Origin: Sarcomyxa edulis
Lineage: Eukaryota > Basidiomycota > Agaricomycetes > Agaricales > Mycenaceae
Reading direction: 5' to 3'
DNA length: 64,000 nucleotides
Assembly: GCA_009761415.1 (NCBI GenBank)
Contig: QUOL01000002.1
Location: forward strand, 1-64,000
The first letter of the stretch is position 1. Every line of letters starts with the position of its first letter. Both the position numbers and the translations under genes were made by a program. The notes below the pieces were generated by a model. It was given only the letters and a program-made list of their open reading frames with translations, made no database searches and had not been told where the DNA came from. Of this stretch, positions 1-64,000 are shown one piece after another.

Positions 1-113
1 CCCTAACCCTAACCCTAACCCTAACCCTAACCCTAACCCTAACCCTAACCCTAACCCTAACCCTAACCCTAACCCTAACCCTAACCCTAACCCTAACCCT
101 AACCCTAACCTAA
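1..113. repeat. Telomere repeat array (CCCTAA)n
   Basis: Eighteen perfect CCCTAA units are followed by a shortened CCTAA and then unique sequence. The C-rich strand reads 5' to 3' into the window, so position 1 is at or near a physical chromosome end. The unit is the TTAGGG type found in most filamentous fungi. Confidence 0.98.
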
Positions 114-316
114 GTCAACAAGTGATATGTTGTATGATGAGTATTCATAGCAGTAGTTCCTGCAGCCACATTTGCCCTGCAAATTGGACAAATAGGCCTT
201 GATTCATTGGTATAATCAGTTTAACATCAGTACATTTTCAAAATCTACTCACATGATCCAAGATCTTCTGCTTGAATGATTAGAAGCTTTTTTCTTTGGC
301 TGATGATGCTGGGAGG
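114..316 (-). pseudogene. Remnant of telomere-linked helicase 5' exon
   Basis: Read on the minus strand, 125-215 encodes a short C2H2-like stretch (RPICPICRANVAAGTTAM, then HH) that matches, residue for residue in spacing, the zinc-finger exon of the helicase gene at 6700-6860 (RPLCPTCNTSVASGASAM, then H). The flank to about 316 also resembles 6830-6910. Nothing else of the gene is present: the telomere starts where the rest of the coding sequence should be. I read this as the 5' stub of another helicase copy cut by the present chromosome end. Confidence 0.6.
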
Positions 317-1060
317 AAGGAAGTGTAATTCTATCTTTAGCTGTGATCTGTGATGGAACAAACAATACTCCCAAAGTATTGTTTGGCTCTCTTCTAAGTC
401 TTGATGATATTTATTTTTAGAACTAGATCAAACTCTGATCAAGTGCCTGAATGCTGATGGACATGTGTCATGAACCAAACTATACTTCCAAAGTATTGTT
501 TGGCTCTGGTCTGATTTCAATATCTATATTTAGAACCAGATCAAGTGCCTGGATGCTGATGGACATGTGTCATGAACCAAACTATACTTCCAAAGTATTG
601 TTTGGCTCTGGTCTAATCTCAATACCTATCTTTAGAACTTGATCAAACTTTGATTGAGTGCCTGGATACTGACATGTGTCATGAACCAAACTATACTTCC
701 AAAGTATTGTTTGGCTCTCTTCTCACTTTTGATGATATTTATTTTTAGAACTAGATTAAACTCTGATCAAGTGCCTGAATGCTGATGAACATGTGTCATG
801 AACCAAACTATACTTCCAAAGTATTGTTTGGCTCTGGTCTAATCTCAATACCTATCTTTAGAACTTGATCAAACTTTGATTCAGTGCCTGGATACTGACA
901 TGTGTCATGAGCCAAACTATACTTTTAAAGTATTGTTTGGCTCTGGTCTGATTTCAATATTTATATTTAGAACCAGATCAAGTGCCTGGATGCTGATGGA
1001 CATGTGTCATGAACCAAACTATACTTCCAAAGTATTGTTTGGCTTCTTGCTGACTTTTAC
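317..1060. repeat. Tandem ~100-bp hairpin-bearing subtelomeric repeats (copy 1)
   Basis: About six to seven imperfect units each contain an inverted repeat, CCAAACTATACTT then a short loop then AAGTATTGTTTGG, and the phrase ATGGACATGTGTCATGAACC. The open frames here are shadows of the repeat. The same block with a different unit order and number is at 8746-9480. Confidence 0.9.
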
Positions 1061-1596
1061 AGTCAATGAATGCTGTAGTCCTGTGAAATTTTCCTTAGTT
1101 TGGTAAAACAATACATGTCTTGACTTGAGGTGTATATTTGTTTATAGTGCTTGTTGCCAAACCTAATTTTAGTTACAGATCAGTGATCCCTAACTTCAGT
1201 TCAAACATGGGTGATTTTGCTTTCTTGTGCACACATATTGTATACTCATGATACAGACTTTCCTGAGATGAAAAACACAGGACATGATCATACTGATCTA
1301 TGTAGCAATATTGTTTGGTGTTTCAGATCAACTTATGAGATGGTCTCCTGCTGGACCTTTGTTGGGCCAGCACTCATGGGTGCTCTGGTGATCTCAAATG
1401 AAGGGGGTTTACTTAGTGCTTGTGGGTACCATTAATACTACCCTATCCCTTCATTCTGAGCACCCAACCATCCAAAACCCCGGAGAACTGAGTGCAGGAT
1501 CTTTTGCTGGAGCTTTGTTGGGCCAGCACCCCTGGGTGCTGTGGTGATCTCAAATGAAGGGGGTTTACCTAGTGCTTGTAGGATCCATTAATACTA
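1061..1596. repeat. Subtelomeric spacer and ~157-bp tandem units (copy 1)
   Basis: The first part is unique spacer, almost identical to 9483-9763. From about 1346 two units of roughly 157 bp follow, each with TTTGTTGGGCCAGCAC, a tract TCTCAAATGAAGGGGGTTTA and a telomere-like CTACCCTAT. The copy at 9764-10159 has one unit more. No gene is visible. Confidence 0.8.
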
Positions 1597-1995
1597 CCCT
1601 ATACCTCCATTTTGAGCACCCAACCGTCCAAAACCCCGGAGAAATGAGTGCAGGATGTCCTGATCTTTGTTGGAGCTTCGGCTACCAGATTGATCGATGT
1701 TCTACGGCCTCAGGAGGTGTACGGTGACTTTTCCGCCGGGCGTACCTTAGTTGTGTACCCCACTGAAGACGGTGGCCAAGTCGAAATTTTGTTCCGACCG
1801 GATCGAATGTGGCGCTCCTGGTGGCTGTCTGAGCCCAGCGATGATGGGCCTCCTGCGAGCTCATACGGGAGGGGTTTTGCAAACGCTCTCGGGTATGAGG
1901 TCCTGGGACCCTAACGGAACTTTCTGGGTACTCACGACCGTAAACCCCCGACCCTTCTTAACGGGCCCCCCCGTTAAGGGCCTAATTAGAGTAGG
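1597..1995 (+). repeat. Type-A terminal module, copy 1 (hairpin + TAGG end)
   Basis: This ~400-bp non-coding module recurs at 10160-10573 (nearly identical) and, strongly diverged, at 8345-8745. It ends with a hairpin at 1957-1978 (arms CTTAACGG and CCGTTAAG around a C-rich loop) and then exactly 17 nt finishing in TAGG at 1995. Conserved islands shared by all three copies are GTCGAAATTTTGTTCCGA, CCTGCGAGCTCA and GAGGTCCTGGGACC. Immediately after TAGG the truncated helicase gene begins. Mild open frames in it are not convincing genes. Confidence 0.75.
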
Positions 1996-4900
1996 AATAT
2001 CTCGACATCGAGTTCCTGTTCCATCCATGATTTCTCCTACTCCAAATCGTCTGCATTCCGTTTCATTGTGAGCCCATGCTTTTGCTTGGTCGGCGCATTG
2101 GAGGTCGATAGTGTCTGGTGGTGCTGGGATGTAACATGTATTTTGATGCACTAGGAATACGTATGATGTTTCTCCGTTGCGACCTGTTCGACCTGCGCCT
2201 TGATACAGGTTGACAAATCCAAATGGGATGTGATAGAAGATGGCTACCCCAGCATCTGGATGATCGATGCCGTGAATCATTCCTGTTGTTGTCACGATCC
2301 ATTGATTGAGTCCTGATGTCCATGCCAATTCGTTGTGCCCACGTTCAGATGCATCCATACCTGCATGCGATATGCAGTTGCCAAATGAAGTACCAAGTTC
2401 TTCCGCGTCCTTTTGTGATGTGACAAAGATGATTCCACCACGTTTTGTACCGTCAGACTTGTTTAACACCTGTTGTGTAAGATAGTTGGCCAGATCTACA
2501 ATGAACCTTGTTGCCGTTGTAGTTGCGGTCTCGTATGTCACAACATGGTATGTGATCTGAGGCTGATATGTTGGGGCACGAATAACAAGTGTCGAGTTGG
2601 GTAGAGCCGTCGCTTTCAAGAAATGTGGCATTAGAACTTTGGGAAGTGATGCTGTCAGATAGATTTTTTGTGTTGCAAAATTGGCCAACTTGAGTATCCG
2701 TTCGAATGCTGGGCGGTGACTTGCACTAGTAACGATTTGATGAGCTTCATCAATGACAAGACGTATGGCTTTTGATTCAATACTGCGCCAGTATCTATTT
2801 GAAATGCAATTGAGCAAGTAAAATTGAAGACAATTATATATGAACTTACTGTTCAAACTTTCTATGTGCTGCTGTTTCCAAAGCCACAAATACCAGTCTT
2901 GAATTTCCAACACCTTTTGAGCTGACCTTCCATTGAGTCACTGGTATACCAAGTCGTTGTGCCCGTTGAATTTGATCTGTCATCAATGCCTTGTTGGGAA
3001 TGACAATGAACGTGTGGAAATTCTGTTCTTGAAACTGTGGTAAAAGATAGACCAAACTTTTGCCACCACCGGTAGGAAGAATTGCAATGAAATTGTGTTT
3101 GCGATCCATGGCTGTCAGTACCATCTCCTTTTGATAAGGTGATTTGAATGTTGGATTGGGTTTCCCAGGGAAGCATTGTCGTAAAAGGTATTGTAGTTGC
3201 TCGTCCGCTCCAGGTGTTGTTGCCCGTAGAACACAAGTTGATTCTGATATGTCTGTATCTGTTCTTGCTTCTTCATCTGCCATACGTGTTTCAAAAGCTT
3301 CTTGTTCCTCGTGTGTCAAGTAAAGATCGTCCATGTCCAAAGATGTTTGAGCGCGAGGTTGTCTAGGTGTTGAAGGACTCTGATGATTAAGACTTGGTGG
3401 TGGTGGTGGATGAAAGACTGGTTTCCGTATTGTTGATTGTGGCCCTAAAGATCTCCCAAAGCCACGTTGCATTGCTTCTGCAATTCCGTCCGCAACCACC
3501 TTTTGCATTTTGTCTTCTAATTGAACCTGCATCTTGTTAATCTCTCCAGTAATGGTAGCCGTCAGATGTTGAAGAAGGAATGTTGGATCAAAAGGAGCCT
3601 GAACCTGAGTTGTAGTAATGGGAACGTCTGTAGTTTGTTGTTTGCGGATTGTGTCTTGAACCTGTCGCCTGACATGAAGGGGTAGCATCTTGGGAAATCC
3701 TTCACGAAAGCCTGTCAACTCCCACCACTTTTCTGATACGTGTCCAAACCGCAGTAGAAGATCGCTGGACATGCACGGAAGATGGCCAACCTCTGGAGCG
3801 TAAATCCTGCGCGAAGTTCCAAGGCCGTGTCCTCGTTGTGCTGCCAGTACATCGTCTTCATCCTCATCAATCTCATATTCTGAGCCAAGATATGTCCGTG
3901 CGATCTGAACGGTGAGTTGGCGATACGGTCTGACGCTGACTGCGACACCACAGTGAGATCCTGTAAAATCCTCCAACTCGCTGCTAAACTGATCTTCTCC
4001 GACCCTTTTGCCCATCCTAACCCACAAATATTCATCATATAACTGGCCAATTTCTTCACCCCACAAGATTCTAGCAAAATCTCGTTCCATAGGTCGAACA
4101 ATGAGGAGGTAAACTTCCAGAATCCGAGCCAATCTAGGGTGAGCCTTGATTGGAATGAAGACATCCCGACGTATCATGTTTTCAGTTTTGACTCGACGGG
4201 TGACCAACCAAATATCTCCATTGCTACGGAACACGGTTCGAGGACGAGTGGAGTTTTGGATTTTATGATCGGCAAACTCTGAACTTCGTGGATCTTGGCC
4301 AGGTGATGTGAAGGTAAACAGGGCAAGTTGTCGGTTAATTTCAGCAGCATGTTCCATGACTTTATGCATTGCCACAGTGTTAAAAACCAATTCGTTGTTG
4401 CGATCGACCTGTGCCAGTTTCAATGTCTCGTCTTCAAATAGAATCTTGATTAGAGGCCGCTCTGATGCAAGAAATGTTCCATTATGAATCCAACTGTAGC
4501 CGCGTGTTTCGATCGTCCAATCGTCAGCTACGTCGTTTGGAATATCCATTGGAATGATTTGGTGTCGTAACAAACTGTCGATGTTTGCCTCCAGTTCATC
4601 GGCAAGTTGATGAAGACCGTCAATCCACTTTGGAACGTGCAGTGTATGCTCTTTGTAGCTGATTTGGGATCCATCAGCGGATACACGGGTAGCAGGAACA
4701 GAAGTGGTGTTCAGTGCCAGCGATGAAGCGTAACTTTGATATTCCGTGACCGTATTGTAAGGTGAAAGCATGCCTAGACGCAACATGTTCATGCCTTGAG
4801 CTTCAACAGATCTATACAAATATATATGAGCCCTAACTTTACTTTGCACTGTTTGAAGCTTCACTTACTTGTAGATATCATTATTAAATTGATCTTTGTG

Positions 4901-6863
4901 ACGTATTCCTTCTAGCAATGTTGCACCTCGAATGAAATATTTCAGCTTGGCAAATAACTGAGTTACTTCATGTGGTCGTTTGAAATTGCCGTCCTCGTTG
5001 AGACAATAAATTGCAATCAAGCATTCCAATGTATCGTCCCATTTAGAATAGTTGTCGGTATTGGCTTCCAGATTCCGGGGTGCTAAGAAGCTTAATGAAA
5101 AGTCGTGAATTGTTTCGATTGTGTCGCCTTCCCCGTCGTTTAGAATGTCGATCAATTTCAGTCCGCATTGGATTTGGTCAGGATCAAGTGGGAACTGATA
5201 GTCGGTTGGTGGGTCCCTTTGTAATGTGATAAGGAGTGCGTGGATGAATTGAATAAGAAGTGTTCCATATGCCTTGAGTGTAACGTCATCGGAATGAACA
5301 CGCCAATGTTCATGGTTACCAGCATTTCTAAGAAGGATCTTCAATTTCTACCAAAATCATGTATAAGTTTGATATTCTATACTCACCTTGGACATTCCAT
5401 CAGTAACCGTTTGATTCCAATAGCTGACTGTCTTGCATTATCCCGTACAATCACCATATATTGAAAGACCATTTCTTTCAACCGAATAAAAAGTGGTGAT
5501 GAGTTACGCAAGGAGGGTAGTGCCATCAGTTTACGCAATCCTTCAATTCTTCCCTTGTCGTTTGTGTAGTCCTGAAGATGAAGATGCCATCCGGTAACCT
5601 GGAGTAATGGAGGAATTTCGCGGACATGTGTGGCAGGAGCAACTATTGTCGACGAACTGAACTGAGGAACTTGTTTTTGCAAATAAACAGTGAAGGGGTT
5701 ATCCGTTCGTAAGCGTGTCAGTGTTGCATTAACCCTAAACCAACGCTGAGGACTTGGTCGAAAAAACGTCTGGATATCCGCAAGTGTGAATGCATTCCGT
5801 GCAGGAGTTGTGACATCACGATGCTTTTTGCACCAATGAGTTTCGAAAGTATTGAATGTTGGACTGCAATAGTCACAACGTATACAGCAATGACCGTTTG
5901 GGGTAATTGATAAGCCTTCGATTGGCGGACCACCGGGTAATGGAGGTGTGATATTTGAACTTTTGTCCACATTATGCGCCAAAAGTTCTGATTGAAGCTC
6001 CTGAGATTGTTGCTTTGTAGGATTGAGACCGTGCATTTTGAGGTGCCCCATCAGACTGCTAGGTATCCATGCTGATCCACACACCATGCAGTGGATTGTC
6101 TTGAAGATACTGTGAATCCGCAGGGAAAATAGGGCTAAGATTGTCGAAGTCACCAAATAACAGACTTGACCATTTAAAGATTGTGCTATAACAATGTTAA
6201 CATATCAGAACATAGTATACGTTTCATGTAAAAAAAAGAAGTTTACAAGGAGTTGAGTCAACTGTCGTCAAAGAGATTTCGTTTTTCTTCTCAATGATTT
6301 CAAGAGAAGAAGGTGGTGGCCGAGAATACGGGTGATGCCTTTCGCTAATGTCACGAGTGCGGTGCTGACGTTGTGGCCCAATATCCAATTGCAATGATGC
6401 AGGGGGTACCATCGATTCCAAAGAAGCATTTTCTTCAACAACATCCATGGCCATTTCTATTGATCGGACCGCATCAGCATTACTTTTAATATGTGCTGTT
6501 TTGATACCGTGATGTTTTTTGATGTGCGTGATAACAGTCCGGGCATTTGCAAAAGTTTCAGAACAAGGTTGAAATGGGCAGGCCACATTGTTTGTAGGCC
6601 CCGATCGATTCAAAATGTATGATTTATCTATGTTTTTTGTTGATATATCAGTAAGTGTATAGTTTTATATAACATTGATTTTACCATCCGCAATAAGTCC
6701 ATAAACATCCAAATGATAGGATGTATTGTGAGTAAACATGGCTGAAGCCCCTGAAGCCACACTTGTATTGCAAGTGGGACAAAGAGGCCTGATTAACAAT
6801 ATACATCAGTTTAATTGTAACAAATTTAGAATAATCCACTTGCATTGTCTGTTGATGTGACAA
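1996..6863 (-). CDS. Telomere-linked RecQ-like DNA helicase, C-terminus truncated
   Basis: This multi-exon gene encodes an SF2 ATP-dependent helicase of the kind found beside telomeres in many fungi. The N-terminal exons carry several zinc-finger-like motifs: CPTC near 6790, CPFQPC with HIKKHH near 6550, CMVCG with HLKMHG near 6050, and CIRCDYC with HWCKKH near 5850. This resembles the OrsD/DUF3505 arrangement. A splice joining GCGGATG (before a GTAAAA donor) to ATAAATCA keeps the frame between the first two blocks. The helicase part has motif I ILPTGGGKS (about 3056-3083), motif II LVIDEAH (about 2745-2770) and motif VI YQGAGRTGRNG (about 2180-2210). The RecQ-type ending (CRRFGVGEIMDGTGTRC) stops at the TAGG junction of the type-A repeat. 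The reading frame then runs into repeat sequence until about 1861, so the native C-terminus is lost. Exon borders between 4865 and 6224 are not fully resolved. The first coding exon may start upstream of 6863. Confidence 0.85.
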
Positions 6864-6899
6864 TCAAGTGTCTCAATATGTGATGATGGTGGTTAGAAA

Positions 6900-8095
6900 G
6901 GAAGAAAGAAATTAATTAATCAACTTTGCTTGGAGCAGTACAGCCACTTCAGCCACAATATCAACAATAGCCAAACATTGTCTTGAGACTCTCTTTGGTT
7001 CTTTATTTACATTGTGGCTGAACCAGCACTGCCACTGAACTGGATGTTCACCAGACATGACAGAGAGAGACCAAACAATACTTTTAAAGTATAGTTTGGT
7101 TTCAGGCACCTTATAGATGATGTCTACATTTTCAATCATGTGATTTGATGCATATTTGAACTATTTCAAAAAAGGGGGGCACAGATTTGTTCAGTGCAGC
7201 ACAGCCACTTCAGCCACCCCAGCCACAATGTCAACAATAGCCAAACATTGTCTTGAGACTCTCTTTGGTCTCTTGTTTACATTGTGGCTGAAGCAGCACT
7301 GCCACTCAACTGGATGTCCACCAAAACATCACAGAGAGACCAAACAATACTTCTGAAATATAGTTTGGTTTCCAGGCACCTCTTAGATGGTGCCTGCAAT
7401 TTGAACCATGTGATTTGACCCATATTTGAGCTGTTTCAAAAAGGGGGGGCACAGATTTGTTCAGAGTAGCACTGCCACCTCAGATACAATGTCAACAAAG
7501 CCAAACCAAGCCTTGAAGCTCATGTTGGTTCTGTTTGGTATCAGCACTGCCATCATGTCAACAGAGCCAAAGTGAGCCTTGAAGCTCATGTTGGTTCTAT
7601 TTGGTTTTAACACTGCCACCATATTAAATATAGCCACCAGACATCACAAAAAGACCACACAATACTTCTGAAATATAGTTTGGCTCCCAGGCACGTCATG
7701 GATGATGCCTACATTTTCAATCATGTGATTTGGTGCATATTTGGCCTGTTTCAAAAAAGGGGGGCACAGATTTGTTCAGTGCAGCACTGCCACCATGTCA
7801 ACAAAACCAAAGTCGGCTTTGAAGGTCAAGTTGGTCCTGTTTGGTTTTAGCACTGCCATCATGTCAACAGAGCCAAAGTGAGCATTGAAGGTCATGTTGG
7901 CACTGTTTGGTTTCAACACTGCCACCACACTAAATATAGCTACCAGACATCACAGAGAGACCAAACAATACTTCCAAAGTATAGTTTGGTCTTCAGGCAC
8001 CTTACAGATGGTGCCTGCATTTTGAACCATGTGATTTGACCTATATTTGACCTGTTTCAAAAAAGGGGGGCACAGATTTGTTCAGTGCAGCACAG
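6900..8095. repeat. Four ~310-bp subtelomeric tandem repeats
   Basis: Each unit has a run AAAAGGGGGGCACAGATTTG (at about 7160, 7436, 7753 and 8058), a hairpin ACCAAACAATACTT/AAGTATAGTTTGGT (about 7068, 7338, 7650 and 7962) and CAGCACTGCCAC phrases. Unit lengths vary from about 275 to 317 bp. The hairpin is the same as in the ~100-bp repeats at 317-1060, in inverted orientation, so the two repeat families share ancestry. Confidence 0.85.
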
Positions 8096-8344
8096 CCACA
8101 ACTTTTGAACCCACCAAGCAGAACATGTATCCCTAACTCTGTGGTAAAAGACATCCCTAACCCACCTGTTTAAGATATTATATATTCAGTATCATACATG
8201 TATCCCTAACCACAGATGAAAAGAATGATTCCTAACTCCACTGTAGTGGGTGGCTCAGAGTCACAGTCACAGTCACCCAACATTGACCGGCCATTTGCCA
8301 GCCAACCTGCAGCGGCTAGAACTAGTTCTCATGGGGTATGACAG
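8096..8344. other. Gene-free spacer with telomere-like motifs
   Basis: There is no coding frame. Telomere-like words (ATCCCTAACT, ATCCCTAACCC, ATCCCTAACC) occur four times between 8126 and 8235, followed by a small CAGTCA microrepeat near 8262. I see nothing else. Confidence 0.6.
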
Positions 8345-8745
8345 ATGTATCCTATACCTTCCATTTGAGCACTCGAACACGTACTAGCCACCCCAAATGA
8401 GTGCTAGCCGTGCCCGTCAATGTTGGGTCACGGTGCAGCCATTGACGCCTTGTTTGCGCGGTGAAAACAAGTGCGCGTACGTTCCCACGTGGTGCACCCA
8501 GGTTTTTGACCTCTACGAACGCCGTGGTGCGGTCGAAATTTTGTTCCGAGCGTGTTTTTACCACCCCTCCTGGTGCCCCCCCACTTTTCAGTAATCGGCC
8601 CGCTGCGAGCTCAGTTTTACCGGCTAGCCCTAGATCTTTTGGGGCTGAGGTCCTGGGACCACTAGCCAGCCTCCGGAACGCCTAGCCGGCCCTAGCCAGA
8701 CGTCGGGTTGACGGGCCCCCCCGTCAACCGCCTAATTAGAGTAGG
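8345..8745 (+). repeat. Type-A' terminal module (diverged, hairpin + TAGG end)
   Basis: This is a diverged relative of the modules ending at 1995 and 10573. It shares their islands (TGGTGCGGTCGAAATTTTGT, GCTGCGAGCTCA, GAGGTCCTGGGACC) but differs over most other positions. Its terminal hairpin has arms GGTTGACGG and CCGTCAACC (8706-8729) in place of CTTAACGG/CCGTTAAG, followed by CCTAATTAGAGTAGG ending at 8745. The repeat block beginning AAAGAAGTGTAATTC follows directly. Confidence 0.75.
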
Positions 8746-9480
8746 AAAGAAGTGTAATTCTATCTTTAGCTGTGATCTGTGATGGAACAAACAATACTCC
8801 CAAAGTATTGTTTGGCTCTCTTCTAAGTCTTGATGATATTTATTTTTAGAACTAGATCAAACTCTGATCAAGTGCCTGAATGCTGATGGACATGTGTCAT
8901 GAACCAAACTATACTTCCAAAGTATTGTTTGGCTCTGGTCTGATTTCAATATCTATATTTAGAACCAGATCAAGTGCCTGGATGCTGATGAACATGTGTC
9001 ATGAACCAAACTATACTTCCAAAGTATTGTTTGGCTCTGGTCTGATTTCAATATCTATATTTAGAACCAGATCAAGTGCCTGGATGCTGATGAACATGTG
9101 TCATGAACCAAACTATACTTCCAAAGTATTGTTTGGCTCTGGTCTAATCTCAATACCTATCTTTAGAACTTGATCAAACTTTGATTGAGTGCCTGGATAC
9201 TGACATGTATCATGAGCCAAACTATACTTCCAAAGTATTGTTTGGCTCTGGTCTGATTTCAATATTTATATTTAGAACCAGATCAAGTGCCTGGATGCTG
9301 ATGGACATGTGTCATGAACCAAACTATACTTCCAAAGTATTGTTTGGCTCTCTTCTCACTTTTGATGATATTTATTTTTAGAACTAGATTAAACTCTGAT
9401 CAAGTGCCTGAATGCTGATGAACATGTGTCATGAACCAAACTATACTTCCAAAGTATTGTTTGGCTTCTTGCTGACTTTT
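8746..9480. repeat. Tandem ~100-bp hairpin-bearing repeats (copy 2)
   Basis: This is a near-identical second copy of the block at 317-1060, with one repeat unit order changed. The high identity shows a recent segmental duplication or exchange between subtelomeric blocks. Confidence 0.9.
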
Positions 9481-10159
9481 ACAGTCAATGAATGCTGTAG
9501 TCCTGTGAAATTTTCCTTAGTTTGGTAAAACAATACATGTCTTGACTTGAGGTGTATATTTGTTTATAGTGCTTGTTGCCAAACCTAATTTTAGTTACAG
9601 ATCAGTGATCCCTAACTTCAGTTCAAACATGGGTGATTTTGCTTTCTTGTGCACACATATTGTATACTCATGATACAGACTTTCCTGAGATGAAAAACAC
9701 AGGACATGATCATACTGATCTATGTAGCAATATTGTTTGGTGTTTCAGATCAACTTATGAGATGGTCTCCTGCTGGACCTTTGTTGGGCCAGCACTCATG
9801 GGTGCTCTGGTGATCTCAAATGAAGGGGGTTTACTTAGTGCTTGTGGGTACCATTAATACTACCCTATCCCTTCATTCTGAGCACCCAACCATCCAAAAC
9901 CCCGGAGAACTGAGTGCAGGATCTTTTGCTGGAGCTTTGTTGGGCCAGCACTCCTGGGTGCTGTGGTGATCTCAAATGAAGGGGGTTTACTTAGTGCTTG
10001 TGGGTACCATTAATACTACCCTATCCCTTCATTCTGAGCACCCAACCATCCAAAACCCCGGAGAACTGAGTGCAGGATCTTTTGCTGGAGCTTTGTTGGG
10101 CCAGCACTCCTGGGTGCTGTGGTGATCTCAAATGAAGGGGGTTTACTTAGTGCTTGTAG
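9481..10159. repeat. Subtelomeric spacer and three ~157-bp units (copy 2)
   Basis: This matches 1061-1596 almost base for base but holds three ~157-bp units (from about 9764, 9921 and 10078) instead of two. The unit-number difference explains most of the length difference between the two duplicated blocks. Confidence 0.8.
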
Positions 10160-10573
10160 GATCCATTAATACTACCCTATACCTCCATTTTGAGCACCCA
10201 ACCGTCCAAAACCCCGGAGAAATGAGTGCAGGATGTCCTGATCTTTGTTGGAGCTTCGGCTACCAGATTGATCGATGTTCTACGGCCTCAGGAGGTGTAC
10301 GGTGACTTTTCCGCCGAGCGTACCTTAGTTGTGTACCCCACTGAAGACGGTGGCCAAGTCGAAATTTTGTTCCGACCGGATCGAATGTGGCGCTCCTGGT
10401 GGCTGTCTGAGCCCAGCGATGATGGGCCTCCTGCGAGCTCATACGGGAGGGGTTTTGCAAACGCTCTTGGGTATGAGGTCCTGGGACCCTAACGGAACTT
10501 TCTGGGTACTCACGACCGTAAACCCTCGACCCTTCTTAACGGGCCCCCCCGTTAAGGGCCTAATTAGAGTAGG
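10160..10573 (+). repeat. Type-A terminal module, copy 2 (hairpin + TAGG end)
   Basis: This is nearly identical to 1597-1995; one visible difference is CGCCGAGCG for CGCCGGGCG. The hairpin is at 10535-10556 and the 17-nt tail ends in TAGG at 10573. Here the module abuts a short type-B end rather than the helicase, which fixes the module boundary at TAGG. Confidence 0.78.
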
Positions 10574-10643
10574 CGCAGGTCAGCGCAGCTCAATTCCCAA
10601 AAGTTTTGCCAATGCCCCATTGGCAAAATTCCAAGAAGATAGG
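10574..10643 (+). repeat. Solo type-B terminal fragment (hairpin + TAGG)
   Basis: These 70 bp are the last 70 bp of the module at 20820-21779, base for base. The hairpin at 10604-10628 has arms TTTTGCCAATG and CATTGGCAAAA around CCC, followed by 15 nt ending in TAGG. No upstream part of the module is present, so it is a severely 5'-truncated copy. Confidence 0.85.
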
Positions 10644-11739
10644 TAGAGAATTTCGGACGAGAGATGGATAGGGGATCTCGGTGATGGAAGCAAAACAGGG
10701 AATGCGACAAAGTAGAGAGATTGGCAGGAGAGGGGAAAATAAGAAGAGAGGTGAGGCGATGTGACTTCGTTGTTCGAGGGTAGGACTTTTCGGAGGATGC
10801 GCATGTAACCGTGAATTCCTCCCGGGATTATCGGGATGTCTTGACGAGGTCATGGAATTTGGTCTCCGTAATCGATATCTGCGATATGGAACAAGATGAG
10901 GGATTTGCTTACCTAGAGTTCCAATCCCTCGCGAGTCCTGAGTCCCACCACTAAATCCTCTTCGTATCTAAAATATGAGGTAGGATCTGTTACAGTATGT
11001 GGAATAAGATCAGTGCAGACAAGTAATAAGATCAGTATAGATAAGTGGAAAAAACGGTAGGACTCACCGAGTTTTATGTGGTTAAGTCGAGAAAATACGA
11101 GTTTTATGCAATCCGGGAGGTAGGTCGCAAATTTGACACGGAGAGTTGCGCAGTGGTGTTGCTGTAGTACATGTGGTGAGTGACGAGGAGAGGACAAGGA
11201 GAGGATAGGGCTGACTGTGGAAGGGACTGTGCGGAGCTGTGTGAGTATAGAGTGAGCGGAGATTTGAACTGTGACCGCAGACTGCGTACATAGTTCAAGC
11301 TCCGACGGCACAGTCCGCGCTGCTGTGGAAGCTGTGCACAGTCAAATTGAAGCTCCGAACGGCTGTGCACAGACTCCGATCACAGTACGGGCTGTGGACA
11401 GCACAGTGGCCGGCTGTGGGGAGGGACTGTGGTTGGCTGTGGAAGCTGCGTGGCCGGCCCGGTGGACTTCCGGAGAGTAGGGACACAGAACTGGGGGCTC
11501 CGGGGAACTGAGTAGCCGGTAGACGACTGTGTAAATGGCGTCGACACCGCAGCCGGCCCGCCAAGTGGCGTGGGAAACGCGGTCCTCCTCGAACAATCCT
11601 ACGTTCGAGGCCACCGTTTGACCTCAATACCTCACGGAATATTATGATGTTGGTATCTATATGGAGCTACAATATGGGGGGTCATTATAACCGAAGGAAT
11701 TTTTTTAATCTTGACTCTACCTATTTCTACAGGCAATTT
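10644..11739. other. Gene-free subtelomeric sequence with CTGTG-rich block
   Basis: I recognise no gene. Between about 11210 and 11530 the pentamer CTGTG or its complement CACAG occurs every few bases, often as GCTGTGGA or CTGTGCACAG, giving high local self-complementarity. Open frames there are shadows of the repeat. Without the retrotransposon, 11739 would join 17896. Confidence 0.5.
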
Positions 11740-11744
11740 AGTGT
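11740..11744. repeat. Target-site duplication AGTGT, left copy
   Basis: AGTGT immediately precedes the left LTR and is repeated directly after the right LTR at 17896-17900, as expected for integration of a Ty3-type element with 5-bp staggered cuts. Confidence 0.9.
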
Positions 11745-12176
11745 TGTCAGGGCAACACCAATCTATACAAGACCAGCGGGCCACTGAAGCGTCACGAGCG
11801 AAAGGCGAGAACAGAGAAAGAGGAGGAGAGGAGATACAAAGGGAAAGAGAGAGGAGAGGGAAGCGATAGAAGACACTACAGGAGTTATATGACTTAGGTT
11901 CCCACTAGATTGGCGGTAATCCTGAGAGATCGAACTGAGGATCCCCAGGGTGCATAGCGCCCTTTATATATCTACCTACATTACATGATTGGTAAGCTAT
12001 AGAATCCTATGGAACATAATGGAACACCGTTAGTAAGATGATGATGCAACTCCGCAGCACCTTAGTAATCGCATCAGTCAGCAGCAGGAATAAAGGTATC
12101 CCAAGGAATAACTATAGCCCCCTGATAAGATAAGATAAGATCAAAGATAAAGTCCAAAATGAGTCGTTTCCTGACA
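11745..12176 (-). repeat. Ty3 element 3' LTR
   Basis: This 432-bp long terminal repeat starts TGTCAGG and ends CCTGACA, so its ends are inverted repeats. By eye I found no difference from the LTR at 17464-17895. The element is transcribed on the minus strand, which makes this the 3' LTR. A purine-rich stretch lies inside it. Confidence 0.95.
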
Positions 12177-12190
12177 TCACCCCCCTTCTA
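12177..12190 (-). other. Polypurine tract of the Ty3 element
   Basis: Read on the minus strand, AGAAGGGGGGTGA directly precedes the 3' LTR, the expected position of the primer for plus-strand DNA synthesis. It overlaps the pol stop codon by only a few bases. Confidence 0.75.
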
Positions 12191-15100
12191 GGTCGAATCG
12201 TCCTCGATATGACTACGATTAAGTGGTATCGACCAAGTCGGGATGTGTTTTGTCCTTTCCTTCTCCAAGACTGAGATTGTGGCATCAGTGTAGGTTTCGA
12301 GAGGTCTAAACGGCAGTTGAGTGAAGAGTGCAGCGTTAATCCGTCGCGGTGCATTGGGGTGCAACTGATGGAACTGTCGAACCAGTCTTTTTGCACGATC
12401 AACGTTATCCTCCGGTTCCCAGGTGTTGTGTTCGTCGGTGTACCCCTTCCACTTGATCAAATAGTACAGCTTGCCTCGTTCCAACTTAGAGTTCAAGATT
12501 TCTTCAACTTCGTATCGGGGTTCACCTTCGACCTGGATTGGAGGGGGAGGATCGGATCTTTGGCCTTCGATCTGGGGTGGAACGTAGCGTCGCAGTTTGG
12601 AGACATTGAATACGGGGTGTAGCTTGTTGTAACGCTTTGGCAACTTGAGTTTATACGCGTTGGGCGACACAACTTTGGTGATTTCGAATGGTCCGTCCCG
12701 CTTGTGACTTAGCTTTTTGGAGGGGCGGTCTGTCTTGATGTCGCTCAAGTCAAGGTACACCTTGTCTCCAACCTTGTACTGTGGGGTTTCGATCCGACCT
12801 TGATCTGCAAATCTCTTCATCTCATCTGCCGCCTTATTTAGAGCCGCTTCTACTTCCTCATGGACCTTTTTCATGCGTAGTGCAAAGTCCTCAGCAGCTT
12901 CTGACTTGACATTCCTTTTCGGCTCGACCCCCATCCTTGGATGTCTTCCAGTATTGGCGTAGAAGGGGGAGACTTGAGTCGACGACGAAACTCGGTTGTT
13001 AAGCGCAAACTCGGCGATGGCTAGCCAATCAGCCCAATCATTTTGCCTATGATTGATGAACAAGCGAAGATATTGTTCAATTTCCTGGTTGGTTCTTTCC
13101 GTTTGTCCATCACTTTGAGGGTGGTAGGCTGTCGACAGTTTGCGTTTGACACCGAGTAGCGTGTGAAGGTCTTTCATGAGCTGCGAGGCAAATTGCGGTC
13201 CGCGGTCCGAGATGACTGAGTCCGGGAGACCGTGGTACCTCCAGACGTGATCTCTGTAAAGCGCGGCTAGTCCAAGGGATGACAATTCTTCGGAGCATGG
13301 GATGATGTGGGTCATTTTGGTGAATCTGTCAACGACCACGAGAATTGCATCGTTCCCTTGGCTATCTGGCAGTCCAGTGATCAAATCTACGGAGATATCT
13401 GTCCACGGCGCCGAAGGGGTGCGGTTAGGCATGAGCTTTCCTATTGGTGGGGCAGGGAATGTCTTTGTTCGATTACATTTGTCGCAACCTTCGATGTACT
13501 GGGTTACGAATTTAGTCATTCCTGGCCACCAGTAGTTCCTGCTCATGAGCTCTAGGGTCTTCCACTTTCCAGGGTGTCCCACGACTGCAGAATCGTGATG
13601 TAATTCCACAATCTTTCGCCGTAGTTCTTCCTTCTTAGGGACGTAGACTTTTCCTCGGAATAGTATCAACCCTTGCTCTTCTGACCACTCTTCTTCTCTG
13701 AGACGTCTGACAGGGGAATGTTTGAGTTCTTCAACAGCTTTGACCACCGACTCATCATAGTCTTTGCACTTTCTGATGTCTGATAAAATGCTAGACTCGT
13801 TGTTTTCGATCAAAACGTGGCCCTGTTGAAGCGCTCGGATTCGGAAAAACTCTGGTTTCAGAAGGATTTGGTTCTGGTTATCCTCTTCCCCCTTGTCATG
13901 ATCTGCTCGTCTCGAGACATAATCTGGTTTGGCCGATGCAGACCCTGGTCGGTGTTTCAGCACAAAATCAAATCGCGATAGGTAAAGTGCCCATCTCGCT
14001 TGTCGTCGATTCAAGTTCCGTGCTGTTTTGAAGTATTCCAGGTTCTTATGGTCGCTCCAGATTACCACCGGGTGGTCAGCCCCTTCGAGGTAGTGTCGCC
14101 ATTCTTCCAAACATCGAATGATGGCTAGCATTTCTTTATCGTGTATATCATAGTTGCGTTGCACATCATTCAATCCTTTGGAGAGATAGGCGCACGGTCT
14201 CCATTTACCATCATCACAGAGCATGCTTAGAATACCCCCAGTCGCATGACCTGAGGAGTCGGCCTCAATCTTCATCTGCTTTGTCGGGTCAGGATATACG
14301 AGGACAGGCTCGGAGGAGAATCTTCTCTTTAACTCGTCGAATGCCTTTTGTTGTTCCTCCGTCCATTTCCATGGTGCATCCTTCCGAGTGAGCTGATGAA
14401 GGGGTTTTGCCACTTTAGAGAATCCCTCTATGAAGCGCCGGTAGAAGTTAGCAAAGCCGAGAAAGGCTTGCAGCTCCTTGACTTTTGTTGGTACCGGCCA
14501 CTTCATGACTGCTTCGACTTTCTTGGGGTCCATTCTAATGTGGTCACCCGAGATGATGAGACCGAGGTATTCCAGCTCTGTTTTCTCAAACTCGCATTTT
14601 TCGGGTTTAAGGAATAGATCATTGTCTCGTAGGATTTCAAGAACTTGTTTGACTATTTTCCTGTGTTCTTCCAGTGTCTTGGTGAAGATCAGGATGTCGT
14701 CCATGTAAACAATGACTACTCCTTTATCGATCAGCGGTTTGAGAATGTGGTTCATCATGGTCTGGAAGGAAGCCGGCGAATTCATCAGTCCAAAGAACAT
14801 AACGGTTGGTTCGAACATCCCTCTGTTGGTTTTGAAGGCTGCTTTCCACTCATCCCCTTCCTTGATGCGCAAATTGTTGTATCCCCACCGTAGGTCTAAT
14901 TTGGTGAAGATCTTTGCGTTTTTAAGTTTATCAACAAGTTCGGGGATTAGGGGTAGTGGGTAAGCGTTCTTGACTGTGTGGGAGTTCAGATGCCGATAGT
15001 CTTGAACCGGGCGATTCGTACCGTCTTTCTTCTTCACGAAGAAGAAGGGAGCCGCTTGGGGAGACTTCGAGGGTCGGATATATCCTTTGCGTAGGTTCTC

Positions 15101-15919
15101 GTCGATGAATTCGTCGAGTTCCTTTTGTTCTTTTGGTGACAGAGGGTACAGTTTAGGGTTTTGAGGGATAAAGGTGTCTTTCAGATCTATGGGATGGTCC
15201 CAAGGTCGTCGTTCAGGGAGTCGTTCCGACGCCTTCTTTTCGAACAGTTCTAAGAATTCATGATACTGTTCGGGGACTATGGTTTCGGGTTTAGGTTTAG
15301 ATTGAAAGACCCCTGCGTCACCAGCAAAGAATATCCGTTCCGTTGGAATTTCTTCATACTCGTCGTCTTCTTTATGAGCCCAAGGATCATACCACGTGTG
15401 GTAGATGGCTTCTTCGTCTTCACCTTCTTCATCTTCGTTGACCATGGTGGGGAATGGGGTCTTAGCTTTGGCTTTTGCCTTGCGGCGTACCTTAGCGTCG
15501 TACCCACATTCTTTTGGACACCTAGTCATCTCCACTTCACCCTTTTCCCAGTCTATTTCCGGGTTGTGCTTCTTCAACCAGGAGTGTCCGATAATAACCG
15601 CCATCTTCCCAAGGTTGGTGATCGCAAAAGTAGCACGTTCCTTATGCCCCTTATAGTTCAGGATCATGTCTACTTCTTCTGTGATCGACCCTCCTTCGTT
15701 CAGGGTTCCATCTACATTGTATACTTGAATGGGTCTTTTCAGTCGTCGGGTTGCTAGCCCATTGCCTTTTGCAAATTCTTTATCCATAAACAATGTAGTG
15801 GCCCCTGAATCCAGCAACGCATCAATGTTGATTGCACGATGAGTGTCAAGAGTTCTAAGACCAACGTTCATAGAAACGTGTGTCTTAAGGTTGAGGGTTC
15901 TGACATAATGTTTTTCCAC
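12188..15919 (-). CDS. pol: Ty3/gypsy Pol polyprotein with chromodomain
   Basis: Uninterrupted pol frame of about 1240 residues. In order: aspartic protease (ALLDSGATTLF near residue 37), reverse transcriptase (KLDLRWGY, then catalytic VYMDDIL near residue 410), RNase H (KIEADSSGHATGG, later WSDHKNLEYF), integrase (HHDSAVVGHPG with CDKC zinc-binding region, then a D,D,E core with SVDLITGLPD, ISDRGPQF and SDGQTERTNQEIEQYL) and a C-terminal chromodomain (YEVEEILNSKL, YLIKWKGY, NTWEPEDN). The chromodomain places it among chromodomain-bearing Ty3 elements, which direct integration to particular chromatin. The first listed codon, at 15919, is GTG. The frame stays open upstream and overlaps the end of gag in the -1 frame, so Pol is probably made as Gag-Pol by frameshifting. 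All catalytic motifs are intact. Confidence 0.95.
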   Translation of the reverse strand: MEKHYVRTLNLKTHVSMNVGLRTLDTHRAINIDALLDSGATTLFMDKEFAKGNGLATRRLKRPIQVYNVDGTLNEGGSITEEVDMILNYKGHKERATFAITNLGKMAVIIGHSWLKKHNPEIDWEKGEVEMTRCPKECGYDAKVRRKAKAKAKTPFPTMVNEDEEGEDEEAIYHTWYDPWAHKEDDEYEEIPTERIFFAGDAGVFQSKPKPETIVPEQYHEFLELFEKKASERLPERRPWDHPIDLKDTFIPQNPKLYPLSPKEQKELDEFIDENLRKGYIRPSKSPQAAPFFFVKKKDGTNRPVQDYRHLNSHTVKNAYPLPLIPELVDKLKNAKIFTKLDLRWGYNNLRIKEGDEWKAAFKTNRGMFEPTVMFFGLMNSPASFQTMMNHILKPLIDKGVVIVYMDDILIFTKTLEEHRKIVKQVLEILRDNDLFLKPEKCEFEKTELEYLGLIISGDHIRMDPKKVEAVMKWPVPTKVKELQAFLGFANFYRRFIEGFSKVAKPLHQLTRKDAPWKWTEEQQKAFDELKRRFSSEPVLVYPDPTKQMKIEADSSGHATGGILSMLCDDGKWRPCAYLSKGLNDVQRNYDIHDKEMLAIIRCLEEWRHYLEGADHPVVIWSDHKNLEYFKTARNLNRRQARWALYLSRFDFVLKHRPGSASAKPDYVSRRADHDKGEEDNQNQILLKPEFFRIRALQQGHVLIENNESSILSDIRKCKDYDESVVKAVEELKHSPVRRLREEEWSEEQGLILFRGKVYVPKKEELRRKIVELHHDSAVVGHPGKWKTLELMSRNYWWPGMTKFVTQYIEGCDKCNRTKTFPAPPIGKLMPNRTPSAPWTDISVDLITGLPDSQGNDAILVVVDRFTKMTHIIPCSEELSSLGLAALYRDHVWRYHGLPDSVISDRGPQFASQLMKDLHTLLGVKRKLSTAYHPQSDGQTERTNQEIEQYLRLFINHRQNDWADWLAIAEFALNNRVSSSTQVSPFYANTGRHPRMGVEPKRNVKSEAAEDFALRMKKVHEEVEAALNKAADEMKRFADQGRIETPQYKVGDKVYLDLSDIKTDRPSKKLSHKRDGPFEITKVVSPNAYKLKLPKRYNKLHPVFNVSKLRRYVPPQIEGQRSDPPPPIQVEGEPRYEVEEILNSKLERGKLYYLIKWKGYTDEHNTWEPEDNVDRAKRLVRQFHQLHPNAPRRINAALFTQLPFRPLETYTDATISVLEKERTKHIPTWSIPLNRSHIEDDST

Positions 15920-16029
15920 AGGGGGTTTCGATTCGTGAGCGGGGGAAACAACTTTATTTTCTTCAAAATGTACATGTTTTTCTATTCTAGAATCGGAACC
16001 CTTGGTAGCGGCAATCGAGTTTGTGGAAG

Positions 16030-17019
16030 TTACTGATTGCCGTTTTGAAAACCCTCTTCCTTTCGGAAGTACTCTCTCAACTCGTCAAACGTCATGCTTC
16101 TGATGTCGGCATAGGTACAGTTACGAGCGATGTGTCCTAGCCGTTGGCAACGGAAGCATTTGATAGGTGGACGTTTGCCGGCGCGATCCACATCCATGGC
16201 GTCTGGGTCCCTTTGCCTTGGCGCATCGGGCTGACGTTGAGGTGGTACAACTGGGGCTGGAGGCGGAGCTACTGGTTTGTCTCGACGAGGTTGTGTCCTG
16301 GATGTGTCGTTCCAGACGTTCTTGGCTTTCTCGTTGTAGCGAATGCGTTGATTGTCCAGCTTTAGCACCCATTCGTACCAGCCAGCCAGGGTGTTTGGCA
16401 TAGCAGGTAATGCGTAGACGCGTTCTCGAAGCCGATGGTTTAGACCCGTTTCAAACTTTTCAATCAACGCTACCTCATTGTACCCAGTACGTGGGGCGAT
16501 CGATGCAAAAGCCCGGACGTACTCGTCGGCGGTCTGGCTGCCCTGGAACAACTTGCTCATGTCAGTCTGAGCCGTATCCTGGGGATTGGGATCGGCAAAA
16601 GACTTTCTGAATTTTTGGATAAAGTCATTCCAGCTGGTGAAGGGAGCCTGTCGCCGGAGAGAGGTCATAGGATCTATTGTTCCAACCTGACTGATAGCCG
16701 TTAACGCCAAATCCACAAAGGTTTGTGCGGTTCCCCCCTGGATGTATGAGAGCGCAAACGAGATTTTGGTATCATCGTTTGGGAACTCAATGGCTCGACC
16801 GTTCATATAGTTGATGTTTTCGTTGATGAACGCATCAGCCTGGGCTTTGTCTCCAGAGAAAATACGAGGGGGATTGATTTTAGGAAGTCGGGGATGAGGG
16901 GCAGGAAGTGGTTGCGGCATGGGTTGTGGCTGGGGTTGGGCAAGCTGTTGGTTCAGCAGGTTGGTGAGGGCGGCGATTTGGGTTTCGAGTTGCGTAATGC
17001 GGTCATCAGGGTCCTCCAT
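16030..17019 (-). CDS. gag: Ty3/gypsy Gag protein
   Basis: This 329-residue Gag starts with ATG at 17019. A proline/glutamine-rich N-terminal part (about residues 25-45) precedes the capsid-like region (AFINENINYMNGRAIEF to FETGLNHRLRERV). A basic linker follows, then one zinc knuckle CFRCQRLGHIARNC near residue 290 for RNA packaging. It ends at TAA 16030, downstream of which pol continues in the -1 frame. No stop or frameshift interrupts it. Confidence 0.93.
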   Translation of the reverse strand: MEDPDDRITQLETQIAALTNLLNQQLAQPQPQPMPQPLPAPHPRLPKINPPRIFSGDKAQADAFINENINYMNGRAIEFPNDDTKISFALSYIQGGTAQTFVDLALTAISQVGTIDPMTSLRRQAPFTSWNDFIQKFRKSFADPNPQDTAQTDMSKLFQGSQTADEYVRAFASIAPRTGYNEVALIEKFETGLNHRLRERVYALPAMPNTLAGWYEWVLKLDNQRIRYNEKAKNVWNDTSRTQPRRDKPVAPPPAPVVPPQRQPDAPRQRDPDAMDVDRAGKRPPIKCFRCQRLGHIARNCTYADIRSMTFDELREYFRKEEGFQNGNQ

Positions 17020-17463
17020 GGTAGTAGCAAGAGGAGATGCGAGGTGGGAAGGAGTTATGGAAAGGTGGGGAGGTTACTACAGACACGATCGAATGCGTGA
17101 TACTAAACAGGTCCCCGTTGGTTAGACGGATCAACCCAACCGGATAGTATGCACGAGCGAAAACAATATGAGTGTAGCGCGGTATGCGTAAGGCGAGGTG
17201 CCGTTAGCTTGTGTTCTGTTGCTACTCAGACAATATCCTTCTTCTGTTCCAAAAGGACTATTGCGCGGTTAAGCCTTGGCGACTACTGCAGATCTGAAGT
17301 CGGGCTCAACGTTACTTCAGATTATGCTTGTCAGCTGAGTTGAGTGGAACACAAGTTCTTGATGGCGAGGTAAAAGGTAGTTAGTAATGTGAATGGAAAG
17401 AGGGAATGGAGGGGCGCAGCGTGTATTTCAGGATTAGGGCGTCGTAGGGTGAGTTCGATCTTC

Positions 17464-17895
17464 TGTCAGGGCAACACCAATCTATACAAGACCAGCGGGC
17501 CACTGAAGCGTCACGAGCGAAAGGCGAGAACAGAGAAAGAGGAGGAGAGGAGATACAAAGGGAAAGAGAGAGGAGAGGGAAGCGATAGAAGACACTACAG
17601 GAGTTATATGACTTAGGTTCCCACTAGATTGGCGGTAATCCTGAGAGATCGAACTGAGGATCCCCAGGGTGCATAGCGCCCTTTATATATCTACCTACAT
17701 TACATGATTGGTAAGCTATAGAATCCTATGGAACATAATGGAACACCGTTAGTAAGATGATGATGCAACTCCGCAGCACCTTAGTAATCGCATCAGTCAG
17801 CAGCAGGAATAAAGGTATCCCAAGGAATAACTATAGCCCCCTGATAAGATAAGATAAGATCAAAGATAAAGTCCAAAATGAGTCGTTTCCTGACA
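17464..17895 (-). repeat. Ty3 element 5' LTR
   Basis: 432 bp, starting TGTCAGG and ending CCTGACA, matching 11745-12176 throughout by eye. For the minus-strand element this is the 5' LTR, carrying its promoter. The leader between 17020 and 17463 has no gene of its own. Confidence 0.95.
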
Positions 17896-17900
17896 AGTGT
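17896..17900. repeat. Target-site duplication AGTGT, right copy
   Basis: Matches 11740-11744 exactly and marks the right boundary of the retrotransposon insertion. Confidence 0.9.
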
Positions 17901-18479
17901 CAGGTTTTGGCTTTTTCAGTGAATGACCCATTACACAAGCAATAATGTGGGGGAAACTTCCAGAGTTTAGTCATATACTCTCTGAAGTACCCTGATCAAG
18001 GCTAGGTACTTTGCTAAGGGAGGGGACGAGGGGCAAAGGTACTAATTCAGCTCCCAAGTTGCCGAGTGCCCGATTTCTCGGTCCAAAACACCCCTTACTG
18101 TGTCCCATCGTACGGACGTATAGAGGGTCCGATTACGTAATCCTATCCACGGGATATACTATTTCGAACCCTGGCTACAAAACTGTCTCCTCAGAATTTT
18201 GAAATTTCAATTCCTTCCAGGTGTTTTTGGCCGACTGTGTTGAGGATATCGGTGTGGTTTTCTGTGTTGGTAATAATACTAGGAGGGTACCAAAAAATCA
18301 GGTTTTTTACACTCATGAATTCTAGGAAGCTCAGTATAGCATGGAAAATAGATATAGCCAAAGGTAAGATCTTGGAGGCTTAGTGCGGTGAGTTGCCTGA
18401 ATGGGTAGGATCGGTTGCGCTGTGCAGAGCCTATACCCTCCAACCTGGTGTAGTGGATGTGTGATTTTGGAACTTTGTT
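17901..18479. other. Gene-free subtelomeric sequence
   Basis: This is the continuation of the segment interrupted by the retrotransposon. I see no gene, RNA or repeat in it. Confidence 0.4.
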
Positions 18480-18624
18480 CCATAACTCCTAACCCTTCAA
18501 GACCAACCCTAACCTCTAATACTGGCTTTTCTTTTTTCTTTTATGATCCTCAACCCTAACACCTAACACTAACCCTAACACCTAACCTCCTAACCTCCTA
18601 ACTACCCCAACCCTAACGTCCTAG
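18480..18624. repeat. Degenerate interstitial telomere repeat
   Basis: Words such as CCTAACCC, AACCCTAACACC, CACTAACCCTAACACCTAAC and CCTAACCTCCTAAC occur over about 130 bp, interrupted by a T/C-rich stretch. The C-rich strand has the same orientation as the telomere at position 1. The array directly precedes the first module of the hairpin/TAGG mosaic and looks like a former chromosome end now internal. Confidence 0.75.
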
Positions 18625-19564
18625 TTTTGCGGTTAGCGGCTAATTCCGATTTCTTGTCTGAAGGCTTAATCCTAGTCTTTGTGCATAATCAGAGTAAACT
18701 CTGATTATAATAACACTGACTGCTAATATTGAAAACTTGACCGTGGGAATATTTTGGAATGTGCATATACCATCATGACCGGAATCATGACATTTCATAA
18801 CAAGGTTTTTTTCTTGAAATCTGTACTTCGAAACTGGTCTTATAGGGATAATGCAATTATAATGCTGTTAAATGCTTATTAATTCAAGCCAAATATTCCT
18901 GCAGGTTCATTGGCTGGACCGATGGTCATGAAATTTTTTGAGGGTAGGCGTATGCATATTAGAACTATATTCCCAAAGTTTCAAGGTTGGCGCACACTAT
19001 ACAGGTGCTGGCGTAGCTATATAATGGGTGGAAAATAGGAATTTGGGTGTAAACTGGCAATGGCGCAGAGGTATATACACAAAAAAAATTCCAAACTCTG
19101 CGGTAGTCAGCTCTGGACATATACGCTAGTATTTCAAAAGAAACCTAAGGATTTGGACGGATACCCGCGCCCTACGCTTAGATACAACTTTGGCATTCTG
19201 GCCAAAGTTAAATAGGCGGGTATAGGCTACGCCTTATATATTTTTATGAATGGACTCTTGGGACGGGTCACCTGACCATGTACGCCAACCCTCATTTCAA
19301 AAAAAGTGGGTATATAGCAAGGCGTACCCAGGCGTAGCCTGTTCTTTCAGCCAAATCAGATTTCTGACACCTCTGGATGTTTGTGGCTGAAACCAAACAA
19401 AGGCAAACACATACACATCAGATTTTTGCATTTTCCGGAAGCCAGGAAGCGTACGCTCATGACGGTATAACTTTTTTGACATATTGCATACGGGCGTAGC
19501 CAGGCGTAGCTTGAAACTTTCCAAGCCGGACAATGGGGCATTGTCAAATTTCCCACCCATTAGG
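18625..19564 (+). repeat. Module E1, full-length type-B' element (~0.94 kb)
   Basis: A non-coding module that begins TTTTGCGGTTAGCGGCTAATTCC after a TAG and ends with hairpin arms GACAATG/CATTGTC (19529-19545), 19 nt and TTAGG. It is a diverged homologue of 20820-21779: both start TTTTG-AGCTAATTCC-like, both carry TGACCGTGGGA and TATACCATCATGA-CGGAATCAT near 100-160 bp in, and both end with GGCG-AG-CAGCG-AGC-type sequence before the hairpin. The short open frame on the minus strand near the end is not conserved and I do not call a gene. Confidence 0.7.
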
Positions 19565-19612
19565 CCAAAAAAGATGGAATAGGGTACCCTATTCCAGGAT
19601 CAGAAGGATAGG
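19565..19612 (+). repeat. Module E2, solo type-C' terminal fragment
   Basis: 48 bp consisting of a short lead, the perfect 20-bp palindrome GGAATAGGGTACCCTATTCC (19576-19595) and 17 nt ending in TAGG. The same fragment ends module E5 at 20784-20819, where it is followed by different sequence. Confidence 0.75.
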
Positions 19613-20363
19613 GGGGGTAGCGGCTGATTCCGATTACGGGTCTAACGGCTTCATCCCTGTTTCACTTGCGTTTTGACCGTTCTTTGTCTTGATCGTCTTG
19701 TATCGGTCTGTCCACTTCGATGGTTCGCTCTTTGATCTGATGTTTTTGCGTCTCTAATGCATACACTTCATCTCGATCTTGGGGTTGCACGGCTGAAGGT
19801 TGATTGCCTTCTTGTCTTGCCTCTCAGAGTTGGTTTTTTGTTTTTGTCGCAACTGATGCTTTGACCGTTCACTTTGGTCTTTGTCTCGCGCTTGGTGTAT
19901 GGTTGACGTCTTCTCCACTTCGATGGTTCCCTCTTTGATACCTGATTTTTACTTCTCACTCAGACACGTCTTGTCACTCGCTTTTGCGTTTTTTGATGTT
20001 TCCAAATAACAAGCCAGTGTCTTATTTGAAAAATGCTCTGGTTCCCTCTTTGATCCCTGATTTTTACTTGTCTCTCTCAGACACGTCTTGGTAGTCGCTT
20101 TTGCATTCTTGGATGTTCCAAATAACAAGCCAGTGTCTTATTTGGAAAATGCTCTGGCTCCTACTGTTGTGTCAAAGAACGCCCTATTCCGTCACAGGAC
20201 GCCCTATTCCGTGACCGAACGCCCTATTCCGTCACAAAACACCCTATTCCGTGACATTTCGTGACTGAACGCCCTATTCCGTCACCTTTTTCGTCCGTTT
20301 TGCCTTGAAATGACCTCGGGGTTAGTGGAATAGGGCGCCCTATTCCCGGATAAGAAACATAGG
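19613..20363 (+). repeat. Module E3, type-C element (~0.75 kb)
   Basis: This starts with G-rich sequence and TAGCGGCTGATTCC, like E1 and E6. It contains two ~120-bp internal repeats (each with CCAAATAA and TTATTTG inverted repeats) and five ~18-bp copies of ACGCCCTATTCCGTSAC between 20173 and 20300. It ends with the palindrome GGAATAGGGCGCCCTATTCC (20327-20346), 17 nt and TAGG. A longer-repeat copy is E7. No gene. Confidence 0.75.
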
Positions 20364-20407
20364 GGTTAGTGGAATAGGGCACCCTATTCCCGGATAAGAA
20401 ACATAGG
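20364..20407 (+). repeat. Module E4, solo type-C'' terminal fragment
   Basis: 44 bp: GGTTAGT, then the near-palindrome GGAATAGGGCACCCTATTCC (20371-20390) and the same 17-nt tail ending in TAGG as E3. It is a terminal fragment without an upstream body. Confidence 0.75.
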
Positions 20408-20470
20408 CGCCTTGCAGCGCCTGGCTGACGCCTAGTACTTGGCGATTGCAGCAATCGCCAAATTCTAAGG
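20408..20470 (+). repeat. Solo type-B'' terminal fragment
   Basis: GCG-rich lead similar to the sequence before the type-B hairpins, then a perfect hairpin with arms TTGGCGATTG and CAATCGCCAA around CAG (20439-20461), then ATTCTAAGG. The tail is shorter (9 nt) and ends TAAGG rather than TAGG, so it is the weakest member of the family. Confidence 0.5.
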
Positions 20471-20819
20471 TATAAGACTTCAACAGCCAGATGGTTGAAC
20501 CAAGTCTATATGTGTGAGAATGAGCAGATATAAGAAGCCAAGATAGATGGAGTAGAGATTGGTTTCTACAAGAGTGATACAGTGTAGGTGCAGTTTTGAG
20601 TCTATATGTGTGAGAGTTGGCAGATATAAAATGTACATATCTTGAGACAGAACACATCTGATGGAATAGGGAATTTCAATTCCCCTTTTCCAAGAAATCA
20701 CTCGTGTGTTGGAATAGGGGGCTAAATAATGCCCTATTCCACAGATTTTTTGCCAAATTAGGCCCAATTAGGCCAAAAAAGATGGAATAGGGTACCCTAT
20801 TCCAGGATCAGAAGGATAG
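20471..20819 (+). repeat. Module E5, type-C' element
   Basis: About 350 bp, non-coding. It contains a second inverted repeat TGGAATAGGG/CCCTATTCCA (20710-20741, 12-nt loop) and ends with the palindrome GGAATAGGGTACCCTATTCC (20784-20803) and a tail ending GGATAG at 20819. The next module begins immediately. The last 58 bp match the E2 fragment and its lead. Confidence 0.65.
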
Positions 20820-21779
20820 TTTTGAGTTGACAGCTAATTCCTAGTCTTTGGGAGTCTGCAGCATGATATTGATCCCCCTGAGGGCAGACCCGGTAGCATT
20901 TCAATAGTTCGCTGGCTTGGAAAATGAATTATCTGACCGTGGGAAAGTACGATAATCTGTATATACCATCATGATCGGAATCATCAGGTTTCCTAGGTAG
21001 GTTTTTTTTTTTAAACCTGAATGTCAAAACCCGTGTAATACGGCAGATGATACCAAAGTGATACCATTGATACCAAACTTGATACCATTTGATACCAGCT
21101 TAATAGTGAGCAGGACTGGCTGAACCAATATACACCAAAATTTGAGGGTGCAGAGATATACCCTATCCAATGAACTCCTCAAATTCCCACGGTCATCGGA
21201 TGCTATATAGTGGCAGCGCAGCCTCTTTAATATTCCAAATCTCAATTTAACGATTATTTTGGTATAAAACGAGCTGTGCCTCTGCCTATACTCAGCCCAA
21301 AAATATGAAACTTTGTGTGGAGTATCCGATGATGTATCCAAACATATTCCAAAGAGAAAGTATGCAAACGTACATGTTCTCACTTCACTCGGTGCCCCCT
21401 ATCATTGAGATTCTTCCCAAATCCAAATCAGCTCTAGCGGGGTGGGATATATAGGTACCTCATAAATCTCTCTGGTTTAGGTGTTCTTTATATCCCAAAA
21501 ATACATACCATTCAAAAAAATAGTGAAATTCCCCAGGCGCGGGTCAGCGCAGCATTTCGGTATCGGATGAAAAGTGCTTACGCCTGCTCTGTGGAAATGA
21601 GGCTATTATATATTAAGGGTATATACATATAGGTGAAAATTTTATATTTTCCGAAAGCTGAGATGCGTGCGCTCACTTTCTGATACTTTTTATGACATTT
21701 GGATACAGGCGCAGGTCAGCGCAGCTCAATTCCCAAAAGTTTTGCCAATGCCCCATTGGCAAAATTCCAAGAAGATAGG
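20820..21779 (+). repeat. Module E6, full-length type-B element (~0.96 kb)
   Basis: This starts TTTTGAGTTGACAGCTAATTCC directly after TAG and ends with hairpin arms TTTTGCCAATG/CATTGGCAAAA (21740-21764), 15 nt and TAGG. It is a diverged homologue of E1. Its last 70 bp recur alone at 10574-10643. The minus-strand open frame 21024-21383 is not preserved in E1 and I do not treat it as a gene. Confidence 0.72.
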
Positions 21780-22570
21780 CTTCATCCCTGTTTCACTTGC
21801 GTTTTGACCGTTCTTTGTCTTGATCGTCTTGTATCGGTCTGTCCACTTTCATGGTTCGCTCTTTGATCTGATATTTTTGCGTCTCTGATGCATACACTTC
21901 ATCTCGATCTTGGGATTGCACGGCTGAAGGTTGGTCTGCCTTCTTGTCTTGCCTCTCAGAGTCAGTCTCTGTTTTTGTCGCAACTGATGCGTTGACCGTT
22001 CACTTTGGTCTTTGTCTCGCGCTTGGTGGATGGTTGACGTCTTCTCCACTTCGATGGTTCCCTCTTTGATACCTGATTTTTACTTCTCACTCAGACACGC
22101 CTTGTCACTAGCTTTTGCGTTTTTTGATGTTTCCAAATAACAAGCCAGTGTCTTATTTGAAAAATGCTCTGGTTCCCTCTCTGATCCCTGATTTTTACTT
22201 GTCTCTCTCAGACACGTCTTGGTAGTCGCTTTTGCATTCTTGGATGTTCCAAATAACAAGCCAGTGTCTTATTTGGAAAATGCTCTGGTTCCCTCTTTGA
22301 TCCCTGATTTTTACTTGTCTCTCTCAGACACGTCTTGGTAGTCGCTTTTGCATTCTTGGATGTTCCAAATAACAAGCCAGTGTCTTATTTGGAAAATGCT
22401 CTGGCTCCTACTGTTGTGTCAAAGAACGCCCTATTCCGTCACAAAACACCCTATTCCGTGACATTTCGTGACTGAACGCCCTATTCCGTCACCTTTTTCG
22501 TCCGTTTTGCCTTGAAATGACCTCGGGGTTAGTGGAATAGGGCGCCCTATTCCCGGATAAGAAACATAGG
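21780..22570 (+). repeat. Module E7, 5'-truncated type-C element
   Basis: From CTTCATCCCTG this matches E3 closely but lacks the first ~37 bp of E3. It has three ~120-bp internal repeats where E3 has two, and three 18-bp ACGCCCTATTCCG units where E3 has five. It ends with the palindrome GGAATAGGGCGCCCTATTCC (22534-22553) and a 17-nt tail with TAGG at 22570. The next base is inside an intron of the transposase gene. Confidence 0.78.
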
Positions 22571-25009
22571 AACATACCATAAGGAACTCCTCGAAATCAC
22601 GAGCAGCGAGTTTCATAGCAGAGACATCTGTGGCAAACCTTCGGATAGTATCTCTTCCAAAGGTAGATATCTTACGATAGCTAGATTGATGTGTTATTAT
22701 AGGTAAGAAGAACCAAGTAATTGTACGAACCGTTCATTGAGGAGAGAGACTTTGTCAGATCCAACAGCGTAAAGGATACGAATAAGATGCGTGAACACAG
22801 ACTTCCAGACACCTAGCTCAAATTCGTGAAGGAAATCCGGAACAAACATCCCGTAAAAATTGAATCCATGGACGAGAAGTTTCGAAAAGGCATTCTGTTT
22901 AGTAGAATGAGTCAAGTCTGACTAGTACGGAGAGCATGAAAACGTACGCGAGTAGGTACAAGAGAGGTCGGTTTCATAATCCGTTCAACAGCAGCGCCAG
23001 TGACTAATCGGCCGGTATCAAAAATCCAGGTTCGCACGGTTTCAATTTTCTTCTGTAGCCATGTAGAATCGACTCGTTGATTGCGTACATCTTCACGTCG
23101 GCGCATGTCACGTTTGGAGCCCATCTGGTAGATCTGGTCTTTTGGTATCAAGCAGCGAGGACATGGGCAGCCACCGAGATATTTGATGGTAGCGAGTAGT
23201 ACTCTGATAGAGCTAGTTTAGTAGAATAGAGACCATGAAAAGAAATGGACAAACTTCTCTGGATAATCGGCAGCATAGGTGAAAAAGCGAGGGAAGATGA
23301 GACGTGTGACACCATCGTAGCATTTGATCTTTTCGCCGTGGACCCATGCGTGGATAAAGGCAGGCGTGAGGAGTTTATCCCATACACCATGCATCAGCTC
23401 ACGCTTGAGATGTGTGGCTGTCGGCGCTTTGTGGAATTTTTCACGGTAAGCTTCATTTATAGAGTCAGGAAGCTATGAATAACACATCGTTTAGTGAAGG
23501 ATTGGCTCGATCAAGTGGTTCGAACATACGGAGGGGATATACGCTTGATGGTGACAAGAATGCGACGTTGGTTTGGCACGAATATATTTTGACAAGTTGC
23601 CGAAGAACGTATACAGCGGCCAGAGCGACGCGGTTCCAAAGTTTGCAAGATGAGTAGAATCTGACCAGAACATGTACGCCGCAATGACTGTCTCAAGGTT
23701 AGGATGTGCAGGTAGCGCACGGTGAGCTTCGAGCATCGCCGGTGATGTGTATAATTCACCGTATGTTCGCTCGTGTCCCGGGGGGGGCTCAGGAATACCA
23801 GACGTCTCGTAACATGGTGCTGGTGTAGTTGTGGAGTGGGAAGGGTCAGTGGGGTCATGAGTAGGATCCCAAAACTGATCGAACGGTGTCAAATGGTAAC
23901 GTAGAAACTCCTCGCTTTGGAACGCTTCCTTCATGACATCAAGAAGAGGCCGGATAAGAACCCCCTCCACCTTGAAGACCGCAGCATCCTTTTCTGCACG
24001 CTTGACCTTGGGCCCAGGTAGAGGGATTTCGATTGTAACGGTCTCCCAGCCATCTCGAAGCTCAGGTGTATCAGAGTCCAAGTGACCTGGAGGACCAAGC
24101 GGCACCTGAGCGTCTATGTTATCTCCGTCGACAGGCTGTTGGTCAAAATCCTTGTCCAATCGTGCATGTTCACGGTTCGCACTAAACCCGCGTAGATCGG
24201 AAACCTTGAAATCTTCCTTTAGAAGGACATCCTGTACAAGACGGTCCAATTCACCGGCAGATTTGAGGTTGGATCCGTTGTGAAACCAGCACATGAGACG
24301 AGCGGTCGAGGCATTTAATAAGGGAGCAAAGATCGACTCGGATGGATTAGCTTCTGACGACGGGATATGGGGTGGTTCATTCGAGGGAGGTTTTGCGGTC
24401 AAAAAATTGGGAGAATCGCAAAGGTCGTCCAAGGATATACCTGCATCCGGATCGTGGGTTGGTTTCTGCGGGTATATTTTGTAAAGCCCAGCACGATTGA
24501 CTTCAGTCTGGAAGCAGACAGGTGGTGGATTAACGGCAGCGGCAGGCGCATTAGTTGCTTGATTGACAGGGCTTGGTGCACGAGGAGCGTTTGCGAGAGC
24601 AGAAGGAGCTGGTGGCATGATATCGAGATATCGCTTTGGCAGCTTCTTTTGACGGCGTAAGTGTTCTCTCGGTCCAACAGGAGGAGAGGGTGGTGCGGGA
24701 GAGACATGTGGACTCGGAGACGGCGGGTCAACGTCCATCATATCCTAAGTGTAGATGAGCCATGTAAAACGATGAACAAGCTGCGAATAGTCTTACGTTG
24801 TTGGAGTTTTGAGCTGCGCCATCATCAACGTTCACCCCAGGCGCCGCACGGGGAGCCGATTCATCGTTGTCGACAGATCCTATAGCGTCTTCGTGCGATC
24901 TCTTCAGTGGAGCCCGTGAAGCCCTAGCTTGAGCTATGCATTTGCGTTGGTAAATATTAAGGCCGTGCGGTGTACTGTAGTCTTTTCCGCAGATATTACA
25001 CAAAACCAT
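22571..25009 (-). pseudogene. Plavaka-type transposase, 3' end lost
   Basis: Starts with ATG at 25009. Exon 1 (25009-24797) encodes a C2H2-like finger, CNICGKDYSTPHGLNIYQRKC. Exon 2 starts at 24744 in phase and holds the proline-rich linker and the conserved Plavaka core (YMFWSDSTHLANFGTASLWPLY, FGNLSKYIRAKPTSH). Later exons continue the family pattern: KRELMHGVWDKLL, FTYAADYPEK, GGCPCPRCLIPKDQIY, then FVPDFLHEFELGVWKSVFTHLIRILYA, then GRDTIRRFATDVSAM and ARDFEEFL. The sequence ends right after the next splice donor (GTATGTTCC) at the TAGG of module E7. The C-terminal part of the transposase and the element's far end are missing. Introns are short and in phase, so the remaining part looks otherwise intact. 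Plavaka elements belong to the CACTA-like DNA transposons common in Agaricomycetes. Confidence 0.85.
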
Positions 25010-26570
25010 GAGTAAAATGAAGAGCAATGCACTCAGGTGCATCCCGATATCGAGGACTCCCCAGTCAGACTGGAGAAGAGGGTGGGGTTGGAGAGAAAGG
25101 GCGAAAAAACCTGGTTGAAAAAAAGAAGTCGATGAAAAGGCTCGGATCAAACGTTCGGAGTCGGAGTCATCTCTTTAGAGACGAATATGCTCAGATAAGG
25201 CCTATTGACAAGATGGTGCTGGGGGTAAATATCTGGCAGGGGACTGAGACAGAAATTGAGAAGAATTATATTTCGCGGACAATAATGACAAGAATCGAGA
25301 CCTGGGAACGCGAGAGATGTCGAGATCGAGTGAGAGTTCAAGAGTAAGCCGTGATCCTAAGTCCCAAGGGCTCGAAGTCAAACGGATGCTCCTGAGAGAG
25401 GCATCAGCCGTGAACAATACGCAGGCGACGTTACACGGTTAAGTAGATATCTAGGCTACGACAAGTGGTGGAGACGCACCCTTGCACCGTTTCGGATATG
25501 CTTGAATATGTCTCTGTGGTGCGTCAGGCCACGGTCTTTGCTGAGACGGTACACGAGGCTCACAAATCCTCGCGAAGGTACAATAGCGCGATGGAGGCTG
25601 GTGAGCGCTCGCTGTGTTTTTGATGATCTCGTCATAGCTTGAAAACAAAAGTCAGATCTCGGGACGGCCCGATACTCTTGCCGCCGTTCGTGACGGTCAC
25701 AAACCGTCACGACGATTCCGCACTTTTGCTGATGAACTTGCAACTTGCTTGCGACCACTCAGCTGCAGTTCATCGTGACATCCCCCGCTATGTCTTTCTC
25801 TGTCGTATCCTCTGCTCTAAGTAATCCGGAACCAGCTCGAATACCTACACTCGAAAGGATTCACGGCATGTTGTCCAGTTCACATTTTGTAGCCACCGAA
25901 TCGACTTTCCACAGGACACAGCGTAACTTTCGTCTTGACAGGTCCTATTTCTTGGAGACCGAGGTCTTGGATATCTTCTGTCCGACGCGTTTATTTGCTG
26001 GCCCAATACTAGTCAACGATTCGACCAGTCGCCTTCGATGACAGACTCCATTATGCATGCTTGTGCACACCGAAACTCTAGGACGTCTTCTTCTCCAGCG
26101 AAGCCAACATCGGTTCAGTCAATCTTGGACGGAAACACTAGGTCGTCATGCCACTACGTTGACTATGTGCGGCGCTAATTCAAACTACCGTCACCTTCCA
26201 ACTGACCGCCAATCATCGAAGCTTCATCTGTTCTATCTTTTTGTGTTCTCAGTGCTGCTCTTGGCTCTCTTGTATTGGCTTTTACTGAAAATCAAATCCC
26301 TGTTTTTGACCGCAAGAGAATCAACACGACATCGATATCTCTACCGTCCTGTCTCGCTCAAGTGTCTAACTAGAAGTAGTTCTCGTTATGCCGACAATTC
26401 TTAGCTGGTGCGGGCATAGGTACTAGTCGTTCATAATCATGACGCAGAGTGTCTCCGAGCATATTCCGGGCGCTTCGTCCAGTTAAACGCTCAAGCTGCG
26501 ATGTTCTCACCTCCTTCTAACTAATATTAACCACATCCCACCACCGTTCTTCCGTCCTTCTTCGTCTTGA
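25010..26570. other. Gene-free boundary between subtelomere and chromosome arm
   Basis: No open frame here resembles a known family. A frame at 26057-26404 (+) contains one hydrophobic stretch (FVFSVLLLALLYWLLL) but no other support. The last ~100 bp is the likely promoter of the dehydrogenase gene. Confidence 0.4.
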
Positions 26571-27564
26571 ATGGCTAAAGCAGATAAATATGTAGCCCTG
26601 GACGGCTTGCATGCCGTCGTCACTGGTGAGCAAAACCATTCGCATCGCACGGAAAAGACGCTGTGTTCATCAATATCTCTATCTCGACAGGCGGCAATAC
26701 AGGTATCGGCCTCATCATCACCTCGATGCTCCTCGAATCAGGCGCGAGAGTCAGCATCCTGAACACAAACCCCACAAACGCTGCGTCAGCAGTCAGAACA
26801 CTCAGAGCCACAAACCCCTCATACGAGATCAACGCAGTCCAATGCGACGTCTCCAACTACGCATCCGTACTCTCAGCCTTCCACTCCTGCTTCTCCAAGT
26901 ACGGAACCATCGACATCGTCATCGCAAACGCAGGTATCAACGAAGAATCTAATCCCTCCCACAACTTCCTCACCCCACAGAGCTCTTTATCCCCAGACTC
27001 CCCACCTCCGCTTCGAGCGCTAGACGTCAATCTCGTCGGGTGCCTCCACACCGTTTACGCGGGGTTATTTCACATCAGAAAAAATACCGGTGGAAGAGGC
27101 GGGAGTATTCTCTGCACTTCGAGTAACGCAGGGATCTATCCGTTCCCCTTCGCTCCCGTCTACGCAGCATCCAAGCACGCGATAGTGGGTTTTGTGAGAA
27201 GCGTAGCTCCGTCATTGGAACCAGAGAATATCACCATTAACGCCATCACGCCGTCTCTCGTCCGTGAGCATTAACAATCAATCTCAAAGTCGCTCGTTGA
27301 TCGTTCTCTGCAGGAACGACTATCGTAAACCCAGAACTCTTCAAGAACATGATCGAAATACCTCCCTCCCTCGTCGCCTCAGCCGTCAAGGAACTCGTCA
27401 CCAATCGTTCACTCACTGGCAGGATTACCGAGATAGCGTCCGAGGGGGAACATGGATGTCTATTCGTGGATCCTCCTGGGTTCCCGAACGATATGACGAG
27501 GCATAATCTCGAGGAGTTTTTGAAACTGGCAGGTGTGGAGGTTCAGCAGACTGTACGATCTTAG
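26571..27564 (+). CDS. Short-chain dehydrogenase/reductase (copy 1)
   Basis: Three exons, 26571-26625, 26691-27263 and 27314-27564, give a 292-residue protein with consistent phase-1 junctions. It has the NAD(P)-binding glycine motif TGGNTGIG (spanning intron 1), IANAGIN, the active-site serine context CTSSNAG and the YAASK tyrosine/lysine pair, so the catalytic set is complete. Length and motifs fit classical single-domain SDR enzymes; fungal relatives are often labelled 15-hydroxyprostaglandin dehydrogenase-like, but substrate cannot be inferred. A paralogue with the same two intron positions lies on the opposite strand at 41064-42025. No neighbouring biosynthetic genes suggest a pathway. 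Confidence 0.9.
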
Positions 27565-28740
27565 TAAGTCAATACGATGAATAACATATCCTGACGGAGC
27601 AACGCGAGTGCACTGCACCTAGGTGCCGCTACCCAATTTTCGTACACTCCGAAGACGCCTCATAAGAGCTCGTGCCAGCGTAAAATGCACGGGGTCATCT
27701 AGTGTCAAGGCAAGTTCTCCGACAGTGTCGTATCTGAGGCTAAGTATTGTGGAGTCTCTCCATTCTAGATTGTTGGATCCGAATCTGATCAATAACAAGA
27801 CCATGCATGGTAGATACACCATGAAGTTCCCGTCTCATCGTTGACATCCCTCCCGTAAGCTGTGAAGTCTGGACGGTGGCGCGCACGTCGGGACTACAGA
27901 ATTCGCATCAAGAATGCCACATCCTACCTGTAAGAATGCACGAATCATCAGTGAATGACCGAGACGGACAGGCACGATAGAAACTCACAGCCTCGGATAG
28001 TGGGAAGGACATCAGTCGGATGGACCAGTTGTATCGGCGCCGAGTCTGTTCATCAGCTATTCATTACGCTCACAGAAGGTTAGATCGTGCCTTCAAGGAC
28101 TTGAACGATCCAGCAGCCGGCAACGTTGAAGTCATACCGGTTCGACACCTTGTCTTTAAATGACCTTAGCATCTCTTCGTCGCGCGGAAGGCGAGAGCAA
28201 GATCGAGGCTAAGTGGAGGGAAAATCAGACACAACGGGGAAAATGTACCGACTTTTCTACTGGACTTAGATGGCAGCTTGCTCGTGAACAGATAAGAGCG
28301 CCGTTTAGCATACCAAAGAATATGTCGATACACGAGGAACGCCCGAGATACTTGCTTGAGAGTGCCAGACGACAGCGACAACACGGCGGTCGCACTAGCA
28401 AATTCGCACTTGGTGCCTCAACGACTCAGAAATATCGCAGAGGGCATCTATTTAGCGTACATGCGAGTGTCTATATGTAAATGCAAGTCAAAAAGAAAGG
28501 CAGAGACTATACAATGGGTGCTTAGCTAAAGGAAAGTGGAAAGATAAATGAACATCGACAACAGATGGTGGCTTGACAGGGCAGAATCGTAAAACATGAC
28601 GTGAAATCCAAGCACTAAGGGAGATACGGTATGAGTGTGGTGCGTGTGTTGGGGCTACAGATTGTGATTGCGACAGATGTAGGGTGTAAAACAGACGTGC
28701 GAGTGCGAGAAGAAAAGAAAGAAAAGGCATGGCCTCTAGT
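27565..28740. other. Intergenic region
   Basis: Between the dehydrogenase and the ABC-F gene, which converge here. I see no recognisable gene, RNA or repeat. Confidence 0.4.
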
Positions 28741-31190
28741 TTAGGTCCTGCCTTTCGGAGCCGTCTTGCTGAAAAGTTTCGCCTTCTCAATAGCGGCGTT
28801 ACCTGCGGAAGGAACGGATATTGATTAGCTGAAAAGTCAATGGAGAAAGAGAGACGCATGAAGGACGTACTCTGCCTGACAAGGTTCTTCTTGTAATCGA
28901 TGATACTGATATCCTGCTTGGTGAGATTCTTGATCGTCTTGTCGGCAACCTCCCAAAGCTCTTCGGCGACTTGCGAAATGAGACCTGGCAGCAAGTTAAT
29001 AAAGGCGGAAGGTAGCGATCGCGGAAGACTAACGGAAATCGTGAGAAACAATGACTACGCCTCCTTCGAACTCCTTGATAGCTCTTGCGAGAGCATCGAT
29101 GGATTCCATGTCCAAATGATTCGTCGGTTCATCTGCGAGGAGATAAGCAGTTGCGCGTCAATAATATGTGAGAGTACGAACCAAGTAGGAGAATGTGAGG
29201 ATGCTCCATAGCAAGCTGGGCAAACACCACTCTGCGCAAAGGGACGTTAGCTAATCGCTCGCATGCGGACTAGACAACGTACCTGTTCCGCAGACCGTCA
29301 GACAATTGCTTGATAGGAGACGTTTGATGAGCGCCAGTAAGACCGAATCGTCCGAGCTGTGCGCGCCACGCCTGGAAAGCCGGAACGTCGCGTTATTAAA
29401 TTAAGGAACCGAAGAAGGGCTGACACGTACCATAATGTCCTTGTCTGGGAATTTTTGCGAGAACAGTTGCTGGAAGTACTCAATAGGGCTCTGTTCGTAT
29501 GGCAGTTGGTCCGCTGAGTGCTGAGAGTACTTGGCTAGTTTGAGAGCCGAGTGCTTGGAAACGGTTCCTTCGCAGGGTTGAAGGGCACCGGTGATAAGAT
29601 GGAGCAATGTGGACTTTCCTGTACCGTTGGCGCCGAGGATAGCTACTCGGGAGTCCATGCTGTGGAACGTTGGTGAATATGGAAAAATTGCGGATAGGGG
29701 TAGAGTGAAACTTACTCGATACCGAAAGAAAGTTTTTCATAAAGGTATTCTTCCTTCTTGCCAGAGTACGCGAACGCAACCTCGTCGAAGGCAATGATTG
29801 GAGGCGGAAGTTTCCGGACATCTTCGAAGTTGAACCTAGATCTCGAGGGTCAGCAACTAAGCGGTGGGGTGAAGTGTGAGAAGACATGCCTGAGAGGTTT
29901 CCCGACTTCGATCTTTTCGATCAAACCAGCAGCCTCCATCTTGTCGATGATCTTCTGCTTGGACTTGGCCTGACGCACAAGATTAGCGTACGTTCCGGCG
30001 GATGCAATGAATCTAAAAGGTTGTTGATTAGTTCAAGCGTCAAACGCGGTAACCGAAGACTTACTTTTTGATGTGTTGGATCTCATCCTGCTGTTTCTGG
30101 TACGCTTTCATCTGGTTGACCTCGTTCTCCTGCTTCGTTCGGACGTAGGTAGAGTAGTTACCGGTATAGTACACAAGTTTCTTCTTGGGTGTCAGGTCCA
30201 TGATGTTCGTGCAAACAGAGTCCATAAAATCTTGGGAGTGAGATGTGATGACGAGGATGTGATTATAAGTGGAAAGATAGGCCTCGAGCCATACGACGGC
30301 GCCAAGATCAAGATGATTCGTAGGCTCGTCGAGAAGGAGGAGATGCGGTTTGATAAAAAGCGCTCTGGCGAGAGCGACACGCATACGCCATCCACCGCTC
30401 ATGTCTTTGGTCGGTTTTTTCATCATGGTCTGCGTAAAGCCAAGACCGTGGAGGATGCTGCCGGCTTTGACTTCGAATGTGCTGGGGTCGAGCTCCTCGA
30501 GCTCTTCGTAGGCGGCATCGAGTGCTACATCGTCAACGTCGTCCGCTACGGAGAGTTCCTCGATGTAAGCTTCAAGCTTTGCGACTTTTATTTTCGCCGA
30601 AGCGACAATGAAGTCGACGGCGTTGACATCTGATGGCTCGGCTTCACCGCTGACCAGGTAAATATCAATGTGTTCCGGGATGTCGATATCTCGTGCACCG
30701 ATAGAGTTAAGGAAGGTGGACTGGCGAGCGAATTAGCGAACAAAAACAAAATAACAATCGCTTTGTCGCACCTTTCCTGAACCGTTCTCTCCCAAAAGAC
30801 CGTACCGCTGACCGTAATTGAGCGATATCTCGGCACCCTCGATAAGAAGACGACCGTGGAAGGAAAGAGTATAGGCGTCGATTTTGATATCACGACCTTT
30901 TACATCAGAGACTAATACGCCTGATGCGCTCCTGTGTAGAAATTTAGAGAAACTCGGAGAAAAAGATGGTCAAAAACATACCGATCTGTAGCAAGGTTCA
31001 ACTTGGCCATTGAAAGTAGATCCTCGGTGCTCGTAGCTGCGCTGCTGCCATTGAGAGGAGTGTTGAAAGAGCTACCGCTGACAGAGCCGGTCGGTGTCGA
31101 AGTCGAAGTGGACGCATCTCCGTTGATTCCAGCTGATTTCTTCGCAGCTTTTTCGGCGAGACGTTTCTGTTTTGATGCGGAGGGAGCCAT
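28741..31190 (-). CDS. ARB1: ABC-F ATPase, ARB1/ABCF2 type (ribosome biogenesis)
   Basis: ATG at 31190, TAA at 28743-28741, about nine exons. The protein starts [18 protein letters not shown], a basic N-terminal region, and has two ABC ATPase domains and no membrane segments. Domain 1 has GENGSGKST (split by an intron), signature [14 protein letters not shown] and Walker [13 protein letters not shown]. Domain 2 has GANGTGKST, signature [15 protein letters not shown] and a second DEPTNHLD, with IVSHDFRLI after it. The [11 protein letters not shown] signature and overall arrangement fit yeast Arb1 and animal ABCF2, soluble ATPases needed for assembly and export of both ribosomal subunits. It ends [10 protein letters not shown]. 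The gene looks intact and is transcribed in the same direction as the two genes upstream. Confidence 0.93.
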
Positions 31191-31617
31191 GATGTTTTAT
31201 ACTGCGATCAATTGAGAAAATTGAGGGAGTATTTCTGCGCTGGAAAGGGTAGAAATGGCAGATCGATGACTTGCAAATTTTTGGCCTCGAACGGAGTTTC
31301 AATTCATTGTGGCGGCCAATGGGTACAGCCACATTCAGATGCACCAACGGGTCTTTCGAATATATAAACCCCTTCGACTCGAGAAGGACTTTCCAGCTAG
31401 TAAACTGGAAATCTAATTGACAATCCATCTGGTATCCGCGCCGATTTAATTCGCAACCAAGAGATCAATAAGTGATTGTGATTGCCGTGTAGCGTACCAA
31501 CCCCACAGAGTCATACATAGAGACCGAAAGTACAAATTATACAAATGATGTTCACACTGCTGCCAGTGCATACCCGGGTTTGTGGCGTTGCCTGGTCCGT
31601 GTATGCCTCTTCCTTCA
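31191..31617. other. Intergenic region (ARB1 promoter side)
   Basis: This holds the 5' flank of the ABC-F gene and the 3' flank of the phosphatase gene. I see no additional gene. Confidence 0.4.
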
Positions 31618-33040
31618 TCAAAGAAAGTAATCGGCAGGCGGTCGCTTCGCAGGTATTGATCTGACGTCCTAGAAAACGCGATATTAGCGAGGGAACGACG
31701 GAAACAAGAAAAAGGAGAGAACAGAGCCTAATATGGCATCCGTAGAACTCACTGATGGCGCGTGTTGGAAAACTTTGTACTGCTGAGTCAGATATTCATC
31801 CAGTTCGAGGATCGATGCTACATTTCCACATCTAAATTTATTGAACTGTTAGCAACGCGTGCGAGTAAGACATATGCAGTATAGCATGTCACAGAGTGCA
31901 ATATGATTTCCCCACACACACACCTGTAACAGTAGTTCGGCGCGCTCCAGACAGTTACAATGGTGCGATCGAACATGAGTTTATAGCCCTCCATGGCTAG
32001 CTGATGTGCCCGCGCAATCAGATCAATATCATTGTGGTGTGCAAAAGCTTTCGTGATATCAGCGCCGAAGAGGAATCCAGCCCCTCGCGGCGAAAGACCC
32101 CAGCCCGAGATGTCTACAGAGGGTGAAGGGTTCCGCAGCGGTTGAGACACGAATTGATAGACACAAGATAGGGCACCGCACCGTCTGGGTCAGACCACAA
32201 TAGGTCGCACATAGGTCCATCATGCGGGACCTCTTGTTTTCGGTCAATAGCACGGATCTAATGACCGAGCAATTTTTTGGGTCAAAAAGAAAAAGAAACG
32301 CAGTCAAAATTTGTAACCCTCAAAGTCAACGGAGCTAGTATCGCACCTGATCGATACTCTGCAAATTGGGGCTCAACCCACCATGGACGCAAAACACCCG
32401 GCCGTCGACGATCGCACCTAAAGCTAGATAGTCGAATACTTCACAGCACCACCTCCAAACATTACTACTTCCATATTTGCGCTGACATTCATCGTAGAAG
32501 CCATAAACCTGAGTTATCTGGCGAGATTCGTGATTACCTCTGATGAGGGTTATTCGTTCCGGGTATCGAACTTTGAAGGCGAGAAGAAGGAGGAATGTTT
32601 CAACACTGTAGAAGCCACGGTCAACAAAGTCACCTGAATAGAAATGAGCAACGTAAGAATGGGGTGTTCTGTTCGGACGAACCCATGAAGAGATAATTTG
32701 TTTCTGGACAAATGCCGCCGACCTTGAAGAGTTCCATCATATCAAAGAATTGGCCGTGAATGTCTCCGCATATCTAACGCGTCAAAAACACAATCAGCGG
32801 ACGCGAATCTTCCAGGAACAAATGCAACATGCCGTGACTGGAGAATCCACCACTTGTACGTTCCCTTCTTCGATTAAAATTTCTCTCGCTTTCAGACATA
32901 GCCTCTTGACCTGCTCCTCAGATATGGGTTCGCATCGAGTAAGTTGTTCAATCTGTCTAGGTTGTGCAAGTCAGTTCTGTTCAAGAGAGAGAGAGAGAAA
33001 AAAAACGCGAAAGACCTCACCTATCCAGATCACTCGGCAT
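31618..33040 (-). CDS. PPH3: Serine/threonine protein phosphatase PP4 catalytic subunit
   Basis: ATG at 33040; exon 1 is only 20 nt (MPSDLDR, 33040-33021) and several short exons follow. Conserved PPP-family motifs are present in order: [36 protein letters not shown] and [11 protein letters not shown]. The C-terminus reads [20 protein letters not shown], then after the last intron [16 protein letters not shown] and stop at 31620-31618. The DYFL tail, target of carboxymethylation in PP2A-like enzymes, together with ILELDE and the [12 protein letters not shown] ending, fits PP4 (Pph3) better than PP2A or PP6/Sit4. PP4 acts in recovery from DNA-damage checkpoints, among other roles. The gene is intact. 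Confidence 0.9.
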
Positions 33041-33469
33041 GAGTAGAAAAGCGATAGCTTGGAGATGAATGGAGATGACTGAAATGATACAAGTTAGTGT
33101 AAACTTAGTGGCGTTCTACAAGGTGTTTCACAGAATTCGAAGCGAGACAGAAAGGAAAGAGTTGAGATGCTCAAAACGGAATAGCGTCTCACGGTGATCA
33201 AGTCAAAGTATCGAACTCAACAAAGTGGCTCACGTCTATCGCATGCATGTTCCATTCGTTGACAATAGTAATATTACAACGCGTGCCATTTAACGACAGG
33301 AACACTAGTAGTGAGGAATATATAATCAAAACGATGCCAGTATACAGGTGATGATACAAGAAAATAGGTGTTCAAGAAAGACTTATGCCCGAAAATGAGA
33401 GAGAAAAGTGTAATGTAGGCAGGAATGTAGAAGAGCTTTTAAATAGTATTTTATCGAACCAAAAAGAAA
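33041..33469. other. Intergenic region
   Basis: Between the PP4 gene start and the 3' end of the zinc-finger gene. I see nothing beyond the presumed PP4 promoter. Confidence 0.4.
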
Positions 33470-35077
33470 TCATTGTACCAACGCCCCCTTGCGGAGAGTA
33501 CCATCCGACTTCCATGCTCCGTGTCCCATCCCTATGGAGTGCTGATTGTGGTACTGATACTGCGACGTGAGCGGCTGTGGGTGGTGAATATACTGGGACG
33601 GGAGATGCGACTGGAGCTGGGAAGGATGCAATCGCTCCTCTCGACGTATCTGCCGATCATCCTGGATTGGTGCGAGAACAGGAGGAGGAGAGAATCGGCC
33701 GGACAGTGAGCCACTGTGTACGGGGATAGTGGGCGAGTATCCTGCGTGAACGAGATGCCCTTGTGGGCTGATGTGCCCTTGAGAGAGCCCGGGCTGGTCG
33801 GAGATCATCGCGCTGCCGTGGTGGTAGGCGTGAGCATCATCATGGAAGACGGCGTATGTGGGAGTTGGAGGTCCAGACGTATGAGAAGAAGCAGACTCCG
33901 GGGACGGAGGCCCTCCGCTAGAATTTTGGGTATATGGATGTGAAATATGGGAGATGGAATGACGAGACGAGATAGAGACAGAAGACGTAGGTGATGGGCT
34001 ATTCTGCAAGTGTTCTTGGTGGAGCACAGGTGAAGACGTATTGATGTGAGGAATAGAGTGTTCATCGTACCCGTTCGAGTCGGAGTAGTAGGAGTTATTC
34101 ATGTTTTGGGTGGAGCTCGAAGATGGGTGAGATACAGGCGTCGTGTGTACATATGTGAAACCAGCGCTCTGTGATTGCTCTTGATACGTCGTCGTGCCAC
34201 TCCTGTACGAGTACTGCTGCTGGTTCATAGGCTGGGAAGACATGGAGACCATTTGAGAGAGATGGTGGGGGATCGGGGAGTACGACGCCTCGGGTGACGA
34301 AGACGAGCGGGTTGAGCAAGCATCGGGCAGAGGCTGAGCGGTGGCAGGCAACGTTGCGTGAGCTAGAGGAGGCGGAGAATCAGGAGGGGTGGATTGATGG
34401 TTGTATATACGAGCAGGCTCAAGGGCAGGAGGCTCAGAGAGTGGAGGAGGCTCAGAGGATGGCGACTCAGGCGCACTAGAAACAGTACTGGAACGCCTGC
34501 CACCACCGTTGTGCATGGCCCGAGTTATTGCCGAACGCGTCGAACTTCTTCGCGACCCAGGTGATAGGTGTATACGGTAACTGAAAATAGATCCAGGCGG
34601 TGAGCTTCACGCAGATTGAGTGCATTCGCTGGCAATTACAGAGTAAAAAAAGAAACAATCAACCAAGGAAAACAGCTTCGCCTCGGGCGTCAGCGCCTTC
34701 ACCACTTCACACGTTCGCGAATACCTCCATCGTACGATGATAAGACATGAAACTCACTGCTGCTGTAAATTGTCTTGCCTCGAGCACCTAGTCTCGCATC
34801 CGGGGAAAGGACACTTGTGATTCCTCTCGCCTGTGTGGACCCTAGAGTGTCGTGCTAGATGGCCACTTGTGGTAAATCCACGATCACATGTGGGACATGT
34901 GTGTTTCTTTTTTGAAGCAGCAGGCGTTGGGCATGGCAGCTGTGTAGACGGTGGCATGGGGCTGGGTTGTGTCGAGGACGAAGAGTCGTCAGAGAGATAG
35001 GACTGAGACGTTGTGAAGGGAGGAGGCTGGTAGAAGGATGAGTTAGGGGCGACCTGTTGTTTGAGAGCGCGCGGCAT
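33470..35077 (-). CDS. C2H2 zinc-finger transcription factor, Nrg1-like
   Basis: Two exons, 35077-34758 and 34580-33470, joined by a 177-nt intron that splits the second finger (DNLQQ, then HYRIHLSPGSRR). The product has about 476 residues. Two tandem fingers lie near residues 60-115: CPTCDRGFTTSGHLARHSRVH and CPFPGCETRCSRQDNLQQH. This finger pair closely resembles the DNA-binding part of yeast Nrg1/Nrg2 repressors. The remainder is low-complexity and rich in serine, proline, glutamine and histidine (for example SSSPEASYSPIPHH, QPMNQQQYSY), as in many fungal regulators. I chose the ATG at 35077 (MPRALKQ), since the upstream in-frame Met precedes a hydrophobic stretch unlike this family. Target genes cannot be read from sequence. 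Confidence 0.85.
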
Positions 35078-36199
35078 GTCAATGACTTGGAGGGAAAAGA
35101 AAAAGGACAAGATGCGAAATTAGGTGCGGTTATGAGGAAGGAGGCTGCAAGGGGAATACGTAAGATATCAAATACAATAAAAAATATAATTATACGGATC
35201 CAGACATACCAATTGGGCTGAGTTTAGACTTTTTCTGTATGTTCCGATTAGCTGCATCGGGACCAATTGTTCTTCTAACCTCTTCCCTTATCCGGTCGCA
35301 ATCCGTTTCGTTCGAATTCACCCCATTACGGCCAGTCACCGGCCGTTCCCCCCGTCCTCCTCATCCCAGGCACTTATCGGTGCCGTCTCAGCCATCATCA
35401 ATCTGTCTCTCAAGTCGTCCCTCTGCCTCTCTCGAGAGTTTCTCCTCTTTTGGAGCCCGCCTCGACAATCGGAAATCACTTTGATTGCGTCTGAAACATA
35501 TCCCCATCCAATGACCAAGTCGTTCACGGACGGCGGACAGCCTCGCAACTCCGATCAACCCTCCGGCGTCTCTCGCAACCTGGGTCAAACAAAAATATAC
35601 ACGCCTTCGCTGTTGATGAACATTTCAAGACGAATAATTTGCTTGCTTTGCGACCAAACTAGTACTAATTGGGCTTGCATTCTGGACACGGTCTTACACG
35701 TGCAGAATCGAAGAATTGTTTCCTAGAGATAATCACCTTTGACTCAGCCAACGGCGACCACGATGTATGCAGAAGTGACGACTATCCACGAGGACGTACC
35801 GATTATTATGTTCCTCGAACGAGCATATGCTTTCATGCAACGCAACGTACAGCACTTAGAATAAATGAAATGTGAAATGGATAATCGGTGATACGCCTTG
35901 AATTTCGATATGCGTTGTCCGGTGACTTGTATCTTCCTCAGCGTTTGACCTTATCATTCTCGACACAATATAACAACCAGATCACATCTCGATCACCTCC
36001 CCGTCCTACATCACTTGCTGGAGCACTTGTCTCGCACTGGGGGTATTATATGGTGGTGCCCATTGTGATGCGCGTCCGATGATACTTTGCATTGCAAGGT
36101 CTCGAACACTCTGCTCCACCGAAGTTTAAACGAATAAACTGCAGGCTGTGATCACAGACGACAGCGATCCGTGCCTACCTACTCAAAAAGGAGATGAAT
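35078..36199. other. Intergenic region
   Basis: Upstream region of the zinc-finger gene. Several small frames exist on both strands, none with recognisable similarity. Confidence 0.35.
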
Positions 36200-39100
36200 T
36201 ACACGATAGGTTGAATGGCACTCACTGGAGTTCATAGAAACTCGTCTTCCATAATCCGATACTTCGCCCGAAGAATAGGAGGTGTACATAAGGCACGTTA
36301 CTGCACTAGTTGAGACTGTGGCGGGAACTCCCGACTGATGGGATTGGCTCGTTGATCAGCCAGTGACAGCCACTGAGAAACGAGGGTTTACTTACAGCCG
36401 CAGTGAACGACCTTCACTAGAAATTCAGAATCATTTGCGAATACTCCCATTGTTTTGAGAGACACATCACCGAAACTGTAGCCACCTGAGATAAAGTATC
36501 AATAGTGTAGGACAAAAAGTAACGTCTGAAACTTGTGCTGTCTCAAAGATGAATGCTAGGATGCGAGAACCGCGCCATCACGGCACGCGATTTGCAGACA
36601 GATCACAATTTTTCCCCTATGCCTGATTGAGAGGACATGAGAAACCCACTACATTTGGGCGTCGAAAAAAAATGGGTCTGCCTAGTCGGGTATCCTCTGT
36701 GATGGACAGGCGTGTGCGTTGGCAACAGTCCATACAAACTAGATTCGAGTTACAGCTGCAATTCAGGATTCGAGACGTCGAGATGGTCATACATACCGAT
36801 AAGCACAGTTGGATAAGTCAAGGGTCCAATGCGTCGTACTCTTCCACGGTCAGGTTTTAGACTTTCCCCTCCGACAAGGCGGAACCATCTAAAAGAGGCC
36901 CGACGGCGGTAAAATCAATGAATCAGGATCAAAACTTTGGATCAGGATCAAGGGTACCGAAAATCTTATCTCGCTGGCCGACGGTAAGTCGATAGAATCT
37001 ACCTCAAGATATAACATACCGGACAGCACACCGGTGAGGCTTTCCAGTCCACTGGCTCGGCCATCGGTAAGCATACCCTCAAGATTGATATCTGTTCTCT
37101 TGCAAAGCCAGCCGTGCCTAGAACATGCCCTACCGCATTTTCATTCGGGAACTCTCATGTAGGGTCACAGGACGATGCAAAGCCGCACTGTCCCGTGTCG
37201 AGATCTACTCGTTGTAGTAAGTTTTGGTTCCTCTTGTGAGTGTGAGGACTTACGCGCTGGGGCTACCGGTGCGTTCAAAACCGCTTCCGCTGTCGTATAT
37301 TCTTAGGCGGGTACTGCTCCCGAGGCAAAGACTTGCATGAGAAATGACCGGCGTAAGTTTGCGTGCACGACGTACCATTTTATTGGTGGTGGACATGTTT
37401 GGAAACTCAGAAAACATACACCTGGACGTGCACCAATGTATCGTTAGGGAGCACTTTAGATAGGTCAATCGTGACATACCCGCAAGGCGCCTTACAAGCC
37501 GGCGGGAGGATCCTACAACTTCCCAGAGAATCGCCCGACTAAACGCCGAAAATGGGGAAAGCAGGGTAAGATTATGAACACAGCTATGCAGGGGGCCGGC
37601 GGAGTCCCTTTGGATCTCAGAAACTGATAGATATCGCCACTACGGATACGAGATATCAGAGTAGGTTTTCTGTCAGTGAACTAGATATAGACTCACTCAC
37701 CATCCGTGCATAGTAAATCATGGCCCTGTCCAGTCCAGGGCCGTACTGCGTTATCTGAAGACACAAAATCGATGCATCATTTTCTCAGATGTCGACAGAG
37801 ATGGAAATAGGATTTCCTATAAGCCGTGGTATCCGGCGATGTTGAACATGACAGTATAGGCTCAACACCCAGTAGTCGCCATATCGTGGGGTATATGATT
37901 CCAAGAGCAGGAGGAGGCAAGTGCCTAGATACCTCCGGCGGCATGAGACTCAATCAATGATCGATGAGCGCCATGAGGAATCTCGAATTATCCATTTGGA
38001 TCCGTTCGTCCTGGAGATAATTGGTCGTGGTCGTTTCGTTATTGGCATGGTGTTACAGAAGAATGGAGATAGACGAACTCACCAAGACAATCCGCACTTG
38101 GATCTAGACACCATGTACGATATCCCTTTCCACGACGAATCTAAAATAGTAGCCTGAGTATCTGATGACATTGTACCCGGGGAGATAGAGAGGCTTGCAA
38201 GATGTTTGTACATGGTTCATGTCTATGGACCGATGCGATTCGAAGAAACACTTGGACGCCCATACAACGGGCGAACGACATGATAACGATCGAAGAAGTG
38301 CCACACCGTTTTGATATCTTTGATACGCACTTAGTGGGGAAGATTAGTTCTAGACTTGTAGTCCGGAGACTCAAGAGCTTGACGGTGTACTGTACTGGAG
38401 ACCGTAGCAACACTCTGTGCGCGAGTGCGAGACCCATTTGCAATGACGAAAAGAAACAAATGTGAGAGTTATATGGAGGCAGAGTAGAAGTGGACGTACA
38501 AAATTTAGCTACCACACGGCGATAAGTTGGCATATAAGAGGTTCCTGTTCTGTATCATCCATACAGATGGCCTTGGCTCTTTTTCTGACGCCAAGTTGCG
38601 TGAATACTCTGAAGAGCTCGTTCTCGTGGTTCTCGTGCTCTCTAATCTTCGAGATTCTCGGTATTAGATATGAGAAGACTATGCTTGCACCATGAGAGAA
38701 AAGCAATGAGAGGAACGCCTCAGTGAAAATCGTGAATCGGGAGGACTAAGGAAGAGCAGGGATGTGGCTATGCTGAAATCTCGGTTTCTGGTACAGCCAC
38801 CGACCACGGCAGACGAGGGAGTGTCGAATCAAAGTCTATAGGTTGGTATATCGAGGAGGTTAATTCTATCTAGGATCAGAACGTAGAGGAAAGCTGATTA
38901 TACCGGGTTCTCCAAAAGAAACCGTTTCTAAACAGATTTTGGTTCCGAGCTCAGCGCACTCACATATGCTACTCGGTGTACAGGAAGCAAGATGTGGACC
39001 GAAAATATCTGCCCAGCAATGCAATTTTGGCACTATAAGTAAGTGAGGACGACTTAATGATAGAGCTCTGCATAGAATGAGACGACGGTTACATGCCGTC

Positions 39101-40980
39101 CCATGATACATTTGCTGCACGAGGACCACTTGATAGTGTTAGGGCGGATTTAGTTCGTACTTTAAGCCTTGACTCGTGAACGATAACGACTTTTGAAAGA
39201 GATCGATGCACCTCGAGTTCATTTCCATCGGGAGGCCGAACGGTGACCGAAGGCAGCATGTCGGTCCGTTAGACGAAGCACTCAGTCAAATCCCCATCTT
39301 GCGGTTCTTGCGGCTTTGATATCTAAAAATAAAGTTCGAGGGCGCGAAGCAATTGCGACGCAATTATTCCTGCGAAAAAGAAGTGACGAGTTCCGACACT
39401 ATCGCTAGAATTCGAGAAGCACTCACGCCGAGGAAGCATATGCAACTATTTGTTAAGTGAGTTCCAGGACTCGAGGTTCAGAACGCACCAGCGACCAAGG
39501 CCATACAACAGTCTCTGGATAATCTTTGGACTCGCAGCCGGCGGCAAAGAGATAGGCAGGCTGTCTCACAGCTTCCATGGCCAGGGTCCTTGACGCAATG
39601 TCAATTCTCAAGGAGGTATGTAGATTGTGCAGATAACTGCGTGAGAATCGGTAGATATGCAGCGGGCGCATTTTCCCCATGGACCAAACGGGGTGACCCT
39701 GGTCCAATTGGCTGCAGAAGCAAAGAACAAGCAGAGCGAAGTTGCTATCGGGCACTGAAATAAACAAGGTACTCACGGTCATTTCTCGTCTTTCCTCGAT
39801 GTTTTCCAGGTAGAGAAGTGCACTTCGTTATGGCCGCTTATTTGCAGCCTATCCAGAGCTAGATTACACGCGTTCCCGAATGTTGCTTGATTGACGAATG
39901 AGCACGAGGCCGAGGCCGACAGCCAATCAACTGACCAACAAGAAAACCGGGGCAGCCGCTGGAATCTCAACAGCCGGAGAGGGTACTGATGGACTATCGA
40001 GTCTGTCGCTGCGCAATTCAGTCATTGATTATCGATGTTCCGACCTGGTAGGATTATGATCAGTGAAGTACGTAGCGGTGCATCCTGTCTGACTTCTGAC
40101 GGTGTCAAGCTGTCGAATACCTGGGGACGTAGTGAGAGATAAACTCGGGTACTATACATGAGAACGCACTCACTGAGTTTGCAAAGACCTGATCGGTCAT
40201 GGAGGAGTTGCACTTCACCCGGCAGAGATTTCATCCGGGGATGAGCATGAATATTGTAGACTAAGTAGACAACGAGGCGTGTAGAGAAGCATGGGTGACA
40301 TGGCGTGCAGGAAAATTGCGATCGCAATCATATCTCTAACCAATGAGATCAGCACAAGGATGAAAAGTGATGGAAAGTACAGACTCTCTTCCTTGCAAAT
40401 ACAATGAGTGTTACAACGCATTGGATATCCATGAAGTTGAAGATACGACAACCATGCAGGGGACGCACTGTCAATCTCTAGTGTTTTGGGAAACACTGAG
40501 ATGGTATCTCGATGCTACCGCCGGCATGCTTAGGGTCGAGGGTTGGAGGTTAGAGAACATTAATGCGAAAATAAAAACTGCTCTGTTGGGCATATGCGAA
40601 CATCGTTAGTATCGTACAGCGATATCGTACGATTTGGAGCTTACCACGAGTGAAAGGTGTATTCAAAGGAGACGCACGACCATCATTCGGTATCTCACCA
40701 GACCCCCGTCGCTGCTTCGCGCAGGTGGATGTTGCCAATTGCTTCCCATGGATTGATTTTGTCTCGACAATTTTTTAGTTCCCACCAATCACAATGTCGC
40801 TCGTCCAAGACTTTGTTCTCACCTGCTAGCCCCATTTGTACGTGCACGAGTGATTGCTGGAGATCCATAGTAAATGGGGCAACGTTTCCTGCGACGCCTT
40901 TGGAAAGTGATGCGTTGCAAGAATTGTTGCGGAAGTATTCTTCAAGGGGACATACTATCCGCCTTCCATGCATCTAGCAC
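36200..40980 (-). other. Candidate intron-rich minus-strand gene(s), unresolved
   Basis: No long frame exists, but minus-strand consensus donors recur: GTGAGT at about 40175, 39779, 39427, 38080, 37698 and 36227, and GTAAGT near 37250 and 36394. Protein-like short frames precede some of them. The clearest is 40973-40695: it starts MHGRRIVCPLEEYF, includes NNSCNASLSKGVAGNV and DWWELKNCRDKINPW, and ends near a GTGAGA donor. Another near 37470 reads GYVTIDLSKVLPNDTLVHVQ. I could not join these into one frame or assign a family. They may be one gene with many small exons, two genes, or an eroded gene. Confidence 0.35.
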
Positions 40981-41063
40981 AGTAGACACGCACGTTTGAA
41001 AGAGTCGCAAAAAGTTGATTTGAGTTATTGTAAAAACATAAGCTGTGAGAGTGTCAGTAGTAG

Positions 41064-42025
41064 CTAAGCCCGCCCTAGCTTTGAAAACTGTTCGTAATTA
41101 TACCTAGTAGTTTCGTTACGATACTCAGGAGCCTCAACGAATAGACATCCGTGTTCGCCCTCTGGTCCCAATTCAGCAATCTTCCCGGTTAACGAGCGAT
41201 TCGCGATGAGCTCCTTGACTGCTGACAGAAGTATTGACATAGGTGTCTCGATCATAGCATCGAATACTTCCGAGACTGCAAGATTGGTACCTTCGAAGTG
41301 ACATTTTAGCATGGTGGAAAGAAATTACGGACGAGATCTCACGAATGGCAGAGGGCGCGAGTGCATTGATGGTGATATCGTCTTCTTTTAAGGTGGGCGC
41401 TGCACTTCTGACGAGCCCAACGATTGCATGTTTCGATGCAGCATAGATAGGGCCGACAGAGAACGGGTAAATTCCTGCATTGCTAGCGGTACAGAGAACA
41501 GTACCGCCTCGACCACCTTTCCTGATATAGTATATGCCAGCGTATATGGTGTACAGACATCCGAGAAGATTAACGTCAAGAGTCTGAAGAGGAGGTGGGG
41601 ATTGTGCTGATAACGAGGATGGTGAAGCGAGAAAATTCTGGCCCGGTTGATGCTCTGTATTGATTCCTGCATTGGCAATGACAATATCGATCCTCCTATG
41701 CTTGGAGTAACAAGACTCAAAAGCCAAGAGTAAAGAGCCGTAGTCGGAAACGTCGCAAACTTCTGAGGTAATGTTGTAAGATGAATTTATATCTTTGAGT
41801 GATTGGACAGCAGCGGTAGTAGTCTCGGGATTGATATCCAGGATGCTGACATTGGCGCCCATCTCCAATAGCATGGAAGAAATGGCGAATCCGATGCCTG
41901 AGCTACCGCCTTGAGAAGAAAGGTCGATGACATGAACGACTTACTGCGTCGAGCATGGTTTACTCACCAGTGACTACAGCATAAAGTCCCGCTATGTTCG
42001 AGTATCTGACTTCGGCAGTCATCAT
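41064..42025 (-). CDS. Short-chain dehydrogenase/reductase (copy 2)
   Basis: Three exons, 42025-41968, 41909-41343 and 41290-41064, give 283 residues. Intron 1 falls in the glycine motif after VVTG (the next exon starts GGSSGIG) and intron 2 after APSAIR; both positions and phases are the same as in the gene at 26571-27564. IANAGIN, LCTASNAG and YAASK are present, so the enzyme is probably active. The serine of the catalytic triad sits in TASNAG rather than TSSNAG. Two ATG codons in a row (42025 and 42022) could serve as start. Substrate is unknown. Confidence 0.88.
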
Positions 42026-42892
42026 TAAGGTTGACAGTCACGGCGCAAGTCGCACTGTGGCCTATATAGTAGAAGAAATTAGAAGTAGAAGACGATAGCA
42101 AGAATACTCACAAGCACTTGCTTGACATGGCCAAGGCCAAATCACGAGGCACATAACCAAAAGTGTTCTTCGAGTTCCACGTCTGTCTATGGATTCGCGA
42201 ATGAACTGACAGACGAGTACTAGCAGGCAAGAAAGCTCGCGAAAAAGCTTGGATTCCATCGAATTCCATCTTTGGATTCTGAAACGACTATTCGTCGCTC
42301 GGCACTGAGCAATTCGGGCTCCGACTGAACGTGCCGCTCGATTTCTTCAAGTTCAAATTTGACGAACAAGACATCTCGTACTTTTTGGTCAACCCAAGGT
42401 CATTTTCACCATTTGAACTCTATGATCGCTATCCTTGGATCTCACTGGTCTATATCGCGGATAAACTGGTCCAGGAACTCCATGGTCTGAAAATGAGACG
42501 ATCTTTTCGGAGATATTTGGACGTCCATCAATATGACTGCTTCACTCACTGGTGGGCTGATGACGACGCTAATTGTGTATCGAACTTGCATCTGGATATC
42601 TCTTCGAATGTTTGTGGCGTTTGCGCTAGTATCGAAGGCGTACGTCCCCGCGATTCTGCAATCCCTGTCCTCTGGATCTCACGGGGCGATTGGACTTCAA
42701 AAGTCGATGAACGTACCTTTTAGGTCTTGTTATCTCTCTGTCTCTTACGCACGAAGTCTACTGCCGTTTGTCCTAGAAAAATACTGTCCATAGTTAGGTA
42801 AGCGCCTGCCGGCACTAGGTCTTGGAACGTTCTCCCGTTCAAGGTGCATATACCCACACGCCCACTATCAACTACTTGTTTGCTCTCCCTCT
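42026..42892. other. Intergenic region with doubtful open frame
   Basis: A 130-codon frame at 42331-42723 (+) starts MPLDFFKFKFDEQDISYF. It has no recognisable family and no visible splice partners, so I do not call it a gene. The final ~100 bp (GCGCCTGCCGGCACTAGGTC, then TTGGAACGTTC) is repeated before the pseudogene at 44707, so it is probably promoter of the following gene. Confidence 0.4.
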
Positions 42893-43663
42893 ATGGCCTT
42901 TTTCTGTCAGGATCGAGCCCAAATAAATATTTGGAAACTGCTTGTCGATGAGAAGGAGCCGATTCTTTTCGTCGGCGAGTCTCCCAGTCGATCGCTGCCG
43001 ATCGCCGTGGCGGCACTGCGGGGTAGCATAGATGGTATATATGTGTCGAGGGAGGATGACGATTGCCGCACAAAGGACAAAACAGCTGCCCTCAGATATC
43101 TAATCAAGGAGCAGAAGGGTCGGGTCAAGGGTCTCGCTGAAGGTGTGTTGGTAGTCCTGACCAATACGCTATGCAGATGTCAATGTTGCCCTGCAGGACT
43201 CTATCTCGATGGTCCCGCTATCCATCATGACCGTGATGTCGATAATTGGTTTCTGCAGGCCGATGCAAGATCACTCGACCATTTTGTAGAAATCAATCGT
43301 AGTGTGCCCTGCGGGGTTATATGGTTTCAGTGTCCTTGGCAATCTCACGACACGGCTCGCCTTTTACGCAATTTTGTCGAGTCTGCGACAAAAATCCAAA
43401 CACCGGGTGATTTCTTAATTTTAGGCCTCCTCTCAGAAAAAGCGACGTTCTGGGGGTCGTATGAATTCGACAATTTGATGAAGACCTTACGAAAGACAGG
43501 CTACACGCATGTCAAAGACGACACTGTCTTCATACAGGAATGCATCAAACATGGATACAAACACCATAGTAATAGTGGTCGTGACCTCCATGAAAAATTC
43601 AAATCGTTGCATGTCACCCATATTTTCGTGAAACGGTGCGATACGCTCGAACTACATACCTGA
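42893..43663 (+). CDS. BMT5-like Rossmann methyltransferase-domain protein
   Basis: ATG at 42893. The protein begins MAFFCQDRAQINIWKLL and soon shows a glycine-rich loop ILFVGESPSRSLPIAVAALRG, then DNWFLQADARSL, GVIWFQCPWQSHD and RLLRNFVESATKIQTPGDFLILGL. This order matches the DUF2431/BMT5-like fold, whose yeast member methylates uridine N3 in 25S rRNA. Here the usual LFVGEGNFSFS loop is altered to FVGESPSRS, so rRNA methylation is not assured. A 54-nt, in-phase intron at 43143-43196 (GTGTGT to GCAG) probably interrupts the frame: the decayed copy at 44740-45551 has its intron at the same point. Removing it gives about 238 residues. Confidence 0.65.
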   Translation: MAFFCQDRAQINIWKLLVDEKEPILFVGESPSRSLPIAVAALRGSIDGIYVSREDDDCRTKDKTAALRYLIKEQKGRVKGLAEGVLVVLTNTLCRCQCCPAGLYLDGPAIHHDRDVDNWFLQADARSLDHFVEINRSVPCGVIWFQCPWQSHDTARLLRNFVESATKIQTPGDFLILGLLSEKATFWGSYEFDNLMKTLRKTGYTHVKDDTVFIQECIKHGYKHHSNSGRDLHEKFKSLHVTHIFVKRCDTLELHT

Positions 43664-44706
43664 AATATCACTACTGATCTCTCGAATTCGGCTACGAGAT
43701 CATCTTCGTATCAGGTTCCCCCACAGATGGATTGGGTCCTTTACCACCTCTATGCACTCTGATGTCACCATTCTCGAATCCAGGAAAATCTTCATTCATA
43801 TCCCCACCATTCTCTCGTCGTCCTCGCCCTCGCTGCTACCTTCTTTCGCACGAATACTACCGTTTTTTTTTCCTTGGGGAGCGTCATCACCTTCGTTTAA
43901 AGTCGAAATACCCAGAACACTGTCACGATAATCTTGAAGTTACAGGGAATTCCTCTTGTATATAAGCCGTGTAAGTCATTCTATTTGTCGTACTCCTTAC
44001 TATTCTGACATTTCTTCGAAGCGGTTCGATATGAATGTTGTATTTGAGGTATCGCGAATCTGAACGAATGCGAATCACGTCTGGGCTTCATTTTCTTCCG
44101 GCTCGAAGATCTCTTCTTTGTTTTGTTTCGTACTATCACTAGTAAGACATTCTGAAAATGCGGTATACTATCTTCTCACTTGACTACCCGTGGCGTACTC
44201 TGACGCTTCAACCTATCTATAGAGCTAAGGATATGTTCCGAGTCCCACAAGGTCATACACTGAGTCTCTCGCTGGGTGTCTAGTGATGTTCGATTCATTG
44301 ACTAGTTGGAACTTATCATCACCGCTCGAGCTTCATGATCACTCTTCCGAATTGACTGCGAAGAATAGGTCTAGGACTGACACGACCTTTCTGAAGCAAC
44401 TTCAACGTTGAAGACATCTGGGTCGATGTGACCCCTCCAGGCTCAGGACGATGCGCATCCAATTGACTTGATCAATGTGTAGATATCCACACGTGTGTGA
44501 GGTGTATGAGCTGGTGTCGGAGGAGTACGTATCTTCGATTTCCGAATCAGCTAAATTACTGAAACCCTCATCTCATATTCTCGTCCTTTAGATATCTGGA
44601 TTTTGAAGTCGGCGAACGTAGTTTTTAGCTTCGGTAACTTGGGCCCTCTTTCTCAAGAACTTTCCTGACGCTCGTCTCAAAAAACCTGTCTGTACTTAGG
44701 CAACTT
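43664..44706. other. Intergenic region
   Basis: Spacer between the two copies of the methyltransferase-like gene. I see no gene in it. Confidence 0.4.
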
Positions 44707-45551
44707 GAAGCGCCTGCCCCCACCAGGTCGACGACTTCCTTGGAACGTTCCCGCGTTCGATGTACTTGAACCCAGACGCCCAATACGAGCTGCTCGCTGT
44801 CTCACCCTCCGTGGCATCGCTGAACGATCTCTCAACTCAGATTGATATCCGCAAAGTGCTAGTCGACGATTCTTTTCATCGGCGAATCTCCCAATCGATC
44901 GCTTCCGATTGCCTTGGCGGCATTGCGTGGGAGCCTAAATGGAATATTCGTGTCGAGGGACCTTCACAATATAGAGGAAACAACGTCTACTCTCAAAGAA
45001 ATCATTGAGAGTCAGAAGTTACGTATTGAAGGTTGGGAGGCGGGTAAGTTGAGTTGAGGCCTTGATCGATCAATCCATCGTGCTTATATCGACTCCATTC
45101 TCCAGTAGACCATTTCGACCGTCTCGTGATCAACGATGGCACTAATGTCGATAATTCGTTCCTTCATCCCGACGCAAGATGCCTCCAGGATTTTTTTTGA
45201 ACTCAATCCTAGTGCGCCCCGTCGAATCATCTGGTTTCACTGCCCTTGGGCATCCAAGCGTGAGACTGCGACGATTCGTCGAGTCTGCAGCCATCAGTCA
45301 ATTGACCGGCGAGTCATTAGTCTCAGGCCTCCTTTCGAAGAAATCATTATTTTGGGAATACTATGAATTCGAAAAGTTGCTGGACGCAGTAAGGATGACA
45401 GGCTACAAGCGTGTTGAAGAAGACACTGTCTCAGGAATGCATCCAACATGGATACAAACACCACAGCGGTACCAGTCATGATTATCGCGAACGGTTCGAG
45501 CTGTGGCATGTCACTCTTATCTTCGTGCGAGGGTATCATCCCCTCGATTGA
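44707..45551 (+). pseudogene. Decayed tandem copy of the BMT5-like gene
   Basis: Similarity to 42797-43663 starts in the upstream region (GCGCCTGCCCCCACCAGGTC, TTGGAACGTTC). In shifting frames it shows ILFIGESPNRSLPIALAALRG, then GIFVSRDLHNIEE and SQKLRIEGWEAG followed by a GTAAGT donor. It continues NVDNSFLHPDARCLQDFF, IIWFHCPWAS, RRFVESAAISQLTGE, LFWEYYEFEKLLDAVRMTGYKRVEEDTV and YKHHSGTSHDY. The frame changes at least three times, including at a run of T at 45189-45196, so no intact product is possible. Intron position matches the intact copy. Confidence 0.8.
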
Positions 45552-46126
45552 CCTTCCTACACTTGTTTACTGATTACATTGTAGTGAGCCACCTTCCTCC
45601 GAGATTGGCAGTGAAATGATGGACACCCTTGAGCATCCAGTGGGGCAACTTACCTTCGCGTTACATCCTATCGCTACAAGAGCATCTTCACCCTCAAATG
45701 TACTCATAGACGAACCGGCTCCATCACCGCCCTCAAAGCACACGTTATCGTATCCAGGAACACCTTCCCGTAGTATCATCCAATCTCTCGTCTTGGTCTT
45801 CGCCCTCACCGCCAGTTTCCTGTTCGCTGACACCACCGTCTCCGTCTCCGTCTCCGGGAGCATCACCTCTCTCCCAGCCAGCCGAAGATTATGACGCAGG
45901 GTCATCACTTTCCGCAATAGCTTAGAACTAATGAGCGAGTAGTGTAAGTCCTTATATTTCTCGTGCTTCTTGATCATCTCAACAATTAGCATCGCAGTTG
46001 AGATATTGTGGATAGATGAGACTGCTTAGTGGAAAACTTCTTCAATTAAATTCTCTACTTTGTTGCTATCCATGTACTACTGACATCTCTTGGAGAACGA
46101 CAACTTGACAAACTCGGTATATTCCT
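45552..46126. other. Intergenic region
   Basis: A frame at 45616-45894 (+) has a hydrophobic segment but no recognisable family. I do not call a gene here. Confidence 0.35.
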
Positions 46127-47770
46127 TTATTTCCTCCTAAGCGACCGTGGCGAGCTCTGATACTTCGACCTATCTATATTGACTATAGGTACATCGTCGT
46201 CGGTATCGATGGTGGCTGGTATAAAGCGAGCTCGTGTCGGGGTGCTCGGGTATTTTGCGGTATAGAGATCAAGTATAGGCGTGTCGTCGTCAGTGCTGCT
46301 TTCAGCTTTGGGTATATTAGTTCTAGTCGGTGTTCGCACTGCCACTCTGCGTTTCTTTACAGGTGTCTGTGCGTCTGAGCCACTTGACATTCCGTTGTAT
46401 GGATAGGACCTCTGTAAAAATGACCGTATATTCAATGAGATCCAAACTTCCTAAAGACACACTTTGTCCTCACCTTCGTGGACCGTGAAGGTGTTGATGG
46501 ATTAGGCTTGCCTTGTATCAAAGACGGCGAGGGGGAGTCAAAGAGGGTCGATTCCTCATCATTACTAGTACTGCTTGCACCAGAGTCAGATAATACGACC
46601 TACGGAACTATGGGTTATTTGAGAACCTTTCAAAGAGATGAATTACCAACCTTTCTGGGCGCACGACGACGGGGAGTCCTCGGAGTCTGCGGGGGAGACG
46701 GTGCAGGAGAATCGAATGCATCGCTTTCATTGTCGTCGCTTTGGATCACGAGTCGCCGTACAGCGTATTTTCGAGGCGTCGTTGGCATGATGTCTTCTTC
46801 GGTATCTGAATTGCTGTCAGGATCACTTTCCTCGACATTGGAGCTGTCAAACTCGTGCCGATCCTGGATGTACAAAGGAGCAGCTGCTCTTGATGCCTTT
46901 GCAGGAAGACGAGGTGGAGTCGGGGAATTGGAGTGTATCTAAATGGAACGGCATCGATCAGCATCGAGATATATTGTATACGCTGCGATGCTCACGTCTG
47001 TACTTTCTCCATCGGTCTCATCCGTGATCACTTCCTTTTCAACGCTGTCAGTCTCCACAGACGAATTACCCGTGTCCTCGGTCATTTCTGCGTCCCCTTC
47101 AGAGTCGGAGTCAAAGTCGCTCCCGGAGTCTTCCACAAAGTCGTCTTCATCGTCGTCACGTACAACAAACCCATCATCCTCATAGTCTTCGTCTTGATCA
47201 AAAGCGTACGCATCCCAAGCTCCAATCAACTCGCCAATGTCCCGGACGAGTTCGGTACGTTGACGAGGCATGTACGAGCGTCGGTGCGAGTCCAGATGAT
47301 CCTTATACTCTTGAAGTAATTCTTTGAACGGTGTATACTGTGCCACTAGTTGTAAAAAAAGATCAACGAAAAATTGTGCCGGAGTTTACGTACCCAGTAG
47401 AAATGAGTCTGTTTTGGGTGAAGACACCACCGAACGTAGTCTGGCCTTTGACATACACCTGAGAATGGAAGACCCTTGTACTTTCCAAACCACATAATAG
47501 TAGCTCCTGGGGTCTTGGGTAAAGAAGCCGATCGATGCTCAGCGACCCATTCGTCGTATAAATTGTTCAGAGTCACAAAGTCGTTGTACTACCGAGATGT
47601 CAGTGAGTCAGGTTCAGGATTGAAGGAGAACTGATACTTACCCAATGACATCTGCTACGCTCATGATAGAGACACCAACCCTTGTATGATTTGTCGAGTG
47701 AGCTAAATCTCGAGTCCGCGTATTTTCCAAACCAGACTTTGGTGTCTCCAGGTGGGTCCAAGAGTTCCAT
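46127..47770 (-). CDS. Protein with two FGKY motifs and long acidic tail
   Basis: ATG at 47770, TAA at 46129-46127, about five to six exons. The start reads MELLDPPGDTKVWFGKYADSRF, then GWCLYHERSRCHW before a GTAAGT donor. The next exon has YNDFVTLNNLYDEWVAEH and IMWFGKYKGLPFSGV, with DYVRWCLHPKQTHFYW. Thus a small FGKYKG-type module (as in DUF3820/QSregVF_b proteins) occurs twice. The rest is a strongly acidic, serine-rich region (DDDEDDFVEDSGSDFDSDSE, ESDPDSNSDTEED) alternating with SP/TP-rich basic stretches (TPRTPRRRAPRKV, TPVKKRRVAVRTPTRT), which looks like a disordered nuclear tail. Function is unknown. The exon order is well supported because each junction keeps frame. Confidence 0.7.
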
Positions 47771-48306
47771 GATATGATAAAAATTAGATTTGGTGGATAT
47801 GATATGGAGTTCGAACGGTCACTTAGAGGAAATGGTTACATGGAGCTCGAGAGAGTTGGTGAAGAAATGAATAGGGGCTCTTCGTGCAATAATCGGGGTT
47901 ATTGATCTGTGTTGTCTATCATCTTCTGGTTGCTCCTACCCAGTCGCCTTTCCAACTCATTTTTCTAGGAGAATCAACTAGGTAGAACAGTATCCGTTGA
48001 CCTGATCTATGTTTCTGATGTAGTAAGGCATCAGAGCTAGATGTCTAATTTTCTTAGGATTTATCGCGGCACCGGGGAAGGATGAATGACACGATTTACT
48101 TATACGAGGATATGTATCTGCTAAGGCCGGACGGCTAGCCAACACACCGTCATGCGAGAGCGAAGCCTCAATGTTGTACTCCGTGACACCCTATAAATCG
48201 ATAGATAATTCAGAAGCAAGTCTTACAGCCCACAAAAGCGATCCACACCGTTCTCGATTTCTCCCACCAAAAACAAACTCAATTCTAGTCCAACCCGAAG
48301 TATCAC
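47771..48306. other. Intergenic region
   Basis: Promoter side of the FGKY gene and spacer to the next minus-strand gene. I see nothing else. Confidence 0.4.
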
Positions 48307-49427
48307 TTAGCACCGTGAATCAAGTGCTAGTAGCATAATTGCCTGACACATGTTGACGGGGTGCTTGGCCTCGAAGGTCTGTTTCAAAAATTGATCATTC
48401 GGTACAGCCGGTAAAAGTGGAGTGGCGTTCATGGCAATAAGTGATGAGGCGCTAGTGATGATACTATAGGCACCAGAGTTCGTCCCACTCGAGGCACTGG
48501 AACGTTTGATTTTCAATCAATACTTCAACGAGTAAGCTTGAGATTGCGCTCACCCGTTGAGATTACCTGTGACAAACACGGAATTCCTGCAGTAAACGCT
48601 TGAAGGCGCAGCCCAGGAAGAACTATCGAAGCTTCCAGCTCCGTTTCTGCATTCGAGTGTATCGAACATCGAAAAGTGCGTAGCGCCGCCATAACCTGAT
48701 GTCAAGGCGAACCGGGTAGCAGGAATACAGATCCTGAATGAACCGGCTCCGGGGACTTTGGATGGCTCGAATAGAGTGTTCCTGTATTACATATATCACG
48801 GTGATGAGCGGCAACAGAGACGACGTGTGCCCGGACTTGACTCACGATAGCCAGAACGAGTGGTTCCATAACAGAGTGATGTCCGAGTCTAACCTAGATG
48901 ACAAGATCTATAATGGGCTTCAAGTAGCACTGAAAATTGGACATACCTCTCGTAAGAAAAACTCTCTGGAAGTGACTGTGTCAATCCGTCCAACATCGAT
49001 CTGGACAACAATACAAGTTAAACAGAAAGTACCACAGACGCATGACGGGCCACTCACCCATCGCCAAATGATTCTGCCAATTGATTCACCTGCTGGACCA
49101 GTGCTCGTTTTGATCAACTCGATCAGGTATCTCATCGAAAAGACTTTGATAAGTCTTCCATATCAGCACCTCAAGCGAACAAAGTAAAATTTCCCTCACC
49201 GATGCAAGAAAACCCTCCGTCTCAAGAAGAATATACTGCTTCTGCCCCGTAACTTCCAACGTCTCCAAGCACATCATATGGACTCTCCGTGTATGTCGAG
49301 AAGTACTATGTGGACCATTCGTAGTCGATTGCCTGCTAGTGTCCACTAGAGCCTGACATGCAGCCTGATGATGCAGGGACTGATGACTCGATCGTGACTG
49401 CATTGTGTAGTGACACTGAGTTTGCAT
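48307..49427 (-). CDS. Spliced gene(s) of unknown function
   Basis: A first exon candidate begins near 49427 (MQTQCHYTMQSRSSHQSL) and ends ILLETEGFLAS before a GTGAGG donor. A second short exon (VNQLAESFGDG) and a third (SMLDGLTQSLPESFSYER) join it in frame, which supports real coding. Farther down, 48780-48550 reads SGYGGATHFSMFDTLECRNGAGSFDSSSW and CRNSVFVTGNLNG, followed after an intron by SASSGTNSGAYSIITSASSL. A stop lies between the two parts in the simplest model, so they could be two genes or one with a further intron. I recognise no family. Confidence 0.4.
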
Positions 49428-50846
49428 TGAGGAACGGAGTGCGTTTTAGGTACGAAGATCGGAGTGGTTGATTGACTAGACGTTTATGGCCATGGGAAGG
49501 GTGTTTCTTCGCGTGTAAGTAGTTTTGGTACGAGAAATAGTGAGCCTCGTTTAGATGTTGGGTGCTGTGCTAATCGATTTGGCTACAGCCTTGGATCGAC
49601 CCGCGGCAATGCCCGACACGACTTGACCTCGACTCAATCTTTGCAAGATCGATAGTCCTCGGAGGTGGAAGGTAATGCGACAAGATTCGGACTACTCCAT
49701 CGAAAGAACGAGCCATTACCAACGCGACTCTGCAAATAGGGAAGTTATTCCCCAAGATGGAGCAATTGACCATTGTGACTCCAGACAGCTGCGAATGGTG
49801 TCAATAAGTAATGGAAGGATACTATTCTCACCATCGATTGATCGATATCGATCCTTCTCCCAGGTGCGTGTCAGTTCTCTCCCTATTTTTCTTCCCAGTT
49901 GTATCCGGGAACTGATATTTTTTTCGCCCTCAGCCTTGCCTTTTTCTTGAACGCCTGCAGTTTTCCTCAAGAATACTGGGTCGCCATCCCCGAGTGGCTT
50001 CCTCAACGCAACATATTTTAACCCTCTTTTAAGTCCCAACTGCATTACGATCTGCGGCAAGTAACCCTGATCCCACCAACCCCGCTGTCCTGTCTAACTT
50101 GCAGACGAAATACCTCTCGTAGAACGTATAAATGGAAGCTGTGAGCGTGCGCAGCTGAGTATGTTACCTTGACCCCAATTCCGATCTTCTTTCCACCTCC
50201 TGGCGACTTTCCTCTGATATGCTCTGGGCACGTATCTCACCATGCTGTCCAACGTTCACCAGACGTCAATACATTTGCTTTTCAGGACCTCGACATCCTA
50301 ACAGTACTTTCGATATCTATACTGCATTCAGCTTGGAATGACTCAGAGCGCGTTCCCATTAGTGAGGTAAGAACAAAAACGTTCATCTGCCATCGTTCTT
50401 TCGTTCCATTTTTTTGAAGGGAAGGGTGCCAGCACAAGTAGCCCTCAATCTATATATTCCGAGGACTAATTATGACTCGATGTTTCTTGCCCCCCTAGAT
50501 TTCGCATGGGCGCCGTCTTGTATTAAAAGGCGGTATACCCTCCAGACATCTCTAGCCGCAATCTCATGCAGCCTTCTCCATCCCTTTCTGCGAGGACGGG
50601 TGTTGGATCCCGTACGAGTTCACTGGAATACATCCCCGGCAGTGACTCTGACCAGGGTACCGATCTAGAGAAGCGCAAACATCAGTCAGCCATAAATCAT
50701 CTTGTTTTCCTCGACGCTATACTTACTTCCTCTTGCTCTTGCTAACAGTGGCATTGTTCGAGATGAGTTCTTCCAACGTGGACCTTCGTGAGTGACTGCC
50801 CGTTCAACGTAATAGTCACAATACTCATGGACTGTCTAGGAAGAAA
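49428..50846. other. Intergenic region
   Basis: Small frames on both strands (for example 49716-50060, minus) have no recognisable similarity. I see no gene or repeat I can support. Confidence 0.35.
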
Positions 50847-51873
50847 ATGGACGATCGTCTCCGAGCCGCATGCCGACGTCTTCACGACCAGCATATGACG
50901 TTAGATCAGATCTGGAAAATAGTCAGGGTGCAAACTCCAGTCTCCATATCAGCTATCCAAATGGCGGTGAAAAATTCCTACCGCATGGAGAAGGACGACA
51001 TCTCAAAAGATGAAGAAAATGCTCCGGACGCTTACCTCGCGAGATTGAAGACACAATCGCCGGGTTTCACAGGACGCAAGGTTCAGATATCCGCTGCACT
51101 TTAACCAGTTTTGCAATCACTCACAATGAGCTAGAAACAAACAAGCACATTCGAAATTCCTCGGAAGGTTAGTCGTATTCATGTGTTTAAACTCGCACAA
51201 CCGTCAAATCTTGTATAGACTCAGTATAAACATGGTCACGATGACAGTGATTATAATGACGATCCAAAACCCAAACGACCAGTACGTCGTTCAATGTCTT
51301 GTCGATGTGTATAGACTCTCTATAACCTTGGGAAATCAGAAACGAGAAGCCTCAGATAATTCCAACCTTATGCGCCATCCTCAAGGTAATGATTTGGAGT
51401 TGCTCTCGATGCCTCACTGACCACCAAGAATCCAGGCTCATCCGGGTCTCACGAGGGGCGGCGGGCTCGAGTCGTCGCCCGAACTCTCATCAAGCCTCGC
51501 ACATATTCCACCCGTGCCCACCCAGAACGTCAAGACCATATTGTCGAGGTATGAAATTGCATTCTACTGTTCACGTTGAGAGGATCTGCAACTCACTATG
51601 AGCTTCCTAGGATGACGCAGTCACTCGCGTCGACAGGAAGCCCGATACTGTTCTACAATTCCTGTCCAGTCTCGACATCGACCTCTCGGGATGGTATCAA
51701 TTGCTCGTGGATCTTGGGTTTGGAGAGCCGCAGCAATTCTTCGCCCTTGCTCGTCGGGATGAAGAGAGTCTCGGAAAGATGTTCGACAAGGTTGCGTCCA
51801 AGGTGCCGGCGGGACATAGATATATTCTTGTAGAAGGGCTGAAGAGATGGTATGCGGACAGCTGTGCACGTTG
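50847..51873 (+). CDS. Hypothetical spliced protein
   Basis: A protein-like first block starts MDDRLRAACRRLHDQHMTLD and continues IWKIVRVQTPVSISAIQMAV, which could be a helix-turn-helix-like segment. The best supported part is the 3' end: GRRARVVARTLIKPRTYSTR to DHIVE, then after a GTATGA-TTCCTAG intron (about 51552-51611) DDAVTRVDRKPDTVLQFLSS, DLSGWYQLLVDLGFGEPQQF and YILVEGLKRWYADSCAR with stop at 51873. The middle exons (HGHDDSDYNDDPKPKRPVRR) are in place but I could not fix all phases. No family recognised. It ends about 230 bp before the F-box gene on the same strand. Confidence 0.45.
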
Positions 51874-52099
51874 ATGTAGCCCCCTGCTTCTTTGTACTTT
51901 GTTACCGAAAATGCTATCCAGTGGCACTGTTTGTGCTTCTTCGGCAGTGTCACACAAACGTCACAGTGCCTCCGAGCGGAAGGGCCCATTGAAGCTTTAA
52001 AAGTCACGGTGCTACATCACAATGATCCCGACTCTTTGCACGATCTGCTAACCACACCTTCTATCGATTTTGAAAGCACCTGGTATCTTTTAGCACTGT

Positions 52100-53947
52100 A
52101 TGTCGTTTCCAAAAATTCGAGCGAGTCTAACGAATGGCGACGAGTTGCCCATCGACTCTAGGGATGTCTCTGCGCTAAGAGAGCACGGGCTCATCGACGC
52201 ACGGAGAAATGCGCTTGACAGGGAGATTCTTCGACTGGAATCTAGTCACACGGACGCGGATGATGAATTCACCCCCAGTCTTACTGGGTACTATCGTCTT
52301 GCGCGCAAATTACTCAGGAAAACCATCCCCGTCGTCGACCATACATCCACGATCCTTTCTCTCAAATCACAACGGAACGAACTAGCTCCTATATCAATAC
52401 TTCCACCAGAACTCCTCGCCCACGTGTTTTCGTTCTGCGTTCCTCGTATTCGTGATCCATTCTGGGCGTCCAGGCACTCAATCCAGGGATCTGACTGGAT
52501 TGAATGTATATCACACATTTGCCGTCAATGGAGAGACATATCTTTAGGGAGTCCTAGACTCTGGACGTACCTTACTCCCACATATACTGCGTGGATGGAA
52601 GAAATGCTCTTCCGATCCAAGGAGGCACCGTTGCTCGTTCACGCTGATTTTCTCTCACTGGGATCCGAGTCCCCCCATATCGAGTCCATATCTCTGGCCT
52701 TGCAGAGACTGTCCAGAATCCGACGTCTTTCACTCAACATAACGGATTGGAGCCTCATAAACGAAGCTCTCAGTCAACCAGCCCCGCTTCTCGTCTCTTT
52801 TGATTTGGGTGTCTTTCGCAGGTCTCCCCCGTTCTTATTACCAGAACCCATCTTCTCTGGGACAGCTCCCTCGCTCAGTCGTCTTGCTCTCGACGGATGC
52901 TACTTGCGGTGGGATTCGTCTCTTTATAACAATATAACGCACCTTCGACTCTCGCGCATCAAAACGGATATTACCATGCCTCAGTTCCTCGCTCTCCTTG
53001 CCAGAATGAAGCTCAGAGAATTAAGTCTTCGCGCCGCGATACCTAGTCTCCCTCTAGACGTAATGAACGCACCAGAAGCCCAATTCTTCATAACACTACC
53101 ATCTCTTACCTTACTCTCTCTCAACGGCCCCGCACTAGACTGCGCCCACCTCTTAAACCACCTCCGAATGCCTCAAAATCCAACTCTCCGCCTCGTATTC
53201 GACATCCGAAATCTTACCGCCGACTCCAACAATGGCATCCTCCCCTCTGTAGCCCGCCATTGCCGCACCAACGCATTCCGCGGACTCATGATCGAAAAAT
53301 TCTCCGAATCAGGTCTTCGAATTCAAGCTTGGCCCACCACCGATGTATTCCATCGACGCAGCGGTCACACCGATACCAACGAACCGTCTCTCAGCCTTCG
53401 TATCACATCCAAAACATCTTTATGGCCAACCGGCATGTTTCTATCCACCATCACGGAGGTCTGCTCGACGCTCCCGCTACAGGACCTTCGAGTCCTCCGA
53501 TGGGACAGTCTGAACCTTGAGACACCTTGGCGGGAATGCATGCGATATCTACGATCAGTGGAGACGCTGTTTGTGGATGATGATTCGGTGCATGGGTTGT
53601 TGGCGTATCTGGAAGGTAATGTGCCGAGAGTGGAGGTGAAGAAAAAGTTGTACGCGGATGGGGAGGGTTCGTCTGGGAGTGATATCATGATGGATGTTTC
53701 GTTTCCGGCGCTGGAGACGCTTGTTTGTCGGGGGGCGTCGTTTGGGGAGGTGTTGGCGAAGGAGGGGAGGATGAAGGTGTTGAGGGAGTGGTTGGAGCAG
53801 AGGAAGGGACTTGGGCTTGGATTGAAGGCGTTGCATTTCCGTCATTGTCAGGGGCTTACCACGGTGGATCTTGCAGAGTTGAGGAATCTTGTTCCGGAGG
53901 TATTGTGGGTTCAGAGGTCCAAGGATGATGATGGTGATGCTTGGTAA
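52100..53947 (+). CDS. F-box protein with LRR-like region
   Basis: A single 615-codon frame starting ATG at 52100. Residues about 40-55 (LDREILRLESSHTD) precede the F-box at about 97-145 (LAPISILPPELLAHVFSFC, then ISHICRQWRDISLGSPRLW). The rest has irregular leucine-rich segments (LSRLALDGCYL, ITHLRLSRIK, LRELSLRAAI, LTLLSLNGPAL), typical of the large F-box/LRR families of Agaricomycetes. Such proteins are substrate adaptors of SCF ubiquitin ligases, joined to Skp1 by the F-box. The target is unknown. Base use shifts from C-rich to G-rich third positions after about 53540. Confidence 0.85.
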   Translation: MSFPKIRASLTNGDELPIDSRDVSALREHGLIDARRNALDREILRLESSHTDADDEFTPSLTGYYRLARKLLRKTIPVVDHTSTILSLKSQRNELAPISILPPELLAHVFSFCVPRIRDPFWASRHSIQGSDWIECISHICRQWRDISLGSPRLWTYLTPTYTAWMEEMLFRSKEAPLLVHADFLSLGSESPHIESISLALQRLSRIRRLSLNITDWSLINEALSQPAPLLVSFDLGVFRRSPPFLLPEPIFSGTAPSLSRLALDGCYLRWDSSLYNNITHLRLSRIKTDITMPQFLALLARMKLRELSLRAAIPSLPLDVMNAPEAQFFITLPSLTLLSLNGPALDCAHLLNHLRMPQNPTLRLVFDIRNLTADSNNGILPSVARHCRTNAFRGLMIEKFSESGLRIQAWPTTDVFHRRSGHTDTNEPSLSLRITSKTSLWPTGMFLSTITEVCSTLPLQDLRVLRWDSLNLETPWRECMRYLRSVETLFVDDDSVHGLLAYLEGNVPRVEVKKKLYADGEGSSGSDIMMDVSFPALETLVCRGASFGEVLAKEGRMKVLREWLEQRKGLGLGLKALHFRHCQGLTTVDLAELRNLVPEVLWVQRSKDDDGDAW

Positions 53948-54610
53948 AAGAGAAAGACTTCGCCGTTGGTATGATAGATCTTCTCGTTTCCTCGTTCATA
54001 TTTTCTGGGAGGTAAAGTACATATGTTGGTTTAATTTAGGGACTCGAATTGTTATTTATGGGCATAGTGAACGCATTTCGTATACATACAATAGATGTTT
54101 GGACGTTATTGTTGGGAACGATTAATGTGATTTACTACGAGTCCAATCGAGTCGTTCATGGCTGTTCTTATGGGACGACTATCAGTGAACGACCAGAAAC
54201 TGGCTGTCCGAATCAGAGTATCCTGGCCACGCATGATAAGGACGCGGAGAGATGGAAGGACGACGAGCTGTCCACCGGTATTTATGAGAGGCATCGAGTG
54301 CATATGTGCTTGTATAGAAAAGCTCATGTTGGACCTTCGATATCTGGGCTCTTGGTCGAGATAAACCACTCCTAAGGCCTAAACTAGCGGGAATTCAGAG
54401 CGATCGTCCAGGTCGATGTTATCAGTTGTAGGAGGAGGAGGAGCTTGGAATCAATTATCGATCGGGTTATACCCCGCCTTTGCCCCGCCTACGTCATCGA
54501 CCCTATCCATCCAAGACTTCGAAACCCTAAAACCCAATCTCAACTTCCGACCTCCAACCTCGATTTTGCCTCCATTCGAACAACTTCTTTCTCATCTCAA
54601 AAACACTACC
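53948..54610. other. Intergenic region
   Basis: 3' flank of the F-box gene and promoter of the next. A telomere-like word AAACCCTAAAACCC lies near 54522, about 90 bp before the next start codon. I see no other feature. Confidence 0.4.
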
Positions 54611-55108
54611 ATGGCTATGTTATCACGTACCATCCGACTCGCAGCCAGTGCCAAAACCATCACCACTCCCTTCCTTACTTCCACTTCCACCTCCACCTCC
54701 ATTCGTCGCTACACCCCGGCCCCGACCCCAAAAAGCCCCCCCACACACACAACCGACACCTACTCAAAAGAAATCGACTCAACCCCCGCACCAGACCCCC
54801 AAATCCACCGCATCGACCCCGCCTCCGACAAAGTCCAAAAACCCTACGAACCGCCTTCGGGGGAGTTTAGTCAGGCGGGGGTGGAGACTGGGGAGTATCA
54901 GAGTGTTTATAAGATTGGTGATGCGCCGTATGAGGTTGATGGTGGTGGTGAGGGGAAGGGGGAGGATGGGAAGGGGAAGGGGAAGGAGGGTGGGGAGGAG
55001 AGGTTGAGGTATGGGGGGAAGGAGAGGTTGGGGAAGGAGCAGAGGCAGAGTAGTAGTCATGCTGGGGAGGGGCCGGAGGGGGAGGATGCTGGTGGGAGGG
55101 GAGCGTAG
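54611..55108 (+). CDS. Small predicted mitochondrial protein
   Basis: 165 residues from the ATG at 54611, which has a good context (ACCATGG); the longer frame from 54416 has an unlikely N-terminus. The first ~35 residues (MAMLSRTIRLAASAKT, then Ser/Thr-rich with RRYTPAP) look like a mitochondrial targeting sequence. A conserved-looking centre follows (YSKEIDSTPAPDPQIHRIDP, PYEPPSGEFSQAGVETGEYQ), then a glycine/glutamate/lysine-rich tail. Similar small proteins occur in other Agaricomycetes as hypotheticals; I know no function. The coding strand is extremely purine-rich from 54935. Confidence 0.65.
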   Translation: MAMLSRTIRLAASAKTITTPFLTSTSTSTSIRRYTPAPTPKSPPTHTTDTYSKEIDSTPAPDPQIHRIDPASDKVQKPYEPPSGEFSQAGVETGEYQSVYKIGDAPYEVDGGGEGKGEDGKGKGKEGGEERLRYGGKERLGKEQRQSSSHAGEGPEGEDAGGRGA

Positions 55109-57087
55109 GGGCGGTGAGGCGTCGAGGTGTGTAGTCGTCGTGTTATTCGATGGAAGGATACTGATATCGGTGCTAGTTCTAGCTGCAAGAGACTCCTCGG
55201 TAGCGTTCAAATGGACGATACGGCGAGGATGATCGCATGAAGACCTTCCAGACACCACGACTGCAGAACGTTCGAACCTACTTATACATACTTATCATAA
55301 TCAAGAACCGAAAAACTGTACATTAACATTACACGAGCAAGCATTTTTTGGAACCCTTTTGAAGCCGAAACCCGAAACCTGCTAGCTAGATTCTAGAGCG
55401 TAGATTGGCCAAATGCAGTCCACCACAAGATTCGTAGAAGAGCAATGCGTACAAGGAGATATCCCAGAAACACGCAGTTAACCACCAAGACGAACAAAGA
55501 CCTGGACCTAGTGGGATCCACGGCAGACATATATCCAATTGAGATAGAGATAGAGAGATTCAAAGGCTAGAACCTAGACGGCCTACATGGTGACAGTGGA
55601 GAGATACCAGACTCCGAGTCGAGTCGAAAGTAGCGCCACCAGATATGCACCATGCACCAAGATATCGAAATCCTATCCTCCAGGTAGAACCTCCGAGAAA
55701 CCATGGTACCAACCATGCACCAAGGAATCGATCGGTCCCCTAATCAAGTCGACAAGTTTCCGAGGCCAAATCCCAGCTGCAGCCAACCAGCGAGAACGCT
55801 CCAAGACATTCCACAAAGGCTAGAAAGGGGTCCACTATGCGGTCGTATCCTTGCTGAACTAGAGATTTTGGATTGACCAATGCCGGCCTCGACCATACAT
55901 AATATCGCCCTGTTGAGCCTCCGGCTAAAGACGAAGGTCTGAAGCTCTACCCAACGAGAAACAGCAATATCAGCAAGGTGGTGAGCACGGTCCCACGGAC
56001 GCATATATGCCACGTACATGTCGATCCTCCCGGGTTAATGTCAATGTTGACATTAGCTGTAAACGCAAAGCACCAGAAAGAACAATCTCCGTACCCCCCA
56101 CCTCGTAGCTCTATCCCGATTCCCAATATCTCAACATACGCATACGCATACGCATGCATACTCGGGAGTGGGAGTGGGAGTGGAGGGAACGATTTTGATA
56201 TGAGACAAATCTGAGATCTTGGTTCGTAAGTAGTAAGGCCTGATCAACGAAATTGAGCTATATGCATATGCGAGCGAAGATGAGGATGAGGATATCGATA
56301 CACTGACAGCACTCGGTACGTACCTGACGTACATGCCCATGCCCAGCGCTTGGTCAAGAAGTCGAAGTCGACGCGACGTGCAACGTCTGTGCTTGACTGG
56401 CCAGCAAAGAATGAAGGATAAGGATAAGGATATCAATATCAATATCCACGACTTCGAATTCGAATGGCAGGCTCATTATCGACTGGCGATTTGTGCATGT
56501 ACACATCGCGGATGAGATCGATATCGTGTCAGTTTGGTTAACTGCATTTGTGACTTGAGACTCACCTGACTTATAGCTCGTGTCTCCGCATGATCTCCCA
56601 ACAAACTCTGAAGGGAAGGAAGTCGATTGTAAGCTGAGCGGAGACAAACACAGAGGCGGAGGAATGTGAGTGAGCCGTTGCAGGGTATCTTGAGCTGGCA
56701 TATGTCATTCAAGTTCGAGTAGTTATAGATGGACATGCGGCCGATGCAGCGAGAATCTGTACATCAGACTAGTATAGATGGAATCTGGGACTTACGAAGG
56801 CTGGCGTTGGATTGGTAGAGGAGATTGATACATTGAGGGCGAGATATCGATATCGATGATTGTATGTACACGTTGATGTTCCATACGAAGATGCCCGTAG
56901 TCTCAACTCGAGATACAGTCCATTGGATACCAAAAGACACGTCCACTGCCCCAATGGACGTAAATCGTCAGCTCATTATTCGATTTCATCAATCGACACT
57001 CACCCCTAGACTCGTAACCACCCTGTACACGACTTAGTAGAAAGGCAAGCAATCTGTCGTAGAAAACGACACAACTAGTCAAAAGCC
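55109..57087. other. Gene-poor region with simple repeats
   Basis: No gene recognised. Simple repeats occur: a CATACG run at about 56137-56158 followed by GGGAGTGGGAGTGGGAGTGG, AAGGATAAGGATAAGGATATC at about 56413, and ATCGATATCGAT near 56853. The nearest genes converge on this interval. Confidence 0.4.
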
Positions 57088-60000
57088 TCATGCCTTCGTA
57101 ATTCCCATTGCTGATTCCCATTGTTTTTTTGTTTCCTTGAGCTGCCTTTCCCTCGCACCTTCGAACACCAGCCGCATCTCCTCAAATCGGGCTGAAAGGC
57201 CAGTGAGGATAGAAAGTGCATGGTGCAACCCGGTAGGATCAATAATGAAGGTGAAGACTTTGTCGAGGGCCAAAGACACGCTTATGATATCTATGATGGA
57301 ATTGATTGCTTCCAAGGTAGAGGTGGCAGGGACCGGTTCGTACCATGCAACAGAGAAGGGAATTGCACGGTTCATGAACGAGAGTTCGGCTACGATGACT
57401 GTAATGATTTTGTATGTGGGAGGATCGATACATATCCTGTTGACTGTCTTCCAACGTACTCCATTCTTGTCGATCCAAATCTGAGACAGGAAATCATCTT
57501 CGCAAGGCAGAAAGATGTGGAAGATTGTGTGAATCCAGGATAACACGTCTATGGCGGCGATCGTAGTCTTTAGCCTCAAAAAAACTGAAAATATCATGTG
57601 TAGGCATGACTGACCCGTCTTCTTGGCGTCCTCGTTGGTCCCTCGTCGGCTTTCATTGTTCGCCTCAAGATTCTGCTCGCTGTCGTTGTCGCGGCCATTA
57701 GCTTTCGCGTGGCCTGGTAAGATGTCTAATCCATACAAAACGCCTATAAATATGGTCGCGATTAAACTAGCGAGTAGGAACGATGAACTCGAATGGCCTT
57801 GGGAAAGCGAATGTCGTGAGAAGGACCGGCGGAAAAACAATAGGGTCTCCATCAATTTCGAAAGGATGCGACCTATCAGCAGAGAAAAGAAGATCGAGCG
57901 AACCATTTGACGAGGTTGAGATGGATCGTGGTAAAAGTAGTGATACCGATGTTTTTCCACGCTGATAAAACCAAGAAGAATGATGATCCACAGTGGAAGC
58001 GGCAACGAGAAGGCGATGATGGAGAATAACGATCGGATCACTAACCATCTTGAAGATGAATCATAATGGTTTGCCTCCCTATTGACTCCGATGAGTTCAC
58101 CAGGTTTCCGCTGTGAACGCACCATAATTGCATACTTCTGTTGGTAAATCGATGCAAGAGCACGAAGAGGGTGAGACTTCTGCTTTAGAGCTTGATCTCG
58201 TCCCGTGAGAGAAGCCGTAAAGTAACCTTTCCAAGATGAATTATTTGCGATGACGTCACTGAATCTCAACAAGTGATGCAAACTGTACTCCGAAAATTGA
58301 AATGACTGAATAGTATCGCGAACTATATCAGTGGATACACCCGGGGTTGGAAGTGAGGTATACTTGTTGATCTGATCGTGTAGATCATTTGGGGTCCAGG
58401 ATATTTTTACTAGATGGGCGGAAATTGCGTAGATAGGCTCGAAGTGATGGCCTGGGGATTGCGCGAGTAAATGAGAATGGCTGGAAAATTCGGACATTCG
58501 TAGCGCTTCGTTAGCGAACGAGTCCAGCGCAAATGCTATGTCGACAAAAAGCAACCTCAATGAACGAATAGGGCCATGTATCAAGTCACGATACACATGA
58601 GATGCCAGTGTGGACGCAGATAGAGAGCACTGCAGAAGGATGTGATATAGGATGAGAGGGAGACCCAAGGCTGAGAAGGGGCTCCTTAGTTGCAACATTC
58701 TCCAGTAGAGGTTGGGTGAGACATAATCAGACTCATTCCGAAGCTTCAAGTTATAGAGGCCCTCGAAACCAATGTTTTGCAAAAAGGCCCGTTGGGAGGG
58801 ATAAACCTTATTCACCTGCCCAAAGGATAGTATTGCGGAAGATACGCAAAGGATGGTGCAGCTTTCCAATAGGACACAGGCAGATGCAGTCTCCGGCGAC
58901 ATCGCAACGTACAGACGCTGGAGATAGGGAGCGTTGGTATCTGAGTTGGTGCGGGGATGTCTGAAGAGGTCTCTCAGCGACTGATGGACAAGTCTAGCCG
59001 CCTGGCCTTGGAACTCGACGAGTATCCCCAGAACTTCTCGTAGCTCAGCTTCGATGTCAGCGACAGACTTTCTGCGATCAAAATCATCATCCCCGGGTCT
59101 GATCTGTATGATCTCACGTATGCGGTTCAACCCGATGGGCGCTTCGGAAACAATGAGCCATTGAAGGACCTGGATGGCCATGTCGATTCGCCCAGGGATA
59201 ACTGCATTCCTCTGCAGAAGGGTACTGAAGTACTTCTCATACATCGCATCTAGGCCCCTTGGAGAATCCGCAAGGATCTCCTCCACAGCAACAGCAGGGG
59301 CAGACTTCGCCGCCCTGAGGCTGTCGAAGAGCAGTCGAATGTATATGAACATTCCATCTGCATTGACGAGTATTTCCGATACCAGATCCTGCCTTTGAGT
59401 GAGAAGGGGTATTTCTTTCATCACCTTCTCGGCCTCTGACGATGCAAGAGCACGTAGATCGTCTGCAGTGGTGTCATCCTGTCCAAGCTCCACGACATCC
59501 CATCCGGCAAGAAGTTCTGCTAAGTACGGTTCCTTTCTGCTGATGAAAAGAAGTCGGGTAGTACTGTGGGGATGTTCTATGAGGGTATTGATGAGCTTGA
59601 CGCTCTCGAAATCTGACTTCGTAGCATCCGAGCGGAAAGCATCGCATTCGTCAAGACCATCTACAACGATGCTGTGAAAGCCGTACTTCAGAATGAGAGT
59701 AGGTTGATTAATACTGATGAGAACTGACCATAGTTTCGTGAAGGACTTCAAGACTAACCCCAGATATTCCTTCATATCTTGGATAGAAAATTGATAATCG
59801 TCATGTTTCGGCAACACTTCATCCTGAAGGCTCTCGAGGTCGGCCAAATACAAGCGTCGGTCGGTCGTCTTCAGAACCTGAACGAGCAATGACTTCAAGA
59901 TAGACGTTGCGGTATCGCTACCATCGCAAAAGTAGTAAAGCAGTATCTCGTCTTCCGATATTCTCGTCGGAAGATTGTCAATTAGAAACGAAGCAAGAGT

Positions 60001-61047
60001 ACTCTTCCCTGATCCAGGCTTGCCAGTAATCCAGAGGCGAGAGGCGCCAGTACCGTCATACCATTTGCCTATCCGAGTATTTGAATTCAGGGACCAGGAA
60101 CATGTATCTTCAAGCCGAGCATCACGCCTCCTGGATAAATTAGATTCGTAGTTGGAAGTGTGCAGTTGTTTGACGAGCTTTTCATATCGTTCCTCTATCG
60201 TGATCTGGTCAGTATATCAGATCTCCATTCAACAAGACGACTGATGCGTACTATTGACAACCTTTTGCTGTTTCTTGAAGGTCCGAGCGATGGATTCGAA
60301 ATCGGCAGATATAAAGGTTCTCTCCAACTTTGCTCGGGCTTCCCTCATCCCCGACAAATCAAAGCCTCGGGTTAGAATATTTCGCTCTAAGGTTGCTTCA
60401 GTCTCCTTCCGAGACAGAACAGATAGTATAGGGAAGTTTACGCACTGGATTGTATAGTTTTGCTCGCATCCGTGAGATAAGTGAGAATAGCAGCGAGCGC
60501 TGCATGACCAGGGTTGTCAAGTCGTGACTCCAGCGGCCAATTGTTTCCGAACGAACAGATTCGAGGCATGTTGTCGGCGATGTAGATCAAAGTGTCGAAG
60601 AGAACTATTAACATCGATCAGATTATGGCACGCTTCCAGGAGAAAATGGCAAACCTTCAAAGACCTCGGATTTGCTACTGGATATCTATGATAAAGGACT
60701 TTCAGCTCAGAGGAAAAATATGCCGAGAAAGAGGTTCAAGACACCTGTAGGACGATCTTGATCGAATTCCAGATGAGCGGCCCAGGACTGAAAGAACTAC
60801 CCAGTCCCACTGCAGCATCTATCATGGGCGACAACTTTTCGACGATCGAATTAGTTTTGCTGAGCCATTTGTCGGTTTTCGACTTCGGAGCAGTCTTCTG
60901 AAGTTGGCGAACGAGATTTTCCAGAGCTTTCTTGAGGTCTTCCTGGGTGATGTTTTGTTCGAGTAAGTGCTGCTGATCGTCATTCGCAATGCGGGTGATT
61001 TCTGTTCTGAGGTTGAATAAGAGATTTGGGACGTCGGTGGTCGACAT
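57088..61047 (-). CDS. NACHT-type P-loop (NLR-like) protein with membrane-type C-terminus
   Basis: ATG at 61047, stop at about 57088, four to six exons, roughly 1200 residues. The N-terminal exon (MSTTDVPNLLFNLRTEITRI to GPLIWNSIKIVLQ) and a following FDTLIYIADNMPRICSFGNNW segment match the helical N-terminal domain of fungal STAND proteins. Then comes the nucleotide-binding core: Walker A LWITGKPGSGKST (59999-60034), Walker B HSIVVDGLDECDAF, and LLFISRKEPYLAE. Unlike most fungal NLR-like proteins the C-terminal half shows no WD40, ankyrin or TPR repeats. It has at least three hydrophobic segments instead (VIRSLFSIIAFSLPLPLWII, SIFFSLLIGRILSKLMETLL, FLLASLIATIFIGVLYGLDI). Such proteins act in self/non-self recognition and programmed death in fungi; a role here is inference. 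Confidence 0.82.
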
Positions 61048-62193
61048 GGAGGGCGAATGAGAACAAAGTGGGGGTATGGATCAGGGAGACACAGGGCGAG
61101 TCCTTAAGAGGATAGACACACGAGGATTCGGGCAGGAATCCATGAGTTTCTGCGGACATACTGCCTGTCAAGGGATCTTATAATACAAGGCCACAAGTTG
61201 ACGCGTTAAAGCGTCGAGAGGGTGGAAGTATCGCCATTCATTATCCGGAGAACAATCGGATCCCACTGGCCCCGCGAGGCTACTCAAGGCAGATCTGGAC
61301 GAGAACTGTTAGAAACGTGGTCTTGTTGACTGTGCAGGTTTAATAACAAGGGCGCTAGTTAGAACCATTGTGTCTGTCAGTTGCGACACGTCCTGGTGCT
61401 TCGAAATGACGGAGGCGCCCCGGTAAATGATATCTGGTACTATGCATGGCACGCTTTACTGGAGAAAGGCTCATACGCATTCCCGATAGGCCCTCACGGA
61501 TGAGGCGCAACTCGCAAGACGCGAGAAAGACGAGGTGGTCGGAGAATATGAGGGCGACGAACCGTGTGTACCGCAGTAGATGGCGTTCGGCCGTTCATTT
61601 CATTTCGCAGCACTCGCATGGACCGTTGTGACGCTTACGATGTGGAATACACGTGTCCAGAATTCCCGACTGCTCGCGTCAAGAACGGACAAACCGGAGT
61701 TGCATTATAGTGCATTGTGGTTATGGGGCTGGAAGTCAGGGTAGAGGGGGTCTGAACAAGCGTCCAAGCCTAGCGAATGGATCGCGCGCTTGGGCAGGTT
61801 GGCACGACAAAGACGCGCGTCTGTTAGGCCGACACGATGAGTGGAGTTGACAAGCCTATTTCGACAACCAGCGGGGCGTACTGTATCGAGGTAAAGTTGT
61901 GAGATGAAGGACGGCAACTTCTCCAGCAGCAGCAGGGGGAGACTCACATTGCATGCAGACCGCACTAATGCAGGCATTCAATCACGAAATGACTGGCAAG
62001 GCGCTTCCTGCCAGCAATGTGGAGACAGCTAATCCGAGTTTTGGTGCGTGCACAACATGCATCGGGTTCAGCACGCTACTCTATGTGTGCCAAGTTCCGT
62101 GTCAAGCAGTGCTGTCATGTTCGTGGGTTGAAAACTGACCCGATGGACGTCATCATCAGCTTGTCATACGTTTTCATCAATTGGCACTCACCC
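61048..62193. other. Intergenic region
   Basis: Promoter side of the NACHT gene and 3' flank of the DUF7704 gene. Small frames have no recognisable similarity. Confidence 0.4.
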
Positions 62194-62667
62194 CTACGCT
62201 CGCCTCTTCACCCCACCGCCTCCCAACCCAACCCCAGCCAAAAAACACACCCTCAACGCAGCCCCCAAATACACTAACCCCACACTCCCCCAAACCATCT
62301 TATTCCACTCCCCCACCTTCCAATACACATCCGCACCCAACGGAGCCATACTAACCAGATGCCCAAAATCAGCCACCAATAACCCAAACAACAATCGTTT
62401 CCACGTTCTTATCGATGACGTGGATGATAGGACGAGGTGTTCGTTGATAGCGAAGACGAGGTATAGGTTGGCGAGTTGGAGGAGTGTCATGGTTGTTTGT
62501 GTTGTTAGTACCGGCCCGGGGGTTGTGAGGGGGGTGTCGGAGGAGAGGGATAGGTCTTGTAAGTACTGGGCTGGATTGAACGCGGCATAGTATGCGCCTG
62601 CTAGTGCGGAGATGGGTTCTATGTAGAGGAAGAAGAGTTTGTACGGGAAACGTGGAATGGCGCTCAT
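62194..62667 (-). CDS. DUF7704 family membrane protein
   Basis: 157 residues from the ATG at 62667 (MSAIPRFPYKLFFLYIEPISA). The frame is open upstream to 62775, but that extension is encoded by telomere-like repeat sequence and lacks family character. Four hydrophobic segments are visible: LFFLYIEPISALAGAYYAAF, LLQLANLYLVFAINEHLVL, RLLFGLLVADFGHLVSM and WGSVGLVYLGAALRVCFLA. The phrases FFLYIEPISAL, LANLYL and LLVADFGHL are the hallmarks of this small fungal integral membrane family of unknown function. It is single-exon and intact. Confidence 0.8.
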   Translation of the reverse strand: MSAIPRFPYKLFFLYIEPISALAGAYYAAFNPAQYLQDLSLSSDTPLTTPGPVLTTQTTMTLLQLANLYLVFAINEHLVLSSTSSIRTWKRLLFGLLVADFGHLVSMAPLGADVYWKVGEWNKMVWGSVGLVYLGAALRVCFLAGVGLGGGGVKRRA

Positions 62668-62876
62668 CGTAAGGCGTGGTAGGGTTATAGCCGATATAGC
62701 CGAGTAGTCTGGGTCGTGAGGTAGGGTTAGGGTTACGATGTCCTTCCTCCTGTGGCCCGGTCCTCCTCCTGTCATGGCTGCTATTGACGGTACTGATCGA
62801 TGATCGATGATCGATGACTGCTCGTAGCTTCTATGGTATAGCGTACAAGGATATAAGGCATCGCTGGGTTAGGGTT
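62668..62876. promoter_or_regulatory. 5' flank with TTAGGG-like motifs
   Basis: Upstream of the DUF7704 start are GTAGGGTTAGGGTTACG (about 62722) and GGGTTAGGGTTAGG (about 62866), plus GGTAGGGTTATAG (about 62684). A (ATCGATG)n microrepeat lies at 62794-62818. Motifs of this kind can bind TTAGGG-binding regulators such as Tbf1 in fungi. Whether they act here is inference. Confidence 0.4.
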
Positions 62877-63845
62877 AGGCCTCAAATTTGGTGGTACGTG
62901 TGAGTCCGACGACAGTATCGAAAACCCCTCCATCCAAGTCCATCTTGGTTAGCCCTCGTCTGGACCGTATCTCATTTCCGTTATATTGCTCTCTGTAGGT
63001 CTCTCAACTGTATAGTCTAGAGTCGAGAACTGGTTAGGGTTCTATCCTTCGCTTGATTCGGGCTCCTACTGCCAAATTTTTCTATCACCGAAATCACACA
63101 GCTATCCGAGTCCCTGATCATGCTACTCCTACTTCATTCGTAACCCCTCCAAATCTAACCTAAAACGTTCAGACTCTCTGCTTGGACCTCAGATCTCAGA
63201 CGTGTCCTTCGGTGCGTTGTCGATGCGCAAATCCTCCCCGTCGGCCCGTCCCCATACAGCGTATTAGTCTGCACTGGGTACAGCTTTTATTGCCGGGTCA
63301 CGGTTGGCCTCGAATTTGGTGGTACGTGTGCGTGTGCGACGACGGTATCGAGACGCCCGCGATCATCCTGGCTATCCCTCATCTGGACTACATTGAATGT
63401 GCGTTATCTCTGTTCTAGACGTCTCTCAACCTGCTCTCAACAATCACCTCGTTAAGGCTGTGAATTCTACTCGCATTTCAGGTACATTATGCTCCACTTA
63501 CAAGACCCTTTTTTCTGATTCGTTTATGGATGGCCCTCAACAGCACCGTATATCTTCGGTGCACGCAACTGGTCTCACGAATACTCATATCGAGAGCTCC
63601 TTGGTTTACATCAGCACGAATTGCATACCATGGCCCAACTTTTTTTTGCACGGGCTCAAGGTGTGCAATATAACTTCATTTTGCTCTATCTATCGCTCAC
63701 TCACCAGGCTTCTATAACCAGATTTTTGGCTCAACGAATTTGCCCAGCGATGCAGACTTCATTCGTACCCCCTCAATTCAGCACAACACGTCCAGACTCT
63801 CTGTTCTACCCTCAAACGTGATCTTCGCTGCATGCCGATGAACAA
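62877..63845. repeat. Imperfect tandem duplication
   Basis: The sequence CCTCAAATTTGGTGGTACGT (62880) recurs as CCTCGAATTTGGTGGTACGT (63309), each followed by CGACGAC-GTATCGA and a CCATC or CATCTGGAC phrase. A later phrase TACTTCATTCGTAACCCCTC (63129) recurs as GACTTCATTCGTACCCCCTC (63757), each followed by CGT-CAGACTCTCTG. The units are therefore about 430-630 bp with internal length differences. No intact gene is evident; the last 150 bp of the window hold nothing I recognise. Confidence 0.6.
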
Positions 63846-64000
63846 CAGAAACGCTGTGAATAGCTGCGGCGCCCTATCGACGCTACGGATATTGCGTCGT
63901 TCCTCACCCAGGCTACTCGACGTACAACGTTGGTCATAGTCGAAATATTGTGCATACCGTCATTCAACCTCACATCTTTCCGATCGATGGGTTTGTGGCG

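What the first reader, a model, noticed from the sequence alone, without database searches (positions are those of the whole stretch)
18625..22570. Head-to-tail mosaic of non-coding modules that all end in hairpin + short spacer + TAGG
Seen directly: the stretch can be cut into consecutive modules ending at 19564, 19612, 20363, 20407, (20470), 20819, 21779 and 22570. Each end has an inverted repeat (arms 7-11 bp). A spacer follows, 17 nt in most type-C ends, 15 in type B, 19 in type B' and 9 in the weak member at 20470. It finishes in TAGG (TAAGG at 20470; TAG then T at 20819). The same architecture ends the modules at 1995, 8745, 10573 and 10643. At least ten ends share orientation, with the hairpin toward the centromere. 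Several are solo ends of 44-70 bp without any body. Hairpin-near-3'-end elements are known (Helitrons end in a hairpin plus CTRR), and telomere-attached retroelements (Coprina/Athena Penelope-like) are known in basidiomycetes, but a TAGG-terminated family of this form is not one I recognise. Inference: a non-autonomous family whose TAGG end is the invariant terminus and whose other end is variably truncated.
Basis: partly seen in the sequence, partly recalled or inferred. Interest (0 to 1): 0.9.

Follow-up and report, generated by a model that had tools for sequence, protein, structure and literature searches.

The report
Elements added onto broken chromosome ends
At the chromosome ends of this mushroom, short mostly non-coding elements have been added over and over, always the same way round and onto ends that had lost their normal telomere, some carrying a helicase gene, which points to an extra way of patching chromosome ends.

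Summary
Elements ending in hairpin + about 13-17 nt + ATA (GTA in type C) join their neighbours exactly there. All 128 ends whose places were listed point to the centromere, on 18 contig ends. 180 joints give 108 different flanks. 'TAGG' needs correction: the G after ATA is also the target's own base in 71 of 73 testable joints (GG in 11 of 11 type-C ones), with further shared bases above chance. 3' ends are fixed, 5' ends scattered, which speaks against ordinary or Helitron insertion. Best reading: RNA-templated addition to eroded chromosome ends, primed by a C-ended 3'-OH that pairs with the RNA's terminal G. TTAGGG has no C, and no type-B end was found on telomere repeats. The same arrays hold a telomere-attached Penelope-like element whose 3' end does sit on telomere repeats (14 of 15); its RT is the likeliest enzyme. 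Telomere-linked helicase genes ride antisense in type-C elements (8 of 14 copies). New variant of telomere-attached retroelements; RNA and enzyme are not demonstrated.

The parts
1..110 (+). telomere, (CCCTAA)n
111..1995 (+). type-C element (youngest on this end), 3' end hairpin CTTAACGGG..CCCGTTAAG + GGCCTAATTAGAGTA, then target GG
1996..8745 (+). type-C element carrying a telomere-linked helicase gene antisense; its telomere-side end was eroded at 1996 (C37, C39 and C22 continue past this point)
2846..4864 (-). telomere-linked helicase ORF (672 aa, DEAD domain); helicase C-terminal domain in ORF 1861-2913, OrsD-like ORF 5383-6156
8746..10573 (+). 5'-truncated type-C element (begins at the equivalent of about position 315)
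10574..10643 (+). 70-bp solo 3' end of type A
10644..11744 (+). telomere-side part of the element that ends at 19564
11745..17895 (-). LTR retrotransposon (identical 432-bp LTRs, Ty3-type gag and pol on the minus strand, target duplication AGTGT) inserted into that element; not part of the finding
17901..19564 (+). centromere-side part of the same element; telomere-like leader at 18552-18624; end ..CCCACCCATTA then target GG
19565..19612 (+). 48-bp solo 3' end of type B'
19613..20363 (+). 5'-truncated type-B element
20364..20407 (+). 44-bp solo 3' end of type B
20408..20476 (+). short element of a further type (hairpin TTGGCGATTGC/GCAATCGCCAA); second copy in L068; exact end uncertain by a few bases
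20477..20819 (+). 5'-truncated type-B' element; start uncertain by a few bases
20820..21779 (+). type-A element
21780..22570 (+). 5'-truncated type-B element, oldest of the series; its 3' end is found 41 times in the genome, 40 at 100%

Best explanation
These are non-coding (type C: helicase-carrying) retroelements added to chromosome ends that have lost their telomere repeats. Shown by sequence: location at contig ends, one orientation, exact 3' ends, scattered 5' ends, a target G (or GG) at the joint and graded extra microhomology. Inferred: an RNA running from the telomere towards the centromere ends in hairpin + about 15 nt + AUAG(G); the 3'-OH of an eroded end that finishes in C or CC pairs with that G or GG and primes reverse transcription; synthesis stops early or the new end erodes again; another element or telomerase then takes over, the latter sometimes at the telomere-like leader inside the element. 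TTAGGG contains no C, so an intact telomere could not prime. The enzyme is most likely the RT of the telomere-attached Penelope-like element found in the same arrays, acting in trans. I put RNA-templated addition by any RT at about 0.7; the figure below is for the whole statement with this RT.
For: Orientation 100/100, 22/22, 6/6 listed ends, on 18 contig ends. 180 joints, 108 distinct flanks; first flank base G in 87 of 90 distinct A/B flanks and 18 of 18 C flanks. Native G in 71 of 73 (null 0.218, p 1.7e-44); extra shared bases to the left: at least 1 in 33, 2 in 12, 3 in 5, 4 in 3 of 71 (null 0.215, 0.053, 0.016, 0.002). GG in 47 of 87 (null 0.226). 50 of 53 B modules bounded by element ends on both sides are pure 5'-truncated copies, 29-1,637 bp. 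No type-B end followed by CTAACCC within 0-6 nt, whereas the PLE end is followed by telomere-type repeats in 14 of 15. PLE RT frame of 847 aa cut by the telomere, 7 places in the genome; a 79% identical relative folds most like telomerase. Telomerase RT is present in the host. Type-C hairpin covaries.
Against: No RNA data. Type A/B/C ends and the PLE end share no sequence and no hammerhead was found in A/B/C, so use of the PLE RT is a guess from presence. A preference for G could also reflect how ends erode. The 22 tandem-unit joints ACATA|T(G/A)ATCC and one ACATA|AGCC joint lack the G. Hairpin of type B, the commonest end, is no more stable than shuffles. Flanks in duplicated arrays (for example C14) are not all independent events.
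Confidence: 0.42

Rival explanations
1. RNA-templated addition as above, but by another RT: the host's telomerase RT using these RNAs, or the RT of an element I did not recognise.
For: Telomerase RT is present. The PLE prefers telomere repeats, unlike A/B/C. 111 RVT_1 hits exist in the genome and were not followed one by one.
Against: A divergent PLE query found only the same 7 places. Telomerase normally copies an internal template, not an RNA end (established knowledge).
Confidence: 0.28
2. DNA route: pieces of DNA with a defined end are joined to eroded chromosome ends by microhomology-mediated joining or break-induced copying.
For: Graded microhomology at the joint is also what such joining gives; duplicated segments in subtelomeres (C14 loci) show that DNA-level copying happens too.
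Against: It does not by itself give the same ..ATA end in 108 distinct joints while the other end is scattered; microhomology would be free to use any place in the fragment.
Confidence: 0.18
3. Subtelomeric repeats shuffled by recombination alone, with no mobile element.
For: A 1.64-kb unit occurs in tandem (L077) and subtelomeric segments are duplicated.
Against: Exact 3' ends next to many unrelated flanks, including 28 of 108 distinct flanks that match none of the element sequences tested.
Confidence: 0.07
4. Helitron-like rolling-circle elements that end in a hairpin.
For: Hairpin near the 3' end; the genome has 33 Helitron_like_N hits, many in long open frames.
Against: Ends are ATA|G or GTA|GG rather than CTRR (recalled motif), 5' ends are scattered, placement is end-bound and one-way, while the Helitron hits lie on both strands and mostly inside contigs. 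The host Helitrons' own 3' ends were not reached.
Confidence: 0.05

Closest known systems
Terminons / Athena and Coprina, telomere-attached endonuclease-deficient Penelope-like elements (PMC6431247, section 8 read; the two original papers are not held)
   Same: Added to chromosome ends, one orientation, 5'-truncated, head-to-tail and mixed arrays, 3'-terminal RNA fold, other genes caught in the arrays.
   Different: Those end in a hammerhead plus reverse-complement telomere repeats and sit on telomere repeats; the TAG elements have a plain hairpin, a tail ending in AUAG(G), no RT, and sit on non-telomeric DNA. The PLE in this genome fits the terminon description.
HeT-A / TART / TAHRE of Drosophila (recalled; review passages)
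   Same: 3' end fixed and towards the centromere, 5'-truncated, joined to receding or broken ends.
   Different: Those are non-LTR elements with oligo(A) ends in a host without telomerase; here the host has a telomerase RT, the tail is hairpin + AUAG(G), and the joint needs a target G.
MoTeR and FoTeR (PMC12857005 abstract and sections 19-20; PMC8381367 passages)
   Same: Fungal, chromosome ends, truncated copies, helicase regions nearby, internal telomere-like motifs.
   Different: They insert into telomere repeats and encode an RT; helicase regions are neighbours there, not bounded by the element's own 3' end.
Yeast Y' elements (recalled)
   Same: Subtelomeric unit with a helicase gene that spreads to other ends.
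   Different: No fixed hairpin-ATA 3' end; spread there is mainly by recombination.

Membership tests
Telomere-attached Penelope-like element (for the TAG elements) | 3' end joined to telomere repeats | tested here: not met
   0 type-B ends followed by CTAACCC within 6 nt; none of the 108 distinct flanks (all types) starts with telomere repeats
Telomere-attached Penelope-like element (for the TAG elements) | hammerhead near the 3' end | tested here: not met
   no hammerhead core by pattern in the window, L073-L077 or L131 apart from two unrelated matches on the minus strand; no Rfam hammerhead in L073, L076, L077
Telomere-attached Penelope-like element (for the TAG elements) | encodes a PLE RT | tested here: not met
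   no ORF over 87 aa in the B unit, the two A-like elements and the 111-1995 C element tested
Telomere-attached Penelope-like element (for the PLE in L064/L003/L070) | PLE RT, 3' end on telomere repeats | tested here: met
   RT relatives and telomerase-like fold of a 79% relative; 14 of 15 3' ends on telomere-type repeats
Telomere-attached Penelope-like element (for the PLE in L064/L003/L070) | hammerhead | tested here: inconclusive
   core and stems readable by eye, but Rfam 20.4 bits against a gathering score of 48.5, and the minimum-energy fold keeps stem I but not the core
Helitron | fixed 5' and 3' ends, insertion with both flanks kept | tested here: not met
   47-48 different 5' start points in the B unit; 50 of 53 bounded modules 5'-truncated or full copies with another element's end on the 5' side
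HeT-A-like end-attached retroelement | fixed 3' end towards the centromere, scattered 5' ends | tested here: met
HeT-A-like end-attached retroelement | RNA intermediate | not testable with these tools
   no transcript data
HeT-A-like end-attached retroelement | non-LTR gag/RT relatives of the jockey group | not tested
   no such query was run; the elements tested have no long ORF

The most novel reading that the evidence does not exclude
A second end-healing system in a fungus that has telomerase: RNAs ending in hairpin-AUAG(G) are copied only onto C-ended, hence non-telomeric, chromosome ends; the copy brings an internal telomere-like seed that telomerase can extend; and one branch carries telomere-linked helicase genes from end to end, which would explain why these helicases sit at fungal chromosome ends.
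Probability: 0.35. Interest if true: 0.88.

Novelty: new variant of a known kind. Interest (0 to 1): 0.72.

Why it matters
If right, it gives a base-level rule (target G, primer C) by which an element tells a damaged chromosome end from an intact telomere, a possible back-up to telomerase in a telomerase-bearing organism, and a route by which subtelomeric helicase genes spread. All three can be tested in culture with an ordinary mushroom strain.

Tried and rejected

How the joints were counted: of 108 distinct flanks, 31 had no native copy in the sequences held, or too short a flank; 4 had one that could not be compared; 73 remained. One search picked the best-matching native copy, which leans towards overlap; one search used the commonest copy. 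Of the two non-G cases, one has another native version with G. Joints come from the stretches I held, not from all 202 B ends. In one search one of the 48 start points (-28) is an alignment artefact.
Full report
SETTING. The window is the left end of a 2.88-Mb contig (C12) of a 35.6-Mb assembly in 40 contigs and begins with 18 copies of CCCTAA. Named relatives of its helicase are from agarics (Agrocybe, Infundibulicybe, Armillaria, Hebeloma and others), so the host is probably an agaric mushroom; its name was not given.

THE ENDS. The reported hairpins exist; the strict scan finds 9 on the + strand, 2 on the - strand and 0 in each of 50 Markov resamples. A 141-bp type-B 3' end has 41 matches, 40 at 100%; by my reading all 41 are on + near a left contig end or on - near a right one, the farthest at 70 kb (C38; only the best candidates were scored). 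Exact patterns count 202 type B/B' ends (100 listed), 22 type C and 6 type A. The 128 listed ones are all on + in the left half or on - in the right half of their contig, within 62 kb of its end; they lie on 18 contig ends. Subtelomeric segments are partly duplicated (for example in C14), so copies are not all independent.

THE JOINTS. From the stretches held I collected 180 joints with 108 distinct 18-nt flanks. The element side is constant for each type. The first flank base is G in 87 of 90 distinct A/B flanks and in 18 of 18 type-C flanks. The three exceptions are the two versions of a tandem-unit joint (22 places) and one AGCC joint. Where the flank is also known in its native setting, the native base at that place is G in 71 of 73 (null 0.218). 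Identity with the element runs further left more often than chance: at least one base in 33 of 71 (null 0.215), two in 12 (0.053), three in 5 (0.016), four in 3 (0.002), five in 0. A second G follows in 47 of 87 G-first A/B flanks (null 0.226), and native GG is present in 11 of 11 comparable type-C joints. So the G is target sequence that the element may also carry: what one expects if a chromosome 3' end finishing in C or CC paired with the last G or GG of a template.

5' ENDS. 58 of the 108 distinct flanks fall in the 1,637-bp B unit, at 48 computed start points (one an artefact). Of 53 B modules bounded on both sides by element ends, 50 are copies of that unit with an intact 3' end and a 5' end at 30 different places, 29 to 1,637 bp long. 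Their 5' neighbour is another element's 3' end, not the missing part of the target, which speaks against insertion. Nine contig-terminal telomeres were read (C12, C22, C23, C29, C34, C37, C38, C39, C40); in three (C23, C37, C39) the telomere repeats begin within the CCCTAAC-like leader. That suggests, without proving, that the leader serves as a telomere seed.

THE PENELOPE-LIKE ELEMENT. The right end of C34 has an 847-aa RT frame (YIDD) cut by the telomere, a 3'UTR with CCCTAAC-like runs, and a stretch in which I read a hammerhead by eye (stem I GTAGAA/TTCTAC, CTGACGA, GCC/GGC, GAAA, CGAG/CTCG). Rfam gives it 20.4 bits, far below gathering, and the minimum-energy fold keeps stem I but not the core, so it is unproven. 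The RT is found in 7 places, and a divergent relative finds the same 7. Five of them (C34, C1, C3, C19, C9) have the 3' end towards the centromere; C35 fits by position; C33 is a 27.8-kb contig whose telomere side is unknown. The 3' end GCAGACTTCTGAAC occurs 15 times (the pattern asks for a non-G 15 bases on) and is followed by telomere-type repeats in 14. L066 shows unique DNA, then a 5'-truncated B, then telomere repeats, then the PLE; L071 shows a B end joined inside the PLE frame. Two kinds of end-added element thus take turns: the PLE on telomere repeats, the TAG elements on other DNA; no type-B end was followed by CTAACCC within 0-6 nt. 294 relatives of the RT were found, 120 listed. The model of one, 79% identical (mean pLDDT 73.7), has telomerases as its best structural matches.

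HELICASE CARGO. Of 19 matches to the helicase ORF, 14 have 89-100% identity. Eight of these 14 (on C12, C37, C39, C13, C7, C3, C4, C22) lie 3.5 to 4.4 kb from an exact type-C end on the centromere side, antisense to it (distances worked out by hand), and those eight ends join eight different flanks. For the other six I did not look for altered ends. Type-C elements are cut at other points elsewhere (C38 at the equivalent of 7267, C40 at 6122). C37, C39 and C22 continue past the point (1996) where the window copy was eroded before another type-C element was added. The helicase gene therefore seems to travel inside type-C elements; that it helps them is not shown.

HAIRPIN. In seven distinct type-C ends the stem pairs in 95.7% of cells, 5 of 10 pairs have changes on both sides, and the covariation score is 0.571 against 0.201 +/- 0.054 shuffled and at most 0.200 when slid. 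Two of the five measures do not beat the shuffles clearly (pairs with double change reached in 44 of 500, further pair types in 348 of 500), and the sequences are few and related. As single RNAs, A, B' and the helicase-type C fold better than shuffles; B, the 19564 end and the other C do not.

CODING. No ORF over 87 aa in the B unit, the two A-like elements or the 111-1995 C element.

KNOWN KINDS. Terminons: endonuclease-deficient, 5'-truncated, head-to-tail, hammerhead plus reverse-complement telomere repeats (PMC6431247, section 8 read). FoTeRs: on telomere repeats, near helicase regions (PMC12857005, abstract and sections 19 and 20). Subtelomeric RecQ helicases and Penelope-like elements at ends in Agaricus bisporus (PMC7473861, passages). 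MoTeRs and repair of failed telomeres (PMC8381367, passages). A PLE RT that starts synthesis inside an RNA stem-loop (PMC11167929, passages and the abstract lines among them). HeT-A, Y' elements and the Helitron CTRR end are from memory.

VERDICT. Real, widespread and oriented; added to chromosome ends by a process that starts at a fixed 3' end, most simply reverse transcription. A new variant of telomere-attached retroelements, with a joint rule that leaves out intact telomeres and with helicase cargo. That RNA is the template, and which RT copies it, is inference.

Noticed in passing
window 11745-17895: LTR retrotransposon with identical 432-bp LTRs and target duplication AGTGT, so a recent insertion into the array.
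   Followed up: partly
L075:1666-1680: A 15-bp stub of a type-C 3' end between a type-B end and a helicase element: an extremely short addition.
   Followed up: no
L132:121-352, L076:290-350: A further kind of end, AAATCAAGCTTGATTT + CTGGAGGGAATACTAGTAGG, not included in the counts.
   Followed up: no
L066-L070: PLE RT fragments cut near codon 649-667 are fused to a G+C-rich stretch followed by a repeat; on four contigs (C33, C1, C3, C19) the match starts at the same residue, so probably one event copied.
   Followed up: no
G000 (33 places): Helitron_like_N hits, many in open frames of 1,600-2,800 aa, on both strands: possibly active Helitrons.
   Followed up: partly
G000:C1:4137737-4138221: RVT_1 match in two frames about 3 kb from the right contig end.
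   Followed up: no
L077: Head-to-tail array of near-identical 1,637-bp B units whose joint (ACATA|TGATCC) lacks the usual G.
   Followed up: partly
window 23491-24741: Plavaka transposase-like ORF in the DNA just inside the oldest element.
   Followed up: no
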